The position numbers and the translations under genes are program-made. DNA of 57,344 nucleotides from an uncultured Bacteroidia bacterium (GTDB taxonomy: Bacteria > Bacteroidota > Bacteroidia > Bacteroidales > F082). The notes beneath the pieces were generated by a model, which saw only the letters and a list, made by a program, of their open reading frames with translations, was not told the DNA's origin and made no database searches. Of the stretch, positions 1-57,344 are shown piece by piece. Numbering within the stretch: the first letter of the stretch is position 1; every line of letters begins with the position of its first letter. Where the stretch lies: positions 1 through 57,344 of the forward strand of contig CACXQV010000011.1 of NCBI GenBank assembly GCA_902769875.1, given 5' to 3'.

Positions 1-244
1 GCTTGACCCGCAATCCCTACGCCTATGTACATTCCCACCCTCCAAGCCATCGACTATGCATTTGCGGGGACGCAAATGACGACAATGCCAGTCGGGGTGT
101 TGCCGCAGACGAGGCCGTCTGCTAACCCGTTGGAGGCGACCATCATCACCCGTGCCCCTCATTGCGGGCTTGACCCGCAATCCCTACCCCCTCATCGCAC
201 AAGCCATCGACTATTCATTTGCGGGGACGCAAATGACGACAATG
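1..244. repeat. Two direct copies of a palindrome-rich intergenic block
   Basis: Bases 1-87 and 168-244 are two copies of one block. Each contains the right part of an ATTGCGGG-CTTGA-CCCGCAAT palindrome (complete at 161-181, cut by the window edge in copy 1) and a CATTTGCG-GGGA-CGCAAATG palindrome (59-78 and 216-235). Between the copies, 105-122 is a third palindrome, GCAGACG-AGGC-CGTCTGC, which recurs inside a coding gene at 33504-33521. A further hairpin has arms GCAGGGGT (291-298) and ACCCCTGC (312-319). No gene is visible from 1 to 771; open frames here are short and contain these repeats. Confidence 0.8.
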
Positions 245-358
245 AAAAATTCGTTTAATTCGCATAATTCGCCGTTGTTTATCCTTCGCCGCAGGGGTTT
301 CATTGCATTTCACCCCTGCCTAATATCCTACGTCACTCCGTGACTGTTCGACACTGGT

Positions 359-429
359 GTCGCTTGTGCAGGGACTGACGTCGCCTGTGCAGGGACTAAC
401 GTCGCCTGTGCAGGGACTCATGTCGCCTG
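359..429. repeat. 21-bp tandem repeat
   Basis: Three 21-base units start at 359, 380 and 401, with a partial fourth at 422. Each begins GTCGCYTGTGCAGGGACT and differs mainly in the last three bases (GAC, AAC, CAT). The array lies in the gene-free stretch before 771 and has no convincing coding frame. Confidence 0.85.
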
Positions 430-514
430 CTTACTGATATGCCGTCCCTATGGGACTTTGTGTTGGCACACGATGGAACCCCGAAGGGGTGGCAGCAATG
501 TAGGCAGGCGGTGT

Positions 515-650
515 AAACCCCTGCCTGTATGAAACCCCTGCCGGTATGTTGATGTAAACCCCTGCCGGTATGAAACCCATGGCGGTATGTTGGTGTGAAC
601 CCCTGCCGGTATGAAACCCCTGCCGATAAATTGGTGTGAACCCTGCCGAC
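515..650. repeat. 41-bp higher-order tandem repeat (17 + 24)
   Basis: The core AAACCCCTGCCGGTATG, or a close variant, starts at 515, 532, 556, 573, 597, 614 and 638. The spacings are 17, 24, 17, 24, 17 and 24, so the true unit is 41 bases made of two alternating sub-units. The 24-base sub-unit carries an extra linker such as TTGATGT or TTGGTGT. The first core is slightly diverged and the last is cut short. Confidence 0.88.
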
Positions 651-771
651 ACGGAAAATTAACGGAAATTCGTGGTACATTTATGGCCATTCGTGTAAAA
701 AAATCCGTATCTTTTTTTCGGCAGGTGTTTGTTTTTCTTTCCGATGAACGGTTACGGCATGAATCCCCGCC

Positions 772-1482
772 TCAGAAATCCATATTCGACTGCGCGAGGA
801 GCTGTTTCGTGTCGGGGTTGAAGGCCGTCAGGTTGCCCATGCCCGGCTTGTTGGTCACAAAGACGCCGTTGTCCAACGCGATGAAGTCGTAGTTGGCGTT
901 TTGCTCGATGACGAGGCTCATGAAGCTGTAGTCGACGGGGATGTGCCCGTGGATGATTTTCTTGCCGCGCGACTTGCCGAAATCCACCTTGAACTTTCGT
1001 GTCCACATCATGCTGTGTTCGTCCTCGAAGGGGTTGGCGATGTTGAAGTTCATCCCGGCGTGTACCAGAATGTATTCCTCCAACTCGATATATGGAAGGC
1101 AGGCGTTCATCCAGTCGATGTACGACTTGGGGATTTCGCGCGGGTGCTTCACCCCGAAGCTGTCCAACGTGGCTTTGGCGCCCACGGCTTCCCATTCTTT
1201 TTGCTCGGGGTGCTTGCCTCCGAAGAATTTCTTCTTTTGGTCGGCTTCGAAGGCTTTCACGCACATATCCTCGTGGTTGCCCTTCAAGAGGTGGACGTTG
1301 TATTCCTCCTGTTGCAGATGCATCAGGTAGTCCAACACGCCTTTGCCGTCGGGGCCGCGGTCGATGTAGTCGCCCAAGAAATAGAGATGGTCGTTTTTGG
1401 TGACTTTGAGGGTGTTCTTGAGCAGCGCTTTCAGTGTGAGGGCGCAGCCGTGAATGTCGGGGATAATCCAGCGTTGGGCCAT
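772..1482 (-). CDS. PP1/PP2A-like serine/threonine phosphatase (calcineurin-type metallophosphoesterase)
   Basis: The 236-residue protein has the metallophosphoesterase motifs in order: PDIHG (residues 8-12), GDYIDRG (37-43), GNHE (68-71), VHAG (140-143) and HGH (178-180). These residues bind two metal ions and hydrolyse a phosphomonoester. Spacing and length fit the small bacterial PP1 group, often annotated as serine/threonine protein phosphatase 1; symmetrical Ap4A hydrolase (ApaH) is a related alternative. No signal peptide is seen, so it should be cytoplasmic. It starts 9 bases after the stop of the plsC-like gene and is probably co-transcribed with it. The true substrate is unknown. Confidence 0.88.
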   Translation of the reverse strand: MAQRWIIPDIHGCALTLKALLKNTLKVTKNDHLYFLGDYIDRGPDGKGVLDYLMHLQQEEYNVHLLKGNHEDMCVKAFEADQKKKFFGGKHPEQKEWEAVGAKATLDSFGVKHPREIPKSYIDWMNACLPYIELEEYILVHAGMNFNIANPFEDEHSMMWTRKFKVDFGKSRGKKIIHGHIPVDYSFMSLVIEQNANYDFIALDNGVFVTNKPGMGNLTAFNPDTKQLLAQSNMDF

Positions 1483-1491
1483 GGCTTATGA

Positions 1492-2781
1492 TTAAAACAA
1501 GGTGTTGAGTTTCAATGCTTCATATTGTTTGCGCAGTTGGGTCTTGAAAGTCCAGCGCACGTCGGAAATCCAACGGCGGGCCAACTCGCAATAGTCGACG
1601 AAGAGGCGGTAGGAGAAATAGAGCAATACCGTTCCAAACAAGGCCCACATCCATTGCAGGTTGCAGAACAAGACCACCGTGCCGATGGTGAATATGATGG
1701 GCGAAAGCACGAACCTCACGCCAAAACTGGCGGTGTTGCCGAAGGCGGGGTCTTTCAGCTTGCCTCTGATCACCAACGTGGCAATCCATGTGGGCAGGTT
1801 GACGGCTGCCGAGGCCAAGAAATAGGGGAGGCCCACCACCAGCACGGCAAACTTCCACAACGAATTGAGGAAAGGCTTCCGCTTTGCGGTCGACATCACC
1901 GAAATCCTCTGTTTTTTGCGTTCTTCGGCAAATTCGAGCACCTTTTGGAAGAGCATTTTGGCTTCTTCGGGCTTTTCTTCCTTGTATTTCAACACATTGG
2001 CAACGGTTTTGCGGTTGCGTTGCATCTTCTTGAACAAGCCTCCGGCGCGTTTTTCGTTCTTCATCTTCACGATTTCCCAGATGGCGTCGTAGTCCTCGTC
2101 GTCGGGGATGTAGGTGAACAGTTTCGATATTTCGTCGTGAAGCCGCTCTTTCAGGATGTTGATGTTGGCGGCTTCGTTCTCCTCGGTCGTGGTCTTGAAG
2201 AATTCGGTCACATTGATGGGCTGGCCGAAATGGATCATGGCCGTGCTGCGGTAGCGGAAATAGTCGCCGTATTCGATGGCCGTGGGCACGATGTAAACGG
2301 GCTTTTGGTCGCCGAATTGCTTGTTGGCGTCGACGGCGATGTGGAACAGGCCTTTGCCCATCCGCATCAGCGAATGCTTGGTGCGGTGCATCCCTTCGGG
2401 GAAAAGATAGAGGTCTACGTTGTCGTGGATGACGTCGACGGCCTTGTTGAGCGAGTCGTCGTTTTGGCGCACTGCGGCCACCCCGTTGCGGATGCGGAAG
2501 ATGGGAAGGATGCGGAAGAAGTTCAGGATTTTGGCGATGACGGGATTCTTGAAGATGTCGCCTCGGGCGATGAACACCTTTCGCACGTTGTTTGACGAAA
2601 GCAACACCAAAGCATCCATCAGCGTGTTGCTGTGGTTGACGCCGAAGATGACAGCCGCGCCTTTTGGGATGTTCCCTTTCCCGTGCACCTCAAACCTGCG
2701 ATACGAGGTCCTTGTGTGCCAGTTGACATAGGGCAGCAAAAACGAGTACCAAAAGTCGGGATCTTGTATTTTCTTAGCCAT
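1492..2781 (-). CDS. 1-acyl-sn-glycerol-3-phosphate acyltransferase-like (PlsC/LPLAT) membrane protein
   Basis: The protein has 429 residues. The acyltransferase block begins with NHSNTLMDA, giving H50-x5-D56 instead of the common H-x4-D, as seen in one bacterial LPLAT subfamily. A FPEG motif (126-129) follows, for binding the phosphate of the acceptor. The C-terminal third has hydrophobic segments at roughly 310-340 and 355-395, so it is probably membrane-bound. The likely role is acyl transfer in phospholipid synthesis, although the long C-terminal extension is unlike classical PlsC and the acceptor may differ. A TACTTTTG box lies 22 bases upstream, and the phosphatase gene follows after 9 bases. 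Confidence 0.85.
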   Translation of the reverse strand: MAKKIQDPDFWYSFLLPYVNWHTRTSYRRFEVHGKGNIPKGAAVIFGVNHSNTLMDALVLLSSNNVRKVFIARGDIFKNPVIAKILNFFRILPIFRIRNGVAAVRQNDDSLNKAVDVIHDNVDLYLFPEGMHRTKHSLMRMGKGLFHIAVDANKQFGDQKPVYIVPTAIEYGDYFRYRSTAMIHFGQPINVTEFFKTTTEENEAANINILKERLHDEISKLFTYIPDDEDYDAIWEIVKMKNEKRAGGLFKKMQRNRKTVANVLKYKEEKPEEAKMLFQKVLEFAEERKKQRISVMSTAKRKPFLNSLWKFAVLVVGLPYFLASAAVNLPTWIATLVIRGKLKDPAFGNTASFGVRFVLSPIIFTIGTVVLFCNLQWMWALFGTVLLYFSYRLFVDYCELARRWISDVRWTFKTQLRKQYEALKLNTLF

Positions 2782-2802
2782 TTAAACCATCGAATTAAGC
2801 TA

Positions 2803-2810
2803 CAAAAGTA
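2803..2810 (-). promoter_or_regulatory. Bacteroidota-type -7 box for the plsC-like gene
   Basis: The reverse strand reads TACTTTTG, matching TAnnTTTG, 22 bases before the start at 2781. The divergent mltF-like gene has a weaker TATTTTTA at 2862-2869, so this 110-base gap is a divergent promoter region. Confidence 0.6.
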
Positions 2811-2891
2811 CGTATTTCAACCTTACGAAAGCCTTTTTTTCAATCAAATTACAAAATTTACTATTTTTACCGCGCCAAAACACACCATACC

Positions 2892-4355
2892 ATGTTGAAA
2901 AATATACGTTTTTTATGGGTCGTGCTCGTTGCCGCCTTGCTTCTCACGGCTTGCGTGAACGACCGGCAACCAGCAAACTTTGTTGGAGAAGAACCTGAAG
3001 AACCGGCGGAAACGCACACACTTCAGCTTCAACCCGTCGACACCATCCCGTGTTTCGACCATTTGCGGGAAAAGGGTGTACTGACGGCTGTCACCAATTG
3101 CGGCGAAATCAATTATAATATGTATAATGGTCACCCGTCGGGCTTCGAGTTCGAGTTGCTCAAGGACTTCTGCGATTTCTACGACCTCAAGCTCGAAATT
3201 GTCGTGAACGACAATATGGATTCGTGCTTCTGCCTGCTTGATGCCGATGAGGTGGATATTGTGGCCACGGGCGTAGGCTTGAACAAGCGGTTGAAACAGA
3301 AGTATTTCCTCACCAATCCCATCTTCACCCAAAAAAGCGTCCTCGTGCAGCGTATGCCTCGTGGCTGGGGGAAGATGTCGACCGAAAACGAAGTTGAAAA
3401 CCAATTGCTCCGCTCGCCTCTCGAGCTGTCTCGCAAAACCGTCTACGTTACCAAGGGATTGCATACCGCCGATGTGGTGGAGCACTTGTCGGAGGAGATT
3501 GGCGACACGATTTATGTCGTGGAAAGCGATTCGTTGAGCCCCATCGATTTGATTCGCATGGTGAACGACAGCCTGATTGATTATGCCGTTGTCGACGAAT
3601 ACATCGCGAAGATGATTGCCTACAATATGAACGGCTTGGACACGAAGCTGGCCGTCAGCATCGAGCAGCCCATAGGTTGGCTGGTCAAGCGACACGAAAA
3701 CGACTCTTCGCTCCTGAATGCCATTAACGAATGGATTGATGACGCCGAGCAAAAGCATTTGAGGAAAATCATGTTGCGGTATATCAAGAATGGACGCTAT
3801 GTTTCATCGAGGCGTGAAGAGTCGAACCGGCGTTTGTCGTCGTTCGACAGCGCCATCAAGAAGACCGCCAAGCAAATCGGCTGGGATTGGAGGCTGCTGG
3901 CTGCGCTGATTTACCAAGAGTCGCGTTTCAAGGTGGATTTGGAGAGCGATAAAGGCGCTTTCGGCTTGATGCAACTCATGCCTTCGGTGATGTCGAGGTA
4001 TGGCATCGACTATAACTCGTCGCCACAAGAGCAGCTTGAAGCTGGAGGGAAACTGATCAAATATCTCGACAAATGCTTGAAGAACAAGGTGGTCGACAGT
4101 TTGGAAAGGGTGAAGTTCGTTTTGGCGGCCTATAATGCCGGATTGGGTCATGTGTATGACGCCCAGCGTTTGGCCAAAAAATTCGGGAAAGCCCCTGACG
4201 TATGGGAAGATAACGTGGATTACTACATCCTGAACAAATCGAAATTCCTCAACGACACATGCTGCAAAAGTGGCTATTTGAGAGGCGGGCAAACCTATCG
4301 TTTCGTGGAGGAGATCATGGACAGATTCTATCATTACCAGGCATTGATGGACTGA
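2892..4355 (+). CDS. MltF-like lytic murein transglycosylase (lipoprotein)
   Basis: The 487-residue protein starts with a lipoprotein signal ending in LLLTAC (lipidated Cys about residue 21). Residues about 55-300 form a periplasmic solute-binding protein family 3 domain, and about 320-460 form an SLT lysozyme-like domain. The SLT domain has the catalytic Glu in YQESRF (about residue 343), GAFGLMQLMP, and AAYNAG further on. This is the MltF architecture, which cleaves the MurNAc-GlcNAc bond of peptidoglycan from a membrane anchor. The gene is divergent from the plsC-like gene and appears to be a single unit. Confidence 0.92.
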   Translation: MLKNIRFLWVVLVAALLLTACVNDRQPANFVGEEPEEPAETHTLQLQPVDTIPCFDHLREKGVLTAVTNCGEINYNMYNGHPSGFEFELLKDFCDFYDLKLEIVVNDNMDSCFCLLDADEVDIVATGVGLNKRLKQKYFLTNPIFTQKSVLVQRMPRGWGKMSTENEVENQLLRSPLELSRKTVYVTKGLHTADVVEHLSEEIGDTIYVVESDSLSPIDLIRMVNDSLIDYAVVDEYIAKMIAYNMNGLDTKLAVSIEQPIGWLVKRHENDSSLLNAINEWIDDAEQKHLRKIMLRYIKNGRYVSSRREESNRRLSSFDSAIKKTAKQIGWDWRLLAALIYQESRFKVDLESDKGAFGLMQLMPSVMSRYGIDYNSSPQEQLEAGGKLIKYLDKCLKNKVVDSLERVKFVLAAYNAGLGHVYDAQRLAKKFGKAPDVWEDNVDYYILNKSKFLNDTCCKSGYLRGGQTYRFVEEIMDRFYHYQALMD

Positions 4356-4377
4356 ATGATATGGTTTTGGATTTTTG

Positions 4378-4412
4378 GACGCGAGACTTCGGGACGCGAG
4401 ACTTCGGGACGC
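4378..4412. repeat. 15-bp direct repeat of the GACGCGAGACTTCGG family
   Basis: Two perfect units GACGCGAGACTTCGG start at 4378 and 4393, with the start of a third at 4408. The same family recurs in the leader modules near 28493 and 34081. The following bases carry TGAGCCCGTCGAAGG, a half copy of the inverted repeat at 43386. The rest of the gap to 4645 is AT-rich and contains a 17-base tandem duplication (TCTTGATAATAAGA at 4601 and 4618) just before the next start. No small gene is supported here. Confidence 0.75.
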
Positions 4413-4645
4413 TGAACAGGGCGTCTGAGCCCGTCGAAGGCTCCTTGCCCTCCGTCCCCCGTCCTAATACTGGACACCTAAATTCAATCAATGGCACTTC
4501 CAAGAATTGCCTGCAATTTTTTCGAATTAACTACGTTGAATCTTCTATTTCATTAAAATTCACATAATCAACAAAATAGAATATTCTCAAATTCTCTAAT
4601 TCTTGATAATAAGACATTCTTGATAATAAGAAAACCCGTATACCA

Positions 4646-5281
4646 ATGAAAAAGATTTTCCTCATTTTGACCGTAGGCATTTTCGTTATGCTGGGTCGTG
4701 TTTCGCTGAAAGCCCAATCCTTCAATGCCGGCCTTGTTGTCGGCCCAACGTTTTGTCAGGTGGATGGCGACAGCTATTACGGCTTCCACCAATTGGGCTT
4801 CACGGCGGGAGCCTTCGTCAACTTGCCGTTTGACGACTATTTCTCGGCCCAAATGGAGCTGAAGTATTCGCTCTTGGGCGCGCATTCGTCCGACAAAGAG
4901 GTGAATGAATTCTATTACAACCCTTATAGCCTTCGCCTGCATTACGCCGAGGTGCCGCTGATGTTGCGTATGAATCTGGGGTTTTTCAGGATGGATTTCC
5001 TCACTTTGGAGGCTGGACTAAGTGCCGATGTCCGCGTCAGGGCTACCGAGGATGTGGATGGCGACTTCCAAATCACTACCCCGCGCTGGAATGCCTTCTC
5101 GATGACGGCCAATGCGGGTGCTCATTTTGCCATCAACGAGCATCTTAGCATCGGTGCGCGTTTTATGTATTCCGTGGTGCCCATCCGCTTTTCGGGCTAC
5201 CCGGGCTGGTTCTACAACCAGTATTACAACAAGGTGATTCAGTTCACGTTGACCTACAACATCAATTCTCCTCTGAGATAA
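4646..5281 (+). CDS. Outer-membrane beta-barrel protein (porin-family type)
   Basis: The 211-residue protein has a signal peptide of about 25 residues ending KAQS. The rest is alternating aromatic/polar strands with glycines and tight turns, as in the small eight-stranded outer-membrane beta-barrel family (PF13568-like). It should sit in the outer membrane; no specific ligand can be deduced. It converges on queG with only two bases between the stops. Confidence 0.8.
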   Translation: MKKIFLILTVGIFVMLGRVSLKAQSFNAGLVVGPTFCQVDGDSYYGFHQLGFTAGAFVNLPFDDYFSAQMELKYSLLGAHSSDKEVNEFYYNPYSLRLHYAEVPLMLRMNLGFFRMDFLTLEAGLSADVRVRATEDVDGDFQITTPRWNAFSMTANAGAHFAINEHLSIGARFMYSVVPIRFSGYPGWFYNQYYNKVIQFTLTYNINSPLR

Positions 5282-5283
5282 AG

Positions 5284-6618
5284 CTACTCATCGTCGTGGA
5301 CTGCGTTCCGCAATTCACCACCCGAGATAAAATCAATATTCCTTTTCAGCCCTTCAAATCCTGCTCGTTGCACGGCGGAATGCTTGAATAATGCCTCAAA
5401 TTCATCCTTTGACAGGCTTTTCCAATCCTTTTCTCGCATAGCCAAGAGCTGATCCGAGGGCTGAAACTCAGGCTCCACGTTGGGCAAGGCGAAACGGTTG
5501 TAGGGACACACGTCTTGGCAGATGTCGCAGCCGTACATCCAGCCTTTGAACAGTGTTGGGTCGTGGCCGTCCAACGAGCCTTTGTATTCGATGGTCAAGT
5601 AGGAGATGCACTTGCGGGCGTCGATATGGAACGGAGCTTCTAAAGCTCCTGTGGGACAGGCATCTAAGCATCGTGTGCAGCGACCGCAGCGGTTGGTCAA
5701 GACTTGGCCGGTTTCGGTCAAGTCCAAAGGCAGAAACAAATGCCCGATGAAGAAAAACGACCCGCCCCCTTGTCGCTGACTGCGTCCCGCAGTCAGAAAC
5801 TGATGGTGAGGCGTGGACAACGATTGATGATTGCGGGACGCAATCATCGATAATGGGTTGATAGGTGTGGCGGATGGTTCCTGATTGCGGGACGCAATCA
5901 TCGACAATGGGTTGTTGGGTGTGGCGGGTGGTTCCTGATTGCGGGACGCAATCATTGACAATGGGTTGATAGGTGTGGCGGATGGTTCCTGATTGCGGGA
6001 CGCAATCATTGACAATGGGATGTTGGGAGAGGTGGATGGTTCCTGATTGCGGGACGCAATCATCGACAATGGGTTGGTTGGTGTGGTAGGTGGTTCCTGA
6101 TTGCGGGACGCAATCAGCGACAATGAAGGATGTATCAGCATGGTGTTTTTCCCGATGAAACCTAAGCCGCAGCGCACGGCCCATGCACGGTCGAGAACGG
6201 GGGCTGAGTCGACGAAAATGCGTGTGCCTTCAAGTTTTCCTGTCTGGGTTTCAATGCGTTCCAAGAGCAGCCGCATCTTGCGTTTCAAGACATCGTGATA
6301 GTCGGCACCGTAGGCATATTTGGCGATTTTGAAGTGCTCGCCGTCGCCCAATTGCTGTTTTGGGAAATAGTTGTATAGTACGGTGACGATGCTTTTTGTG
6401 CCTTCCACGAGCAGGCGTGGGTCGTAACGTTTCTCGCGATTGCGGGTCAGGTAACCCATCTCGCCTTCGTGCTCTTCTTCGAGCCATTGTTCCATGTGTG
6501 CCGACTCCTTGTCCAAAGCCGTTGCACAAGCAATGCCACAGGCATCAAAGCCCATCTTCTCAGCCTCGTCGACAATCCACTGAGATAAACTGCCCATTGG
6601 TTTCGTGTCCCGCGTCAT
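5284..6618 (-). CDS. queG: Epoxyqueuosine reductase QueG with an in-frame repeat insertion
   Basis: QueG reduces epoxyqueuosine to queuosine in tRNA using cobalamin and two [4Fe-4S] clusters. Its core is present: GLGFIGKNTML (about residues 157-167), the first cluster motif CGRCTRCLDACP (about 305-320) and the second CDICQDVCPYN (about 360-372). Between NTMLIHP and GSFFFIGHLFLPLDL, where family members have only a few residues, there are about 120 extra residues: six repeats of 18 residues (SMIASRNQEP plus a variable TP-rich part) and a seventh related palindrome. The frame is kept throughout. The start MTRDTKPMG at 6618 lies 1 base beyond the previous gene's stop; an upstream extension to 6720 would overlap that gene. 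Whether the enlarged enzyme is active cannot be told. Confidence 0.9.
   Translation of the reverse strand: MTRDTKPMGSLSQWIVDEAEKMGFDACGIACATALDKESAHMEQWLEEEHEGEMGYLTRNREKRYDPRLLVEGTKSIVTVLYNYFPKQQLGDGEHFKIAKYAYGADYHDVLKRKMRLLLERIETQTGKLEGTRIFVDSAPVLDRAWAVRCGLGFIGKNTMLIHPSLSLIASRNQEPPTTPTNPLSMIASRNQEPSTSPNIPLSMIASRNQEPSATPINPLSMIASRNQEPPATPNNPLSMIASRNQEPSATPINPLSMIASRNHQSLSTPHHQFLTAGRSQRQGGGSFFFIGHLFLPLDLTETGQVLTNRCGRCTRCLDACPTGALEAPFHIDARKCISYLTIEYKGSLDGHDPTLFKGWMYGCDICQDVCPYNRFALPNVEPEFQPSDQLLAMREKDWKSLSKDEFEALFKHSAVQRAGFEGLKRNIDFISGGELRNAVHDDE
5777..6116. repeat. 54-bp tandem array built on a palindrome, inside queG
   Basis: The palindrome TGATTGCG-GGA-CGCAATCA begins at 5828, 5882, 5936, 5990, 6044 and 6098, exactly 54 bases (18 codons) apart. 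A variant, TGACTGCG-TCC-CGCAGTCA, begins at 5777. Relative to the others its arms carry matching changes on both sides (T to C with A to G), so the pairing is preserved. The spacer parts differ between units by several substitutions. The period is a multiple of three, so all frames through the array stay open. Confidence 0.95.
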
Positions 6619-6619
6619 T

Positions 6620-7327
6620 TTAGAACGGCGCGAACGAAAATCCCACCGACAGAGGATGGATTTCGGGTGCCTCGTGGCCCACGGCAAACACGGGCGAAAT
6701 CTGGTAGGCGGCAAACACACTCACCCATCTCCAGCCCACACGCAAGGTGGCGGAATAGGCATAACGCTCCAAGTTGTTGATGTATAGGTCTTTCTCATGG
6801 ATGGTGACGCCGCTGCCATCGGAAAGTGTTTCATCGTCGGTGTAGTCGGGGCCGACATATTTCGACTTGGCCGCCACCATCAAGCCAAACTTGAATCCCA
6901 CGCCAATCTTCAGTTGGTCCTTGATGCGGAAACGCAGCTCCAATGGCACCTCGATATAGGTCGGATTGATTTTGGCCCGCTTGAATTTGTCGTTGCCGCG
7001 ATACGATTCCGAAAACAACATCGTATCGTTGGTGTAAGGGTTGATAAGGCGGTTGTAGCAGTAATAGTTGTGCGACGACATGCCTAAACCCACCGCGACG
7101 GTGTGTTTCGAGCTTTCGCCCATAGGGAAGTTGTAGGTCAAGGCGAGGCTCACGCCTTGGTTGAAGCCTCGGGCATCCCATTTGCTGTTGTTGGCCTTGG
7201 CGAGTTGGAAATCGCTGAAAAGGTCGAAGCCCAAGGTGACTTTGTTGTCGGTCTTGTTGGCAATCAGCTGGGCGTGCGAAACCACTGAGAATGCCAGCGC
7301 GAATAGGGTCAAAAGTGCTTTTTTCAT
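6620..7327 (-). CDS. Outer-membrane beta-barrel protein
   Basis: The 235-residue protein has a clear signal peptide (MKKALLTLF to SHAQ, about residues 1-20). It is otherwise rich in alternating strands and ends with an aromatic residue (SFAPF), typical of outer-membrane barrels. No catalytic motif is seen. The stop sits 1 base from the queG start, so the two are probably co-transcribed. The upstream gene at 7397-7852 may belong to the same unit, separated by a 69-base gap without a clear promoter. Confidence 0.78.
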   Translation of the reverse strand: MKKALLTLFALAFSVVSHAQLIANKTDNKVTLGFDLFSDFQLAKANNSKWDARGFNQGVSLALTYNFPMGESSKHTVAVGLGMSSHNYYCYNRLINPYTNDTMLFSESYRGNDKFKRAKINPTYIEVPLELRFRIKDQLKIGVGFKFGLMVAAKSKYVGPDYTDDETLSDGSGVTIHEKDLYINNLERYAYSATLRVGWRWVSVFAAYQISPVFAVGHEAPEIHPLSVGFSFAPF

Positions 7328-7396
7328 ATAGGAGTTGGTTTGTTGTTTGTTGTTGAAGTGTTTGTTTGGGTTTGGGAGGGATTGTGATCCACCATG

Positions 7397-7852
7397 TCAG
7401 TGGTTCAGTTCGGCTGCAATGGCCGAGCGCTCGTCGAGCAGGCGGTTGATTTCCTCGTCGGAGAGGTTGCCTGCACGCAGTTGGTCGTCGATGGCGGCCA
7501 AATGGGCTTCGAGGTTCTCCGTCGTTCCGGGTATGTCGGTCAGTTGCTTTTCCTTGTTGACGGGCGGCTCTTGCGGCTTGGCGGTCGGGTTGACGACTTG
7601 CGGATTGCCGTTGGTGAAATCGCTCAGTTGTCCCATGACCATACCTACCATTTGTTTGGTGAATGGATCCAGCTTGTAGATTTCCACTTTCATGTCGTCT
7701 TTCAGTTCGTCGAAGTCTTCGAGAAACATTTTCAGCTGTTCCTTCTGCTCTTCGTTGATGCCAGGGATGGAGTCAAGGTCTTGGCTCTCCATCATTTTCT
7801 TGAACATGTTCAAGAAGCTGTCGAGGTTATTGTTGAGGTTGTTGTCTTCCAT
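7397..7852 (-). CDS. Hypothetical acidic helical cytoplasmic protein
   Basis: I do not recognise a family. From MEDNNL at 7852 the product has 151 residues and no signal peptide. The N-terminal half (about 1-70) is acidic, amphipathic helix with repeated FLNMFKK and MFLEDFDEL elements. A Pro/Thr linker follows (about 85-100), then a helical hairpin (about 105-150) with NLSDEEINRLLDERSAI. An upstream extension to 7945 would run through the intergenic region and lacks coding character. A weak TTACTTTGC lies upstream on the reverse strand. Confidence 0.6.
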   Translation of the reverse strand: MEDNNLNNNLDSFLNMFKKMMESQDLDSIPGINEEQKEQLKMFLEDFDELKDDMKVEIYKLDPFTKQMVGMVMGQLSDFTNGNPQVVNPTAKPQEPPVNKEKQLTDIPGTTENLEAHLAAIDDQLRAGNLSDEEINRLLDERSAIAAELNH

Positions 7853-7953
7853 ATCTTTTTGTATTCCGCGTGCAAAGTAACGCTTTTTTCGTGGATTGAT
7901 TGCCTCAAATTGACATTTTTTTCCGATAATTGCATTTTCAAACACATTCTATT

Positions 7954-8754
7954 ATGGATTTCAACACGATAAAAGTGCAGTTGGGCGAGAGCGTGGCTTG
8001 GGTCGGCCTCGACCGCCCAGAGGTGCGTAACGCCCTGAATGCCGAACTGATACGCGAGCTGACCGAGGTCTTTGACTGGTTGGATAAGCGCGACGACATC
8101 CGCGTTGTCGTCCTCAAAGGCAACGGCAAGGCGTTTTGTGCCGGTGCCGACCTCAATTATATGAAAGAGATGACCCAATTCAGCCACAACCAAAACATCG
8201 CCGATGCCGAAAAGCTGTCGAAGCTGTTTCAGACGATGCATTTCTGCAACAAGGCCATCATCGTCGAGGTGTATGGAGCCTGTGTTGGCGGAGCCAACGG
8301 CATTGTGGCTGCCGCCGACATCGTGATTGCCGAGCGCGAGACCAAGTTCGCCTTTTCGGAGGTGCGTTTGGGGCTCACTCCCGCCACCATTTCACCGTTT
8401 GTCGTGAACCGCATTGGGAGCACCCACGCCAAAGAGCTGATGCTCACGGGTCGGCGTTTCAGTGCTGCCGAAGCCAAGGAGTTCGGTCTGGTGAATGTCG
8501 TTGTCGACGAGGCTGAAATGCTTTCCGCCGAGCGTGAATACATCGACCATTTCCTTCACGCCTCGCCCGATGCCATCGCCGAGTGCAAAAACCTGATCCG
8601 TATGGTCACAGGCACCGATGACCGTTTCAATCCCGTTTTCCATCAAACCTCGCTCCTCATCGCTAATCAGCGCATTTCCAAGGCCGGTCAAGAAGGAATG
8701 GCGGCGTTTTTTGAGAAGCGGAAACCGAGTTGGGACAAGTTTTTTCAAAATTGA
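7954..8754 (+). CDS. Enoyl-CoA hydratase/isomerase family protein, methylglutaconyl-CoA hydratase-like
   Basis: The 266-residue crotonase-fold protein begins at MDFNTIKV. It has the oxyanion-hole region GKAFCAGADLNYMKEM (about 62-77) and GACVGGANGIVAAADI (about 110-125), followed by FAFSEVRLGLTPATISPFV with the catalytic-region Glu. The GADLNYMK and EVRLGLTPATISPFV segments resemble methylglutaconyl-CoA hydratases of leucine breakdown, but no other pathway gene is nearby, so the substrate is uncertain. The C-terminus QEGMAAFFEKRKPSW has a second, diverged version directly after the neighbouring ATPase gene (10017-10079). Confidence 0.85.
   Translation: MDFNTIKVQLGESVAWVGLDRPEVRNALNAELIRELTEVFDWLDKRDDIRVVVLKGNGKAFCAGADLNYMKEMTQFSHNQNIADAEKLSKLFQTMHFCNKAIIVEVYGACVGGANGIVAAADIVIAERETKFAFSEVRLGLTPATISPFVVNRIGSTHAKELMLTGRRFSAAEAKEFGLVNVVVDEAEMLSAEREYIDHFLHASPDAIAECKNLIRMVTGTDDRFNPVFHQTSLLIANQRISKAGQEGMAAFFEKRKPSWDKFFQN
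8686..8726. repeat. Left copy of the direct repeat flanking ATPase gene 1
   Basis: These 41 bases encode the hydratase C-terminus QEGMAAFFEKRKP and match 10020-10060 at about 36 of 41 positions by eye. The two copies bracket the ATPase gene at 8844-10016. Most differences leave the encoded residues alike. Confidence 0.85.
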
Positions 8755-8764
8755 CATAAAAAAG

Positions 8765-8816
8765 AATCAATTTTATCAAAAAATTGATTTTTATTGGTTG
8801 CAATTTTGTAATTTTG
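8765..8816 (+). promoter_or_regulatory. Hairpin plus -7 box upstream of ATPase gene 1
   Basis: An inverted repeat AATCAATTTT-ATCAA-AAAATTGATT spans 8765-8789. TAATTTTG (8809-8816), followed by CGG, matches the -7 box and lies 28 bases before the ATG. The hairpin could be the terminator of the hydratase gene or an operator. The same order of hairpin then -7 box is seen before the other two ATPase genes and abiEi. Confidence 0.55.
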
Positions 8817-8843
8817 CGGTCGAAACGATAAGGCAATGATGCT

Positions 8844-10016
8844 ATGGAAAGATTAATGCAACGCTATCAGGCCCAATTGGACAGGACAAAAACCGACTTT
8901 GTTCGCTATCTTCACGATGAAATCCGATGGGAAGCACGGCTTAACGCCATCCTTGGCGCAAGGGGTGTAGGAAAAACCACTTTGATGTTCCAACACATTT
9001 TGCTCAGCGGCGAGCGCGGCACCTCTCTCGTGGTGTTTGCCGACGACATCTATTTCTCAAAGCACACCTTGCTCGACATGGCCGACACATTCTACAAGAA
9101 CGGAGGCAAGCATCTTTATATTGATGAGGTACACAAGTACAAGCATTGGTCAACCGAGATAAAGAACATCTACGACCAACTTCCTGACTTGCAAATCGTT
9201 TACACAGGCTCGTCGATTCTCGACTTGGAGAAAGGCGGTGCCGACTTGTCGCGCCGACAATTGAAAAACTACATGCACGGGATGTCGTTTCGTGAATGGT
9301 TGCAGATGACAAAAGGCATAGTGGTGCAAAAGTACACACTTGATGATATTCTTTCGGCAAAGGTTGTTTTCCCTTATGCCAAACACCGGCCAATTCCTTT
9401 GTTCAAGGAGTATCTTAGAGGAGGTTTTTTCCCATTTTGCTGCGAGGAAGATTACTTTGAACGCCTGAATGCCGTTGTTGAGCAAACGCTTGAAACCGAC
9501 ATTCCCCAATTTGCAGGTCTCAGTGTCGGCGTGATGCACAAACTCAAGCAATTGATGCAAATCATTTCGCAAATATCTCCTTTCAAGCCCAATTACAGCG
9601 ACCTTGCCCGCGACATTTCCGTGGCTCGCAACGACTTGAAGGACTATCTTTATTATATGGAAAAGTCGGGCATGATACAAAGCCTGCCGTCACCTGCTTT
9701 TGGCATGACACGCTTGGCCAAAGTGGAGAAGATTTATTTGGACAACACCAATTTGATGTATGCGCTCATAGGCACGCCGCCCGATGTGGGCAACTTGCGC
9801 GAAACCTTCTTTTTCAACCAAATGCGAGTTCGCAACACGGTGACAGCCTCCGAGGTTTCGGACTTTTTGGTTGATGGTCATACCTTTGAAGTGGGAGGCC
9901 ACAAGAAAGGCCGTCGCCAGATTGTGGAAGTCCCCGACAGTTATGTGGTAAAGGATGATATTGAGTATGCAACCGCAGGCATTATTCCCCTTTGGATGTT
10001 CGGGTTGAATTACTAA
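8844..10016 (+). CDS. AAA-type ATP-binding protein (AAA_14-like), ATPase 1
   Basis: The 390-residue protein has a Walker A GARGVGKTT (38-46), a Walker B LYIDEV (91-96) and a sensor-like YTGSSI. The C-terminal part has a winged-helix-like stretch (about 230-300), then DFLVDGHTFEVGGHKKG (about 335-355). That motif resembles the degenerate nuclease-fold motif of AAA/DUF4143-type proteins, with Glu present but the usual ExK Lys missing. The family is widespread in Bacteroidota and archaea and its function is poorly known. The stop codon directly abuts a remnant of a hydratase 3' end, so the gene sits between two versions of that end. Confidence 0.85.
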   Translation: MERLMQRYQAQLDRTKTDFVRYLHDEIRWEARLNAILGARGVGKTTLMFQHILLSGERGTSLVVFADDIYFSKHTLLDMADTFYKNGGKHLYIDEVHKYKHWSTEIKNIYDQLPDLQIVYTGSSILDLEKGGADLSRRQLKNYMHGMSFREWLQMTKGIVVQKYTLDDILSAKVVFPYAKHRPIPLFKEYLRGGFFPFCCEEDYFERLNAVVEQTLETDIPQFAGLSVGVMHKLKQLMQIISQISPFKPNYSDLARDISVARNDLKDYLYYMEKSGMIQSLPSPAFGMTRLAKVEKIYLDNTNLMYALIGTPPDVGNLRETFFFNQMRVRNTVTASEVSDFLVDGHTFEVGGHKKGRRQIVEVPDSYVVKDDIEYATAGIIPLWMFGLNY

Positions 10017-10079
10017 GTCTGTCAGGAAGGAAAGGCAGCGTTTTTCGAGAAGCGGAAACCAGCGTGGGATTTGCTTTAA
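10017..10079 (+). pseudogene. Remnant of an enoyl-CoA hydratase 3' end
   Basis: Directly after the ATPase stop, in the same frame, these bases translate to VCQEGKAAFFEKRKPAWDLL and a TAA at 10077-10079. This matches the hydratase C-terminus (QEGMAAFFEKRKPSWD then KFFQN) at 14 of the first 16 positions from QEG and then diverges, as two related genes would. It has no start of its own. It is best read as the displaced original 3' end, or as an incoming one, of the hydratase gene at 7954-8754. Confidence 0.8.
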
Positions 10080-10129
10080 AACTGCTAAACAGGCCAAAAT
10101 TTTCGAAGTTTAGCAGGTTTGAAGTAAAA
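10073..10129. repeat. Hairpin-bearing direct repeat, left copy, ATPase gene 2
   Basis: These 57 bases match 11602-11658 with about five differences. They contain the inverted repeat CTGCTAAAC (10082-10090) and GTTTAGCAG (10108-10116) around a 17-base loop that includes AAAATTTT. The copy ends 31 bases before the ATPase start and overlaps the stop codon of the hydratase remnant. Confidence 0.9.
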
Positions 10130-10135
10130 AATGGC

Positions 10136-10143
10136 TATCTTTG
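10136..10143 (+). promoter_or_regulatory. -7 box of ATPase gene 2
   Basis: TATCTTTG followed by CGG matches TAnnTTTG and lies 17 bases before the ATG at 10161. It falls inside a possible upstream extension of the ORF to 10131, which argues for the start at 10161 (MLIGRDREKK). It lies 19 bases after the hairpin. Confidence 0.65.
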
Positions 10144-10160
10144 CGGCAAAATTCAACGCA

Positions 10161-11579
10161 ATGCTGATAGGAAGAGACAGGGAAAAAAAGGAGCTGCTTG
10201 AGGCTTTTGAGTCGGAGTATTCCCAATTTGCAGCCGTGTATGGTCGCAGAAGGGTAGGAAAGACTTTCTTGATACGCGAGACCTTTAGCTACAAGTTCAC
10301 CTTCGAACATTCCGGGGTGGCCAATGGCAACAACAGGAAGCAGTTGCGGGCTTTCCGCGATTCGCTCGTTGAGGCGGGTATGGAGAAAATGCCCGTTCCA
10401 GCCAATTGGATGGATGCTTTCGGGTTGCTGAGGCAGTTTATCAAACAGTCTTCGGATGCTAAGAAGGTCATTTTCATTGACGAAATCCCGTGGATGGACA
10501 CTCCACGTTCCGATTTTCTTTCGGCTTTGGAATATTTTTGGAACGCTTTCGCGTCGGCGCGAAAAGATGTGCTGCTCATCATTTGCGGCAGTGCCACTTC
10601 TTGGATAATTAATAAAGTGCTGAAAAACCACGGCGGTTTGCACAATCGCGTGACTTGCAGGATTCCTTTGCAGCCGTTCACGCTTTGCGAATGTGAGCAA
10701 TACGTGAAAAGCCGCAACATCGGTTTGTCGCGATACGACCTTTTGGAACTCTATATGGTGTTTGGCGGCGTGCCTTTCTATTGGTCGTTGCTTGAACGCG
10801 GCGAAAGCGTAGCGCAAAGCATTGATAGAATGGTGTTTTCGTCCAGCGGAAAATTGCACGATGAGTTTTACGAACTTTATGATTCGTTGTTTAAAACGCC
10901 GGAACAATATATCAGCGTCGTCACGGCATTGGGCGAGGCTGGGGCAGGCTTGAATCGGGAGGAATTGGTGGCTCGTTGTGGCCTTGACGGCAATGGCAAG
11001 ACGACGCGGATTCTCAACGATTTGCAAGAGTGCGGATTCATCAAGAAGATTCCCACTTTTGGCTTGAAGAACAGGGCAACGTACAAACTGATAGACAATT
11101 ACACCTTGTTTTATATGAAGTTCGTCAAGGAAAACGAGTCCAACGACGAGCGGTTTTGGTCGCACAGTTACCTTTCGTCCGTCCGTACTTCGTGGGTGGG
11201 GTTGGCTTTCGAGAGGGTGTGTTTCCAGCACATTCCGCAGATAAAGAAGGCACTCGGCATCAGCGGCGTGGTGACCAACGTCTATGCTTGGCGCATTGGC
11301 CCGACTGCCGACGGCGAGGCTGGAGCGCAAATTGATATGCTCATCGACCGTGCCGACAATATGGTGAACCTCTGCGAAATGAAGTTCTCGAAAAATGAAT
11401 ACACGGTGACCTCGGATGATGCCGACAGCCTGCACCACAAGGCCAAACGTTTTGCGGAAAGTGTCGGCAAGGGCAAATCCATCAGCCTGACTATGATTAC
11501 CGTGAATGGCATCGCCCATACAGGACATTGGGGCGACATCCACAACACAATCACTGCGGAGGATTTGTTTGAGAGATAA
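10161..11579 (+). CDS. AAA ATPase with C-terminal nuclease-like domain (ATPase_2/DUF234 type), ATPase 2
   Basis: The 472-residue protein starts MLIGRDREKK, the usual beginning of this family. Walker A is GRRRVGKT (28-35), Walker B is VIFIDE (103-108) and a sensor-like CGSATSWI follows. A winged-helix region lies at about 240-310. The C-terminal domain has GAQIDMLIDR and then CEMKFSK about 15 residues later, the D...ExK pattern of PD-(D/E)XK nuclease folds (D about 391, E about 406, K about 408). It is closely related along its length to ATPase 3 at 19183-20601. It is bracketed by a hairpin repeat not found elsewhere in the window. The biological role is unknown. Confidence 0.88.
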   Translation: MLIGRDREKKELLEAFESEYSQFAAVYGRRRVGKTFLIRETFSYKFTFEHSGVANGNNRKQLRAFRDSLVEAGMEKMPVPANWMDAFGLLRQFIKQSSDAKKVIFIDEIPWMDTPRSDFLSALEYFWNAFASARKDVLLIICGSATSWIINKVLKNHGGLHNRVTCRIPLQPFTLCECEQYVKSRNIGLSRYDLLELYMVFGGVPFYWSLLERGESVAQSIDRMVFSSSGKLHDEFYELYDSLFKTPEQYISVVTALGEAGAGLNREELVARCGLDGNGKTTRILNDLQECGFIKKIPTFGLKNRATYKLIDNYTLFYMKFVKENESNDERFWSHSYLSSVRTSWVGLAFERVCFQHIPQIKKALGISGVVTNVYAWRIGPTADGEAGAQIDMLIDRADNMVNLCEMKFSKNEYTVTSDDADSLHHKAKRFAESVGKGKSISLTMITVNGIAHTGHWGDIHNTITAEDLFER

Positions 11580-11601
11580 AGCGTATTTTGGAAGTAAAAA
11601 T

Positions 11602-11658
11602 GCTCTAAAACTGCTAAACAGGCCAAAATTTTTGAAGTTTAGCAGGTTTGGAGCGAAA
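11602..11658. repeat. Hairpin-bearing direct repeat, right copy, ATPase gene 2
   Basis: This is the second copy of 10073-10129, at an offset of 1529 bases, and starts 23 bases after the ATPase stop. Both hairpin arms (CTGCTAAAC and GTTTAGCAG) are intact; the changes lie in the loop and outer flanks. It may also act as a terminator. The 83 bases to 11741 hold nothing else recognised. Confidence 0.9.
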
Positions 11659-11741
11659 TTGTCCTTTCGCAAGGAACAAAAGAGCATTAATCACTCCAAA
11701 TATTCCACTTCATACATCATAGTGGAAGCCTCCTCACCTTG

Positions 11742-12614
11742 TTATTTTAGCTTTACTAAATTAAAGAGGTATTCTTCAAGTAATTCTAATCGAATGTCTT
11801 TTTTTAGAATCCTTTTATCCTTGTCCAAAAGATAAAGACTCGATGATTCCAAAAAATAATAGAGTTTTTCCTTGTTGATTTTCCCATCTCTGTCAAAGCC
11901 ATTCAACCATTTTTGAGGATAACTGGTATTACTCCATAATTCATACTCATCGTAGGGACATACTGAAAACACAGTTAATTTGCCATTATCAACCATCTTA
12001 TTGATAGTCTCTGAATTGGACAACTTTTCTTTGTTTTCAACACAAATGCTGCAATTCGGATTGTGGAAAAACAAGAGAACATAGTCTGCTTTAATATTAT
12101 ACAACTCAACGGGATTGTTGTTTCTGTCCACAACAATAAAATCGGTTGCCGCATCTCCAATTCTATTTGTGCTGATTATTTCCTTTTCCAACAAAAAAAC
12201 GCTTTTCTTGGATTCTGGAATGCGTTCATTAGCGAGAACAAATTCTGCGACAGCCAAATATCGCTCGTAATCGCAATAATAGGAATCAGGATTCATCAAA
12301 TACATCCTATAGGTGTCGATATACAGAGAAAAAATTTGGTTGTTTCTTGACGCATTATTTAAAGTTTGGAAAATCGACTCGTTTGAAACGGGATATGGTA
12401 CATCTTTGAGGTAGGCGAAATATTCAAGCATAATATCGCCTTCGATAAAAATGTATGGGTCTTCAAAATCATAATTGTCCCAATAATGAAGTATGAAAAA
12501 CTCCAACCTTTCATTCTCGTCTTCAATAGTGTCAGGAATATGAGGATGCACAAAACTTTGTGAAGCCTCAGAAAGCGAAGCGAGCAGGAGAAGCAGTATT
12601 ATTGTCTTTCTCAT
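11742..12614 (-). CDS. Secreted DUF5106/thioredoxin-like protein
   Basis: From MRKTIILLL at 12614 the product has 290 residues. A signal peptide (about 1-18) is followed by a region with FFILHYWDNYDFEDPYIF that resembles DUF5106. A thioredoxin-like C-terminal domain has NPNCSICVENK, with a CSIC redox pair at about residue 195. The likely place is the periplasm, in disulfide exchange or as a tethered thioredoxin-like protein. The start codon overlaps the stop of the upstream gene by one base (TGATG), showing translational coupling. An ORF extension to 12677 is rejected because it overlaps that gene. Confidence 0.75.
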   Translation of the reverse strand: MRKTIILLLLLASLSEASQSFVHPHIPDTIEDENERLEFFILHYWDNYDFEDPYIFIEGDIMLEYFAYLKDVPYPVSNESIFQTLNNASRNNQIFSLYIDTYRMYLMNPDSYYCDYERYLAVAEFVLANERIPESKKSVFLLEKEIISTNRIGDAATDFIVVDRNNNPVELYNIKADYVLLFFHNPNCSICVENKEKLSNSETINKMVDNGKLTVFSVCPYDEYELWSNTSYPQKWLNGFDRDGKINKEKLYYFLESSSLYLLDKDKRILKKDIRLELLEEYLFNLVKLK

Positions 12615-13390
12615 CAACGCATATATGTGTAGCCCACAATTATAGCACTTTTTGTCACCTTGTTGTATTGATAACAAACATCTAAACAGCTTTTTCCCAA
12701 GATGGGAATGCTCATACCTACTGAAACAGGTATCGTAAAAGAGGATTCTCCATTACTTGATGCATAGGACAGGCCCATTCCTACAAACGGATTGACGGCT
12801 TTACCTTTCAGAACATAGCCTCTGGTGTCAACACCAATGGAACCATTGAAAAAATCCTCATTTATATTATCTGATATACTTACGATTTTATTATATCCAA
12901 TCAAGCCATTCAAGGCCAAATCCCACCTGTCATTTAGGAGGTAGCAGCCAATCCTACCATAGCCAGAAAAGGTGATTGTTGTTGGCGAAGATTTTGGGAC
13001 AGCCATTCCAAAAGCACCGCTAATATTAAAAAACCATGGGTGTTGGAGGCTTCTACTTTTACTTGGCGTATGGACTGGAGTCAACGTTGACGAGGGCTTG
13101 TCCATGTTCCATGAATCTACCAATTTCACCGAGCCATTTGTCTTTTGCCACAACTCGCCGCTATGACCATTAATTACATAAAAGTGTTTGACATTGAGTT
13201 CCTTTGTTTCTCTTTCAATCAAGGTGTTTTTTCCAATTTCAGATAGCTGTCCGTATGTTAATGGATTCACATATAAGTATACAATTTCCTTGTGTTCCAT
13301 AATCTGAACTACATAATTGTCCGTTGTTTGCGATCTCGCGCTTGTTAGTGCCGCGACAAACAAACACATTATCAATATTGCCTTTCTCAT
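12614..13390 (-). CDS. Secreted protein with C-terminal outer-membrane barrel-like domain
   Basis: This 258-residue protein has a signal peptide ending SARSQ (about residue 21). After about 100 residues without a recognised domain there is a barrel-like region (about 115-258) with alternating strands and GYGRIGCY, GMGLSYAS and VGYTYMR, typical of small outer-membrane barrels. The family is not recognised. It is the second gene from the 3' end of an AT-rich minus-strand operon of secreted proteins. Confidence 0.68.
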   Translation of the reverse strand: MRKAILIMCLFVAALTSARSQTTDNYVVQIMEHKEIVYLYVNPLTYGQLSEIGKNTLIERETKELNVKHFYVINGHSGELWQKTNGSVKLVDSWNMDKPSSTLTPVHTPSKSRSLQHPWFFNISGAFGMAVPKSSPTTITFSGYGRIGCYLLNDRWDLALNGLIGYNKIVSISDNINEDFFNGSIGVDTRGYVLKGKAVNPFVGMGLSYASSNGESSFTIPVSVGMSIPILGKSCLDVCYQYNKVTKSAIIVGYTYMR

Positions 13391-13410
13391 ATCATTTTGT
13401 TTTAGTTGGA

Positions 13411-14598
13411 TTAAAAATAGCGGGTGAAGCCAACCGAAAGGGTCGTCCTCATTTCCTTATTCCTGAAATAGTAATACACGTTATACAAAATGTCAAAGGA
13501 AGAATTCCCTCCCGAAATAGGAATTGACCATCCCACTCTTGCTCCAAGTCCAACATCAAATCCGTTGGAGTATTGGGTAGAGATAGTGGCACCAATCAAC
13601 TCGTATTTGTCTATTTTTAAATTTATCGACACATCTCCCACCAATGTCGACACATCGTCAAATCTTGAATACCCCAAATTCACGGAAAAGTTGGTAGTAG
13701 GACTTGTGTAAATGCCATACATAACATTAAATGCCAATGATTTATTGACATAAGACAGGCCTGTGTAAATGAAACTTTTTCTTGTGTCTGCTTGCACACT
13801 AACATCTTTTGAATTCGCCAACAGAATTGATGAGTTATGTTCTATGGCATTTTCAGACTTTAGCTTTTCCAAATGTTTGTCATAAGCTCCAAGAGGATCT
13901 ATCTTAAGTTTTTCCTTCCCCATCTTTTCAATACCTTTTTGAAGATATTCTATCGCTGCCTTTTTAAACCCAAGATTCTCCAACAAAGCGGATAGCCCAA
14001 TGCAAGGCAAATATTGGTCAGGGTAGGTCTCGGTGAGTTCCAAGAACAGTATCATTGATTGAATGAATTGATGATGATTGGCCAATTTGTTAGCTCTTTG
14101 TAATGCCGTACCCAAATCATCTATATTGATGGTTGCTCGACATTTGTATTTCTCTGCAAACGACAAATACTGTCCAGAAATCCAACTCGGCGCAAATGAT
14201 TTCTTATCGTATGAGAAACTCCAGAATAAATGTGCTATGGAATCGTACTCCATAAGCCTAAAGACTTGTGATGTGTAGAATAACACGTCTTTATCAGCTT
14301 GGCCACTTGCAAGGATCTTGTCAAGATTCATGATGGCACCATCATAACAACCAGTCAAGGCGAGAGCATACGCATATTCCGCACTCACCGTTTTGTTGTC
14401 ATTGTTTTTTACCAGAGCTGCATATTTCACGATGGCATCAGGAAACTGTTCATTACACACATCCCTTCTTGCCTCATTAAGCTGCTTTTGCAATGATGAA
14501 TCCGTGTAAACATATTGAGCTGTGCTTGTGAGAGGTTTAAGCAATAACAACGCACACCCTACAAACAATACGATTCGTTTAGTGTTTTTCATCTTCAT
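13411..14598 (-). CDS. Secreted TPR-like protein with C-terminal barrel-like domain
   Basis: The 395-residue protein has a signal peptide ending STAQ (about 28). A helical repeat region (about 40-235) looks like TPR/Sel1-type repeats (FPDAIVKYAALVKNN, KKAAIEYLQKGIEKMG). The C-terminal region (about 270-395) alternates strands and ends VGFTRYF, like an outer-membrane barrel. The two-part layout matches the neighbouring gene and suggests a periplasmic helical scaffold tethered to the outer membrane. Two ATGs (14598 and 14592) are possible; either overlaps the upstream gene's end by 14-20 bases. Confidence 0.65.
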   Translation of the reverse strand: MKMKNTKRIVLFVGCALLLLKPLTSTAQYVYTDSSLQKQLNEARRDVCNEQFPDAIVKYAALVKNNDNKTVSAEYAYALALTGCYDGAIMNLDKILASGQADKDVLFYTSQVFRLMEYDSIAHLFWSFSYDKKSFAPSWISGQYLSFAEKYKCRATINIDDLGTALQRANKLANHHQFIQSMILFLELTETYPDQYLPCIGLSALLENLGFKKAAIEYLQKGIEKMGKEKLKIDPLGAYDKHLEKLKSENAIEHNSSILLANSKDVSVQADTRKSFIYTGLSYVNKSLAFNVMYGIYTSPTTNFSVNLGYSRFDDVSTLVGDVSINLKIDKYELIGATISTQYSNGFDVGLGARVGWSIPISGGNSSFDILYNVYYYFRNKEMRTTLSVGFTRYF

Positions 14599-15445
14599 TC
14601 TTGTTTACTTCGTTCACAACCTCATCCAAAAGAGTCTGATATTGGTTGGCATGGTCAATTACTGAAAGCAAGCCGTTTCTAAACAACAGATAAAGACGGT
14701 TATCGACCAACATCACTTGTTTAATGTCTCCCAGCAAGAAAGGATATGATTTGCCAGGAAGCCCCAAATAATAGCAGGCTTTTTCCGTGGAAAAGAAAGC
14801 CCCCTCAGAAAAGAAATCGATAGATTGCACTCGTGAATCGGCAACCTCGACCAAAGTTTGGATTTCGTCTGATACAAAATATATCATTTCGCCAGAAGAA
14901 AGAAAAGCTTCCCGGCCCGATCCCACAAAACAATCAATATGAAACGGCACTGCAAACAGTTTTGTGAACTTTTCAGTCGCCAAGTCGAAAAGATACGCGA
15001 AACTTGAATCCTGTTCGTGTTTGATGTAGTAGAAAGAGTCGTTATTTGCAGGATATATTTTGAACTTCTCTTCTTTTCGTTCAAAGAGTTTTTCCACTTT
15101 CTTGCCATCGTAGCTTCTGACAACATTGCCTTGTCTCAACAATAGCATGTTGTCTATGACAAAAGACTCGTCGGGGTTCTGGATTTCGATGGGCAAACCA
15201 AAAACCACAGGTGTTTTCACCTCATCATCGGACAGCAATAGCATAGCACCATCAGCCATCAAGAAAGGGTATTTGAAATTGTTTCCATAAACCAGTTGCG
15301 AATACTTTGTTGTTCTCGATGGCTGCGAAATGACCATATACGAGCAACTGTCGGGGATGAAGCCTTTATAGTTGCTTTGTGAAACAGCCTGCATTTGCAT
15401 CATGACGCAGCCAAGAATAGCCAAGAATAATTCTTTCAGTTTCAT
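14579..15445 (-). CDS. Secreted protein, beta-propeller-like, unknown function
   Basis: I do not recognise a family. The 288-residue product has a signal peptide (MKLKELFLAILG to VSQS, about 23 residues). It is then strand-rich with repeating short units such as VIDNMLLLRQGNVVRSYDGK, FYYIKHEQ and MIYFVSDEIQTLVEVADS, suggesting a beta-propeller. It overlaps the next gene and follows the previous one by 6 bases, so it belongs to the AT-rich operon. A periplasmic or surface binding role is only a guess. Confidence 0.6.
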   Translation of the reverse strand: MKLKELFLAILGCVMMQMQAVSQSNYKGFIPDSCSYMVISQPSRTTKYSQLVYGNNFKYPFLMADGAMLLLSDDEVKTPVVFGLPIEIQNPDESFVIDNMLLLRQGNVVRSYDGKKVEKLFERKEEKFKIYPANNDSFYYIKHEQDSSFAYLFDLATEKFTKLFAVPFHIDCFVGSGREAFLSSGEMIYFVSDEIQTLVEVADSRVQSIDFFSEGAFFSTEKACYYLGLPGKSYPFLLGDIKQVMLVDNRLYLLFRNGLLSVIDHANQYQTLLDEVVNEVNKNEDEKH

Positions 15446-15451
15446 AGCATT

Positions 15452-16834
15452 TCACTTTTTATTTATTCGTTTTTCTACCATTTCCACTACATCATGGTTA
15501 AAGCGCGAAGCACCTTGATACAAAGATTTCTCATACGCACCAAACTCACCAGTCCTTTCCGCATTTAATGCACCTTTCAATACAGTATCAGAAAAACTAC
15601 TAACAGATTTATTTAAGGGTTTACCGACATCGGAAAGAATATCTGTTAAGTTGGTGTATTTATTGAATAAGGTATTAATACTATTTTCCGCCTTAGTTAT
15701 ATATGGATCTATTGCTATCCCCACGGCATCCGTGGCATAAGTTTTAATCTTGTCCACAAATCCAGGGAGGTCTGCGTTCATAATAATGACAGCCATATCA
15801 CGAACTTCTTTAACGCCCCCCTCTAAATCGTTTAATGTTGAATTTAGGTTACTGAGTTGTTCGCTCCCAGGGATGGACACTCCAAATACATCTTTTATAT
15901 ATCTAGTACCATCTTCAGCACTCTGAAAAGTCCAAGCCCCGACTTGGTATGAAGCTATTATAGGATTATCAAGTAACGACTCTTTTTCATTTGTATTATC
16001 TACTACATTCTCTGGCACTAGTGTGTTTTTGGAAACACTCTGGTTCTTCGAAATTGAATCCATCTTGTGTTGGATCTTTTTCTCTCTCAAGTCGAGTCGA
16101 TGTTGGATTTCTTTTTGGCTTTTTTCCAAACTTTCGTCCCGTTGTTGGTTCATTATTCTTTCAGGGTCGATGGGCACAATCAATTCGTCGTCATCAGTGA
16201 CGTAGTTGTTTTCTTGGTCGAGGTAAACTTTGTCAATTCTGGGATAAAAAGTATACTCCCCGTCGCCTTCCTTTTTTTTGTCCCTTGCCAATACGGTGAC
16301 TTGGTTTTTGTATTGCTCATCATACAGATGGTCACCCGTCTTGATTCCTCGTCCTCCAACTGCATCATTGAAACTTTTGCTAAGGGCCGCCAGTTTGATT
16401 TCCAAATCCTCTCCCATGCTTGAAACCACATATGCTTCATTAGGGGCAAAATATGGCTCTCCAATGGCTGCGCTGCTGTATAGGCTTGCATTACTTTGGG
16501 ATCCTCCAATTCCATTTCCACTCACTCCACCGCCGCCAATGTTGCCACCGATGCAAGGTGAAGTCGTTATTCTAATATAACAGCCGCTATTTGAATAATT
16601 CGTAGTTGCAGCAGATCTTGCTGATTCACACTCTTCTATAGTGCCGAATGTTTTAGCGGCAAGATCGGTGGCCAACTGCTTTCGTACTTCCACTTCAAGT
16701 AAGGCCGAAAATCCTTGAAGATTGTCGCCCACACAATTATCATTATAACTCATGCTTGTAATGGAAAAATGCCATTGCGCATTAGCGGTAACGATACTGA
16801 TGATAAAAACAGTTAGTAATAGCAATTTTTTCAT
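15452..16834 (-). CDS. Secreted protein with coiled-coil segment, unknown function
   Basis: From ATG at 16834 (MKKLLLLTVF) the product has 460 residues; the longer frame to 16840 would need a TTG start. A signal peptide ends TANAQ (about 20). Residues about 25-115 carry four Cys and a Gly-rich stretch. Residues about 225-265 are charged coiled coil (SLEKSQKEIQHRLDLREKK). The C-terminal third is helical with no clear family. It is the first gene of the AT-rich run down to 11742. Confidence 0.6.
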   Translation of the reverse strand: MKKLLLLTVFIISIVTANAQWHFSITSMSYNDNCVGDNLQGFSALLEVEVRKQLATDLAAKTFGTIEECESARSAATTNYSNSGCYIRITTSPCIGGNIGGGGVSGNGIGGSQSNASLYSSAAIGEPYFAPNEAYVVSSMGEDLEIKLAALSKSFNDAVGGRGIKTGDHLYDEQYKNQVTVLARDKKKEGDGEYTFYPRIDKVYLDQENNYVTDDDELIVPIDPERIMNQQRDESLEKSQKEIQHRLDLREKKIQHKMDSISKNQSVSKNTLVPENVVDNTNEKESLLDNPIIASYQVGAWTFQSAEDGTRYIKDVFGVSIPGSEQLSNLNSTLNDLEGGVKEVRDMAVIIMNADLPGFVDKIKTYATDAVGIAIDPYITKAENSINTLFNKYTNLTDILSDVGKPLNKSVSSFSDTVLKGALNAERTGEFGAYEKSLYQGASRFNHDVVEMVEKRINKK

Positions 16835-16885
16835 TTTCAAATGCCCTAATTTGTCTCGGGCGCAACTTTTTTGTTGTTTTCAATC

Positions 16886-16920
16886 ACAGCAAAGCCCTCA
16901 ATGTTTGAGAGCTTTGCTGT
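16886..16920 (-). terminator. Hairpin between the small lipoprotein gene and the secreted-protein operon
   Basis: Arms ACAGCAAAGC-CTCAA and TTGAG-GCTTTGCTGT pair over 16 positions with one mismatch around a 3-base loop. The hairpin lies 28 bases after the stop of the lipoprotein gene. No strong T-run follows on the minus strand, so it may attenuate transcription or act at the RNA level. Confidence 0.55.
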
Positions 16921-16947
16921 TTGTAGGCAAACTGTGTTTTTGAGAAT

Positions 16948-17181
16948 TTACTGCTCGACACACTCCATGGTTTGAGTGATAGTCATGCCTTCAACCGTGG
17001 TCGTCGTGGTTGTGTTCAAATCACTACAGCTACCTTTCTCAATGGTAGCAGTAGTGTTAGTTACAGTTGGTCCAACATAGGGAATGTTTTGGGTCATTTT
17101 GCAGTTGCAGGTTTTTGCCTTACTGCATCCCATCATGACAAGCAGGGTTGTTGCAACTAAAAGAATAAGTACTTTTTTCAT
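16948..17181 (-). CDS. Small lipoprotein, unknown function
   Basis: The 77-residue product has a lipoprotein signal MKKVLILLV to LVMMGC (lipidated Cys about 19). The mature part has a Cys-x-Cys (TCNCK), two further Cys and Thr-rich runs. No family is recognised. The gene stands alone between hairpins. The gap up to 17413 has only the hairpin at 17362-17390. Confidence 0.7.
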   Translation of the reverse strand: MKKVLILLVATTLLVMMGCSKAKTCNCKMTQNIPYVGPTVTNTTATIEKGSCSDLNTTTTTTVEGMTITQTMECVEQ

Positions 17182-17361
17182 TTTGATGATTTTTAGGTTA
17201 ATCTTATGGCGAAATAAAGTCAGCGCTTGCCTAATCTCGCCAATCGAAAAGATGATTTATTGTGGTAATATTTGAAGGTCTATGCGCTGTTTATAATAGA
17301 CTTTTTTTCTGCTTTCTTGCCCAGTTATATCCCGTCAGGCGCATCGGTTATTAGATTGTAA

Positions 17362-17390
17362 AGGCCGCATTTTTTTTGGTTGTGCGGCCT
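17362..17390. other. Hairpin downstream of the 17414-18259 lipoprotein gene
   Basis: AGGCCGCA (17362-17369) pairs with TGCGGCCT (17383-17390) across a T-rich loop, 24 bases after the stop. It is probably a terminator-like structure, although the following minus-strand bases have no clear T-run. Confidence 0.5.
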
Positions 17391-17413
17391 CTACGATTAG
17401 AAAAAGTTACTGT

Positions 17414-18259
17414 TTATTTCAATTTTCCGTTTACGGTCAGATGCCTTAATCCGTTGTCGCCATAGGTTTCGGAATAGGAATTGCTGATGAGGAGCAAAAG
17501 GTTTTCTCCATCTTCCTTTTCGTTCATCACGGCAATCACCTCATCGTATGTTGCTGCTTCTTTGGCAGCAAAGATGTTGTATGTGCTTATTTTGTTGTTT
17601 TTATAGTTTTTAGGATTCTTTTTGATATCCTTAAACAAAGCGTCTTTGCCATCGTAAGTGTCAATCTCATCCCATTTCGATTGGTCAAAGAGATAAAGCG
17701 AAATCGAATCGTCGACTGGCAACAAACTAATGGTGTCAAGAGCTATGGCCACGCTATCAACAACCTTCGAGTCAAGCCATAGGAGGCCGTAATCGCCGAA
17801 ACCCGAAACAGAATCCAACCCGATTTGTTGCCAGACGAAAGCCTCTTCCATATCTTCCTGAACATGGATGTTGATGAAGGTTTCGCTCCAATTGTTGGAG
17901 GCATCGAATACGCGGCCTGCAATCCTCCAATCGCCTAATTCGATGAAGGTGTATTCTCCTTCTGCACGAAAACTGTCCTCGTTGTTGAGAAAATAAGTGG
18001 TGTCGTACACCCAATCTTGTCCGGGTTTTGCGACGAACACTTGGAATTTGACCAGTTTTGAGTTCGTTGCTGCGTTTGGAAATGCGTTAAACCCGAACTT
18101 TACTGTGGTTCCAATGAACAAGTGGTTTTCTCCTGTGGTAAATCCTTCTTCGGTCAGCATTGAAACCGAAGGGTTCTGATTATCCATTTTCTTGTTGCAT
18201 CCAATAAAAGAAGCACCGATTAGAAGACAAATGATGGCATTTCTGTAAATGTGTTTCAT
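17414..18259 (-). CDS. Lipoprotein of unknown function
   Basis: The 281-residue product has a lipoprotein signal with SFIGC (Cys about 21). Residues about 30-130 look like an immunoglobulin-like or PKD-type beta-sandwich (VKFQVFVAKPG, AGRVFDASNNWSETFINIHV). The rest, about 135-281, is mixed and unrecognised. It is probably anchored in the envelope. It begins the AT-rich block from its upstream side; 18260-18438 upstream shows nothing else. Confidence 0.65.
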   Translation of the reverse strand: MKHIYRNAIICLLIGASFIGCNKKMDNQNPSVSMLTEEGFTTGENHLFIGTTVKFGFNAFPNAATNSKLVKFQVFVAKPGQDWVYDTTYFLNNEDSFRAEGEYTFIELGDWRIAGRVFDASNNWSETFINIHVQEDMEEAFVWQQIGLDSVSGFGDYGLLWLDSKVVDSVAIALDTISLLPVDDSISLYLFDQSKWDEIDTYDGKDALFKDIKKNPKNYKNNKISTYNIFAAKEAATYDEVIAVMNEKEDGENLLLLISNSYSETYGDNGLRHLTVNGKLK

Positions 18260-18438
18260 AATGCGTTGAAATTTTGTTTGTTATTTGATACTATTGTTGC
18301 TATTATTCCTAATTGCAAAGAAAAGACTAATCGTCTAAACAAGCCTTGGTGCCTTGTGGTTGTTATTACCGCAATTTGTTGTTAGTTTTACCGCAATCAT
18401 AGAAGCCGATGTGTCTGGACATCGTAAAATGCCGTTTT

Positions 18439-18684
18439 TCAAATCCCGTTTCCGACGTTGGAAGCGTCGACTCTTATATGAAGCTGGGTTGATGCCTCGC
18501 CAAAAAAATCATGATGGAGCAACCGGCTGGCTCGCAGTACGAAGTCTGTGTCGAGATGCGGACGTGCAAGCAACTTGTACATATTGCTGCGGTCGCTGCC
18601 CATTTCCTTGGCAAACCATGCCACGCTGTAGCGTTGATTGCGCAATTCGCGGAGAATCATATTGCCGAAATGGATGTCGCTCAT
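18439..18684 (-). CDS. Small helix-turn-helix DNA-binding protein
   Basis: From MSDIHFGNMIL the product has 81 residues. A helix-turn-helix of the Cro/XRE-like Bacteroidota type is visible: LRELRNQRYSVAWFAKEMG, SDRSNMYKLL, then DTDFVLRASRLLHHDFF. It is probably a repressor of a nearby gene; the ATPase cassette and the small membrane ORF are the nearest candidates. Longer frames to 18870 or 18910 have no coding character before this Met. Confidence 0.75.
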   Translation of the reverse strand: MSDIHFGNMILRELRNQRYSVAWFAKEMGSDRSNMYKLLARPHLDTDFVLRASRLLHHDFFGEASTQLHIRVDASNVGNGI

Positions 18685-18803
18685 AGTCAAGCCGTCCGTC
18701 TTTCTTTGTGTGGCAGACTCCCCGATGCCCTGGTTTTGTTGTTGTGTTTCGTTGGAACATAAAGAAAAAAGCGCGGGAATCCTGTCTTTGCTTATCCCGC
18801 CAT

Positions 18804-18914
18804 TCAGGCTCTCGCATTGCCTTTCCGCCAAAGATAAGCAATACCGAAGCCCACGCCCACGATGACACACAATATATAAATAAAGGTGTCGTCGGTGTCA
18901 TGGACGCCAACCAT
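18804..18914 (-). CDS. Possible 36-residue single-pass membrane protein
   Basis: Reading the minus strand from the ATG at 18912-18914 gives 36 codons and a TGA. The start is MVGVHDTDDT, followed by one hydrophobic segment (FIYILCVIVGVGFGIAYLW) and a basic tail RKGNARA. The frame stays open about 24 codons upstream without an ATG, so the true start may be earlier. A TAATTTTG box lies 120 bases upstream, and the HTH gene follows 119 bases downstream. No family is recognised. Confidence 0.42.
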   Translation of the reverse strand: MVGVHDTDDTFIYILCVIVGVGFGIAYLWRKGNARA

Positions 18915-19033
18915 TGCCTTATCGTGTGGCGGAATGAATTTGCGAGATTCGAATGGCCGCAGATAAAACGTCAGTCTAACGTCTTCTCAATATGTTTGTC
19001 GCCTCCAAAATGGATTTCGGATAAACGACTTTG

Positions 19034-19041
19034 CAAAATTA
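19034..19041 (-). promoter_or_regulatory. -7 box upstream of the small membrane ORF and HTH gene
   Basis: The minus strand reads TAATTTTG then CAAAG, a match to TAnnTTTG. It would produce a leader of about 110 bases before the 36-codon ORF. Confidence 0.5.
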
Positions 19042-19113
19042 CATTGTTTTTGAAATTCAGCCTCGTTTTTGGACAAAAAAAGTCTTTTTTCTGCTTTTCA
19101 GAAATCGAAATAT

Positions 19114-19168
19114 GCCTTCAACTCTGCGGAATCTATCAAAAAAAAGCACTTTCCGCAGAGTTGAAGGC
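19114..19168. repeat. Hairpin direct repeat, downstream copy, ATPase gene 3
   Basis: Perfect 18-base arms GCCTTCAACTCTGCGGAA (19114-19131) and TTCCGCAGAGTTGAAGGC (19151-19168) enclose a 19-base loop with eight A. The 50-base core 19116-19165 matches 20641-20690 with a single difference. It starts 15 bases after the minus-strand stop at 19183 and could also terminate transcription. Confidence 0.95.
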
Positions 19169-19182
19169 ACTTTTTTTGGGGA

Positions 19183-20601
19183 TTATGTCTTGAATAAATC
19201 TTCTAAAGTGATGATATTCTGGAAGATGCTTGAATATTCGTTTTTCTTCAGGCCTTTGGCCGAAATCAGCACCAAATGGATGGCCTTGTCGGAGCGGATT
19301 TCTTCGGATAGTCGGGCAATTTTCGTCTCCAAATTCGATTCTTCGTCGGCGTTTACCGTGAAAGGCTCTTTCGTGAACTTGATTTCGCAAAGGTTGATGA
19401 CTCCATCGGTGCGGTCGATGACCAAATCGACTTGCGCGCCGGTTTCGGTCGTTTTGCTCGGAACGCTGCGCCACGAATAGAAAGCGGTGGAGATGCCCGA
19501 AATGCCCAAGGCACGAAGGATTTGCTCCTCGTGGGCGAAACACACCCGCTCGAAGGCCAAGCCGCACCAATTGTAATATAGCGGCGCGTTTTGGTTCTCC
19601 GACCAGAAATGTTTGTCGGAGCGTATGTTTTCAGCGATGAATCTGAAATAGAACAAAGTGTATGGGTCAATCAGTTGAAACACAGCGTTTTTCTTCTTGA
19701 ATCCGATGCTGTTGTATTTCCTGATGAAACCGCAATATTCGAGTTCGGCGAGCACTTTGGTGAGTTTGCCGTTATCGTCCATGCCTTCCGCAACCAATTC
19801 CTCTCGGGTCATCCCGGCCTTCTTTTTGCCGAGGATGGTGATGGCTTGGATGTAGGCTTCGGGATTCTTGAACAGCGAGGCGTAAAGCGCGTCAAATTCG
19901 TTGTAAAGTTCTCCTTGCGGGTTGAAAATCAGGTCGTCGATGTTCTGTGCAAGGCTTTTCCGCCTGTCCAAAAACGACCAGTAATAGGGAATGCCGCCCA
20001 TAACCATATAAGCCTCAACGATTTGCCTACGGCTCATACCCAACTTGAAGGCTTTGGCGTAACGCTCACATTCCGAAAGGGTGAACGGCTGGATGAGGAT
20101 TTTTGCAGTCACCCGTCCGCGCAGCCCGCCGTGGTCTTTGATGAGTTTGTTGATGATCCACGAAGTGGCTGAACCGCAAACGATTAGAAGGATGTCTTTC
20201 CGCCCCGAAGCCCAACCGTTCCAAAAGTGTTCCAAAGCGGGAATGAAGCCTGAATGCAGGGTGTCCATCCAAGGCATTTCGTCTATGAAGATGACTTTTT
20301 TCTTCTCATCAGAAGCCTTGATGAGGTCTTTGAGCATGTCGAAGGCATCGAGCCAGTTTTTGGGGAGTTTCGGTTTGGCCATCCCCGCGTCGTGGAGCGA
20401 CGATTTCCATGCCGCCAACTGCCCTTTCATGTCGGTGCGGGCCACGCCTGCGTGCTCGAAGGTGAATTTGTAGCCAAAAGTTTCCCTGACGAAGAAGGTC
20501 TTGCCTACGCGCCGCCGACCGTAAACCGTCACAAATTGCGAATATTCAGACTGATACGCCCGAATCATCTTTTCTTTTTCGTGGGCTCTCCCAATGATCA
20601 T
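19183..20601 (-). CDS. AAA ATPase with C-terminal nuclease-like domain (ATPase_2/DUF234 type), ATPase 3
   Basis: The 472-residue product starts MIIGRAHEKEK. Walker A is GRRRVGKT (28-35), Walker B is VIFIDEMPW (about 104-112) and a CGSATSWI sensor-like stretch follows. The C-terminal domain has GAQVDLVIDR followed by CEIKFTK, the D...ExK pattern of PD-(D/E)XK folds. It shares most motifs and its exact length with ATPase 2 but is clearly diverged. The start at 20601 is chosen over 20664 because a TATTTTTG box lies between them. The gene sits between two nearly identical hairpin repeats. Its function is unknown. Confidence 0.88.
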   Translation of the reverse strand: MIIGRAHEKEKMIRAYQSEYSQFVTVYGRRRVGKTFFVRETFGYKFTFEHAGVARTDMKGQLAAWKSSLHDAGMAKPKLPKNWLDAFDMLKDLIKASDEKKKVIFIDEMPWMDTLHSGFIPALEHFWNGWASGRKDILLIVCGSATSWIINKLIKDHGGLRGRVTAKILIQPFTLSECERYAKAFKLGMSRRQIVEAYMVMGGIPYYWSFLDRRKSLAQNIDDLIFNPQGELYNEFDALYASLFKNPEAYIQAITILGKKKAGMTREELVAEGMDDNGKLTKVLAELEYCGFIRKYNSIGFKKKNAVFQLIDPYTLFYFRFIAENIRSDKHFWSENQNAPLYYNWCGLAFERVCFAHEEQILRALGISGISTAFYSWRSVPSKTTETGAQVDLVIDRTDGVINLCEIKFTKEPFTVNADEESNLETKIARLSEEIRSDKAIHLVLISAKGLKKNEYSSIFQNIITLEDLFKT

Positions 20602-20621
20602 CTTGTATGGATTTGATGCCG

Positions 20622-20629
20622 CAAAAATA
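20622..20629 (-). promoter_or_regulatory. -7 box of ATPase gene 3
   Basis: The minus strand reads TATTTTTG followed by CGG, 20 bases before the start at 20601 and 11 bases after the hairpin repeat. This is the same layout as ATPase 2. Confidence 0.62.
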
Positions 20630-20640
20630 GGAAAATAGTG

Positions 20641-20690
20641 CTTCAACTCTGCGGAATCTGTCAAAAAAAAGCACTTTCCGCAGAGTTGAA
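20641..20690. repeat. Hairpin direct repeat, upstream copy, ATPase gene 3
   Basis: This is the second copy of the 50-base core, at an offset of 1525 bases. Arms TTCAACTCTGCGGAA and TTCCGCAGAGTTGAA are intact, and the only difference from the other copy is one A/G in the loop. It lies immediately upstream of the promoter of ATPase gene 3. Confidence 0.95.
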
Positions 20691-20745
20691 TGGGTGTTTT
20701 TGAAAAATCTTTCCCTCAATTTTGGCAGTTTCAAGGGAATTTCCT

Positions 20746-20753
20746 TACCTTTG
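20746..20753 (+). promoter_or_regulatory. -7 box of elbB
   Basis: TACCTTTG matches TAnnTTTG, with TTTG at 20721-20724 as a possible -33 element 21 bases upstream. It lies 27 bases before the start at 20780 and inside a longer ORF, supporting the shorter start. Confidence 0.65.
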
Positions 20754-20779
20754 CCTCAAATATCAAAATCAATCGAACT

Positions 20780-21445
20780 ATGAAAAAATTTGCAGTAATC
20801 TTAGCGGGCTGCGGTCGCAAGGACGGCAGCGAAATCAACGAGGCCATCACCCTTTTGCTCTCCATCGAGCAGCATCATTGTGAATACCAGTGCTTTGCGC
20901 CCAATCGCCCTCAAACCGAGGTCATCGACCACCTGACCGATGAGAAAGTGGCCGAGGAGCGCAACATCCTCACCGAGGCCGCACGCTTGGCGCGTAGTCA
21001 GGTGAAGCCCATCGAGGAATACAAGGCCGCCGATTATGATGGTCTGCTGTTCAGCGGCGGTTACGGCGTGGCCAAGAACTTGTGCGATTATGCCTACAAA
21101 GGTGCCGAAATGGAAGTGAAGCCCGATGTGGCCCGTGCCATCGTCGAGACGCGCGAGGCCAACAAACCCATCGGAGGAATGTGCATTTCGCCCGTGATGT
21201 TCGCCAAGCTGTTGCCTGGCGTTTGCGTCACCTTGGGCAACGAGGGCACGCCTGATGCCGACAACATCCGCGCCATGGGTGCCTTCCATGTGCAAACCGA
21301 AAACGGTGATGTGTGTGCCGACAACGAAATGCTGGTCTTCACCACGCCTGCCTATATGCTCAATGCCACCATCAAGGATGTGTACGATGGCGCCTACAAT
21401 TTGGTGGAATCCATCATCGACACATTAGACGGGAAACGCGACTAA
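20780..21445 (+). CDS. elbB: ElbB-type DJ-1/PfpI family glyoxalase-like protein
   Basis: The 221-residue product starts MKKFAVILAGCGRKDGSEI, the typical ElbB beginning. It has the class I glutaminase-like fold with LLFSGGYGVAKNLCDYA (about 94-110) and GGMCISPVMFAKLL (about 133-146), which carries the nucleophile-elbow Cys. ElbB has glyoxalase activity in E. coli and was once linked to isoprenoid synthesis; the physiological role is unsettled. It is a stand-alone gene. The gap 21446-21684 holds a terminator and nothing else recognised. Confidence 0.9.
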   Translation: MKKFAVILAGCGRKDGSEINEAITLLLSIEQHHCEYQCFAPNRPQTEVIDHLTDEKVAEERNILTEAARLARSQVKPIEEYKAADYDGLLFSGGYGVAKNLCDYAYKGAEMEVKPDVARAIVETREANKPIGGMCISPVMFAKLLPGVCVTLGNEGTPDADNIRAMGAFHVQTENGDVCADNEMLVFTTPAYMLNATIKDVYDGAYNLVESIIDTLDGKRD

Positions 21446-21617
21446 GTAACGCTTAAAAAATAAGGTGTAACGTTAATTGAAAATTAAAAGGGAGGTAAAG
21501 GGGACAATACATTTTGCAACAATGCTGTAGACAAACGCATTGTCCACTTTAACTGCCACTTTTACTTCTCATTGTTATATGTTATTTTTTTACTATCACT
21601 AAGTTCGGTTTGAGCCT

Positions 21618-21659
21618 CAAAAAAGTCAGAGAGCGGCCCATCCGAGTCGCTCTCTTTTC
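21618..21659. terminator. Terminator between elbB and the Ser/Asn/Gly-rich gene
   Basis: AGAGAGCG (21628-21635) pairs with CGCTCTCT (21648-21655). On the minus strand the hairpin is followed by a run of six T, fitting termination of the gene ending at 21685. On the plus strand it is followed by TTTCG, so it may also serve elbB. Confidence 0.7.
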
Positions 21660-21684
21660 GTTTATGTTGTTTTTGCCGTTGGGC

Positions 21685-22797
21685 TTATCTGTTGCCGCGA
21701 CCTGTGTTGCTGCCGCCGTTGCCGCTGCGTGTGCTGCTCGAACCATTGTTTGAGCTGTTGCCGCGGGTGCTTGAGCTGCCGCTGGTTCCGCTGCTGCGTG
21801 AGTTGCTTGGGCTGCTGCTGACTCGACCGTTGCCGCTGGTGCCGTTGCCCGTGCGTCCGCTTGAGGTGCCACTGCTGTTGCTCGAGTTGGAGGTGCCGCT
21901 GCTGACTCGGCCATTGCCGTTACGGCTGTTGCCTGTGCGTCCGCTGGTGGAGGTGCCGGTGTTGTGGTTCGGCTTGGCGTTTCCGCTGTTCACCCTGCCG
22001 CTGTTGCTGCTCGTTCCTGAGGTGTTGCCTTTGCGCTTGCTCAGCGAGCCGGCGTTGGTGGGTGGTGCAGGCGGGTTGCTGTTGTTCGTGCCGTTATTGT
22101 AGCTGCCCGAGCTCATGCTGCCCCCGTTTGGGTTCGGCCTCACCGTGGCGGTTGGTGCCGGTTCGTTGCCGTTGGGTTTGGGCTCCGTGTTGTGCGTGGC
22201 CGGATAGCCGCCGTTGTTGTGATGGTAGCCATAGGTGTGGTGCATCGGGTCCATCGGGGGAGGGGGTGTGGCGGGGCCGTGGCCATGAGGCGGAGGCATC
22301 GGGGGACGGTAGCCGTCGTAGTAGAAGCGATAGGTGCCGGGGCGGCGGTAGGTGGTCACTCGCGGGCCGATGTTGATCACTACCCAAGGCTCGGTGCGAG
22401 GGCCATCCCAGTAGAAGCGGACAGGCTCAAAGTATTCGAAGGTGGTGAAGCTGTAGAGCTCGTGGCCTCTGGAGTAGTAAGGCATGATCGTGTAGACGAC
22501 GTGACGGTCGAAGTAGAGTGGAATCTCGACTGCGATTCTCTTGATGTGGCCGGGGCGCACTCTCACATATTTTTCGGCATCGAGGTACCCGTCGTCGGGA
22601 TAGAGGAAAAGGTTGATATGTCCCCTATAGGTGTAGTCGCCGATGTTCTCCACGTCATAATAGACCGTGATCGAGTTGTGGTTGTACACCATCACCGGCT
22701 GTGATACCAAGGCGAGTTCGGGCGGATAGTCGGCTGCTTTTGCTGCGATGAATCCCATTGCCAACAGGATGCTCATCAGGATGTTCTTGGCTTTCAT
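21685..22797 (-). CDS. Secreted protein with long Ser/Asn/Gly/Thr/Arg-rich tail
   Basis: The 370-residue product has a signal peptide ending AKAAD (about 22). An N-terminal beta domain (about 25-160) resembles a small immunoglobulin-like module (ITVYYDVENIGDYTYRGHINLF). A Pro/His/Tyr-rich linker follows (about 165-205). The C-terminal 150 residues are low complexity, with repeating SGTS, GNGRVSSG and SGRTGN units and regularly placed Arg. The tail is probably disordered and positively charged and could bind an acidic polymer or surface, but that is inference. No family is recognised. Confidence 0.7.
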   Translation of the reverse strand: MKAKNILMSILLAMGFIAAKAADYPPELALVSQPVMVYNHNSITVYYDVENIGDYTYRGHINLFLYPDDGYLDAEKYVRVRPGHIKRIAVEIPLYFDRHVVYTIMPYYSRGHELYSFTTFEYFEPVRFYWDGPRTEPWVVINIGPRVTTYRRPGTYRFYYDGYRPPMPPPHGHGPATPPPPMDPMHHTYGYHHNNGGYPATHNTEPKPNGNEPAPTATVRPNPNGGSMSSGSYNNGTNNSNPPAPPTNAGSLSKRKGNTSGTSSNSGRVNSGNAKPNHNTGTSTSGRTGNSRNGNGRVSSGTSNSSNSSGTSSGRTGNGTSGNGRVSSSPSNSRSSGTSGSSSTRGNSSNNGSSSTRSGNGGSNTGRGNR

Positions 22798-22869
22798 AGT
22801 TGCGATTTTTTAAAGGGTTGGACTTCTGTTTTGTTGTTCAACTTATCCTTTACCAAAATCGTGCCAAAG

Positions 22870-24297
22870 TCATTTTTCAGCTACTCTTGTGATGTTTTCA
22901 TAGTCCAAATCGGGATGTGAGGCAAGGTATTCCATCATCAGGTCGTTGGAACTGCGGAAGGTGGTTTCGCCGTCGTCCTCGTGTTCAAAGTCGAACACCG
23001 ATGACATGTAGCTGTTCATCACGACATTGTATTTCGCGTTGAGGTCCAAGGGCTTGCCGTTCTCCAAGGTCACTTCAATATCGGTCATCTCGCCGTTGTC
23101 GTCCACCTTGTATGTGTAAGAGTAGCCGGAGCAATAGATGGGGCCGCCGTCGGTGACGAAGCAGCTTTTCATCAGGCTGATGATTTCTTCGCCGGTGAGG
23201 GTGAAACGGATGATTTCGTTGTCGAAGGGGTCCAAGGCAAATAAGTCTTTCAGCAAGATGGGACGGGCCGAAAGCGTGTCGAAGCGGACGCCTCCGGGGT
23301 TTTGGAAAGCCATGTCGGCACCTGTGGTGTGGCGGAAGGCATCGGTCATCAGGCAGCCGAGCGTCTCGCAGCTGTTGATGGGCTTGAGGTTGTTGCCGAT
23401 GACGGTGTAGAAATAATCGTTGTTGTTGTATTTGTCGACCATGGCTTGCACTGTCGCGTTGCGTTTTGGGAAGTCCTTGATGGAGAGCAGCTGCATGTCC
23501 TTGTCGACGATTTTGCCTTTGCGGATTGTGAAGGTGCTCAGGGTCAGGTATTTGACCTTGGCCTCGGCTTGTGTGACCAATACGTTGCCGACCAATTGTT
23601 TTTCGGCCACGCGGGTATGGCTGTGTCCGCCAAAGATGGCATCGATTTGCGGGAATTTCGCGGCAATTTCACGATCCTCCTCATAGCCCAAGTGAGTGAG
23701 CAGGAATATGATGTCGCAGCCTTTGAGTTCGTCGAGGCATTTGGGCAGCACTTCCTCGAAGGGGACGAAATGAGAGCCGCCAGCGTTTTTCGGGTGGAAA
23801 TCGGGAATATTGTTCGAACCCAATTGGATGCCGCCTATCACGCCGATTTTCAAACCGTTGCGTTCAAATATCCTATAGGGATAGACATTGGGCATCTGTA
23901 ATGTGTCGTCGAAGGTGACATTGGCGCACACGAAGGGGAACTTGGCCCAGCCCAAGGCATCGCGCAATGCCAGCACGCCAGCATCCCACTCGTGGTTGCC
24001 GAAGCACGAGAGGTCGAAGCCGACGGCGTTCATCAGTTCGTACATGGGTTTGGCAGGCTGGGCATAACGGTCGTTGATGGGGTTGCCCGAGCGGTTGTCG
24101 CCCGCGCCGAAGAGGAGCAAGTCGGGATGGGCGGTGCGCAGGCTGTCGATGAGGGCGGCCATTTGCGGGAAGTTGTCGATGTTGGCGTGCATGTCGTTGG
24201 TCGAAACGACGTAAATCTTCTGCTCCTTGGGTTGGCAGGCTGCAAAAAAGAGTGAGGCTACGAGAGCGGTCATTATGAGTCGGATGGTTTTCTTCAT
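22870..24297 (-). CDS. 5'-nucleotidase/UshA-like metallophosphoesterase (lipoprotein)
   Basis: The 475-residue product has a lipoprotein signal with FFAAC (Cys about 20). The N-terminal metallophosphoesterase domain shows STNDMHA (about 32-38), GAGDN with RSGNP, FGNHEWDAG (about 100-108) and GGHSHT. The C-terminal 5'-nucleotidase domain (about 290-475) has NPGGVRFD and GEEIISLM for nucleotide binding. It should dephosphorylate nucleotides or UDP-sugars outside the cytoplasm. It is followed upstream on the same strand by a 64-residue ORF only 5 bases away, suggesting co-transcription. Confidence 0.9.
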   Translation of the reverse strand: MKKTIRLIMTALVASLFFAACQPKEQKIYVVSTNDMHANIDNFPQMAALIDSLRTAHPDLLLFGAGDNRSGNPINDRYAQPAKPMYELMNAVGFDLSCFGNHEWDAGVLALRDALGWAKFPFVCANVTFDDTLQMPNVYPYRIFERNGLKIGVIGGIQLGSNNIPDFHPKNAGGSHFVPFEEVLPKCLDELKGCDIIFLLTHLGYEEDREIAAKFPQIDAIFGGHSHTRVAEKQLVGNVLVTQAEAKVKYLTLSTFTIRKGKIVDKDMQLLSIKDFPKRNATVQAMVDKYNNNDYFYTVIGNNLKPINSCETLGCLMTDAFRHTTGADMAFQNPGGVRFDTLSARPILLKDLFALDPFDNEIIRFTLTGEEIISLMKSCFVTDGGPIYCSGYSYTYKVDDNGEMTDIEVTLENGKPLDLNAKYNVVMNSYMSSVFDFEHEDDGETTFRSSNDLMMEYLASHPDLDYENITRVAEK

Positions 24298-24302
24298 GGC
24301 TT

Positions 24303-24497
24303 TTATGATTTGATGTAGATTTTTGAGTTGGCGCGCAGCGAGCCATCGAGGTCGATGAGATTGCCGTAGGCGTCTTTCACTGTAATGCCGTCGAGCTTGA
24401 GCGGCAGGTTTTTGGCGCGGCAGTAGGCCAGCACCACTGATTTCACCTTTGCGCCGTAATAAGTGCGCACCTCGGTGTCGTTGACGAATGCTTTCAT
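24303..24497 (-). CDS. Small conserved-looking protein, possible beta-grasp fold
   Basis: The 64-residue product starts MKAFVNDTEVRTYYGAKVKS. It shows a strand-helix-strand pattern ending ITVKDAYGNLIDLDGSL and KIYIKS, reminiscent of small beta-grasp proteins, but the resemblance is weak. It has no signal peptide although its partner gene is a lipoprotein. The 5-base spacing to the nucleotidase gene implies one operon. Confidence 0.55.
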   Translation of the reverse strand: MKAFVNDTEVRTYYGAKVKSVVLAYCRAKNLPLKLDGITVKDAYGNLIDLDGSLRANSKIYIKS

Positions 24498-24513
24498 GTT
24501 GTTGAATTGTTGG

Positions 24514-24540
24514 TTGTTGGATTGTTGGATTGTTGGATTG
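24514..24540. repeat. 8-bp microsatellite TTGTTGGA
   Basis: Three full copies of TTGTTGGA start at 24514, 24522 and 24530, with a partial fourth. The array lies 17 bases upstream of the small ORF, where a length change could alter transcription or translation. Confidence 0.8.
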
Positions 24541-24547
24541 TTTAATG

Positions 24548-25237
24548 TTAGAGAGAATCGATTTTGTCGCAGACTTTTAGCACATGGTCTAAGCCGTAGA
24601 GCATAGATTTTGAGTCCACACCCATCCAAGCAAAAAGTGTTTGGATTTTTCTATACTCGGTTTTGATGTAATCTGTGTGAATGACTGCATGGTTTGTGAG
24701 AAAACAAATGGGTTCGTGATGAGCAATGCGATTGCGGAGCGTATTGATTTTGTCGAGTTCATTGAAAATGTAGGATTGATTAATGTGACAAGAAGGTGTT
24801 GAACGCTCCTTATACGGAAATACCTTAAGAAGAACTTGACCTGTAGCCCTGTATTGAGGGGGTGAAAACATATATTTCCATACCCCAAAATCTAATCCTG
24901 ACAGTAGTTTTGTATGACTATACAAATTTTCGTCAACCAACTTTTCATAGGCTCTTTTCACTATCTCAAAAGTCTTAATTGTATCTTGCCCAGCAAGAAA
25001 ACCATCCGAGGAAATGGAATCCTTTAGCCATTCTTCTCCAAAGACTCTTGTCAATTCGCGATCAATGAAATTCCTGATGGTTACCTCAAAACAACTAATA
25101 ATGGTGAACATCTCCTGTGAAATCTGCAAATTATACCTGTAAAGTGTCATGGCTTTTCGGGTATTCCCTCCACATGAATCCACATACCTGCTCATTCGTT
25201 TTTGCGATAATATCCGTTCAAATTCCGAAAAATTCAT
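24548..25237 (-). CDS. Abi_2-family abortive-infection protein
   Basis: From MNFSEFERILSQKR the product has 229 residues. It shows features of the Abi_2 (AbiD/AbiF) family: an N-terminal helical region with RYNLQISQEMFTIISCFEVTIRN (two overlapping parts of one helix) and the C-terminal LRNRIAHHEPI (about 170-180). That motif is an Rx4-6H HEPN-type RNase signature. Family members act in phage exclusion; this one is not assigned. A TAATTTTG box at 25267-25274 supports this start over 25354. The gene is AT-rich (40% GC in 24961-25020, counted) compared with neighbours, suggesting acquisition. Confidence 0.78.
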   Translation of the reverse strand: MNFSEFERILSQKRMSRYVDSCGGNTRKAMTLYRYNLQISQEMFTIISCFEVTIRNFIDRELTRVFGEEWLKDSISSDGFLAGQDTIKTFEIVKRAYEKLVDENLYSHTKLLSGLDFGVWKYMFSPPQYRATGQVLLKVFPYKERSTPSCHINQSYIFNELDKINTLRNRIAHHEPICFLTNHAVIHTDYIKTEYRKIQTLFAWMGVDSKSMLYGLDHVLKVCDKIDSL

Positions 25238-25266
25238 GCTTTTTTCCTCAATTCTATTGTTTATAT

Positions 25267-25286
25267 CAAAATTATTACTACTTTTG
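25267..25286. promoter_or_regulatory. Back-to-back -7 boxes between the Abi_2 and protease genes
   Basis: TAATTTTG on the minus strand (25267-25274) serves the Abi_2 gene, 30 bases away. TACTTTTG on the plus strand (25279-25286) points to the protease gene, which also has a nearer box at 25408. Confidence 0.55.
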
Positions 25287-25407
25287 CAGCGTTGATTCCC
25301 ATTAACCTCTGGCCGCAAGGTCAAGTTAGTGGGTTTTGTTTTTGTATCAATCAAATTGCAAAATTACGCTTTTTCGCCAAATTTTGAAATTCTCTTGAAC
25401 TTTTTCC

Positions 25408-25415
25408 TATTTTTG
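25408..25415 (+). promoter_or_regulatory. -7 box of the zinc protease gene
   Basis: TATTTTTG followed by TAGCC matches TAnnTTTG, 32 bases before the ATG at 25447. Confidence 0.62.
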
Positions 25416-25446
25416 TAGCCCAAACAACCCTAAAAATCGTACGATT

Positions 25447-26403
25447 ATGAGATTAGAAGGACGCAGAGAAAGCACCAATGTGGAAGACCGCCGTGGAAAG
25501 AAAACCGTTGCCGCTGCCAGCGGAATCGGTATCGGTGGCATTATCATTTATTTGATTATCAGCCTTATGGGCGGCGACCCAAGTGCCGTTATGGAACAGA
25601 TGCAACAAGGCGCATCGACCGAGTATGTCGACGACGGCAAGGACTACAGCCAAGTGGATGCCGAACTGATGACGTTCTGCAAGCGCATCCTCGCTGGCAC
25701 CGAGGACGTGTGGACGCGCGAATTCCAGAAAATGGGCCGCACCTACCACGCCCCCAAGATGGTCATCTACAGCGATGCCGTCAACTCGGGCTGCGGCAAC
25801 GCAACCTCGGCGGGCGGGCCTTTCTATTGCTCAGCCGACAACACGGTCTACCTTGACCTTGAGTTTTTCAAGAGCATGAAACGCCAAATCGGGGCCGACG
25901 GCGACTTTGCCTACGCCTACGTCATCGCCCACGAGGTGGGTCACCATGTGCAAAACGAACTCGGCATTTTGGGTCAGGCGCACCAGCAGATGGCACAGTA
26001 TGGCCGCAACACGCCCAAGGCCAACGAAGTGAGCGTGCGCCTCGAGTTGCAGGCCGACTTCTTCGCCGGCGTGTGGGCCTACAACGACAACAAGATGTTC
26101 GGCTCGCTCGAAGACGGCGACATTGAGGAAGCCCTCAACGCGGCGGCCAAAATCGGCGACGATTACCTCCAGAAGCAAGCCTACGGACGCACCGCGCCCG
26201 AAACCTTCAACCACGGCACCAGCGCCCAACGCTCGCGCTGGCTGAAGAAAGGCCTCACACGGGCGACGTTTCGCAAGGCGACACGTTCTCGCCCGCTTAT
26301 AGTGCGCTGTAATTCAAGGAATTTGGTTGGAAAATATGGGAAAAGCGTCAAGGTTGTTGGCGCTTTTTCTTTTTCCCGTAATACCAAATCTGCCAACTGT
26401 TGA
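25447..26403 (+). CDS. YpfJ-type neutral zinc metallopeptidase with a C-terminal frameshift
   Basis: The product begins MRLEGRRESTNVEDRRG, has one membrane segment (about 22-42), a metallopeptidase domain and the zinc motif HEVGHH (about residue 160). Such proteins normally end soon after GTSAQRSRWLKKGL. Here the frame continues 54 residues past GLTRATFRKA into the convergent transporter gene. Shifting one base near 26250 gives HTGDVSQGDTFSPAYSAL and a TAA at 26310-26312, the typical family ending. One base therefore seems lost in or near GGCCTCACACG, a real mutation or an assembly error. The catalytic core is intact. Confidence 0.82.
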   Translation: MRLEGRRESTNVEDRRGKKTVAAASGIGIGGIIIYLIISLMGGDPSAVMEQMQQGASTEYVDDGKDYSQVDAELMTFCKRILAGTEDVWTREFQKMGRTYHAPKMVIYSDAVNSGCGNATSAGGPFYCSADNTVYLDLEFFKSMKRQIGADGDFAYAYVIAHEVGHHVQNELGILGQAHQQMAQYGRNTPKANEVSVRLELQADFFAGVWAYNDNKMFGSLEDGDIEEALNAAAKIGDDYLQKQAYGRTAPETFNHGTSAQRSRWLKKGLTRATFRKATRSRPLIVRCNSRNLVGKYGKSVKVVGAFSFSRNTKSANC

Positions 26404-27256
26404 ACAGGTTTTGCAGCACCGAATAGAAGGCCAAATAGACCGATGCCAGAGGGTGCAGGTAATGGTTGGCCATCCAAATGCCCATGGCGGAGTTTTTCTG
26501 CCCGAGCAGTTGCCCGCCCGCTATGGTGTCGCCGTACTTGTGCCCGATCCACTTGCCGAGGCCGAACTGGACGATGCAGAACAGCAAGGCCGAAACGCCG
26601 AGCCAAAGAATGCTGTTCCAATTGCCCTTGCCGTGCAAAAAGATGAAATCGATGGTCTGGCCCAAGGTGAGGAACAGGGCGACGGCCCAAAAATAGAACG
26701 CCAGACCCTTGTAGCGGCTGAGGAGATGGTTGGCGCGGGGCCACCACAATTGCAAGGCCAAGGCCACGAAAAACGGCAAGCCAATGACCGTGCCCACGCG
26801 CCGCAAAATCTGCAAAAACGACTCCAAGAATGGCATGTCCTGATTCACGCCGATGAAGGAAAAATAGATGGGCGCGACAATGGAAATCAACAGATTGCCG
26901 ATGACCGTGTAGGATGTCACGGTGTTGCGGTCGGCGCCGAGCATGGTGCTGATGACCGCCACCGAGGCCGCCACGGGGCAAAGCACCCCTATCAACACGC
27001 CTTCGGCAATGATTTCGTTGACATTCAACAGCCCGAGCAAGGCATAGCCGCCCAAACTCACTCCCACTTGGAACAACATAATCCAAACGAACAGCGGCCT
27101 GAAGCGCAGTTTCAGGATGTCGACCGCCGAAAAGGTAAGCAAAAGGATGGTGAAGATGATGTAAGGCACCACCACGACAAAAGCCGCGCAATATTCGTGC
27201 AGCAACAGCCCCAGCACAATGGCGATGGGCAAAATATAGCTTCTGATTTTTTGCAT
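26348..27256 (-). CDS. BASS-type (bile acid:sodium symporter-like) membrane transporter
   Basis: The 302-residue product is almost wholly hydrophobic, with about nine or ten membrane helices. GVLCPVAASVAVISTMLGA (about 90-108) and GQKNSAMGIWMA (about 260-271) resemble the two conserved stretches of the bile acid:sodium symporter superfamily. It probably imports an organic anion with Na+, substrate unknown. Its promoter region (TATCTTTG, 27300-27307, minus strand) lies inside a repeat that recurs before the antitoxin gene. Confidence 0.72.
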   Translation of the reverse strand: MQKIRSYILPIAIVLGLLLHEYCAAFVVVVPYIIFTILLLTFSAVDILKLRFRPLFVWIMLFQVGVSLGGYALLGLLNVNEIIAEGVLIGVLCPVAASVAVISTMLGADRNTVTSYTVIGNLLISIVAPIYFSFIGVNQDMPFLESFLQILRRVGTVIGLPFFVALALQLWWPRANHLLSRYKGLAFYFWAVALFLTLGQTIDFIFLHGKGNWNSILWLGVSALLFCIVQFGLGKWIGHKYGDTIAGGQLLGQKNSAMGIWMANHYLHPLASVYLAFYSVLQNLFNSWQIWYYGKKKKRQQP

Positions 27257-27286
27257 TGCCTAAGGTTTCAAGTCGTACCCTCTCAT

Positions 27287-27418
27287 TGGTTTGCGCCTGC
27301 AAAGATACATGATTTTTGGCAAAGCCCACTCTACCAATCCATTATTTCCCTACTTTTGCCGGTTCTTTTTTCAGGCGGGTTGGCTCGTCACGGAGGGACG
27401 ACACCTGCTTAACCCTCT
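27287..27418. repeat. Bidirectional promoter repeat, copy 1
   Basis: About 130 bases match 28276-28405, roughly 85% by eye. The module holds a minus-strand -7 box (TATCTTTG, 27300-27307) for the transporter and a plus-strand box TACTTTTG (27351-27358), with CTACCAATCCATTATTTCCC between them. It ends in GGACGACACCTGCTTAACCCTC. Between this copy and copy 2 lies the YoeB toxin-antitoxin pair. Confidence 0.85.
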
Positions 27419-27503
27419 ATGAGTGCCTCGACGGGAAGAATGTGCTTCGGATGGAGAAGCGGTTTGCTTGAATTGACTTCATTCCATCACGTCTAAAACA
27501 CAA

Positions 27504-27531
27504 ACGACCGCTGCCTAAAAGTAGCGGTCGT
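27504..27531 (+). terminator. Hairpin after promoter repeat copy 1
   Basis: ACGACCGCT (27504-27512) pairs with AGCGGTCGT (27523-27531) around a 10-base loop, followed by AAGTATTTT. It could end a short transcript from the plus-strand box at 27351, about 150 bases long, with no ORF of note. Confidence 0.5.
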
Positions 27532-27547
27532 AAGTATTTTAAGGTGA

Positions 27548-27652
27548 GCGTCCTGTGGATTGGATACTTCCGGTGGTCTGCCTCAATCCTTTATCGATGA
27601 AAAACAAGCGTCCGGGTGGGTTAGATACTCCCTGTCAGTCTGCCTTGTCTTT
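27548..27652. repeat. Imperfect 61-bp direct repeat
   Basis: 27548-27591 and 27609-27652 share GCGTCC...TGG.TTRGATACT.CC and GTCTGCCT at an offset of 61 bases. No coding frame is supported. The remainder of the gap to 27761 shows nothing recognised. Confidence 0.55.
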
Positions 27653-27761
27653 TCACGCCGCAAAAATACAACCTTTTCCCCATTCCGCAAGCCTTTCGGC
27701 AAAAAAATAGAAAAACAATGCTGTTACATCTTGACATTGTCGGAAAGGAATGGTCAACGAA

Positions 27762-28031
27762 TCATTTCGAGTAATGGTATCTCAATGAAATGACATAGAC
27801 ATAAATCATACCGCTGCTAATGGAGTACACAATTCGATGCTCGTCTGTAATGCGACGGCTCCACAGTCCGTGTTGCTCACCCTTCAGCGGCTCGGGCTTG
27901 CCAATACCCGTAAAAGGATGTTTTTGGATGTCCTCAATCAGGTCGCTAATGCGCTTCATTATGCGTTTGTTGCCTGTCTGTTTCCAATAGTCGCGGTCTT
28001 GGAGGGCGCGAGGCGTGAAAATCACTTCCAT
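27762..28031 (-). CDS. YoeB/Txe-family toxin (ribosome-dependent mRNA interferase)
   Basis: The 89-residue product has the RelE-fold YoeB pattern: FTPRALQDRDYWKQTG, a GIGKPEPLKGEQHGLWSRRI block (about 42-61), EHRIVYSI and a C-terminal RYHYSK carrying the catalytic-region His and Tyr. It should cut mRNA at the ribosome when free of antitoxin. It overlaps the upstream antitoxin gene by 10 bases. A bidirectional promoter repeat lies on each side of the pair. Confidence 0.9.
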   Translation of the reverse strand: MEVIFTPRALQDRDYWKQTGNKRIMKRISDLIEDIQKHPFTGIGKPEPLKGEQHGLWSRRITDEHRIVYSISSGMIYVYVISLRYHYSK

Positions 28032-28261
28032 AAGTCTTCCACTTTTACCACTTCACCCCGTCCGTTCTTGATGTCCTCTTGTCCTTGGCGGATAATCTCT
28101 GCCATAGCAGGCGATGACATCAAATACTCCGTTTCGTCCATCTCTTCCTTTTTTGCTGCAAGTTTCTTGGCATATTTCAGCATCTTTGCCATCAGTGACT
28201 CGTCCTCGGCGATGATGCTCAACTGACGAAACAACTCCGCATTCATCTGTAATGCTGTCAT
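28022..28261 (-). CDS. Antitoxin of the YoeB-type pair
   Basis: The 79-residue acidic product lies directly upstream of the toxin, overlapping it by 10 bases. The N-terminal half is helical (MTALQMNAELFRQLSII). The C-terminal half, about 45-79 with SSPAMAEIIRQGQEDI and EVVKVEDLW, resembles the toxin-wrapping tail of YefM/Phd-like or DUF-type antitoxins. I cannot assign the family firmly. Its promoter is probably TATTTTTG on the minus strand at 28289-28296. Confidence 0.78.
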   Translation of the reverse strand: MTALQMNAELFRQLSIIAEDESLMAKMLKYAKKLAAKKEEMDETEYLMSSPAMAEIIRQGQEDIKNGRGEVVKVEDLWK

Positions 28262-28275
28262 AATCCTAATATGTA

Positions 28276-28610
28276 TGGTTTACGCCTGCAAAAATACACA
28301 TTTTTAACAAAATCCACTCTACCAATCCATTATTTCCCTACTTTTGCGGGTTCTTTTTTCGGGCGGGTGGCATCGTCCCGAAGGGACGACACCTGCTTGA
28401 CCCTCGACAAGCGCAGCGCAGTCGGGGGGGAACACGAACAGACAACAACAATATAACAACATAAGTAGATGAATAAAATTGGTTTACATATTGGACGCGA
28501 GACTACGAGACTGCGAGACTACGAGGCATTTGTTTGTCCCGAAGTCTCGAAGTCCCGTGTCCCGAAGTCAAAAGGTATTGCAGTTTAATTTTGAACAATT
28601 ACTTAACAAA
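28276..28610. repeat. Promoter/leader repeat, copy 2 (empty site)
   Basis: This has the minus-strand box (28289-28296), the plus-strand box TACTTTTG (28339-28346), an inverted repeat TCGTCCC-GAA-GGGACGA (28373-28389), a CAACAACAATATAACAACATAAG stretch (split by 28460), a CGAGACT tandem (about 28497-28530) and a GAAGTC-rich end. From about 28325 it matches 33880-34202. It lies directly upstream of the giant gene, so it may give a leader of about 290 bases. The sequence AACA-GACAAC at 28437-28446 is the empty site of the 29-base element in copy 3. Confidence 0.85.
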
Positions 28611-28628
28611 AATAAAACAACTAATACA

Positions 28629-31600
28629 ATGAAAATCAAAAGTCTACTCAAACACAACCTCATGCGGGCGGCCATGACGCTCGCCCTCATCTTGGCCTGC
28701 GCAACGGCGTGGGCGCAGACCACACAATCCGTCACTTACATTGACGAGAACGGACAGACACAGACCGTCACCGCCACCGTGCTGACAAGCAACGAGAGTA
28801 GCCTCGGCAGCGACGGCACGACGACGTGGTATGTGGTGAACAGCAACATCACCCACAGCGGCAGGATTAATTATCGTGGCAACGTGAACATAATCCTGGC
28901 CGACGGCTGTACGATGACCACGAGCACCGACAATGGCGATGGCATCCATGGATATAGCAGCAGCACGCTGACCATCTACGGCCAGACCCTCGGCACCGGC
29001 ACCCTCGCGGCCACCGGCGGCGGCGCAGGCAATCCTTCCATCTATTCTAGTGATGGCGACATCATCATCAACGGCGGCACCGTCACCGTCACTGCCACCA
29101 GCCCCGGTACCCCTTGCATCTCTATCGGCAACGGCAGTTTCACCATCAACGGCGGCACCGTCACCGCCACTGCCACCGGCTCCAGCAGCGTAGGCATCTT
29201 TGGCGGCACCGTCACCATCAACGGCGGCACCGTCACCGCCTCTGGCACCAGCACCGGTATTAGTGCCCACTGGGGCAGCGGCACCATCACCCTTGGCTGG
29301 ACCAACACTACCGACTGCATCCATGCCAGCAGCTACTCCGGTACCGTGAATATAGCCGACGGCAAGGCACTCAAGAACGGCGGCACCGTCTACTACGGCA
29401 CGCTGACCGCCGCCCAGAAGTCGGCCATCGCCAACGTCACGCTACAGCCCGCCACCCAGGCCGAATTCATAGCCGCTGCCCTGCCGCAGACCGGCACCAA
29501 CGAATACACCATCTACGATTCCGTGGGCTGGAACGCCTTCTGCCTCGCCCTCGACGACAACGCCACGTGGAACCGCTTCAGCGGCAAGACTGTGAAACTC
29601 GGTGCCAACATCACCGTGACGCAGATGGCGGGCGGCAGCCAGCATGACTTCACCGGCACCTTCGACGGCGACGGCAAGACGCTCACCGTCAGTTACGGCT
29701 CGGCCGACGAACCCATCAACGCACAATACGTGGCCCCCTTCCTCTACACCACTGACAACAACGGGAGTATGCCCAAGTTCCGCAACCTCACCATCGACGG
29801 CAACATCTATGAAGCTTACACAGGCAGCGAAGAGCATCATCACGTCGGCGGACTCATCGGCCACCTCTACGGCACTGTGACCATCGAGCACTGCACCAGC
29901 AACGTCACCATCACCTCGACCGGCGGCGCGGGCGGCTTCGTTGGCCTCTGCGAGAACGCCGTCAGCTTCAACGACTGCGTGAGCAGTGCCGTCATCCACA
30001 GCGCGGGCGGCAGCAACGGCGGTTTCATCGGCTGGAGCCGTTCCAGCAACTATACCATCAGCTTCGCGGGATGCGTCTTCAACGGCAAACTGCTAAAGGT
30101 TAACGGCAACGGCAAAGACAACGGCGGCTTCATCGGATGGAAGGGTGACCTCAAGACGGTCGTCATCACGAACTGTCTCGTTGACCCCGCACCCCTCTGC
30201 GAGGGTGAGACGATGGCCGACGGCAACAGTGCCACCTTCAGCCGCCAACATTCCAACTACGCCGCTATTATCACCAACTGCTACTACACCCGCACGCTCG
30301 GCACGGCGCAAGGCAAGCAGGCCCGCAGCATCACGGCGGGCAATTATGTCACCGTGGAGAATGCCGGAACGGCCACTACATACAGCACTTCCGGCATCAC
30401 CAGTTACGGCACGGGCATCAAATATAATAATGTGCTCTACGCCGGCAGCGGCGAAACGGTGAGCCTCACATTGGGCATCACAGTGCCTGAAGACTATTTC
30501 TTAGGCTACAGCGCAAGCCCCACAGAAGCCACTTTGAGCGGCAGCGGAAACCCCTACACCCTCACCATGCCCGATGCGGATGTTGTCATCACAGCCAACA
30601 CGAGCTTTCCTACTGTCAGCTACATTGATGAGAACGGCGAAACGCAGCAACGCACCGACTACATCTGGCTCACCGGCACGGAAACCACCCTTGGCGCAGC
30701 AGGCCAAGAAACATGGTGTGTCGTGCAAGGCACCCTCAACTACTCCCATGGCATTCAGCTTTTGGGCAACACCCACATCATCCTCTGCGACGGCGCAGCC
30801 ATGAACATCGGCACCAGTGACAACCCTGTGTCGGGTACATCATATCAAGAAAATGTGGGATTCTACGGTGGTGAAACATTCAATTTGTCCCTCTATGCAC
30901 AAAGCGGCAACACTGGAACACTCACCATCTATTCCCAATGGTGTTCATTCGATGTCAAGGATCTCACCATCGCCGGTGGCAACTTGAACGCTACTACAAT
31001 AACCACTAGCCCAGTTATTGGTTGTAGTAATAACCTTACTGTTCGCCGCAGCGCGTTGGAGATCCATACAAATGGCCCTGCCGTTCAAGCCAACGGCGAT
31101 GTTGCTTTAAGCAACGTTACTGCCAACATCAATTCGTCAAATAACGTTGGTTTTTCTTGTTCAAATTTCGCTGTTGACAACAGCCAGTTGACGGTCAATA
31201 CTCGCGCTGAGGCAATCGTGGCCAACAACGGCATCATCACCCTAAGCAACGTTACTGCCAACCTCAATTCGTCAAATGCCTTTGGTCTTGTTTGTTCAAA
31301 TTTCACTGTTGACAACAGCCAGTTGACGGTCACTGCTCCCAATCCAGCAATCCGGGCAAGCGTCATCACCCTCGGCTGCACCGCCGCCACCGATTTTATC
31401 AAGGCAACTAATACCAGTTCATTAAACTATAGCTACTATGGCACCGTGAAGATTGCCGACGGACAGACGCTCTACGATGGAGCCAACGCCTATACCGGCA
31501 CGCTGACCGACGCAGAGCGGCAGACCATAGGCGGCCGGAAGCTCACCAATGTCGCTCCCCCTACCTACGACTACATCGGTCTCAATGGCACAGGGGCAAC

Positions 31601-33740
31601 ACACACTGCCGTGGTCATCGATGCCGACAACATGCCCACCGCGCTATCGGGATGGTATATCGTGCAGGGCACGGTGAGCTACACCAACACGATTGATCTC
31701 GCAGGCGACACCCACATCATCTTGGCCGACAACGCCGTGATGAACGTCACCGTGACAGGCTACAATAATGGAATCCAAAGCACCAGCGGAAACAATTACT
31801 CCCTCTTTGTTTACGGACAGACCGGCCAGAGTGGCGAACTGAATGTGACGAGCGATAGATTTGCCTGTTATATTATTTATGGAGGCGACATCACCATTGC
31901 AGGTGGCAAGGTGACAGCCTCGGGAACAATGGGCATACACGCTCAATACAACAACAATGGCGGTAATGTGACGATTAAGAACGCCACAGTGACGGCCACA
32001 GGAACAAGTTTTTATGGTATCCTATCCGAGTATGGCGGCAACATCACCATCGACAACAGCAACGTGACCGCTACAGGAAACTATGGCATCTATGCCCAGA
32101 ATGGCGACATCACCATTGCAAGTGGCACGGTGACAGCCTCGGGAACCCAAAACGGCATTTTTACCGAAAACGGCTCTGTTACCATCAACGGCGGCCAAGT
32201 GACGGCCACTGGAAACTTCGGCATCTATACTATAGGCTCTGTTACCATCAACGGCGGCCAAGTGACGACCACTGGAAATAATTACGGCATCTTTGCCCAA
32301 AACTCCAGCGACCACATCACCCTCGGCTGGACCAACCCTACCGACTTCATCTATGTGAACAAATACTATACTTACGGTACTCTCTCCATCGCCGAGGGCA
32401 AGACCTTAATCGACGAGGCCGGCAACACCTACGAGAGCGGTACGGTCGATGCTTCAGCCATCAACGGGAAGACGCTGTATCCCAATTGTGTTGTCAGGAA
32501 GCAAGTTGCGGGGTATGGAGAAGGCAACGGCGGCTGGGTGTTCATCGCCTCGCCCGTGGCGGGAAGCATCGCGCCTTCGGAAGTGCATAACCTCTTGGGC
32601 CAAAAGATTTCAGAAGACCCAGAACCATTGTATGATTTCGATTTTTACCGCTTCAACCAGAGCGCAGATTTGGAGTGGCAGAACTACCACCAGCACAACG
32701 CTGACGCCACCAATCCCTTCAACACTTTGGTCAACGGCCAAGGCTACCTCTACGCCACCAAGGAAACGCGGACGTTAGTGTTCGCAGGCGAGTACACGGC
32801 GGCCACTGGGTCTGTCGAAGTGCCGCTGGATTACGACGCAACTGCCCAACTGAAAGGCTGGAACTTGGTGGGCAACCCGTTTGCGGTCGGCGCAATATCG
32901 AGCCAACCCTATTACAGGATGAACGCCGAAGGCAGCGCATTGAACACTTCAACAGAAAACACGGCAGTTGCTGCCATGGAAGGCGTGTTTGTGCAGGCCA
33001 ATGAGGATAGCCAAACGGTCACCTTCACGGCCCAGAGGCGCGGCGGCGAACAGGCCACCATCGCCCAAGCCAACATCATGGTCGGCGGCAACAACGGCGC
33101 AGTCATCGACAACGCCATCATCCGCTTCGACGGCGGGCAGACCTTGGAGAAATTCAGCTTCCGCGAGGGCAGCACGAAACTCTACATCCCGCAGGATGGG
33201 AAGGACTACGCCATTGTTTCCGTAGGTAGAGACGGTGCATGCACCGTCTCTACAATGCCCGTCAATTTCAAGGCCGAGACGGACGGCACCTACACGATTA
33301 CGGTGGATGTCGACAATGTGGAAATGGCCTATCTGCACCTGATTGACAATATGACTGGCGCGGATGTGGACCTACTCTCCCCCGAAGGCATCATTGCGGG
33401 CGAAGCCTCATTCCGCGAAAGTGGAACGCAATCTCCTACGCCATCGTACACCTTCACCGCCAAGACGACGGACTATGAATCGCGGTTCAAGTTGGTGTTC
33501 TCCGCAGACGAGGCCGTCTGCGGGCCCGATGAGGCGTTTGCCTTCATCAGCAACGGCAACATCATCGTCAACGGCATAGGCACCCTCCAAGTCTTCGATG
33601 TTCTTGGCCATCAACTCGTCACCAAACAACTCTCAACCCTCAACTCCCAACTCTCAACTCTAAACTATACCCCTGGCGTGTATGTGTTGCGCCTTGTCAA
33701 TGGAGAGAATGTGAGGACGCAGAAGATGGTGATTGAATGA
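28629..33740 (+). CDS. Giant T9SS-exported surface protein with three repeat modules
   Basis: From MKIKSLLKHNLMRAAMTL the product has 1703 residues. The signal peptide ends AWAQ (about 30). Three modules each open with a related stretch: YIDENGQTQTVTA (about 36), YIDENGETQQRTDY (about 665) and YIGLNGTGATHTAV (about 981). Within them are beta-helix-like repeats such as GSVTINGGQVTATGN. A segment from about 1290 (GWVFIASPVAGSIAPSEV) leads into a T9SS-type sorting domain (about 1640-1703) ending TPGVYVLRLVNGENVRTQKMV. It is probably exported and attached to the surface as an adhesin or polymer-binding protein; no enzyme motif is seen. Three intergenic repeat families lie inside the coding sequence at the 3' end. 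The ORF can be read from 28479, but that part is the repeat leader. Confidence 0.85.
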   Translation: MKIKSLLKHNLMRAAMTLALILACATAWAQTTQSVTYIDENGQTQTVTATVLTSNESSLGSDGTTTWYVVNSNITHSGRINYRGNVNIILADGCTMTTSTDNGDGIHGYSSSTLTIYGQTLGTGTLAATGGGAGNPSIYSSDGDIIINGGTVTVTATSPGTPCISIGNGSFTINGGTVTATATGSSSVGIFGGTVTINGGTVTASGTSTGISAHWGSGTITLGWTNTTDCIHASSYSGTVNIADGKALKNGGTVYYGTLTAAQKSAIANVTLQPATQAEFIAAALPQTGTNEYTIYDSVGWNAFCLALDDNATWNRFSGKTVKLGANITVTQMAGGSQHDFTGTFDGDGKTLTVSYGSADEPINAQYVAPFLYTTDNNGSMPKFRNLTIDGNIYEAYTGSEEHHHVGGLIGHLYGTVTIEHCTSNVTITSTGGAGGFVGLCENAVSFNDCVSSAVIHSAGGSNGGFIGWSRSSNYTISFAGCVFNGKLLKVNGNGKDNGGFIGWKGDLKTVVITNCLVDPAPLCEGETMADGNSATFSRQHSNYAAIITNCYYTRTLGTAQGKQARSITAGNYVTVENAGTATTYSTSGITSYGTGIKYNNVLYAGSGETVSLTLGITVPEDYFLGYSASPTEATLSGSGNPYTLTMPDADVVITANTSFPTVSYIDENGETQQRTDYIWLTGTETTLGAAGQETWCVVQGTLNYSHGIQLLGNTHIILCDGAAMNIGTSDNPVSGTSYQENVGFYGGETFNLSLYAQSGNTGTLTIYSQWCSFDVKDLTIAGGNLNATTITTSPVIGCSNNLTVRRSALEIHTNGPAVQANGDVALSNVTANINSSNNVGFSCSNFAVDNSQLTVNTRAEAIVANNGIITLSNVTANLNSSNAFGLVCSNFTVDNSQLTVTAPNPAIRASVITLGCTAATDFIKATNTSSLNYSYYGTVKIADGQTLYDGANAYTGTLTDAERQTIGGRKLTNVAPPTYDYIGLNGTGATHTAVVIDADNMPTALSGWYIVQGTVSYTNTIDLAGDTHIILADNAVMNVTVTGYNNGIQSTSGNNYSLFVYGQTGQSGELNVTSDRFACYIIYGGDITIAGGKVTASGTMGIHAQYNNNGGNVTIKNATVTATGTSFYGILSEYGGNITIDNSNVTATGNYGIYAQNGDITIASGTVTASGTQNGIFTENGSVTINGGQVTATGNFGIYTIGSVTINGGQVTTTGNNYGIFAQNSSDHITLGWTNPTDFIYVNKYYTYGTLSIAEGKTLIDEAGNTYESGTVDASAINGKTLYPNCVVRKQVAGYGEGNGGWVFIASPVAGSIAPSEVHNLLGQKISEDPEPLYDFDFYRFNQSADLEWQNYHQHNADATNPFNTLVNGQGYLYATKETRTLVFAGEYTAATGSVEVPLDYDATAQLKGWNLVGNPFAVGAISSQPYYRMNAEGSALNTSTENTAVAAMEGVFVQANEDSQTVTFTAQRRGGEQATIAQANIMVGGNNGAVIDNAIIRFDGGQTLEKFSFREGSTKLYIPQDGKDYAIVSVGRDGACTVSTMPVNFKAETDGTYTITVDVDNVEMAYLHLIDNMTGADVDLLSPEGIIAGEASFRESGTQSPTPSYTFTAKTTDYESRFKLVFSADEAVCGPDEAFAFISNGNIIVNGIGTLQVFDVLGHQLVTKQLSTLNSQLSTLNYTPGVYVLRLVNGENVRTQKMVIE
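33226..33253. repeat. 28-bp perfect palindrome inside the giant gene
   Basis: GTAGAGACGGTGCA and its exact complement TGCACCGTCTCTAC form one palindrome. It adds GRDGACTVST in frame within YAIVSVGRDGACTVSTMPVN. The 26-base core recurs in an intergenic region at 35856-35881. Confidence 0.92.
33504..33521. repeat. GCAGACG-AGGC-CGTCTGC palindrome inside the giant gene
   Basis: This is identical to the intergenic palindrome at 105-122. In frame it gives ADEAVCG within FSADEAVCGPDEAFAFIS. Confidence 0.85.
33627..33667. repeat. CAACTCTCAACCCTCAACT repeat inside the giant gene's sorting domain
   Basis: Reiterated CTCAACTC/CTCAACCC units encode QLSTLNSQLSTLNYTPG within the sorting domain. The same reiterated sequence, ending CTCTAAACT, occurs between genes at 48625-48656. 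Confidence 0.8.
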
Positions 33741-33750
33741 TTTTGGTCTG

Positions 33751-33823
33751 TAGGGCTGTCACACCGTGGCAGCCGCTGTAATCGTTTCGCAAACAGCGGC
33801 TGCCGTGATACGACAGCCCTACA
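33751..33823. terminator. Long hairpin made of two inverted copies of the GCGGCTGCC element
   Basis: Arms 33751-33780 and 33794-33823 pair at about 25 of 30 positions around a 13-base loop. Each arm is a copy of the element AGCGGCTGCCAC...CAGCCCTACA seen at 33997 and 48593. It starts 10 bases after the stop of the giant gene and can serve as its terminator. Confidence 0.8.
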
Positions 33824-33879
33824 AGTCCCAACCCGGAATCCCGTCAGCGATGGCGGGATTTTTTTGGTTTTCCATCCAT

Positions 33880-34202
33880 AAAACCAATTTTTTCCCTACT
33901 TTTGCGGGTTCTTTTTTCGGGCGAAAGACCTCGTCCCGAAGGGACGACACCTGCTTAACCCTTGACAAGCGCAGCGCAGTCGGGGGGACACGAACAAGCG
34001 GCTGCCACAGTGTGACAGCCCTACAAACAGACAACAACAATATAACAACATAAGTAGTTGAATAAAATAGGTTTACATATTGGACGCGAGACTGCGAGAC
34101 TCCGAGACTGCGGGACCCCGAGTCGAACAAATACTCGAAGTCCCGTGTCCCGAAGTCCCGAAGTCAAAGAATAATGCAGTTTAATTTTGAACAGTTACTT
34201 AT
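33880..34202. repeat. Promoter/leader repeat, copy 3 (filled site)
   Basis: This copy has the plus-strand box TACTTTTG (33897-33904), TCGTCCC-GAA-GGGACGA (33931-33947), the AGCGCAGCGCAGTCGGGG stretch, the CGAGACT tandem (about 34085-34118) and the CCCGAAGTC-rich end. It matches copy 2 over most of its length, up to TTACTTA, but carries a 33-base insertion near 33997 and lacks the minus-strand promoter half. It lies directly upstream of the nitroreductase gene. Confidence 0.85.
33997..34025. mobile_element. 29-bp palindromic mini-element with 4-bp flanking duplication
   Basis: AGCGGCTGCCACAG-TGTGACAGCCCTACA lies between two AACA (33993-33996 and 34026-34029). The sister leader at 28437-28446 has a single AACA and no element. 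This gives an empty and a filled site, with what looks like a 4-base target duplication. Related copies lie at 33751-33823 (two, inverted) and 48593-48621. Confidence 0.78.
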
Positions 34203-34207
34203 TTGTT

Positions 34208-34215
34208 TATATTTG
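34208..34215 (+). promoter_or_regulatory. -7 box of the nitroreductase gene
   Basis: TATATTTG followed by CAGCC matches TAnnTTTG, 20 bases before the ATG. It lies just beyond the end of the leader repeat, so this gene may have a short local transcript as well as a long one from 33897. Confidence 0.65.
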
Positions 34216-34235
34216 CAGCCTAAATCCAAACCATA

Positions 34236-34892
34236 ATGAAAAAACACATCGTAATCATCGCAGCCCTTGCCCTGCTCGTCAGCGGCTGCTGCAACAAGGA
34301 CGCTTCGACAAGCTCAGCATCCAATGGAACAAACGAAAACACTAAAGTAGCAACAACCATGAACACCACCATGCAAGACCTGCTGACACGCCGCAGCGTG
34401 CGCAGCTACACCGACGAAGTGCCTCCGCGCGAGGTCATCGAAGAAATCTGCAAGGCTGGCACCTACGCCCCGACGGGCATGAACCGCCAAGCCCCCATCA
34501 TCATCGCCGTCACCAACCGCGAGGTGCGCGACAGGCTGAGCAAGCTCAACGCCGCCGTTTTCGGTCCTGACAACGACATGGACCCGTTCTATGGCGCGCC
34601 CGTGGTTCTGGTCGTGTTAGCCGACACCACCGCTGCCATGACTTGGAAGGAAGACGGCTCGCTCGTCATGGGCAACCTGCTCAATGCCGCCCACGCCAAA
34701 GGCTTGGGCTCGTGCTGGATCCATCGCGCCAAGGAAGTGTTTGAAACCGAAGAAGGCAAAACCATCCTCGCCCAATTGGGCATCGACACCGAAAAGTACG
34801 TTGGCATCGGCAACTGCATTCTCGGATATGTGAAGGGCGACTACCCCGAAGCCCGTCCGCGCAAGGAAAATTACGTTTACTGGATTGAATAA
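34236..34892 (+). CDS. Nitroreductase-family lipoprotein
   Basis: The 218-residue product has a lipoprotein signal ending LLVSGC (Cys about 18), then a short Ser/Thr/Asn linker and a nitroreductase domain from about residue 47. The domain shows LLTRRSVRSYTDEVPPREV, AGTYAPTGMNRQAP, GNLLNAAHAKGLGSCWIH and LGYVKGDYPEARPR. The domain uses FMN and NAD(P)H and is usually cytoplasmic, so a lipid anchor is unusual. The linker begins with a stretch, TTCGACAAGCTCA, that is one half of the inverted repeat at 43386. The transporter gene overlaps its stop. Confidence 0.86.
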   Translation: MKKHIVIIAALALLVSGCCNKDASTSSASNGTNENTKVATTMNTTMQDLLTRRSVRSYTDEVPPREVIEEICKAGTYAPTGMNRQAPIIIAVTNREVRDRLSKLNAAVFGPDNDMDPFYGAPVVLVVLADTTAAMTWKEDGSLVMGNLLNAAHAKGLGSCWIHRAKEVFETEEGKTILAQLGIDTEKYVGIGNCILGYVKGDYPEARPRKENYVYWIE

Positions 34893-35802
34893 GTCACCCA
34901 TACTCATTGGGCACCTCGCTTGCTTTGGTGCCTATTGCATCTTCGGGTTCAACATCATCTGCTGCAAGAACATCTCGAACGCAGGCGTGTTGAGCCCGAT
35001 GGATTTGTTTTGCCTGAGAGCGACAGGAGCCACCATTTTGTTCTGGCTGCTGTCGCTTTTTATGCCCAAGGAAAAAATGGACATGAAAGACTTGCCGAAA
35101 GTCTTCGTGGCCTCGATGCTGGGTCTTTTCCTCACCCAAATCAGCTTCCTGAAAGCCGTCACGATGACGACCTCCATCGACCTGAGCATCGCCAACACCT
35201 GTACGCCCATCCTGACCATGGTGGTGGCTGCCATTTTCTTGAAAGAGCCCATCACCGGGAAGAAAGTCGGAGGCATTTTGGTGAGCCTTGCCGGCGTTTT
35301 GATATTGGTTTTCAACTCGGTGGGACTTGGCGGCGGCGCATCCCAAACCAAGCCGATGGGCATAGTGCTGACCATCGTCAACGCCTTGACTTTCGCCCTT
35401 TATTTGGGCATTTTCCGCCCTTTGATTTCGAAATACAACGTGGTCACCTTCATGAAATGGATGTTCCTGTTTTCGATGCTGATGGCTTTGCCGTTCAACG
35501 CGAAGCATCTCGTCCAAGTGCCGTTTGGCCAAATGGAGGGCAAAGTGCTTTGGCAGGTGGCCTTTGTGGTGGTTTTTGCCACTTTTGTCGCCTATTTTTT
35601 GATTCCCGTCGGGCAAAAACGCCTGCGCCCCACGGTGGTTAGCATGTATAACTATGTGCAGCCCACCATTGCCACCATCATCAGCATCGCCATTGGCCTC
35701 GACCACCTGACTTGGAAGAAGGTGACGGCTATGGTCTTGGTTTTCTTGGGCGTGTGGATCGTGAACCAAAGCCGCGCCGCCGCGCCCATGCAAAACAAAT
35801 GA
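34885..35802 (+). CDS. EamA/DMT-family transporter (TTG start)
   Basis: The 305-residue product has about ten membrane helices and two EamA repeats, with LRATGATILFWLLSL, LSIANTCTPILTMVVAAIFLKEPI (split over two helices), GVLILVFNSVGLGGG and, near the end, YNYVQPTIATIISIAIGL. Such proteins export metabolites or amino acids; the substrate is unknown. The only start that keeps the first helix is TTG at 34885-34887, which overlaps the nitroreductase stop (34890-34892). The next ATG, at 34999, would remove helix 1. Confidence 0.85.
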   Translation: MNKSPILIGHLACFGAYCIFGFNIICCKNISNAGVLSPMDLFCLRATGATILFWLLSLFMPKEKMDMKDLPKVFVASMLGLFLTQISFLKAVTMTTSIDLSIANTCTPILTMVVAAIFLKEPITGKKVGGILVSLAGVLILVFNSVGLGGGASQTKPMGIVLTIVNALTFALYLGIFRPLISKYNVVTFMKWMFLFSMLMALPFNAKHLVQVPFGQMEGKVLWQVAFVVVFATFVAYFLIPVGQKRLRPTVVSMYNYVQPTIATIISIAIGLDHLTWKKVTAMVLVFLGVWIVNQSRAAAPMQNK

Positions 35803-35855
35803 AACAAAAAGGAAACAAATGAAACAAAAAGAGACGGTGCAAAACAAAAAAAAAA

Positions 35856-35881
35856 TAGAGACGGTGCATGCACCGTCTCTA
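35856..35881. repeat. 26-bp palindrome between convergent genes
   Basis: TAGAGACGGTGCA and TGCACCGTCTCTA form a perfect palindrome followed by CAAT, as in the coding copy at 33226-33253. A half copy GAGACGGTGCA lies at 35831-35841. Located between the convergent genes ending at 35802 and 35903, it may act as a bidirectional terminator. Confidence 0.88.
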
Positions 35882-35902
35882 CAATCCGTCTTTTTCTATG
35901 GA

Positions 35903-38900
35903 TTACTTCTTCACGAACCTTCTCGTTTCGGAAGCATTCGCGCCTGTCAGGCGGACGAAATAGATGCCTGCCGGCAAATTGCCCATTTCGATTTCAACCT
36001 TGTTGGGGCAATCCTTTTGGCTATAGACCATGGCGCCCACCAAGTTGAAGATTTCCACCGTGTTGATGTTTTCTTGCGTCTCGATGGTCAGCTTGTCGTT
36101 GACGGGGTTGGGATAAATCAAGGTCTGGCTGCCAAATTCATCGACACCTTCGGTGTATTCGAGGTGGGCGACAAAGTTGCGGTTGGCTGTGGCGGTGAAG
36201 GTGAAGGTCTTGTCTTCCGTCAAAACAACGCCGTTTTCCGTCCAGTTCCGGAAGGCCCAGTCTTCGTTGGTTTCCACTGTGATGGTCACTTCGTCGCCGT
36301 AGTTGTAGGTGCCGCTGCCTGTGGCAGTGCCGCCTTCGTCGGGATCGACGCTGGCCGTAATTTCAATGGTCTGCAAGGCGAAGTTGGCCACAAGGTCGCG
36401 GTCAAGTGATACGTTAAAGCTATAGGTCGGATTGGTGGAAACTTGGTTGCCGTTCTCGGTCCAGTTCAGGAAATCGTAACCTTCGTTGGGCGTGGCGATT
36501 ACTATGCATTGTTGCCAGAAATTATAAGTTCCGCCGCCTTCAACCGTGCCGGCATAACTCGGGTTGGCCGAAACGTTGATGTCGAACGTTTGTAGTTCAA
36601 AGTGTGCGACATATTGAGCCGATTCGGTGACGGTGAAGCTATAGGTTTGATTGGTACTGACCTGTTGTCCGTTCTTGGTCCAGTTGACAAATATGTAAGA
36701 ACCAGTGACGGGTGTAGCTGTCAGAGTGCAAGTTTGGCCATAGTTGTAAGTGCCGCCGCCGGTGACGGTGCCGCCAGTGGTCGGGTCGGCAGTGGCCGTG
36801 ATGGTATAGGTTTGCTGTTGGAATTGTGCCACCAAAGTGCGGTTGCCCGTGACGGTGAAGCTGTAGTTGGCGTTAGTCGAGACTTGCGTGCCGTTTTCGG
36901 TCCATCTCACGAAAGTGTAGCCCGTGGCAGCCGTGGCATGAACGGTGCAGGTTTGTCCCTGCTGGTAAGTGCCGCCACCCGTGACGGTGCCGCCATTGGT
37001 CGGGTTGGCCGACACGGTGATGGTGTAGCTCTGTTGCTGGAACTGGGCCACAAGGTTGCGGTTGCCTGTCACCGTGAAGCTGTAGTTGGCGTTGGTCGAG
37101 ACTTGCGTGCCGTTTTCGGTCCATCTCACGAAGGTGTAGCCTGTGGCAGCCGTGGCATGAACGGTGCAAGATTGTCCCTGTTGGTAAGTGCCGCCGCCAG
37201 TGACGGTGCCGCCGTTGGTCGGGTTGGCCGACACGGTGATGGTGTAGCTCTGTTGCTGTGCTTGGAAGTTGGCCACCAAAGTGCGGTTGCTGTTGACGTT
37301 GAAGGTGTAGTTGGCTTGGGTCGAAACCACGTTGCCGTTTTCAGTCCAGTTGGTGAAGGTGTAGCCGCTGTTGGCCGTGGCCGTCACTGTGCATGATTGG
37401 CCTTGGTTGTAGGTGCCGCCGCCTGTGACAGTGCCGCCGTTGGTCGGGTTGGCCGACACGGTGATGTTGTAAGTGGTGCCGCCGCCACCGCCTACGGTGA
37501 TGTCTTGCATGTAGGGCTGGCGTTGTGGCTTGGTGACAACGATTTTCACCGGTTGCCCCGAAGTGATTCCACTCACCGGCACATTGACCGAACCCGAAGC
37601 GGGCACCAAAGCCGCGCCTTTCAGCACATTGTTTTGCGAAATGCCCACATACGAGCCTGCTTGGGCATTAACAGCAAAGTTGCTCGAACCTGAGGGAATG
37701 GAGGAAGCGTGGCTTACGTTGTTGGGCGTAGGATTCACGCGGTAAGGCATGATGGAACCGTCGCCAAGCACGTGGTAGGCTTGCCAATAATAAAGCGGAG
37801 TGGTGCTGGTCTGGTAGTTGCCGGCATGGGCATAACACACGGCGAGGTTGCCGAGGAAGGTGATGGAAGAAACAGTGTTATAGGTTTCGTCCATCCAAAT
37901 GCCGTCGTAAACGCCTGTTGCCGTATTTTGTTGGGTCGGGGTTTGGTTCATTACCGTTGTGGCACCCACGCCAAAGTAATAGTCTTCATACCAATAGGTT
38001 ACGGGGCAGGAGCCGATGTAGGAATAGGCAGCCTTGTTTTCGCCACGGAGCATGGCCTCGCCGAAGCAAGGCTGGCTGTAGCCGAAGTTACCCGTCAGGC
38101 AGCAGTTGCCCATAGCCAAGAAATATTTGTTGGTATTGGTCAGGGCGTTCACATTGGAAACCGAAAAATACGGGTCGGACCAACTGGTCTCTTCACCGTG
38201 CGCGGTATAGTTGACGAAACCCACACCCGTGCTGAGGGCGTTGTAGCAGCCCGGATATTGGCTTTGGTTGAGGTGGGCGTTCACGGTGGTGAAGCCGTGG
38301 GCCGTATTATAATAATAGGTGGTGGCGTAGTTGATGGTGGGTTGGCCGATGCGCGGGTTCCAATAACTGTCCCAACCGGCGATGAGGGTCACGTTGTTGA
38401 GGTAACTTGGGTCGGGCATGGTGTATTGCTCGTATTGCAAAATCTTGTTGACGATGGCCGTCACTTGGTTGGTGTTTTCGGCTGACATGCGGCTGTAGAA
38501 CATGTCGGGGAAATAGTCGTTGTCGATAGAGCCATAGTACAAGTCGGTCACTTTTTGGGTGGCGTTGCCGCTGGTTTTTCCAGGGACTTGGCCTGTGTCG
38601 CCCACAAGGATGACGAAAGTCGGTGTAGCACCTTGGCTGACGCCCGTGTTGTAGAGGTTCTGCACGTATGACTGGATGGCGTTGTAGTTGCCGCCGGCCT
38701 GCGCCGTGGTCACCACATTCACGTCGAAACCTTTTTGGATTTTCCAATTGATCCAAGGCTGCAAGGCTGAAATGTAGTTTTCGGGCGTGATGACAATCAT
38801 GTGGACAGGATAGGCCATCAGGTCCGGGTGGTCGTCATACACATCCATGATTTGGCGGTAGTTGAACATCTGCTTGTAGACGATGTCGAAATAAGGGCTG

Positions 38901-39538
38901 TAGGTGCTGAGCAGCATACGCTCTGTTTCGGCAATGTCAGCGCCTTCGAAGCTCACTTCCACCTCGATGTCGTTGAACACGCGCAAGGTGTTGGCGCCGG
39001 GATTGTAGCTCACCGGGTTGATGACCAACGAGCCGATGCGGATACCGCGCATGGTGCCTTGCACCTCGATGGTGGCTGAGGGAGCTGTGGCAAGGCTGCG
39101 GGTTTGGTAGGCAGCGGCGTTGTAGACAAACTCGACCTCGTCCGGATTCTGGTCCTTGCGGACTGAGGGCTGGTGAGGCAAAATGGTGTTGATGCCGTAG
39201 TCGGCGAGGTCGTAGTCCACGAAGCTGTAGCTCATCACGTTGACTTGCGGCGTTGCCCCGAAAGGCACGGCCAGAAATTGGTGCGAGGCGGGCAGTTCGG
39301 GCGTGCCGATTTCGCCCGAGGCGTAAGTGCCTTCGATGGCGATTTCAGAGAAAGTGCCCCTTTGGGTGGCAATTTCGATGCTCTCGATGGAGCCGTAGCT
39401 GAAAGTGGCACGGAGCGTAGAGAAGTCGCTGTGCGTGATTTCAGCCTTTGTTTCGTGGCGCAAGTCGATGCGGCCATTCTGGGCCACGGCAAGCATTGTA
39501 CACATGGCCAAAACAAGGAGAAGGGATAGTTTTTTCAT
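35903..39538 (-). CDS. Gingipain-like C25 cysteine protease with six repeats and T9SS sorting domain
   Basis: The 1211-residue product has a signal peptide ending AVAQ (about 19) and a propeptide. The C25 catalytic domain has LVGDTGQVPG, the catalytic His in YTAHGEETSW (about 446) and the Cys in AMGNCCLTGNFG (about 477). The 31-residue gap matches the gingipain arrangement. Six tandem repeats of about 73 residues follow (about 680-1125), of the divergent InlB-type: ITVSANPTNGGTVTGGGTY then NWTENG. Repeats 2 and 3 are almost identical. The last 75 residues are a T9SS sorting domain (IYPNPVNDKLTIE to ETRRFVKK). It is predicted to be a secreted surface protease. Confidence 0.92.
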   Translation of the reverse strand: MKKLSLLLVLAMCTMLAVAQNGRIDLRHETKAEITHSDFSTLRATFSYGSIESIEIATQRGTFSEIAIEGTYASGEIGTPELPASHQFLAVPFGATPQVNVMSYSFVDYDLADYGINTILPHQPSVRKDQNPDEVEFVYNAAAYQTRSLATAPSATIEVQGTMRGIRIGSLVINPVSYNPGANTLRVFNDIEVEVSFEGADIAETERMLLSTYSPYFDIVYKQMFNYRQIMDVYDDHPDLMAYPVHMIVITPENYISALQPWINWKIQKGFDVNVVTTAQAGGNYNAIQSYVQNLYNTGVSQGATPTFVILVGDTGQVPGKTSGNATQKVTDLYYGSIDNDYFPDMFYSRMSAENTNQVTAIVNKILQYEQYTMPDPSYLNNVTLIAGWDSYWNPRIGQPTINYATTYYYNTAHGFTTVNAHLNQSQYPGCYNALSTGVGFVNYTAHGEETSWSDPYFSVSNVNALTNTNKYFLAMGNCCLTGNFGYSQPCFGEAMLRGENKAAYSYIGSCPVTYWYEDYYFGVGATTVMNQTPTQQNTATGVYDGIWMDETYNTVSSITFLGNLAVCYAHAGNYQTSTTPLYYWQAYHVLGDGSIMPYRVNPTPNNVSHASSIPSGSSNFAVNAQAGSYVGISQNNVLKGAALVPASGSVNVPVSGITSGQPVKIVVTKPQRQPYMQDITVGGGGGTTYNITVSANPTNGGTVTGGGTYNQGQSCTVTATANSGYTFTNWTENGNVVSTQANYTFNVNSNRTLVANFQAQQQSYTITVSANPTNGGTVTGGGTYQQGQSCTVHATAATGYTFVRWTENGTQVSTNANYSFTVTGNRNLVAQFQQQSYTITVSANPTNGGTVTGGGTYQQGQTCTVHATAATGYTFVRWTENGTQVSTNANYSFTVTGNRTLVAQFQQQTYTITATADPTTGGTVTGGGTYNYGQTCTLTATPVTGSYIFVNWTKNGQQVSTNQTYSFTVTESAQYVAHFELQTFDINVSANPSYAGTVEGGGTYNFWQQCIVIATPNEGYDFLNWTENGNQVSTNPTYSFNVSLDRDLVANFALQTIEITASVDPDEGGTATGSGTYNYGDEVTITVETNEDWAFRNWTENGVVLTEDKTFTFTATANRNFVAHLEYTEGVDEFGSQTLIYPNPVNDKLTIETQENINTVEIFNLVGAMVYSQKDCPNKVEIEMGNLPAGIYFVRLTGANASETRRFVKK

Positions 39539-39571
39539 TTTGAACTAATTAATTTTGGTGTAATTTGAGCG

Positions 39572-39579
39572 CAAAAATA
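39572..39579 (-). promoter_or_regulatory. -7 box of the C25 protease gene
   Basis: The minus strand reads TATTTTTG followed by CGC, 33 bases before the start at 39538. Confidence 0.6.
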
Positions 39580-39665
39580 GGAAAAACAATCAAGTTTAGG
39601 GTGATTAATGGAGTTGAAAATGATTTTTTTTTGAAAGATAAGGTACAAGTTTCGGAAATTAATCA

Positions 39666-39673
39666 TACTTTTG
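39666..39673 (+). promoter_or_regulatory. -7 box of the AbrB/MazE-like gene
   Basis: TACTTTTG then CAGC matches TAnnTTTG. A transcript start near 39680 favours the ATG at 39719 over those at 39671 and 39683, which would leave almost no leader. Confidence 0.6.
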
Positions 39674-39718
39674 CAGCAAAATATGAAAAATCATACTAAT
39701 CACAAAAATCAAATCATC

Positions 39719-39922
39719 ATGGTAGAAGACAATGGAAAGTACATTTTCGGCGTGGTGAAAATGGGCGAGCGCGGACAAATCGTCATCCCCAAGGAAGCCC
39801 GCGAGGTTTACGGAATCAAGGCTGGCGACAGTCTTTTGGTACTTGGCGATTCAAAAGGCATGGCCGTTTTGAAAACCGAGGTTTTTCAGGACAAAATCGA
39901 TGAAATGTTAGGAGGAAACTGA
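39719..39922 (+). CDS. AbrB/MazE/SpoVT-type DNA-binding protein
   Basis: From MVEDNGKYIFGVVK the product has 67 residues and a swapped-hairpin AbrB domain (GERGQIVIPKEAREVYGIKAG, split at about residue 35, then DSLLVLGDSKGMAVLKTE). Such proteins are transcriptional regulators or antitoxins; no toxin gene is adjacent. The acyltransferase gene starts 2 bases after its stop, so they share a transcript. A start at 39683 would add 12 residues. Confidence 0.8.
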   Translation: MVEDNGKYIFGVVKMGERGQIVIPKEAREVYGIKAGDSLLVLGDSKGMAVLKTEVFQDKIDEMLGGN

Positions 39923-39924
39923 CC

Positions 39925-41034
39925 ATGGAACGCAAGCATTGGATTGACAATTTGCGCTGGGCTACAGTGCTTTTGGTGCTGTTTTACCACGTCATTTATT
40001 TCTACAACAACAAGGGCGTGTTTGGCGGCATCGGCGGTTTCGGCGATTATCCTGAATGCCGTCAGTATCAGGATATTGTGATGTATATCCTCTATCCCTT
40101 TTTTATGCCGCTGCTGTTCATTTTGGCGGGCATCGGCTCGCGTTATGCGTTGCAAAAGCAGTCAGGCAAGGAGTGGTTCAAGGCACGCACCAACAAACTG
40201 TTGGTGCCGGGCACGATAGGCCTTTTCGTGTTCCAATGGATGGTCGGCTATTTCAACACCGTAGTGGCCGCTCGTCAAGGCGTGTTTGACGGTATGCCCG
40301 CCTTAGCAAAATATATGATGATGGCCATTAGTGGCACCGGCCCGCTGTGGTTCGTCCAAGTGCTGTGGTTGCTGTGTTTGGTGTTGTTGCTCATTCGTGC
40401 CATCGACCGCAAAGATTGGCTTTATAACATTTGTGGGAAAGCCAATTATGTGGTTATCATCCTGTTAGGCGTGTTGTTTTGGGTTGGTGAGCAAACCCTC
40501 ATCAAAAATCCCCGCCCCGAATCGTTGGACGGCCTTTTGAATTTGTATAAGCCGTTTTTCTACTTGGTTCCTTTCTTGTTGGGCTATTTCGTGTTCGCCC
40601 ACGACGAGGTTCAAGAGAAATTGGAAAAGGCTTGGCTTCCACTGATGGTTTGTGCCGTAGTTGCAGGCACGGTGCTGATTGTCACCACTTTCGGACAGGA
40701 CAACACTTCGCCGCAGTATTTGGGCAGTCCGCTCAATTGCCTCTATGGTTGGCTGATGTGCCTCGCGATGATGGGCTGGTTCAAGGCAAAATTCAACCGC
40801 ACGGGAGCCTTCGCCGGCTATATGACCCGATCCAGCTTCGGCATCTATATCGTTCATTATTTAGTGATTGCCTCGTTTGGCTACATGATGAAAGTGCATA
40901 CTTCGTTGGCTCCGTGGATGATGTATGCCATTCTTTTCTTCGCCGTGATGCTTCTTTCGCCCGCGATTTATGAAATTTTGAGACGGATTCCGTTTGTCAG
41001 GTGGTGCGTGTTTGGAGAGAAGAAAAACCCCTGA
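39925..41034 (+). CDS. Acyltransferase 3-family membrane protein
   Basis: The 369-residue product has about ten membrane helices. It begins MERKHWIDNLRWATVLLVLFYHV (read as IDNLRW then LVLFYHV), the usual start of the acyltransferase 3 family with its conserved His. R75 of AGIGSRYALQKQSG and YMTRSSFGIYIVHYL are also typical. These proteins transfer acyl groups to extracytoplasmic sugars or other acceptors. It is co-transcribed with the AbrB-like gene. The acceptor is unknown. Confidence 0.84.
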   Translation: MERKHWIDNLRWATVLLVLFYHVIYFYNNKGVFGGIGGFGDYPECRQYQDIVMYILYPFFMPLLFILAGIGSRYALQKQSGKEWFKARTNKLLVPGTIGLFVFQWMVGYFNTVVAARQGVFDGMPALAKYMMMAISGTGPLWFVQVLWLLCLVLLLIRAIDRKDWLYNICGKANYVVIILLGVLFWVGEQTLIKNPRPESLDGLLNLYKPFFYLVPFLLGYFVFAHDEVQEKLEKAWLPLMVCAVVAGTVLIVTTFGQDNTSPQYLGSPLNCLYGWLMCLAMMGWFKAKFNRTGAFAGYMTRSSFGIYIVHYLVIASFGYMMKVHTSLAPWMMYAILFFAVMLLSPAIYEILRRIPFVRWCVFGEKKNP

Positions 41035-41047
41035 AAACTGCCAAAAA

Positions 41048-41139
41048 TTGCATAGAAAAGGAAGTTTTTTTGCCTTTTCTATGCAAATTATTACTACTTT
41101 TGCGGTACAGAAAAGGAAGAAAAACTTCTTTTTCTATAC
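41048..41139 (+). promoter_or_regulatory. abiE promoter with two inverted repeats (likely AbiEi operators)
   Basis: The first inverted repeat has arms TTGCATAGAAAAGG (41048-41061) and CCTTTTCTATGCAA (41073-41086). The -7 box TACTTTTG (41095-41102) follows. The second repeat, AGAAAAGGAAG (41109-41119) with CTTCTTTTTCT, lies just after it. Both share AGAAAAGGAAG. AbiEi proteins are known to bind two inverted repeats at their own promoter, so this is probably an autoregulatory region. Confidence 0.72.
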
Positions 41140-41159
41140 CTTAAAGTATAAAAAGTGCT

Positions 41160-41792
41160 ATGGCAAAGGCAAATCCATTATTGCAATTTGGGAATATACC
41201 AGTGTCAACTGCAACCCTTGAAACCTGTTTCTCGGCGTTGACCTCGCCTCAGAAGAAAATCCACGCCTTGGAAAACGCAGGGGAACTCATTCGATTGAAG
41301 CGTGATTTATATGTAGTGAATTCGGAAGTGAGCGGGAAACCCGTCAACATACCGTTGTGTGCCAATCATTTGTATGGGCCTTCGTACGTATCTTCAAAAT
41401 GGGCATTGCAATGGTATGGGTTGATACCTGAACAGGTCTTCAGAGTGGTTTCGATGACCACCAAACATGCACGTTGTTTTGAAACCCCATTGGGCATATT
41501 CGACTACCACAAAACAGCACTTGATTACCATTCTGTCGGAATCAAGGTCGTACAGGAAGGAGAAGTCTCATTTTTGATGGCAAGCCAAGAAAAGGCCTTG
41601 TGCGATATGATATTACTCGACAGATTTGTTCCCAGCCAATCGGTCAAACGCTTGGTGCAGTATTTGGAAGAAGACATCCGCTTTGATATGGACGAACTTT
41701 CAAAGTTTGACATAAGCATCGTCAAATCGTGTGCCGAAACTGGAGAAAAAAAGTTGATATTCAACAATTTGATAAAAATCATAAAGCAATGA
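41160..41792 (+). CDS. abiEi: AbiEi-family type IV antitoxin/transcription regulator
   Basis: The 210-residue product has an N-terminal winged helix (PVSTATLETCFSALTSPQ, ENAGELIRLKRDLYVV) and the AbiEi C-terminal domain (YGPSYVSSKWALQWYGLIPE, SQEKALCDMILLDRF). AbiEi represses its operon and counteracts AbiEii without direct contact. The AbiEii gene overlaps its stop as ATGA. Two inverted repeats flank the promoter. No signal peptide is present. Confidence 0.9.
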   Translation: MAKANPLLQFGNIPVSTATLETCFSALTSPQKKIHALENAGELIRLKRDLYVVNSEVSGKPVNIPLCANHLYGPSYVSSKWALQWYGLIPEQVFRVVSMTTKHARCFETPLGIFDYHKTALDYHSVGIKVVQEGEVSFLMASQEKALCDMILLDRFVPSQSVKRLVQYLEEDIRFDMDELSKFDISIVKSCAETGEKKLIFNNLIKIIKQ

Positions 41793-42610
41793 CGATATTT
41801 GAGGAAATGCTCGCCCAATTCAAGAGCGAAAAGGGGAAAGAAACACCGAGGATGGCGCATGAGGTAATGCAACAAATCGTTTTGGCAGGATTGCACAGAG
41901 GAGGCTTTTTCAAACATGCAGCTTTTTATGGCGGCACTTGCTTGCGCATTTTTCATGGCCTGCCACGTTTTTCGGAAGACTTGGATTTCTCATTGACCGA
42001 AAAACGCAACGACATTCACTTGGAGAACTTTTTTCCTTCAATCACAAATGAATTCAAAATGTGCGGCCTTGACGTTACGATAGCAAAAAAGGAGAAAATG
42101 GCCTTTGGCAGAGTGGAGTCGGCATTTCTGAAGGAAAACACAGAAGCATACGAAATCAAGTTCCAAACCAAGAAAACCGTCAAAATCAAGATTGAACTTG
42201 ACACCGACCCGCCTTTGCAGTTCGAAACGGAACAGAAACTGCTTTTGAAGCCTTATTCTTTCATGACCCGTTGTTTTGCCTTGCCAGACCTTTATGCGGG
42301 CAAGATGCACGCACTTGTGTATCGTGCATGGCAACGACGAATAAAAGGGCGGGATTGGTACGACTTCGAGTGGTATGTCCGCAATGGGATTTTATTGGAT
42401 TTCAACCATTTGCAAGCAAGAATTAAGGAGTTCAGCGGTAAAGATGTGGATAAGGAATCATTTTTGAAAGCACTACGCGAAAGACTTGCCTCAGCAGATA
42501 TTGAATTAGTGAAAATGGATGTGGTGGACTTTATTTCCGATCCCCACGAACTCGACATCTGGAGCAACGACTATTTCCTCCAGTTGGCCGATAGGATTAA
42601 GTTTGTATGA
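41789..42610 (+). CDS. abiEii: AbiEii-type nucleotidyltransferase toxin
   Basis: From MTIFEEMLAQFKSEKG the product has 273 residues. The nucleotidyltransferase signature is YGGTCLRIFHGLPRFSEDLD (about 48-67), with Gly-Gly, Ser and paired Asp, as in AbiEii. KTVKIKIELD (about 130-139) and LYAGKMHALVYR also fit the family. It is thought to stop growth by modifying tRNA or nucleotides. The start overlaps the antitoxin stop. The upstream extension to 41729 is rejected because it lies inside abiEi. Confidence 0.9.
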   Translation: MTIFEEMLAQFKSEKGKETPRMAHEVMQQIVLAGLHRGGFFKHAAFYGGTCLRIFHGLPRFSEDLDFSLTEKRNDIHLENFFPSITNEFKMCGLDVTIAKKEKMAFGRVESAFLKENTEAYEIKFQTKKTVKIKIELDTDPPLQFETEQKLLLKPYSFMTRCFALPDLYAGKMHALVYRAWQRRIKGRDWYDFEWYVRNGILLDFNHLQARIKEFSGKDVDKESFLKALRERLASADIELVKMDVVDFISDPHELDIWSNDYFLQLADRIKFV

Positions 42611-43368
42611 CTATGAAAGACAATAAATTATATACTGAAATCATTGCCTACCAAGACCCCACCCAAGTCGCAGGCCTCTCTCGTTTTTTCAAGACGGGCA
42701 AAGGGCAATATGGCGAGGGCGACAAGTTCCTTGGAATCAAAGTGCCCGTGACCCGCGAAGTGGTGAAGGAATGTTGGAAAGAGACTTCATTTGAGGACTT
42801 GGAAACCTGCATCCGCTCCGAGTACCACGAGATGCGCTTGGCCGCCTTGCTCTGTTTGGTGCAAATCTTCAAGAACGCCAATAAACGATTTTTTGCCTCA
42901 TCTGCCGTCATTTCGGGCTTGACCCGAAATCTCCAACAGCAATGCGTGGACTTTTATCTCACTCATACAGAGTTTATTAACAACTGGGATTTGGTCGACC
43001 TTTCCTGTTACGAACTGCTCGGCACTTGGCTTTTGGACAAGGATAGGACCCTGCTCTACGACCTCGCCCGCGACGGCAAGACCATCTGGGAACAGCGTAT
43101 CGGGATGGTGAGCACGATGCAATTCATCCGCCACGGCGAGTTGGATGATACCTACGCCATTGCTGACATCTTCTTGGAAAAGCCCAAACCTTTGCACGAC
43201 TTGCTTCAAAAGGCCGTCGGGTGGCTGCTTCGCGAGGCTGGCAAACGCGACGAACAACGCTTGAAAGACTGGCTTTTAAGCCGTTATCAGTCTATGCCGC
43301 GCACTATGCTCCGCTATGCGATTGAAAAATTCCCTGAAAGTGAACGCTCCCTGTTTTTGAAAAGTTAA
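42607..43368 (+). CDS. AlkD-like DNA alkylation repair protein with a palindromic repeat in frame
   Basis: The 253-residue all-helical product matches the AlkD HEAT-like family: QVAGLSRFFKTGKGQYGEGDKFLGIKVP (in two parts), YHEMRLAALLCLVQI, NNWDLVDLSCYELLGTWLLD and RDGKTIWEQRIGMVST. These glycosylases remove alkylated bases. Between KNANKRFFA and QQQCVDFYL there is an extra SSAVISGLTRNL, encoded by a palindromic repeat (42910-42930). The start overlaps the abiEii stop as ATGA; another ATG lies at 42613. Confidence 0.87.
   Translation: MTMKDNKLYTEIIAYQDPTQVAGLSRFFKTGKGQYGEGDKFLGIKVPVTREVVKECWKETSFEDLETCIRSEYHEMRLAALLCLVQIFKNANKRFFASSAVISGLTRNLQQQCVDFYLTHTEFINNWDLVDLSCYELLGTWLLDKDRTLLYDLARDGKTIWEQRIGMVSTMQFIRHGELDDTYAIADIFLEKPKPLHDLLQKAVGWLLREAGKRDEQRLKDWLLSRYQSMPRTMLRYAIEKFPESERSLFLKS
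42910..42930. repeat. ATTTCGGG-CTTGA-CCCGAAAT palindrome inside the AlkD-like gene
   Basis: The same element with ATTGCGGG-CTTGA-CCCGCAAT occurs between genes at 161-181. The loop is identical and the stems differ by a matching pair (T-A against G-C), so the hairpin is preserved. Here it is translated as VISGLTRNL. Confidence 0.88.
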
Positions 43369-43385
43369 ACCTAAATAAGCGGCGT

Positions 43386-43426
43386 TTCGACAAGCTCAAC
43401 GACCTTTGGTTCCTGAGCCTGTCGAA
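43386..43426. repeat. TTCGACAAGCTCA inverted repeat
   Basis: TTCGACAAGCTCA (43386-43398) pairs with TGAGCCTGTCGAA (43414-43426) with one mismatch. Half copies are seen at 34304-34316, inside the nitroreductase coding sequence, and about 4423-4437. It lies between the AlkD-like and hydrolase genes. Confidence 0.78.
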
Positions 43427-43442
43427 GGACCAACAAAATGAT

Positions 43443-44126
43443 ATGACTGACATCCAACTTCACTGCATTGAGCAAGGCCAAGGCCAACCGCTCATCCTTC
43501 TCCACGGCAACGGCGAGAGTTGCGACTATTTTGAACACCAAATCACCTGTTTCTCAAAGGATTATCGCGTCATCGCCATTGACACACGCGGTCACGGGAA
43601 ATCGCCAAGAGGCGAAAAACCTTTCACCATCAAGCAGTTTGCCGAGGATTTGAAGGACTTTATGGACGCGAAAAGCATCACCAAAGCCAACATTTTGGGC
43701 TTCTCCGACGGCGGCAACATCGCCTTGGAATTTGCCCTGAAACACCCGGAACGGATTGAAAAACTGATTCTTAACGGTGCCAACCTATTCCCAAGTGGCG
43801 TGAAGCCTTTGTACCAATGGCCCATCGAAATCGGCTACCGTATTGCAAAAATGTTTTCGAAGAAATCAGGGAAAGCCAAGCAAAACGCCGAACTCCTCGG
43901 CCTGATGGTGAACGAGCCGCACATCGACCCCTCCGAACTTGCCCGCCTGACCATCCCCGTGTTGGTCATCGCAGGCAAGAAAGATATGATCAAGGAGTCG
44001 CATACGAGGCTCATTTACAAAAGTTTGCCCGATGCACAGATGAACATCATGGAGGGAGACCATTTCATTGCCAACAAGAATTATGAGGCATTTAATAGGG
44101 TGGTGGAGCGGTTTTTGAGAAAATAA
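43443..44126 (+). CDS. Alpha/beta hydrolase
   Basis: The 227-residue product has the oxyanion-hole HGNGES, the nucleophile elbow GFSDGG (about 85-90), the acid Asp in AGKKDMI (about 180) and the His in GDHFIA (about 204). No signal peptide is seen, so it should be cytoplasmic. The substrate is unknown. A short repeat-containing gap separates it from the AlkD-like gene. Confidence 0.88.
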   Translation: MTDIQLHCIEQGQGQPLILLHGNGESCDYFEHQITCFSKDYRVIAIDTRGHGKSPRGEKPFTIKQFAEDLKDFMDAKSITKANILGFSDGGNIALEFALKHPERIEKLILNGANLFPSGVKPLYQWPIEIGYRIAKMFSKKSGKAKQNAELLGLMVNEPHIDPSELARLTIPVLVIAGKKDMIKESHTRLIYKSLPDAQMNIMEGDHFIANKNYEAFNRVVERFLRK

Positions 44127-44161
44127 TTAGTAGCACTTTGTGTTTTCAAACAAAATATCTT

Positions 44162-44169
44162 TATATTTG
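44162..44169 (+). promoter_or_regulatory. -7 box of the AlbA_2/ATPase gene
   Basis: TATATTTG followed by TGGGC matches TAnnTTTG, giving a leader of about 50 bases before the ATG at 44224. Confidence 0.6.
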
Positions 44170-44223
44170 TGGGCGAGATAATTTACACTATTTTTGTGCT
44201 TCTTTATGGCACTTTAACAGGGT

Positions 44224-45870
44224 ATGTTTATGGAGAGTATAAAGAAAGCTTTGAACTTGAAAGAAGGAACCGAAGTGGAATACAAGTCGGCGAAGGGCGG
44301 ATTTCCTGGGTCTTTCTGGGATACGTTTTCGGCCTTTGCGAACAGCCAAGGTGGAGTGATTGTGTTGGGTGTGAAAGAACGGAATGGAAAGTTCATACCA
44401 GACGGGCTGACGGAAGAACAAATGGCTGCACATAAGAAAACCTTTTGGGACAATGCGCACAACAAAAGCTGTGTGAGTATTCCGCTGCTGACGGAAAGGG
44501 ATGTGGTAGAAATTATGACGGAGAGCGGGATAAGGCTGCTGGTGTTCCTAATCCCCAAGGCTCCCTATTATCTGTGCCCTGTGTATCTAACGCTCAATCC
44601 TTTTGGGCACACCTACAAACGTCACCATGAGGGGGATTATGTTTGTTCGGATGACGAGGTGCGGCAGATGTTCTCGGATGCCAACAACGTGCAACATTCG
44701 GCAGACTCGCGCATACTTACGGGCTACTCCTTTGATGACATAGATACTGCGACGCTGCGAAACTATCGCCAAGCCTATAAAGACAGGCATGAGAATCACC
44801 CTTGGAATGAATTTGACGACCAAAGGTTTTTGGAAAGTGTTGGGGCATACCGCAAGGACAGGACTACAGGTAAAGAGGGCTTCACGGTGGCTGGAATGTT
44901 GATGTTCGGCAAGAACAACAGTATTACTGACCCTGAATGTTGCCCGAACTTTTTCCCAGACTATCGGGAACACCTTGGCGATGGTAAAGATGTTCGCTGG
45001 ACAAACCGTGTTTATCCTGATGGCACTTGGGAGGCCAATCTCTATCAGTTCTATAGTCGTGTTTTGCCAATGTTGCAACATGCGCTGCCCGTGCCTTTCA
45101 AATTGGACGAGAACCAACGGCGCAAAGACACCACATCGGCCCATACCTCGTTGAGAGAAGCATTGGGCAACTGCCTTATCCATTGCGCATACACAGTAAT
45201 GGGGAATATTGTGATTGACCGCTATGATGACCGTATTGTAATGTCGAATCCCGGTACAATGCTTGTCAGTTTGGAGGATTTTTGGGAGGGAGGCCATAGC
45301 GTTTGCCGCAACCCATTGTTACAAAAAATGTTCGTGTTTGTAGGTGTGGGTGAAAAGGCCGGTAGTGGAGCAGATGTTATCAGTACCGGTTGGCGTGAGA
45401 ATGGTTGGCAATTGCCGACGCTTGTTGAGCATCAAATGCCAGCACGAGTGGAAGCCACGCTCTTGATTGAGGATTTGGTGAAACAGCAAGAAAGGGAAAC
45501 CATACAGAAAAGTGGACTGGAAACGGAAAGCCATACAGAAAGTGGACTGAAAAGTATACAGAAAACAGAAAGTAACCAGAAAAGTGACCAGAAAACTGGA
45601 CTGGAAACAGAAAACCATACAGAAACCATACAGAAAAGTGACCAGAAAACGGAAAGTGACCAGAAAAGTGACCAGAAAAGTAACCAGAAAATATTGGAAG
45701 CTATATCAAAAAAATCTGTGATTACAATCAAGGAGCTTCAAGAGTTGACGGGATTATCAGAAAGTGGTGTAAAGAAAATCATTCGTAATCTACGTGCTGA
45801 CAACCAAATTCGTCGTGTAGGTCCCGACAAAGGCGGCCATTGGGAAATTGTTGTACCATCTTCGGATTAG
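44224..45870 (+). CDS. AlbA_2 (Schlafen-like) and HATPase_c_4 regulator with repeat linker
   Basis: The 548-residue product has an AlbA_2 domain (about 10-140) with EVEYKSAKGGFPGSFW, AFANSQGGVIVLGVKE and LVFLIPKAP. A GHKL-type region (about 310-400) has REALGNCLIHCAYT and EKAGSGADVI. A low-complexity linker follows (about 425-485), rich in QKSDQKTES, and then a winged helix (about 490-545: ITIKELQELTGLSESGVKKII). Proteins of this build are often annotated as ATP-binding transcriptional regulators; the role is unknown. The linker is coded by a short DNA repeat whose length could change without breaking the frame. Confidence 0.8.
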   Translation: MFMESIKKALNLKEGTEVEYKSAKGGFPGSFWDTFSAFANSQGGVIVLGVKERNGKFIPDGLTEEQMAAHKKTFWDNAHNKSCVSIPLLTERDVVEIMTESGIRLLVFLIPKAPYYLCPVYLTLNPFGHTYKRHHEGDYVCSDDEVRQMFSDANNVQHSADSRILTGYSFDDIDTATLRNYRQAYKDRHENHPWNEFDDQRFLESVGAYRKDRTTGKEGFTVAGMLMFGKNNSITDPECCPNFFPDYREHLGDGKDVRWTNRVYPDGTWEANLYQFYSRVLPMLQHALPVPFKLDENQRRKDTTSAHTSLREALGNCLIHCAYTVMGNIVIDRYDDRIVMSNPGTMLVSLEDFWEGGHSVCRNPLLQKMFVFVGVGEKAGSGADVISTGWRENGWQLPTLVEHQMPARVEATLLIEDLVKQQERETIQKSGLETESHTESGLKSIQKTESNQKSDQKTGLETENHTETIQKSDQKTESDQKSDQKSNQKILEAISKKSVITIKELQELTGLSESGVKKIIRNLRADNQIRRVGPDKGGHWEIVVPSSD

Positions 45871-45932
45871 ATAATAGGAAATCGTTTAATGTGTTTTTGT
45901 CCTCAAATCCTCTCCAATTGCGTACTATTTTT

Positions 45933-45940
45933 TATTTTTG
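45933..45940 (+). promoter_or_regulatory. -7 box of the C10 protease gene
   Basis: TATTTTTG followed by TGCC matches TAnnTTTG, giving a leader of about 80 bases before the ATG at 46026. Confidence 0.58.
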
Positions 45941-46025
45941 TGCCTTACTAAACGACCTATCATAAAAAGGCCGTCATACTAAACTAATTTGATATTATGC
46001 AAACAACTGAGAAAATTAAAGAACT

Positions 46026-48578
46026 ATGAAAAAGATTGCTTTACTTGTCACAGCAATGATGCTCTGTTTGAACATCTTGCAATCCACTCCCATCAGCCAA
46101 GCCACAGCCTTGACTGCTGCACAACGTTTCGCCACTGCTCAACTTGCCATCGAGCGGGCTGAACCTCAACTTGTTTATTCAGGCCCCGAAGAGGCTTTCT
46201 TCGTATTCAATCTGGGCAGCCATGCTTTCGTCATCATTGCTGGCGACGATGCCTATCGCCCTGTCGTCGGCTATTCCGATGAGTCGGCTTTCGATGCTTC
46301 CGACATCCCACCTGCGTTGCACGACCATCTCGCTGGCATTGCCGCAAGCATACTTCGCCTGCGCACTCGGGGCGATGCCAAAGGCACTCCGATGGTGGTG
46401 GCCGAGTGGGAGTCGGTGCTGACCCAAGGGCGGCTCATTTCGCGCAACGGCGGTCGCGGCACGGGCTATTTCTGCCAGACCAAGTGGAATCAGGATTACC
46501 CTTACAACATTTGCTGCCCCGAAGACCCTGCCGGTTCGGGTGGTCACACTTATGTTGGCTGCTTGGCCACGGCCATGTCGCAACTGATGCGCTTTTGGGC
46601 TTATCCCACCAAAGGTGAAGGCAGCCATTGCTACAATCATGAGGATTACGGCCAAATCTGCGCCGACTTCGGCAGCACGACCTACGATTGGGACAATATG
46701 CCCAATGTGTTGAACAGCAGTTCTTCAGAGGCCGAAAAAACGGCCACTGGCACGCTTTGTTTCCATTGCGGAGTGACCATCGACATGGGCTATGGCCCCG
46801 ATGGCAGTGGAGGCGCTTCGGGGCCCATTCCGGGCGTGATGCACACCTATTTCAATTATAGCGAGGCCAACGTGCAGCTTCGTCGCGACGATTTCGGGCT
46901 TGAGGAATGGAAGGCTATGGTGCGCGAGCAGTTCGATATGGGCTGGCCGATGTATTACGGTGGCTGTCAGGATGGCGGCTGCCACGCCTTCGTGTGCGAC
47001 GGTTACGACGACTTCGACATGTTCCATTTCAACCTCGGCTGGGGCGGAAGCTCAGACGGCTGGTACATCATCGACGAAGCGCCTTATACCAGTCCCGCCG
47101 ACGCGATGTTCAACTTCGTGCCGGCTCCGATTTATAACCTGACACCATCTGCGCCCACCAGCTTCACGGCGGTGGCTGTGTCCGATACCGAACTCAAGAC
47201 CCGACTCAGCTGGATTAATCCCACCACGACCTTGAACGGCACTGCTTTGGACGACATCGAGCAGATCATAGTCCTGCGCAACAACGAAATCATACAGACC
47301 ATAACCGACGCCACGCCGGGTGCCACGGTCGAAATCGAGGATGCCGACGTGCCGCACTATGGTGTGTATCGCTATGCCGTTTATGCCTTCGCCAATGGGC
47401 GCAATGGCAAGCACGCCTATGTGACCGATGTTTTGGTTGGCCCCTCTTGCAATTGGCAAATCATCATGACCACCAACTCGTTTCAGGGCTGGCGCGGCGG
47501 CCACATCACTGTTTATGGGGCTACGGGCAACGAAATCGGGCAGTTTACGATGACTTCGGCGACGGCCACTTCGGCAGAACCTGCGTTGCCGCTTGGGCCA
47601 ATCAGCTTCGGGTGGACCGCCCCCAATGAAACGGTCAACCAGATGGCTTTTGTCATCAAGGATGCCGACGGCAATACGGTGTATAGCTTCAGTGGCTCTT
47701 CAGACGACTTGACACCAGGGCTGATCTTCGAAACCAATAACACTTGCGGCGGCGACCTCTCGTGCGGCGTGCCCGAAAACCTCGTTGCCACAGAGGCGGC
47801 TGAAGGCATCCTCCTCACTTGGGACGGCGTCGGGAACGAGGGCTATGGCTACAACCTCTATCGCGATGGCTTGCTCATCCGCTTGGTGCCGTCGGGCAGT
47901 GCCACCTCGTTCCTCGACCGTAATGTGGATCAGGGCGGGCATTGCTACCGTGCATCGGTGCTTTGCGAAGGGGGTGAGAGTGGCGAATATTCCAACGAGT
48001 CGTGCGCCACGTTTGGGCCTTGCTATCCGCCTCGCAACCTCGATTTCGAATATAACAACAACTACAAGCCCCGTTTGGTCTGGGAGGCTCCTCAGCCCAA
48101 TGATGGCCTTTCGGGCTATTACCTGTATAGGAAGGAAGGCGATGGAGAATATCACAGAATCAAGCTGTTAGGTGCAACTGCGGTTACTTTCACCGACAAC
48201 ACCGTGAACCAAGAAGGCGACTATTATTACCGCCTCTATGCCTATTATGGCGCCCTTGATTGCACCTCGGCGCCCGCCAACCGCAAATACCATCCCAATG
48301 AGTTCGAGTTGATGGTATATTATTCGCCTACGGGATTGGATGAGAACGGCTTGCAAACTAAGGTTTATCCCAACCCGGCACAATCATCGGTCACCGTCAA
48401 GGCCGAAGGGATGACTGCGGTTTCGGTTTACAATGCCATAGGGCAATGTGTGTCGCGAAAGCAAGTCGCGGCCAACAGTGCTGAGGTCGATGTGCAGCGT
48501 TTTCCATCGGGACTCTATCTCATTCGCATTGAGACGACTGCAGGAACAGCGTACAGGCGCATCGCAGTGACCCGTTAA
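46026..48578 (+). CDS. C10 (streptopain-type) cysteine protease with T9SS sorting domain
   Basis: The 850-residue product has a signal peptide and a Spi-like propeptide (about 20-130). The C10 catalytic domain has the Cys in YVGCLATAMSQLMRFW (about 178) and the His in GGCHAFVCDGYD (about 319), followed by FHFNLGWGGSSDGWY. Fibronectin-like domains follow (about 385-770), then a T9SS sorting domain from KVYPNPAQSSVTVKAEG to the end. It should be a secreted protease like streptopain and its Bacteroidota relatives. An 850-residue C10 enzyme is long for the family because of the added domains. Confidence 0.9.
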   Translation: MKKIALLVTAMMLCLNILQSTPISQATALTAAQRFATAQLAIERAEPQLVYSGPEEAFFVFNLGSHAFVIIAGDDAYRPVVGYSDESAFDASDIPPALHDHLAGIAASILRLRTRGDAKGTPMVVAEWESVLTQGRLISRNGGRGTGYFCQTKWNQDYPYNICCPEDPAGSGGHTYVGCLATAMSQLMRFWAYPTKGEGSHCYNHEDYGQICADFGSTTYDWDNMPNVLNSSSSEAEKTATGTLCFHCGVTIDMGYGPDGSGGASGPIPGVMHTYFNYSEANVQLRRDDFGLEEWKAMVREQFDMGWPMYYGGCQDGGCHAFVCDGYDDFDMFHFNLGWGGSSDGWYIIDEAPYTSPADAMFNFVPAPIYNLTPSAPTSFTAVAVSDTELKTRLSWINPTTTLNGTALDDIEQIIVLRNNEIIQTITDATPGATVEIEDADVPHYGVYRYAVYAFANGRNGKHAYVTDVLVGPSCNWQIIMTTNSFQGWRGGHITVYGATGNEIGQFTMTSATATSAEPALPLGPISFGWTAPNETVNQMAFVIKDADGNTVYSFSGSSDDLTPGLIFETNNTCGGDLSCGVPENLVATEAAEGILLTWDGVGNEGYGYNLYRDGLLIRLVPSGSATSFLDRNVDQGGHCYRASVLCEGGESGEYSNESCATFGPCYPPRNLDFEYNNNYKPRLVWEAPQPNDGLSGYYLYRKEGDGEYHRIKLLGATAVTFTDNTVNQEGDYYYRLYAYYGALDCTSAPANRKYHPNEFELMVYYSPTGLDENGLQTKVYPNPAQSSVTVKAEGMTAVSVYNAIGQCVSRKQVAANSAEVDVQRFPSGLYLIRIETTAGTAYRRIAVTR

Positions 48579-48592
48579 AACCTTGCATATAT

Positions 48593-48656
48593 GCGGCTGC
48601 CACAATGTGACCGCCCTACAAAAAAACTCTCAACTCTCAACCCTCAACTCTAAACT
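48593..48656. repeat. GCGGCTGCC element followed by a CTCAACTCT repeat
   Basis: 48593-48621 is a diverged copy of the 29-base element at 33997 (GCGGCTGCCACAATGTGACC then GCCCTACA). 48625-48656 is a CTCAACTCT/CTCAACCCT repeat ending CTCTAAACT, matching the coding copy at 33627-33667. Confidence 0.78.
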
Positions 48657-48662
48657 AATTCT

Positions 48663-48670
48663 TACCTTTG
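48663..48670 (+). promoter_or_regulatory. -7 box of the mrp-like gene
   Basis: TACCTTTG followed by CAGCG matches TAnnTTTG, 30 bases before the ATG at 48701. A TTG start at 48668 would lie in this box and is not credible. Confidence 0.65.
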
Positions 48671-48700
48671 CAGCGTAATTTAGAATCATTTTATAAAATT

Positions 48701-49723
48701 ATGTTGAACAAAGAAAACGTATTAGAAGTCCTGAAGGACGTGATTTATTTCCCCAAGGGGGATAACATAGTGGCTCTCAATATGGTTGAAAATCTGATGG
48801 TTAAGGACAATGCCATCCGTTTCGACCTTGTTATGGAACACGCCAACGACCCGAAAAACGACATTCTCGTGAATGGCGCCAAGCGTACCCTGACCGAGGT
48901 GTTTGGCGAGGGTATCGACATAGAAATCAAGGTGGTGGAAGAAAAGACGGCCCTCTCGAAGGTGAAGCACATCATCGCCGTGGCTTCGGGCAAGGGGGGC
49001 GTAGGCAAGTCGACGGTGGCGGCTAATCTGGCCATCGCCTTGGCGCGCGCCAACCAGCGCGTGGGCTTGATTGACGCCGACATTTACGGCCCTTCCGTCC
49101 CGATGATGTTCGGCTTGGGCAACGAACAGCCGAGTGCCTTCGAGAAAGACGGCAAGACGGTGATGCTGCCCATCGAAAAATACAGCATCAAACTGATGAG
49201 CATCGGCAGTTTCGTCGATGCCGACCGCCCGCTCATTTGGCGCGGCCCCATGGCCACAAGTGCCCTCAACCAACTGATGAACGACACCCTTTGGGGCGAG
49301 TTGGACTGGATGGTGGTGGATATGCCTCCCGGAACGGGCGACATCCAACTGACTTTGTCCCAGCAATATAACGTGTCGGGTGCGCTCATCGTGACCACGC
49401 CGCAAAAGGTGGCCTTCGCCGATGTGCTTCGCGCCGCCATGATGTTCAAGGAAGAGGCCCTGCAAATCCCGATTTACGGCTTGGTGGAGAATATGGCCTA
49501 CTTCACGCCCTCCGATATGCCTGAAAAGAAATATTACATCTTCGGCAAGGAAACCGGTCAACAATTCGCCGACCAACTCGGTGTGCCGCTCCTCGGCCAA
49601 ATTCCTATCACTGAGAAGATTGCCGAATGCGGCGATGCTGGCATTCCTTTGGCTTTGGATGCCGACTCGCCTGTCACTAAGGCTTTCGACAAGATTGCAC
49701 AGGAAATTATTAATAGAGGATAA
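48701..49723 (+). CDS. mrp: Mrp/NBP35-type P-loop Fe-S cluster carrier
   Basis: From MLNKENVLEVL the product has 340 residues. An N-terminal MIP18/DUF59-like domain (about 1-85) precedes the ParA-like P-loop domain with ASGKGGVGKST (about 96-106), LIDADIYGPSVPMMF and VVDMPPGTGD. The Cys-x-x-Cys that holds the cluster in many Mrp/ApbC proteins is not seen; the place reads ENMAYFTPSDMPEKKYYIFG. It is likely an Fe-S cluster carrier, and the NifU-domain gene follows. Confidence 0.9.
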   Translation: MLNKENVLEVLKDVIYFPKGDNIVALNMVENLMVKDNAIRFDLVMEHANDPKNDILVNGAKRTLTEVFGEGIDIEIKVVEEKTALSKVKHIIAVASGKGGVGKSTVAANLAIALARANQRVGLIDADIYGPSVPMMFGLGNEQPSAFEKDGKTVMLPIEKYSIKLMSIGSFVDADRPLIWRGPMATSALNQLMNDTLWGELDWMVVDMPPGTGDIQLTLSQQYNVSGALIVTTPQKVAFADVLRAAMMFKEEALQIPIYGLVENMAYFTPSDMPEKKYYIFGKETGQQFADQLGVPLLGQIPITEKIAECGDAGIPLALDADSPVTKAFDKIAQEIINRG

Positions 49724-49807
49724 ACAAAGAGACCTGAAAGGGCGACCCTAATACAAGCAGGTGATTTCAATCCCTGCGGAAAAAGAGTAAAAGAATAAAT
49801 AACAGAT

Positions 49808-50059
49808 ATGGATAAAGAAACCATCCTCAGAAAAGTCAAAAACGTCCTCGAACAAGTGCGTCCCTACCTCCAGCAGGACGGCGGCGACGTCAACTTCGTG
49901 GAACTCACCGACGACAACACCGTCATCGTGGAACTGACGGGTGCTTGCGGCAACTGCCCCCACAGCAAAATGACCCTCAAAAACGGCATCGAGTCAGTGA
50001 TGAAGAAAGTCATCCCCGAAATCAAGGCCGTCGAACAGGCCGATGTTTTGGAATTATAG
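49808..50059 (+). CDS. NifU-like Fe-S cluster scaffold (C-terminal NifU domain)
   Basis: The 83-residue product is the compact NifU domain, with LQQDGGDVNFVEL (about 21-33) and a cluster-binding CGNCPHS (about 47-53). It assembles or transfers Fe-S clusters. It lies 84 bases after mrp, in keeping with a shared function. Confidence 0.92.
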   Translation: MDKETILRKVKNVLEQVRPYLQQDGGDVNFVELTDDNTVIVELTGACGNCPHSKMTLKNGIESVMKKVIPEIKAVEQADVLEL

Positions 50060-50068
50060 TGGCCATGA

Positions 50069-50130
50069 AACTACGGATTACACGGATTCAACAGATAATT
50101 AAATCAGTGAAATCCGTCAAATCCGTAGTT
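50069..50130. repeat. Nested inverted repeat AACTACGGATT
   Basis: AACTACGGATTACACGGATT (50069-50088) and AATCCGTCAAATCCGTAGTT (50111-50130) pair at 18 of 20 positions. It lies 10 bases after the NifU-domain gene and can serve as its terminator. Confidence 0.75.
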
Positions 50131-50181
50131 AAAGACGAAGAAATACATCAAATCAATTGTCAAACATAAAACCAAACGAAA

Positions 50182-51846
50182 ATGAAAAAAGTTCTATTCT
50201 CATTAGTGGCCATGCTGCTCCTTTCGGTGAGCGGCTTCGCGCAAAACACAACCTTTACGAAGGTTACTTCTGCTTCGGGCCTTGAGGCAGGTGCCATGTA
50301 CATCATCGTTGGCTATGATGAAGACCTTGGCGATTTCGCCATGAGTTACCAAAAGGCAAACAACCGCCATGCCGTCGCTGTGACGGAAGACGGAGGAAGC
50401 ATCACAGTCACTCCCGCCATTGACCCATACAGTGAGAGCGATGTGAATCAATTCATGTTGGGCGGCAGCGCCAATGCTTGGACCTTCTACGATCCACTGA
50501 GAGAAGGCTACCTTTATGCTTCAAGCAGTTCTTCCAACCAATTGAAGACGCAATCCACCAACAATGCCAACGGCGAATGGAGCATCGTTTTCAATGCTGA
50601 TGGCACGGCTGAAGTTGTGGCCCAAGGCGACAACACCCGCAATAACATGCGATTCAACCCGAACAATGGCACACCTTTGTTCAGTTGCTATGCCGAAACT
50701 TCGAGCGTCGACACGCGTGTCTGCCTTTACAAGGCTGGCGGCAGTGTCGAACCCGACCCCGAGCCGACCAACTATCCCACCAATTTCGCTGCTTTCGTGA
50801 ACGGTACGGAAGTTGGCCTCACTTGGACCGATGCCGTTGGTGGCCAACTGCCTCACAAGTATGTTGTGATTGCCTTTTTGGGTGGTGTCACTGTTCCTAC
50901 CGATGGTATCGCCATTGCCGACAGCGACATGGCCAAAAACGTGAATTATGGTGCGCAATTCGTTGAATTTGATGGCTTGCAAGGCGGCAACACCTATCAT
51001 TTCGCCATCTTCCCCTACACCAACAGCGGTGCCAACATCGACTACAAGACCGATGACGGCTATCCTATGGTGACCGTAACCACGGAATTTGTTGAAACAC
51101 TGTTGTTTGAAGACTTCGATGAAGACCTCGGCGTGTTCACGGCTTACGACATGTACGGCGACCAAGGCTGGCATCAAGGCACCTACCAAGGCACGACTTA
51201 TGCTGTTTGCAACGGCTACGCCAACCAGACTTATAATGAAAACGAAGATTGGCTGATTAGCCCCGCCATTTCCAGCAACGGCTATCAGGATGCTATCTTG
51301 TCGTTCCGCACGGCTATGAAATTCGAAGGCGACCCGCTGCAAGTGAAGGTTTCCATTGACTATGATGGACAAAGCGAACCGACTGATTTCGAGTGGGTTG
51401 ACATCACAGATGCTTTCGACTATTCGACGGGCAACTACGAATGGGTAGAATCTGGAGAAGTAAATGTATATAGTGCTATGGGTTATGGTGGACAGAATTA
51501 TCATCCTGATTTCTATGTCGCTTTTGTCTATAAGAGTTCAAGCGAAGCCGCTTCTTCGTGGGAAATCGACTATGTGAAGGTTGTTTCTTACGGTGCTGTG
51601 AGTGTTGAAGAGAACAACCAAACCATTGGCCTCTATCCCAATCCCGCTCGCGAGCAGGTTTCGTTCACGCTTGAAAGCGATGCCCAAGTCAGCATCTTCG
51701 ACATGACGGGCCGCAAGGTGAGCGAAACGAATGTGGCTGCCGGCCAAGCCCAACTCGATGTCAACGAACTGGTGAATGGCGTTTATTTCGTCAACTTCCG
51801 CTTCGCTAACGGCACAACGGCAGTTTCCAAGTTTGTGAAGTTCTAA
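50182..51846 (+). CDS. Secreted adhesin-type protein with choice-of-anchor-J-like and T9SS sorting domains
   Basis: The 554-residue product has a signal peptide ending GFAQ (about 21). After an N-terminal beta-rich region (about 25-185) and a fibronectin-like part (about 195-305) comes a cleaved-adhesin/choice-of-anchor-J-like domain (about 310-470; LLFEDFDEDLGVFTAYDMYG, NEDWLISPAI, ILSFRTAMKF). The end, from GLYPNPAREQVSFTLE to TAVSKFVKF, is a T9SS sorting domain. It should be a secreted surface protein with a binding role. Confidence 0.88.
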   Translation: MKKVLFSLVAMLLLSVSGFAQNTTFTKVTSASGLEAGAMYIIVGYDEDLGDFAMSYQKANNRHAVAVTEDGGSITVTPAIDPYSESDVNQFMLGGSANAWTFYDPLREGYLYASSSSSNQLKTQSTNNANGEWSIVFNADGTAEVVAQGDNTRNNMRFNPNNGTPLFSCYAETSSVDTRVCLYKAGGSVEPDPEPTNYPTNFAAFVNGTEVGLTWTDAVGGQLPHKYVVIAFLGGVTVPTDGIAIADSDMAKNVNYGAQFVEFDGLQGGNTYHFAIFPYTNSGANIDYKTDDGYPMVTVTTEFVETLLFEDFDEDLGVFTAYDMYGDQGWHQGTYQGTTYAVCNGYANQTYNENEDWLISPAISSNGYQDAILSFRTAMKFEGDPLQVKVSIDYDGQSEPTDFEWVDITDAFDYSTGNYEWVESGEVNVYSAMGYGGQNYHPDFYVAFVYKSSSEAASSWEIDYVKVVSYGAVSVEENNQTIGLYPNPAREQVSFTLESDAQVSIFDMTGRKVSETNVAAGQAQLDVNELVNGVYFVNFRFANGTTAVSKFVKF

Positions 51847-51876
51847 AAAGATGTGTTTTTGAATCCCTTTTGGTTC

Positions 51877-51923
51877 GGGCGGATTTGCAATCCGCCCGTC
51901 CCGAAGAGGGGATTTGTAATCCC
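51877..51923. repeat. Two related palindromes upstream of the 51925 gene
   Basis: GGGCGGATT-TGC-AATCCGCCC (51877-51897) and GGGATT-TGT-AATCCC (51909-51923) are perfect. They fill the gap between the adhesin stop and the next ATG at 51925 and have the same GGATTTGYAATCC core. They could form RNA hairpins around the start site. Confidence 0.85.
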
Positions 51924-51924
51924 T

Positions 51925-53484
51925 ATGAAAAACCATCTCCTCATAGCTCTACTTCTCATCACAAACTGGGCCACAGCCCAGCAGGTGGAACCCGTGCGCT
52001 ATGAGGTGAACCGTTGGCATAAGACGCAAGGCTGTCATTTCCAGTCGTTTGGCGAAAATGGCGGCCTTTTGCTTTACGAAACCGAAAAGACCGACAAGGC
52101 AAAGCACCGTCTTTGGAATTTCGCTTGCGTCGACAGCAGCCTTTACGAAACCCGCAGCGACCTCATCCCCTTGCCCGACAAAATCAAATTCTTCGATGCG
52201 GGCAGCGATGCGCGTTTCGCGGCCTTCCTTTTCGTCAACGATGGCAACAAAAAGGCTTCGGATTCGCTTGATTTCCTTGTGGTTGCTATTGATAGAAAAG
52301 AAATTGCCTACCGCACCTTTTGGGACAAGTGGCCCGAAAAGTCGATGCCGCTGTCGGTGGAGGTGGTGGATGGCACGATGATGATGGCCATAAACAACAA
52401 AAACGGTAATGGTTTGCTCCGATTCTACGATCTTTCGAGCAACCAATACGGTGCGATAACGCCTTCATCTTCAGGAAGTTTCGTCTTGTTTCAAACCGCC
52501 GCTTTCGAGAAGGAGCATTGCTTTGTGGTGGCCGCCAAGGAGTTTGAGGACAAGCGTTTCGTTTCCACTTCCTTCCTCGTTTATTCGCCCACGGGCAACC
52601 TGCAAGGTTCTTACCGCTACGAAAACATTCCCAATGCCGCCTTGGGTCGTATGGTTTTCCGTTTCGACGAAAACCGCAACTTGGTGGTTATCGGCACTTT
52701 GGAGCGCGAAACGAGCCGAAAGGTCAGCCTCGAAGGCGTGACCGAGAACTTCGACAAAGAGAGCGTGGGGGTGGTGTGGATGAAGTTTGGCGGCACAACG
52801 CCCCAAACCCGTGTGTTCCTTTTCAAGGATATGCCTGAAATCGAGCACGCTTTGACCGCTTCTGACCGTGTGCGATTGCGCGAGGAGAAACTGAAAAACC
52901 AAAACAAAGACAACCCCACGCGAGGCGAAATCGCGTTCCAGTTCCTGGAACCGCGCCTCACCGATTTTGGCGACCTGACCATATTTGCCGTGGAGGCTTT
53001 CATGCCTTATTACCACACCGAAACCCGTATGAGTTATGGCTATTACGGCTACTATGGCAGCTATCCTTACACCTATACCGTGTTCGACGGCTACGACTTC
53101 TTTAGCGAAATCCTGTTGGCTTTCGACCGCGACGGCCTCCTCTTATGGCAGCAGTCGGTGAAGTTCGACAATGAGTTGACCTACGACCTGACGCCGCATT
53201 CGTCGGAAGGGGTGTGCCATGATGAGTTGGTGGTGGCCTCGTTGTATCACAACAACTTGCGTTATACCGCTTTCGGAAAGGATGGCCAAGCCCTGATGAA
53301 CTTGCAGAACGAGAAGATTGCCCCTATTCACGGCGCCGATTATGTTGAGGATGAGTATTTTGCCCAAATCAAGCAATGGTACTGGAACCGCTTCCTCATT
53401 TTCGGCTCACAAATCATCCAAAACAGCACCCAACCCAAACCTTTGCGGACGGCGTTTTATCTGCAAAAGGTTCAATATGATTGA
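51925..53484 (+). CDS. Secreted protein of unknown function, beta-propeller-like
   Basis: I do not recognise a family. From MKNHLLIALLLITNW the product has 519 residues and a signal peptide ending ATAQQ. The rest is strand-rich with repeated blade-like units (FRFDENRNLVVIGTLERET, FVLFQTAAFEKEHCFVVAA), and a Tyr/Gly-rich segment lies at about 370-390 (SYGYYGYYGSYPYTYT). The reading frame extends upstream to 51853 only through the palindromes, so the ATG at 51925 is preferred. A tail of MQKVQYD-like residues ends it, with no sorting domain. Confidence 0.65.
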   Translation: MKNHLLIALLLITNWATAQQVEPVRYEVNRWHKTQGCHFQSFGENGGLLLYETEKTDKAKHRLWNFACVDSSLYETRSDLIPLPDKIKFFDAGSDARFAAFLFVNDGNKKASDSLDFLVVAIDRKEIAYRTFWDKWPEKSMPLSVEVVDGTMMMAINNKNGNGLLRFYDLSSNQYGAITPSSSGSFVLFQTAAFEKEHCFVVAAKEFEDKRFVSTSFLVYSPTGNLQGSYRYENIPNAALGRMVFRFDENRNLVVIGTLERETSRKVSLEGVTENFDKESVGVVWMKFGGTTPQTRVFLFKDMPEIEHALTASDRVRLREEKLKNQNKDNPTRGEIAFQFLEPRLTDFGDLTIFAVEAFMPYYHTETRMSYGYYGYYGSYPYTYTVFDGYDFFSEILLAFDRDGLLLWQQSVKFDNELTYDLTPHSSEGVCHDELVVASLYHNNLRYTAFGKDGQALMNLQNEKIAPIHGADYVEDEYFAQIKQWYWNRFLIFGSQIIQNSTQPKPLRTAFYLQKVQYD

Positions 53485-53487
53485 GTT

Positions 53488-54156
53488 ATGTTGCTGAGTT
53501 ACTTGAAATATCTGCTACGCCGCAAAAGCAAATACAAGGTGCATTCGCCTTTTGTGTACGACTTTATGACCAAAGTGTTGTACGACAAAGGTTCCAACCT
53601 CGACTATGACACTATGTTGAGAATCAGTCGGTTGCTTGACGGAAAGCGATTCGCCACGCGCTCGCGGCGCAAAGAGGCGCGGCTGCTCTATCGCTTGGTG
53701 AGCTTCCTTGAGCCCGAGTCGGTGGTGTCGTTTGGCACGCTTTCGGCTCTGAACACGACGGCATTGGCTTTGGGCAACCTGCAAACCAAGGTCTATCTTG
53801 ACCACTCAGCCGACTTCCTCGAAACGATGTATTCGATGGGGGTGGTCAATGTGAACCTGCTGCGCCGCGACAAGCCCGAACAGGAACAATTGGAACGCCT
53901 GAGCCTCGATTATGTGTTTTTCGGGTTGAACGACTTTGGCGAGGACACTTGGAACAAGTTAGAGGAAGCCTACGCCCAAGCCAACGAGGAGACGGTGCTC
54001 ATCTTCGAAGGCATCCACCATTCGAGCCGCACCGAGGACGCTTGGGAAGCCATCATCGCCGACGAGGATGTCACACTGAGTTTGGATTTGTATTCCGTGG
54101 GCATTATTTTCTTCCGCGAAGGCATTGAGAAGCAGGATTTTGTGCTGAAATATTAA
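53488..54156 (+). CDS. Methyltransferase-like protein, degenerate SAM motif
   Basis: The 222-residue product resembles a Bacteroidota family annotated as class I SAM-dependent methyltransferases, with the N-terminal KSKYKVHSPFVYDFMTKVLYD. The usual glycine-rich SAM motif is poorly kept: VVSFGTLSALNTTALALG stands in its place (about 75-92). Catalysis is therefore uncertain. It begins 3 bases after the previous stop and is probably co-transcribed with it. Confidence 0.65.
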   Translation: MLLSYLKYLLRRKSKYKVHSPFVYDFMTKVLYDKGSNLDYDTMLRISRLLDGKRFATRSRRKEARLLYRLVSFLEPESVVSFGTLSALNTTALALGNLQTKVYLDHSADFLETMYSMGVVNVNLLRRDKPEQEQLERLSLDYVFFGLNDFGEDTWNKLEEAYAQANEETVLIFEGIHHSSRTEDAWEAIIADEDVTLSLDLYSVGIIFFREGIEKQDFVLKY

Positions 54157-54177
54157 AGTTTAAATTTTGAATCTTAA

Positions 54178-54819
54178 ATGAAAAACATCACTTATACCCG
54201 CACTGGCGACGAAGGCAAGACCTCATTAATAGGCGGCCTGCGCGTCGCGAAATATGACGACCGAGTTGAGGCATACGGCACCGTCGACGAGCTGAGCGCT
54301 TTCATCGGGGTGTTGCAAGACCAGGAAGGCGTCGCGGCTGAGCAGAAAGCCGTTTTCGAAACCATACAGAACAAGTTGTTCACCATCGAATCGCATTTCG
54401 CCTTGGACGAGAACTCGGAGGTGAAGAAGATGATTCCCGTTTTGTCGCCCGACGACGTGGCTTTCTTGGAACACGAAATCGACGTGATGAACGAGCAACT
54501 CCCCGAGTTGAGGAGTTTCGTCATTCCTGGGGGCAACCTCAAGGCGAGCCACGCCCATGTGTGCCGCACGGTGTGCCGCAGGGCTGAGCGTCAAGGCTGG
54601 CGATTGGCGGCACGGCATCCCGTCGATTTGCTCGATCTGAAATACCTCAACCGCCTGTCGGATTACTTCTTCGTTTTGGGAAGGTTTTTTATGTTTTTAG
54701 ACAAAGTTGATGAAAACAATTGGGAATCAACCAAATATAATAATTGCTATTTATACAGAAAACCCTTTGCCAGTTCAGAAAATACTTGTACTTTTGCCCG
54801 CTCAAAAATAGGTCAATAA
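54178..54819 (+). CDS. PduO-type cob(I)alamin adenosyltransferase
   Basis: The 213-residue product carries the family marks: YTRTGDEGKTSLIGG (about 5-19), EAYGTVDELSAFIG (about 31-44), RTVCRRAERQGW (about 122-133) and LKYLNRLSDYFFVLGRF (about 146-162). It transfers the adenosyl group from ATP to cobalamin. The C-terminal tail of about 45 residues after GRFFMF is longer than usual and runs over the next gene's promoter box, so translation may stop earlier in relatives. QueG in the same window also uses cobalamin. Confidence 0.92.
   Translation: MKNITYTRTGDEGKTSLIGGLRVAKYDDRVEAYGTVDELSAFIGVLQDQEGVAAEQKAVFETIQNKLFTIESHFALDENSEVKKMIPVLSPDDVAFLEHEIDVMNEQLPELRSFVIPGGNLKASHAHVCRTVCRRAERQGWRLAARHPVDLLDLKYLNRLSDYFFVLGRFFMFLDKVDENNWESTKYNNCYLYRKPFASSENTCTFARSKIGQ
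54789..54796 (+). promoter_or_regulatory. -7 box of the DUF2795-like gene
   Basis: TACTTTTG followed by CCCG matches TAnnTTTG. It lies inside the end of the adenosyltransferase gene, 39 bases before the ATG at 54836. Confidence 0.6.
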
Positions 54820-54835
54820 TTAAACTAAAAAGACT

Positions 54836-55057
54836 ATGTATTGGACACTTGAATTGGCTTCAAAATTGGAAGATGCCCCGTGGCCTGCCACTCGCGACGA
54901 ACTGCTCGATTGGGCCTTGCGCACGGGCGCCCAGGAGGAAATCATAGAGAACCTTCAGGAAATTGAGGACGAGGGCGAGATTTATGAACGCATCGAAGAC
55001 CTCTGGCCCGATTATCCCACCAAGGACGACTTTTTCTTCCATGAGGATGAGTATTGA
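54836..55057 (+). CDS. DUF2795-like small acidic protein
   Basis: The 73-residue product has ELASKLEDAPWPATRDELLDWALRTGA followed by IIENLQEIEDEGEIYERIEDLW (each in shorter parts), a helical acidic layout like DUF2795 proteins common in Bacteroidota. Its function is unknown. A strong terminator follows. Confidence 0.75.
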   Translation: MYWTLELASKLEDAPWPATRDELLDWALRTGAQEEIIENLQEIEDEGEIYERIEDLWPDYPTKDDFFFHEDEY

Positions 55058-55082
55058 TAAACTGACCATCAGTTGAAAAAAA

Positions 55083-55119
55083 GGGATTCTCCGATAATGC
55101 GGAGAATCCCTTTTGTTTT
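55083..55119 (+). terminator. Rho-independent terminator after the DUF2795-like gene
   Basis: GGGATTCTCCG (55083-55093) pairs perfectly with CGGAGAATCCC (55100-55110) around a 6-base loop, followed by TTTTGTTTT. It starts 26 bases after the stop. Confidence 0.9.
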
Positions 55120-55183
55120 ATGGCATCCGCGTGAAAGCGTATTAATAATGTTTCCAAAATGTTGGAAAACGAGCAAAAACCCT

Positions 55184-55221
55184 TATTTTTGCAAAGGAAA
55201 AACGGACAAAATGACTTGTCC
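55184..55221 (+). promoter_or_regulatory. -7 box and leader hairpin of the nuclease-like gene
   Basis: TATTTTTG (55184-55191) matches the -7 box. A short hairpin CGGACAA-AATGAC-TTGTCCG follows at about 55202-55221, in the presumed leader and 21 bases before the ATG at 55243. It could act in translation control or as an operator. Confidence 0.55.
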
Positions 55222-55242
55222 GGATAAAATGGGTTTCAAAAA

Positions 55243-55902
55243 ATGGACGCGCGTGAATTTGGGATATTGTCAGAAGAGGTGAGAAAACTGGCGAAACAGG
55301 CTCCACGGTTGGGATGGGGCAAGGTCCAAAACGACAAGACGGACTCCAAGCTCGATTTGTTCGGCATCAGAAGTTACACTGACTTGGAAAAAAGCATCGC
55401 CCAAATGGCCGATGACGACAAGAACTACTGGAGGCGAAGGTGGTTCGTGTGGCAATGCTCGCGTTGCGATGAGTATCTTTTTTATCGCATCCGTGGGGTG
55501 GAACGGAATCCCAACCGTAAGGACAAGTCGTGGGACATCCGGATCAATGGCACAATCGAATTCGACATCAAGGGCACGAGGATTCCGACCAAGATGCGCA
55601 AAGATGCCGAGCGCCTCATCAACGACCCGAAAGACTTGATCCATTTCTATTACGAAAAGCAAAGCACAGGCGTGAGATACGACATCCAGAACCGATTGTT
55701 CATAGTGCATCATTCTTTTGTCGGAGCCGAGCGCGAAGTCTATCTCAGGACGGCTTGGAAGTCGAAGCCGAAAATCTATGAGGAATATGTCGCCAACATC
55801 AACAGGATTAGGCTCTATGAATACAATGGTGTGCAGACGAGCGTGATTTTCATCTTTGAGAGAGAAAAAGGTAAGGTGGATTACCACATCTGTGGGTTAT
55901 GA
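55243..55902 (+). CDS. Possible PD-(D/E)XK nuclease-like protein, unassigned
   Basis: I do not know this family. The 219-residue product has no signal peptide. Its centre has WDIRINGTIEFDIKGTRIP (about 97-115). The D...ExD-x-K layout, a strand bearing Asp then FDIKG, resembles the PD-(D/E)XK nuclease active site. Two Cys lie in WQCSRCDEYLF (about 69-79). Later, YYEKQSTGVRYDIQNRLFIV (about 135-154) also looks enzyme-like. No methylase or other partner gene lies beside it, so a restriction system is not supported by context. The name is a hypothesis. Confidence 0.5.
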   Translation: MDAREFGILSEEVRKLAKQAPRLGWGKVQNDKTDSKLDLFGIRSYTDLEKSIAQMADDDKNYWRRRWFVWQCSRCDEYLFYRIRGVERNPNRKDKSWDIRINGTIEFDIKGTRIPTKMRKDAERLINDPKDLIHFYYEKQSTGVRYDIQNRLFIVHHSFVGAEREVYLRTAWKSKPKIYEEYVANINRIRLYEYNGVQTSVIFIFEREKGKVDYHICGL

Positions 55903-55914
55903 GAAAAAATTTTC

Positions 55915-55922
55915 TATTTTTG
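55915..55922 (+). promoter_or_regulatory. -7 box of the sialidase gene
   Basis: TATTTTTG followed by CCCCG matches TAnnTTTG, 23 bases before the ATG at 55946. Confidence 0.62.
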
Positions 55923-55945
55923 CCCCGAAACTAATCTGTCATTTT

Positions 55946-57344
55946 ATGAAAAAAATCCTTACCCTCATCCTGATGATGGCCGCGATGGCTGCCATAGCCC
56001 AGCCGCTGCATCATATCACTTTCAATGGGACTGACCAATATATGGTCATCCCGCACCACGACGACTTCAACATCACTGCCGACCAGAGCTTCACGCTCAC
56101 GGGCTGGGTGCGCAACGAGACCTACACCAACACCCCTCGCTATGTGTGCAAACGCGATATTTCTGTGCAAAGTGCCGGAAATGAACGCACTGGCTATGAG
56201 TTTTTCGGTACGGGCAATGCGGGTCAGTCGCTCGGACTTAATACGCCTACCGCTACCTCCGGGCACGCGCTGTCGGTCTATACGGGCGTGACTGTGCCTG
56301 CGGGCGAGTGGATGCATTTTGCTCTTGTGGTGGATCGCGCCAACAACGAAATTCGCATCTATCATAATGGCGAGACCAACAACAGTTGGGCAGCGGCGGT
56401 CAACAATTGGGCGGTCAGCAACACGCACGATGTGTTTGTGGGGGCGGGCAACAACGGCGGCAATCCGGCCTATTATTGCAACGGCTCGTTTGGCAACGTC
56501 CGATTCTATGGTATAGCCCTCAATGCCAACGAGATGGCTATCGACCTCAACCATAGCGACCTTGATGGCTTGACTCCCGCGATGCGTGACAATCTGCTTG
56601 CTGCCTACGACTTCTCGACGGACAACATCACCGACAATCGTCTCGCCGACCTTTCGGGGCACGGCCACGAAGCCTCGTTGGTCAACTTTGCTTTTGGCGG
56701 GGAAGGAATCCTCAATGTTGGCCTGACGCAAGAAACCCGTATGACAGGGAGGGGCAATCCCAACGATGTGATACTCAAGGCCGCAGTGAACTATGGCGGC
56801 AACAATGCCTCGGTTGCGCTACAGTCGATGCTGCTCAATATGGAGGGCACTACCGACTTGGGCGACATCGAAGAAGTGAAAGTGTACTCGACGGGCAGCG
56901 TCAATGCTTTCGACTGGCGAACCTTGCAAGGCGCTACGCTTTTGGGAAATGCCGCACCTGCTTCCGGCGATTTTTACTGCAACCTCGATGGCAGCCTCAA
57001 TTCGGGAACGAACTATCTCTGGATTGTGGCCCATGTCGCCAATGATGCCGCCGAAGGCCATTTCATCGACGCTTCGTTGAAGTCTATCACCACGGCTGAC
57101 GAAACTTTCGAGGTGCCAAATCCTTCGCCGGCGGGCAGTCGCGAAGTCATTCTTACGTGTACAACAATCTATCAGCCTGGCGATTACAATTCGGCGCATT
57201 ACCGCATTCCGGCGATCATCACGGCCAAAGACGGCTCCATAGTGGCGGTCACCGACAAACGCAAATTCAATGACGGCGACTTGCCGCAAGACATCGACAT
57301 CGTATGTAACCGCAGCACCGATGGCGGCCATACTTGGAGCGAGC
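55946..57344 (+). CDS. Exo-alpha-sialidase (partial, cut by the window end)
   Basis: The frame is open from the ATG at 55946 to the edge of the window (466 codons read, no stop). A signal peptide MKKILTLILMMAAMAAIAQ is followed by a LamG/concanavalin-like domain (about 21-215; HHITFNGTDQYMVIPHHDDF, FALVVDRANNEIRIYHNG, DVFVGAGNNGGNP). A linking beta domain follows (about 260-400). The sialidase domain then begins with HYRIPAIITAKDGSIVAVTD (about 418-437, with the arginine-bearing RIP motif) and the Asp-box STDGGHTWSE (about 457-466). It should release terminal sialic acid from host glycans. Confidence 0.9.
   Translation, partial: MKKILTLILMMAAMAAIAQPLHHITFNGTDQYMVIPHHDDFNITADQSFTLTGWVRNETYTNTPRYVCKRDISVQSAGNERTGYEFFGTGNAGQSLGLNTPTATSGHALSVYTGVTVPAGEWMHFALVVDRANNEIRIYHNGETNNSWAAAVNNWAVSNTHDVFVGAGNNGGNPAYYCNGSFGNVRFYGIALNANEMAIDLNHSDLDGLTPAMRDNLLAAYDFSTDNITDNRLADLSGHGHEASLVNFAFGGEGILNVGLTQETRMTGRGNPNDVILKAAVNYGGNNASVALQSMLLNMEGTTDLGDIEEVKVYSTGSVNAFDWRTLQGATLLGNAAPASGDFYCNLDGSLNSGTNYLWIVAHVANDAAEGHFIDASLKSITTADETFEVPNPSPAGSREVILTCTTIYQPGDYNSAHYRIPAIITAKDGSIVAVTDKRKFNDGDLPQDIDIVCNRSTDGGHTWSE

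Follow-up and report, generated by a model that had tools for sequence, protein, structure and literature searches.

Private palindromes in pairs around PDC-S27-type ATPase genes at a Bacteroidales locus and in related genomes

RAYT transposase genes are bordered by REP palindromes, the proposed recognition sites of the protein, an integron cassette comprises a gene and a folded attC site as its minimal unit, and LTR elements have direct terminal repeats and leave solo LTRs behind after loss. The donor site of an IS200/IS605 element is resealed without the hairpin. REPs are high-copy sequences, with more than 100 per genome (excerpt of PMC2817692), and IS200/IS605 elements carry subterminal hairpins near both of their ends (excerpt of PMC6006769).

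The genes considered here belong mainly to PDC-S27, a phage-defence candidate in which an AAA+ ATPase is fused to PD-(D/E)XK, with the architecture given in the excerpt of PMC12988326. That excerpt describes single genes found by guilt-by-embedding, with a candidate function only, and together with the excerpt of PMC13356809 it presents PDC-S01 and PDC-S27 as very common, largely untested candidates. The descriptions of PDC-S27 contained in these two excerpts say nothing about flanking palindromes, and in the open-licence literature we found no publication on palindromes around these genes, or on this layout. The protein families, PDC-S27 and PDC-S01-like, are already known.

The hydratase-elbB interval and its three ATPase genes

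The DNA analysed, hereafter the window, is a stretch of 57,344 nucleotides from an uncultured Bacteroidia bacterium of the order Bacteroidales. Its source is contig 11 of a 3.5-Mb draft genome (G000), which is 82.6% complete with 5.7% contamination. With 51 matches to PF01637 and 53 to DUF4143, this genome is rich in both kinds. Between a hydratase gene, ending at 8754, and a gene starting at 20780 that we take to be elbB-like, the window contains three ATPase genes and cargo of low G+C content (Table 1). The cargo is absent between H2 and H3 in two related genomes, G018 and G048; pieces of it recur near PDC-S27 relatives at other loci, namely 17301-18996 in L130 and 18485-19108 in L161. Outside this interval, an ORF on the minus strand (5284-6720), presumably resembling epoxyqueuosine reductase, contains about six copies like SMIASRNQEPSATPINPL, arranged in tandem and in frame.

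Table 1. Features of the hydratase-elbB interval, in coordinates of the window.
Feature	Position	Strand	Remark
Enoyl-CoA hydratase gene (ech), left neighbour; diverged, probably imported version	7957..8754	+	ECH_1 match
Inverted repeat 5' of ATPase 1, without downstream duplicate	8743..8811	.	also 5' of the 92% identical gene in G003
ATPase 1, AAA_14 and DUF4143, PDC-S01-like; without paired-palindrome layout	8844..10016	+	
Second hydratase 3' end; resembles the G018/G048 version more than the full gene does	10010..10069	+	
Palindrome H2, upstream copy	10072..10129	.	one copy at this position in G018 and in G048
TAnnTTTG box (TATCTTTG) of ATPase 2	10136..10143	+	read from the sequence
ATPase 2, PDC-S27: AAA+ ATPase, winged-helix-like middle, PD-(D/E)XK nuclease-like end	10161..11579	+	
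Palindrome H2, downstream copy	11601..11658	.	direct repeat
Cargo separating the two units; ORFs largely on the minus strand, G+C for the most part 0.38-0.42, Pfam matches few	11659..19107	.	
Palindrome H3, downstream copy of ATPase 3	19108..19176	.	direct repeat
ATPase 3, PDC-S27	19183..20601	-	
TAnnTTTG box (TATTTTTG) of ATPase 3	20622..20629	-	read from the sequence
Palindrome H3, upstream copy of ATPase 3	20633..20701	.	single H3 here in G018, G048, G007, G057 and G012
Right neighbour, presumably elbB-like	20780..21445	+	without Pfam match

A first-pass annotation of the window had proposed that each of the three ATPase genes is bracketed by direct repeats as a cassette. For ATPases 2 and 3 the proposal stands, and for ATPase 1, whose repeat is host-gene sequence, it does not. 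ATPase 2 lies between the two copies of a 58-nt direct repeat (H2; 91% identity, spacing 1529), and ATPase 3 between those of a 69-nt direct repeat (H3; 87% identity, spacing 1525). Each repeat includes an inverted repeat. The palindrome word of ATPase 2 is AAACTGCTAAAC and that of ATPase 3 is CTTCAACTCTGCGGAA; that the two repeats differ in sequence, as had been claimed, was confirmed by a repeat search of the window. The placement was likewise as described, with one copy 5' of the promoter and the other after the stop. In G000, the H3 repeat is found at two places only, both flanking ATPase 3. In agreement with the annotation, which had seen no transposase or integrase nearby, no integrase, recombinase or transposase gene was matched among the 13 proteins scanned in the interval 7.9-22.8 kb.

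ATPases 2 and 3 match the PADLOC model of PDC-S27 with E-values of 1.4e-196 and 9.7e-194, over its full length (residues 2-470 of 472 on positions 4-473 of 474). The Walker A motif, D107-E108, D392, E406 and K408 are invariant in an alignment of 36 relatives, and the nuclease signature consists of D392 and E406-x-K408. DUF234 was matched in 12 of these 36, and the middle region gives matches to winged-helix families in single members. With 54% identity between the two proteins, and with the signature residues invariant, the annotation was right to regard them as relatives with a PD-(D/E)XK-like end. For the proteins themselves, 'undescribed' is wrong: PADLOC lists them as PDC-S27 and PDC-S01-like.

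ATPase 1 is set apart from the other two. It matches the PADLOC model of PDC-S01 in part (E 3.6e-24, residues 31-333 of 390), and the 60-nt repeat around it (8676-8735 and 10010-10069, 78% identity, spacing 1334) is the 3' end of the hydratase gene. The full hydratase gene has about 79% nucleotide identity to G018 and G048, and the elbB side 95-96%. The hydratase 3' end after ATPase 1 is G018/G048-like and runs into H2, which holds the stop of that gene. A gene in G003 that is 92% identical to ATPase 1 can be aligned from position 8740 of the window to the stop. We read these sequences as a hydratase gene and ATPase 1 that probably came together from a relative, their junction being with the old 3' end. 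ATPase 1 was rejected as a palindrome cassette, because the hydratase pieces on its two sides are two versions of the hydratase; its repeat stems from a different event. Elsewhere in G000, two DUF4143 genes (L071 and L074) lie between duplications of 159 and 222-223 bp, apparently of neighbouring coding sequence.

Palindrome pairs among PDC-S27-type genes

The upstream and downstream flanks of each gene were compared by local alignment, and a score of 40 was used as the threshold for a pair. In stretches of the window's genome, the flanks of 98 ATPase genes were taken, and 97 were testable. A pair was found around 22 of 47 ATPase_2 matches, 20 of them in the usual position, and around 12 of 50 DUF4143 genes, 6 of them in the usual position; that is, pairs are rarer around the latter. 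The pair at L023 in this first set was an artefact of an internal stop in the gene; with the homologous start, in the later set, its flanks score 81.

The other set consisted of 97 PDC-S27-type genes, all full-length, drawn from seven genomes within the genus; those in genomes other than G000 were chosen by similarity to ATPase 3 from among the matches listed. Among these matches, 71 of the 97 genes have flanking direct repeats and 26 are without a pair; mispaired flanks, which draw on the same gene family and include near-identical orthologues in different genomes, reached the threshold in 34 of 2000 cases. Clustering below 62% identity left a pair in 35 of 49 clusters, each represented by its best-scoring member. 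In four long stretches of G048 (800 kb), 10 of 15 PDC-S27-type genes have a pair; of the remaining ORFs with at least 350 codons, 10 in 260 do, and these ten appear to be a mixed set of tandem-like repeats, one AAA-like protein, and others. Among 77 more distant relatives from named genomes (3 of 80 loci were left out, as their flanks were too short), 22 have a repeat pair, with a control of 6 in 2000. About 14 of these 22 resemble this layout by eye, mainly in Bacteroidales; one of them is G048 again, and another is the isolate Prevotella sp. tc2-28 (L297, score 53). Thus, the search for flanking pairs around related genes that the annotation had proposed recovers them in both the close and the more distant set. 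Pairs are common in PDC-S27-type genes of the genus, and the idea that gene and paired hairpins make up a unit is supported for ATPases 2 and 3; the layout also occurs beyond the window.

The repeats are about 50-110 bp long. Their inverted-repeat arms typically measure 12-21 bases, with a spacer of 3-23 bases, and a run of A or T is frequent. The inverted repeat beats all 20 shuffles in 63 of the 76 flanks of 38 nonredundant genes (below 80% identity), and a few of the 71 paired genes are without a clear one. Each palindrome is private to its gene: the median score is 100 between the two copies of one gene, versus 16 between the words of different genes. In the clade of ATPase 3, the core GCGGAA is kept, and the outer arm diverges in parallel on the two sides. 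Two convergent ATPase genes in L148 of G022, at 6048-7475 (+) and 7637-8938 (-), have one common palindrome word. There is also a dispersed, G+C-rich palindrome (GACAGCCCTACA ... TGTAGGGCTGTC), found at C12:224739-224845 and C7:3924-4028 in G048 and also in L154, which sometimes adjoins PDC-S27 genes and differs from the private palindromes.

Palindromes that come after stop codons, in genomes that are mostly MAGs, might be ordinary transcription terminators or artefacts of assembly. However, other long ORFs are rarely paired (the 10 in 260 given above), and the pair is also present in separately assembled genomes. The palindrome words were not seen behind many unrelated genes, either in G000, in the G048 sample, or with the H3 pattern in 60 genomes. 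For ATPases 2 and 3 these readings were rejected, because the same word also stands upstream and because the isolate, Prevotella sp. tc2-28, has the pair; overall we regard them as very unlikely.

A promoter-type box, TAnnTTTG, is present in 36 of the 38 nonredundant genes, and in 26 of those 36 it lies -14 to +25 bases from the inner edge of the palindrome; as a control, the region past the downstream repeat has the box in 11 of 38. The upstream palindrome, whose inner edge the box usually adjoins, is therefore well placed for an operator. This position favors the main rival to a mobile unit, namely an autoregulated defence gene whose palindromes would be operator-type sites only, whose turnover would be due to host homologous recombination, and whose protein would not move itself. 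That PADLOC lists the family as a candidate for defence points the same way, and we grant this explanation a substantial but minor share of the probability. Nevertheless, an operator needs no second full copy 3' of the stop, often with two inverted repeats, and the downstream copy changes in step with the upstream one.

To relate the protein to its palindrome, coupling with the middle domain was assessed by three measures. The middle region came first each time, with 2 of 2000, 34 of 1000 and 143 of 2000 permutations, respectively. Among scans with 30-residue windows, none passed family-wise correction. The coupling between palindrome and middle domain is thus suggestive only, and its significance depends on the measure.

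Empty sites, solo palindromes and homology edges

Of the 60 genomes searched, 19 have hydratase and elbB no more than about 12 kb apart. In eight of these 19, the gap between them is 15-20 bases, with no palindrome (G028, G033, G042, G029, G019, G024, G016 and G021), and in two there is a spacer of 73-93 bases of other sequence (G002 and G058). Five have palindromes without an ATPase: G018 and G048 have one H2 and one H3 copy, and G007, G057 and G012 have one H3-like copy each. G003 and G044 have inserts of 4.5-6 kb that lack a PDC-S27 gene, together with one H3-like palindrome; G003 carries the relative of ATPase 1 mentioned above. G000 and G050 have the ATPase 3 gene between two H3 copies. 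In G012 (C123:25870-26726), the hydratase appears in two matches, as if the gene were broken, beside the solo H3.

The H3 core pattern occurs at 18 sites in the 60 genomes, versus 0 for a reversed-pattern control. Ten of these sites are paired around PDC-S27 genes, six are single at hydratase-elbB, and two are elsewhere, one in G037 and one in G012, the latter with a PDC-S27 gene on the same contig. A solo H2 is found in G056 near the relative of ATPase 3. In the G048 sample nearly all long palindrome matches flank an ATPase. Outside hydratase-elbB there are two solo palindromes, one directly after a stop codon (C6:40629-40687) and one at the site of the G022 unit L148, following the 3' end of the same neighbour gene (C12:79315-79361); seven further matches are short (23-38 bases). 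The vacated L130 site in G048 has no palindrome. At hydratase-elbB (for both H2 and H3) and at the L148 site there can be one palindrome when the site is empty and two when it is occupied, but no palindrome is found at eight hydratase-elbB sites and at the L130 site. The annotation had regarded hairpins found widely without an ATPase gene as evidence against a cassette; solo copies are rare. The presence of single copies where the gene is absent was not foreseen by it, and bears on the mechanism.

One way to produce such repeats is a long target-site duplication, in which host sequence is doubled on insertion. This would fit the look of ATPase 1 and of the DUF4143 genes L071 and L074, with their duplications of 159-223 bp. 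The words of PDC-S27 genes, however, are common to homologues in different neighbourhoods, and pre-insertion sites can be without them. For ATPases 2 and 3 this origin is refuted, unless all homologues share a single ancestral site, and we assign it the least weight.

Alternatively, gene and palindrome might have been doubled in tandem and the first gene then deleted, with its palindrome left upstream. In L127 (G024), a C-terminal piece of 58 residues, 98% identical to a member of the set, directly precedes the upstream palindrome; an apparent family C-terminus also precedes the palindromes of L086 and L103, and one tandem pair has a palindrome between its genes (L119/L137). Yet the C-terminal motif was found within 150 bp upstream in only 3 of 97 genes, one of which is a real tandem, a count that is a minimum because the motif recognises only 58 of the 97 true C-termini. 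Few other pieces were detected by tblastn, and no family remnant was found in the 2-kb stretch beside the unit in G050. As a general rule, a duplication scar is already weak, and we judge it improbable.

The edges of homology were compared in 60 gene pairs above 81% identity, from different genomes and with at least one palindrome pair. In 31 of the 60, homology breaks off no more than 16 bases from the outer edge of the upstream repeat; in 16 it does so at the downstream repeat, and in 10 at both. Many of these sharp edges belong to genes that have kept their locus and have other DNA next to the palindrome, and do not mark a relocation; only 7 of the 60 pairs are without any common flank. For an autoregulated defence gene, the solo copies would be chance deletions between 50-bp direct repeats in a busy island. 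In favor of this explanation, the hydratase-elbB hotspot also receives ATPase 1 and cargo of unrelated kinds, and nearly identical genes often keep the same locus, but the coincidence of homology edges with palindrome edges counts against it.

The closest pair with no shared flank is ATPase 2 and L130 of G022, which are 91.5% identical. Their similarity starts at the outer edge of H2 and extends 57 bp beyond the right-hand copy, and a few kb away L130 has pieces of the cargo seen in the window. The relocated DNA may therefore have been larger than the unit.

The two copies of a palindrome can be compared by position, across species, or within one gene. In 35 same-locus pairs above 95% identity, the likeness is 0.922 by position versus 0.873 within the gene; position-specific differences are thus kept, which argues against steady homogenisation. 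In 10 pairs at 80-88% identity, the values are 0.813 and 0.846, respectively, and the match within the gene is higher in seven. It is also higher in six of the seven pairs with no shared flank (three of which involve L028), and lower in one. This fits an occasional renewal of both copies from one, rather than a steady process, but the sample is small and a same-locus pair (L016/L115) behaves in the same way.

A possible single-gene unit and its relation to known elements

We consider the chances to be about even that a PDC-S27 gene and its two palindromes form a single-gene unit, in which the protein recognises its own palindrome, and the palindrome serves both as operator and as boundary of gain and loss. 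Pairing, privacy and solo copies are directly observed; recognition, cutting and mobility are what we infer. Such a unit would measure about 1.6 kb. The winged-helix-like middle of the protein would bind the palindrome, and binding at the upstream copy would repress the gene's own promoter. The ATPase-nuclease, host recombination, or both, would act at the palindromes. Loss of the gene between them would leave a single palindrome, and a gene could enter at a palindrome or at a new site. The palindrome may also act as a self-mark, as the annotation had suggested. Whatever else it does, for example in defence, the unit would amount to a mobile gene that is small, self-addressed and in part selfish. 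The stronger proposal, that PDC-S27 genes make up a class of mobile element of their own, new and consisting of one gene, with the ATPase-nuclease as mobility protein and the private palindrome as operator, excision site and landing site, we put forward tentatively, as a possibility well short of even.

The private palindrome pair provides the first concrete substrate with which binding, cutting and movement by PDC-S27 can be tested. If the unit is mobile, 'defence systems' in gut and rumen genomes should be counted with care, and the wide distribution of this 'defence candidate' would partly reflect its own movement.

Among described systems, the Tn7-like transposons share with these proteins a weak AAA+ similarity, to TnsC (VchTnsC, E 0.0022), which may be just AAA+ ancestry; the best match to a solved structure is the Walker-type ATPase 2qen (E 4e-05), and the units differ in having no TnsB-like transposase. 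Like an integron cassette, a PDC-S27 unit joins a gene to a folded site, but it has two copies of that site per gene and encodes its own protein, with no integrase seen nearby. RAYT genes are alike in that a gene is bordered by palindromes which its protein is proposed to recognise. In contrast to REPs, however, the private palindromes are low-copy (H3 at two places in G000; rare solos in G048), and the PDC-S27 protein is an ATPase-nuclease that gave no match to a tyrosine (Y1)/HUH domain in Pfam scans. With LTR elements the units share direct terminal repeats and solo repeats, but they have no reverse transcriptase, and their repeats are palindromes of about 50-110 bp. Finally, IS200/IS605 elements are similar in their hairpins near both ends; PDC-S27 units are without a TnpA-like domain, and single palindromes stay behind at their sites.
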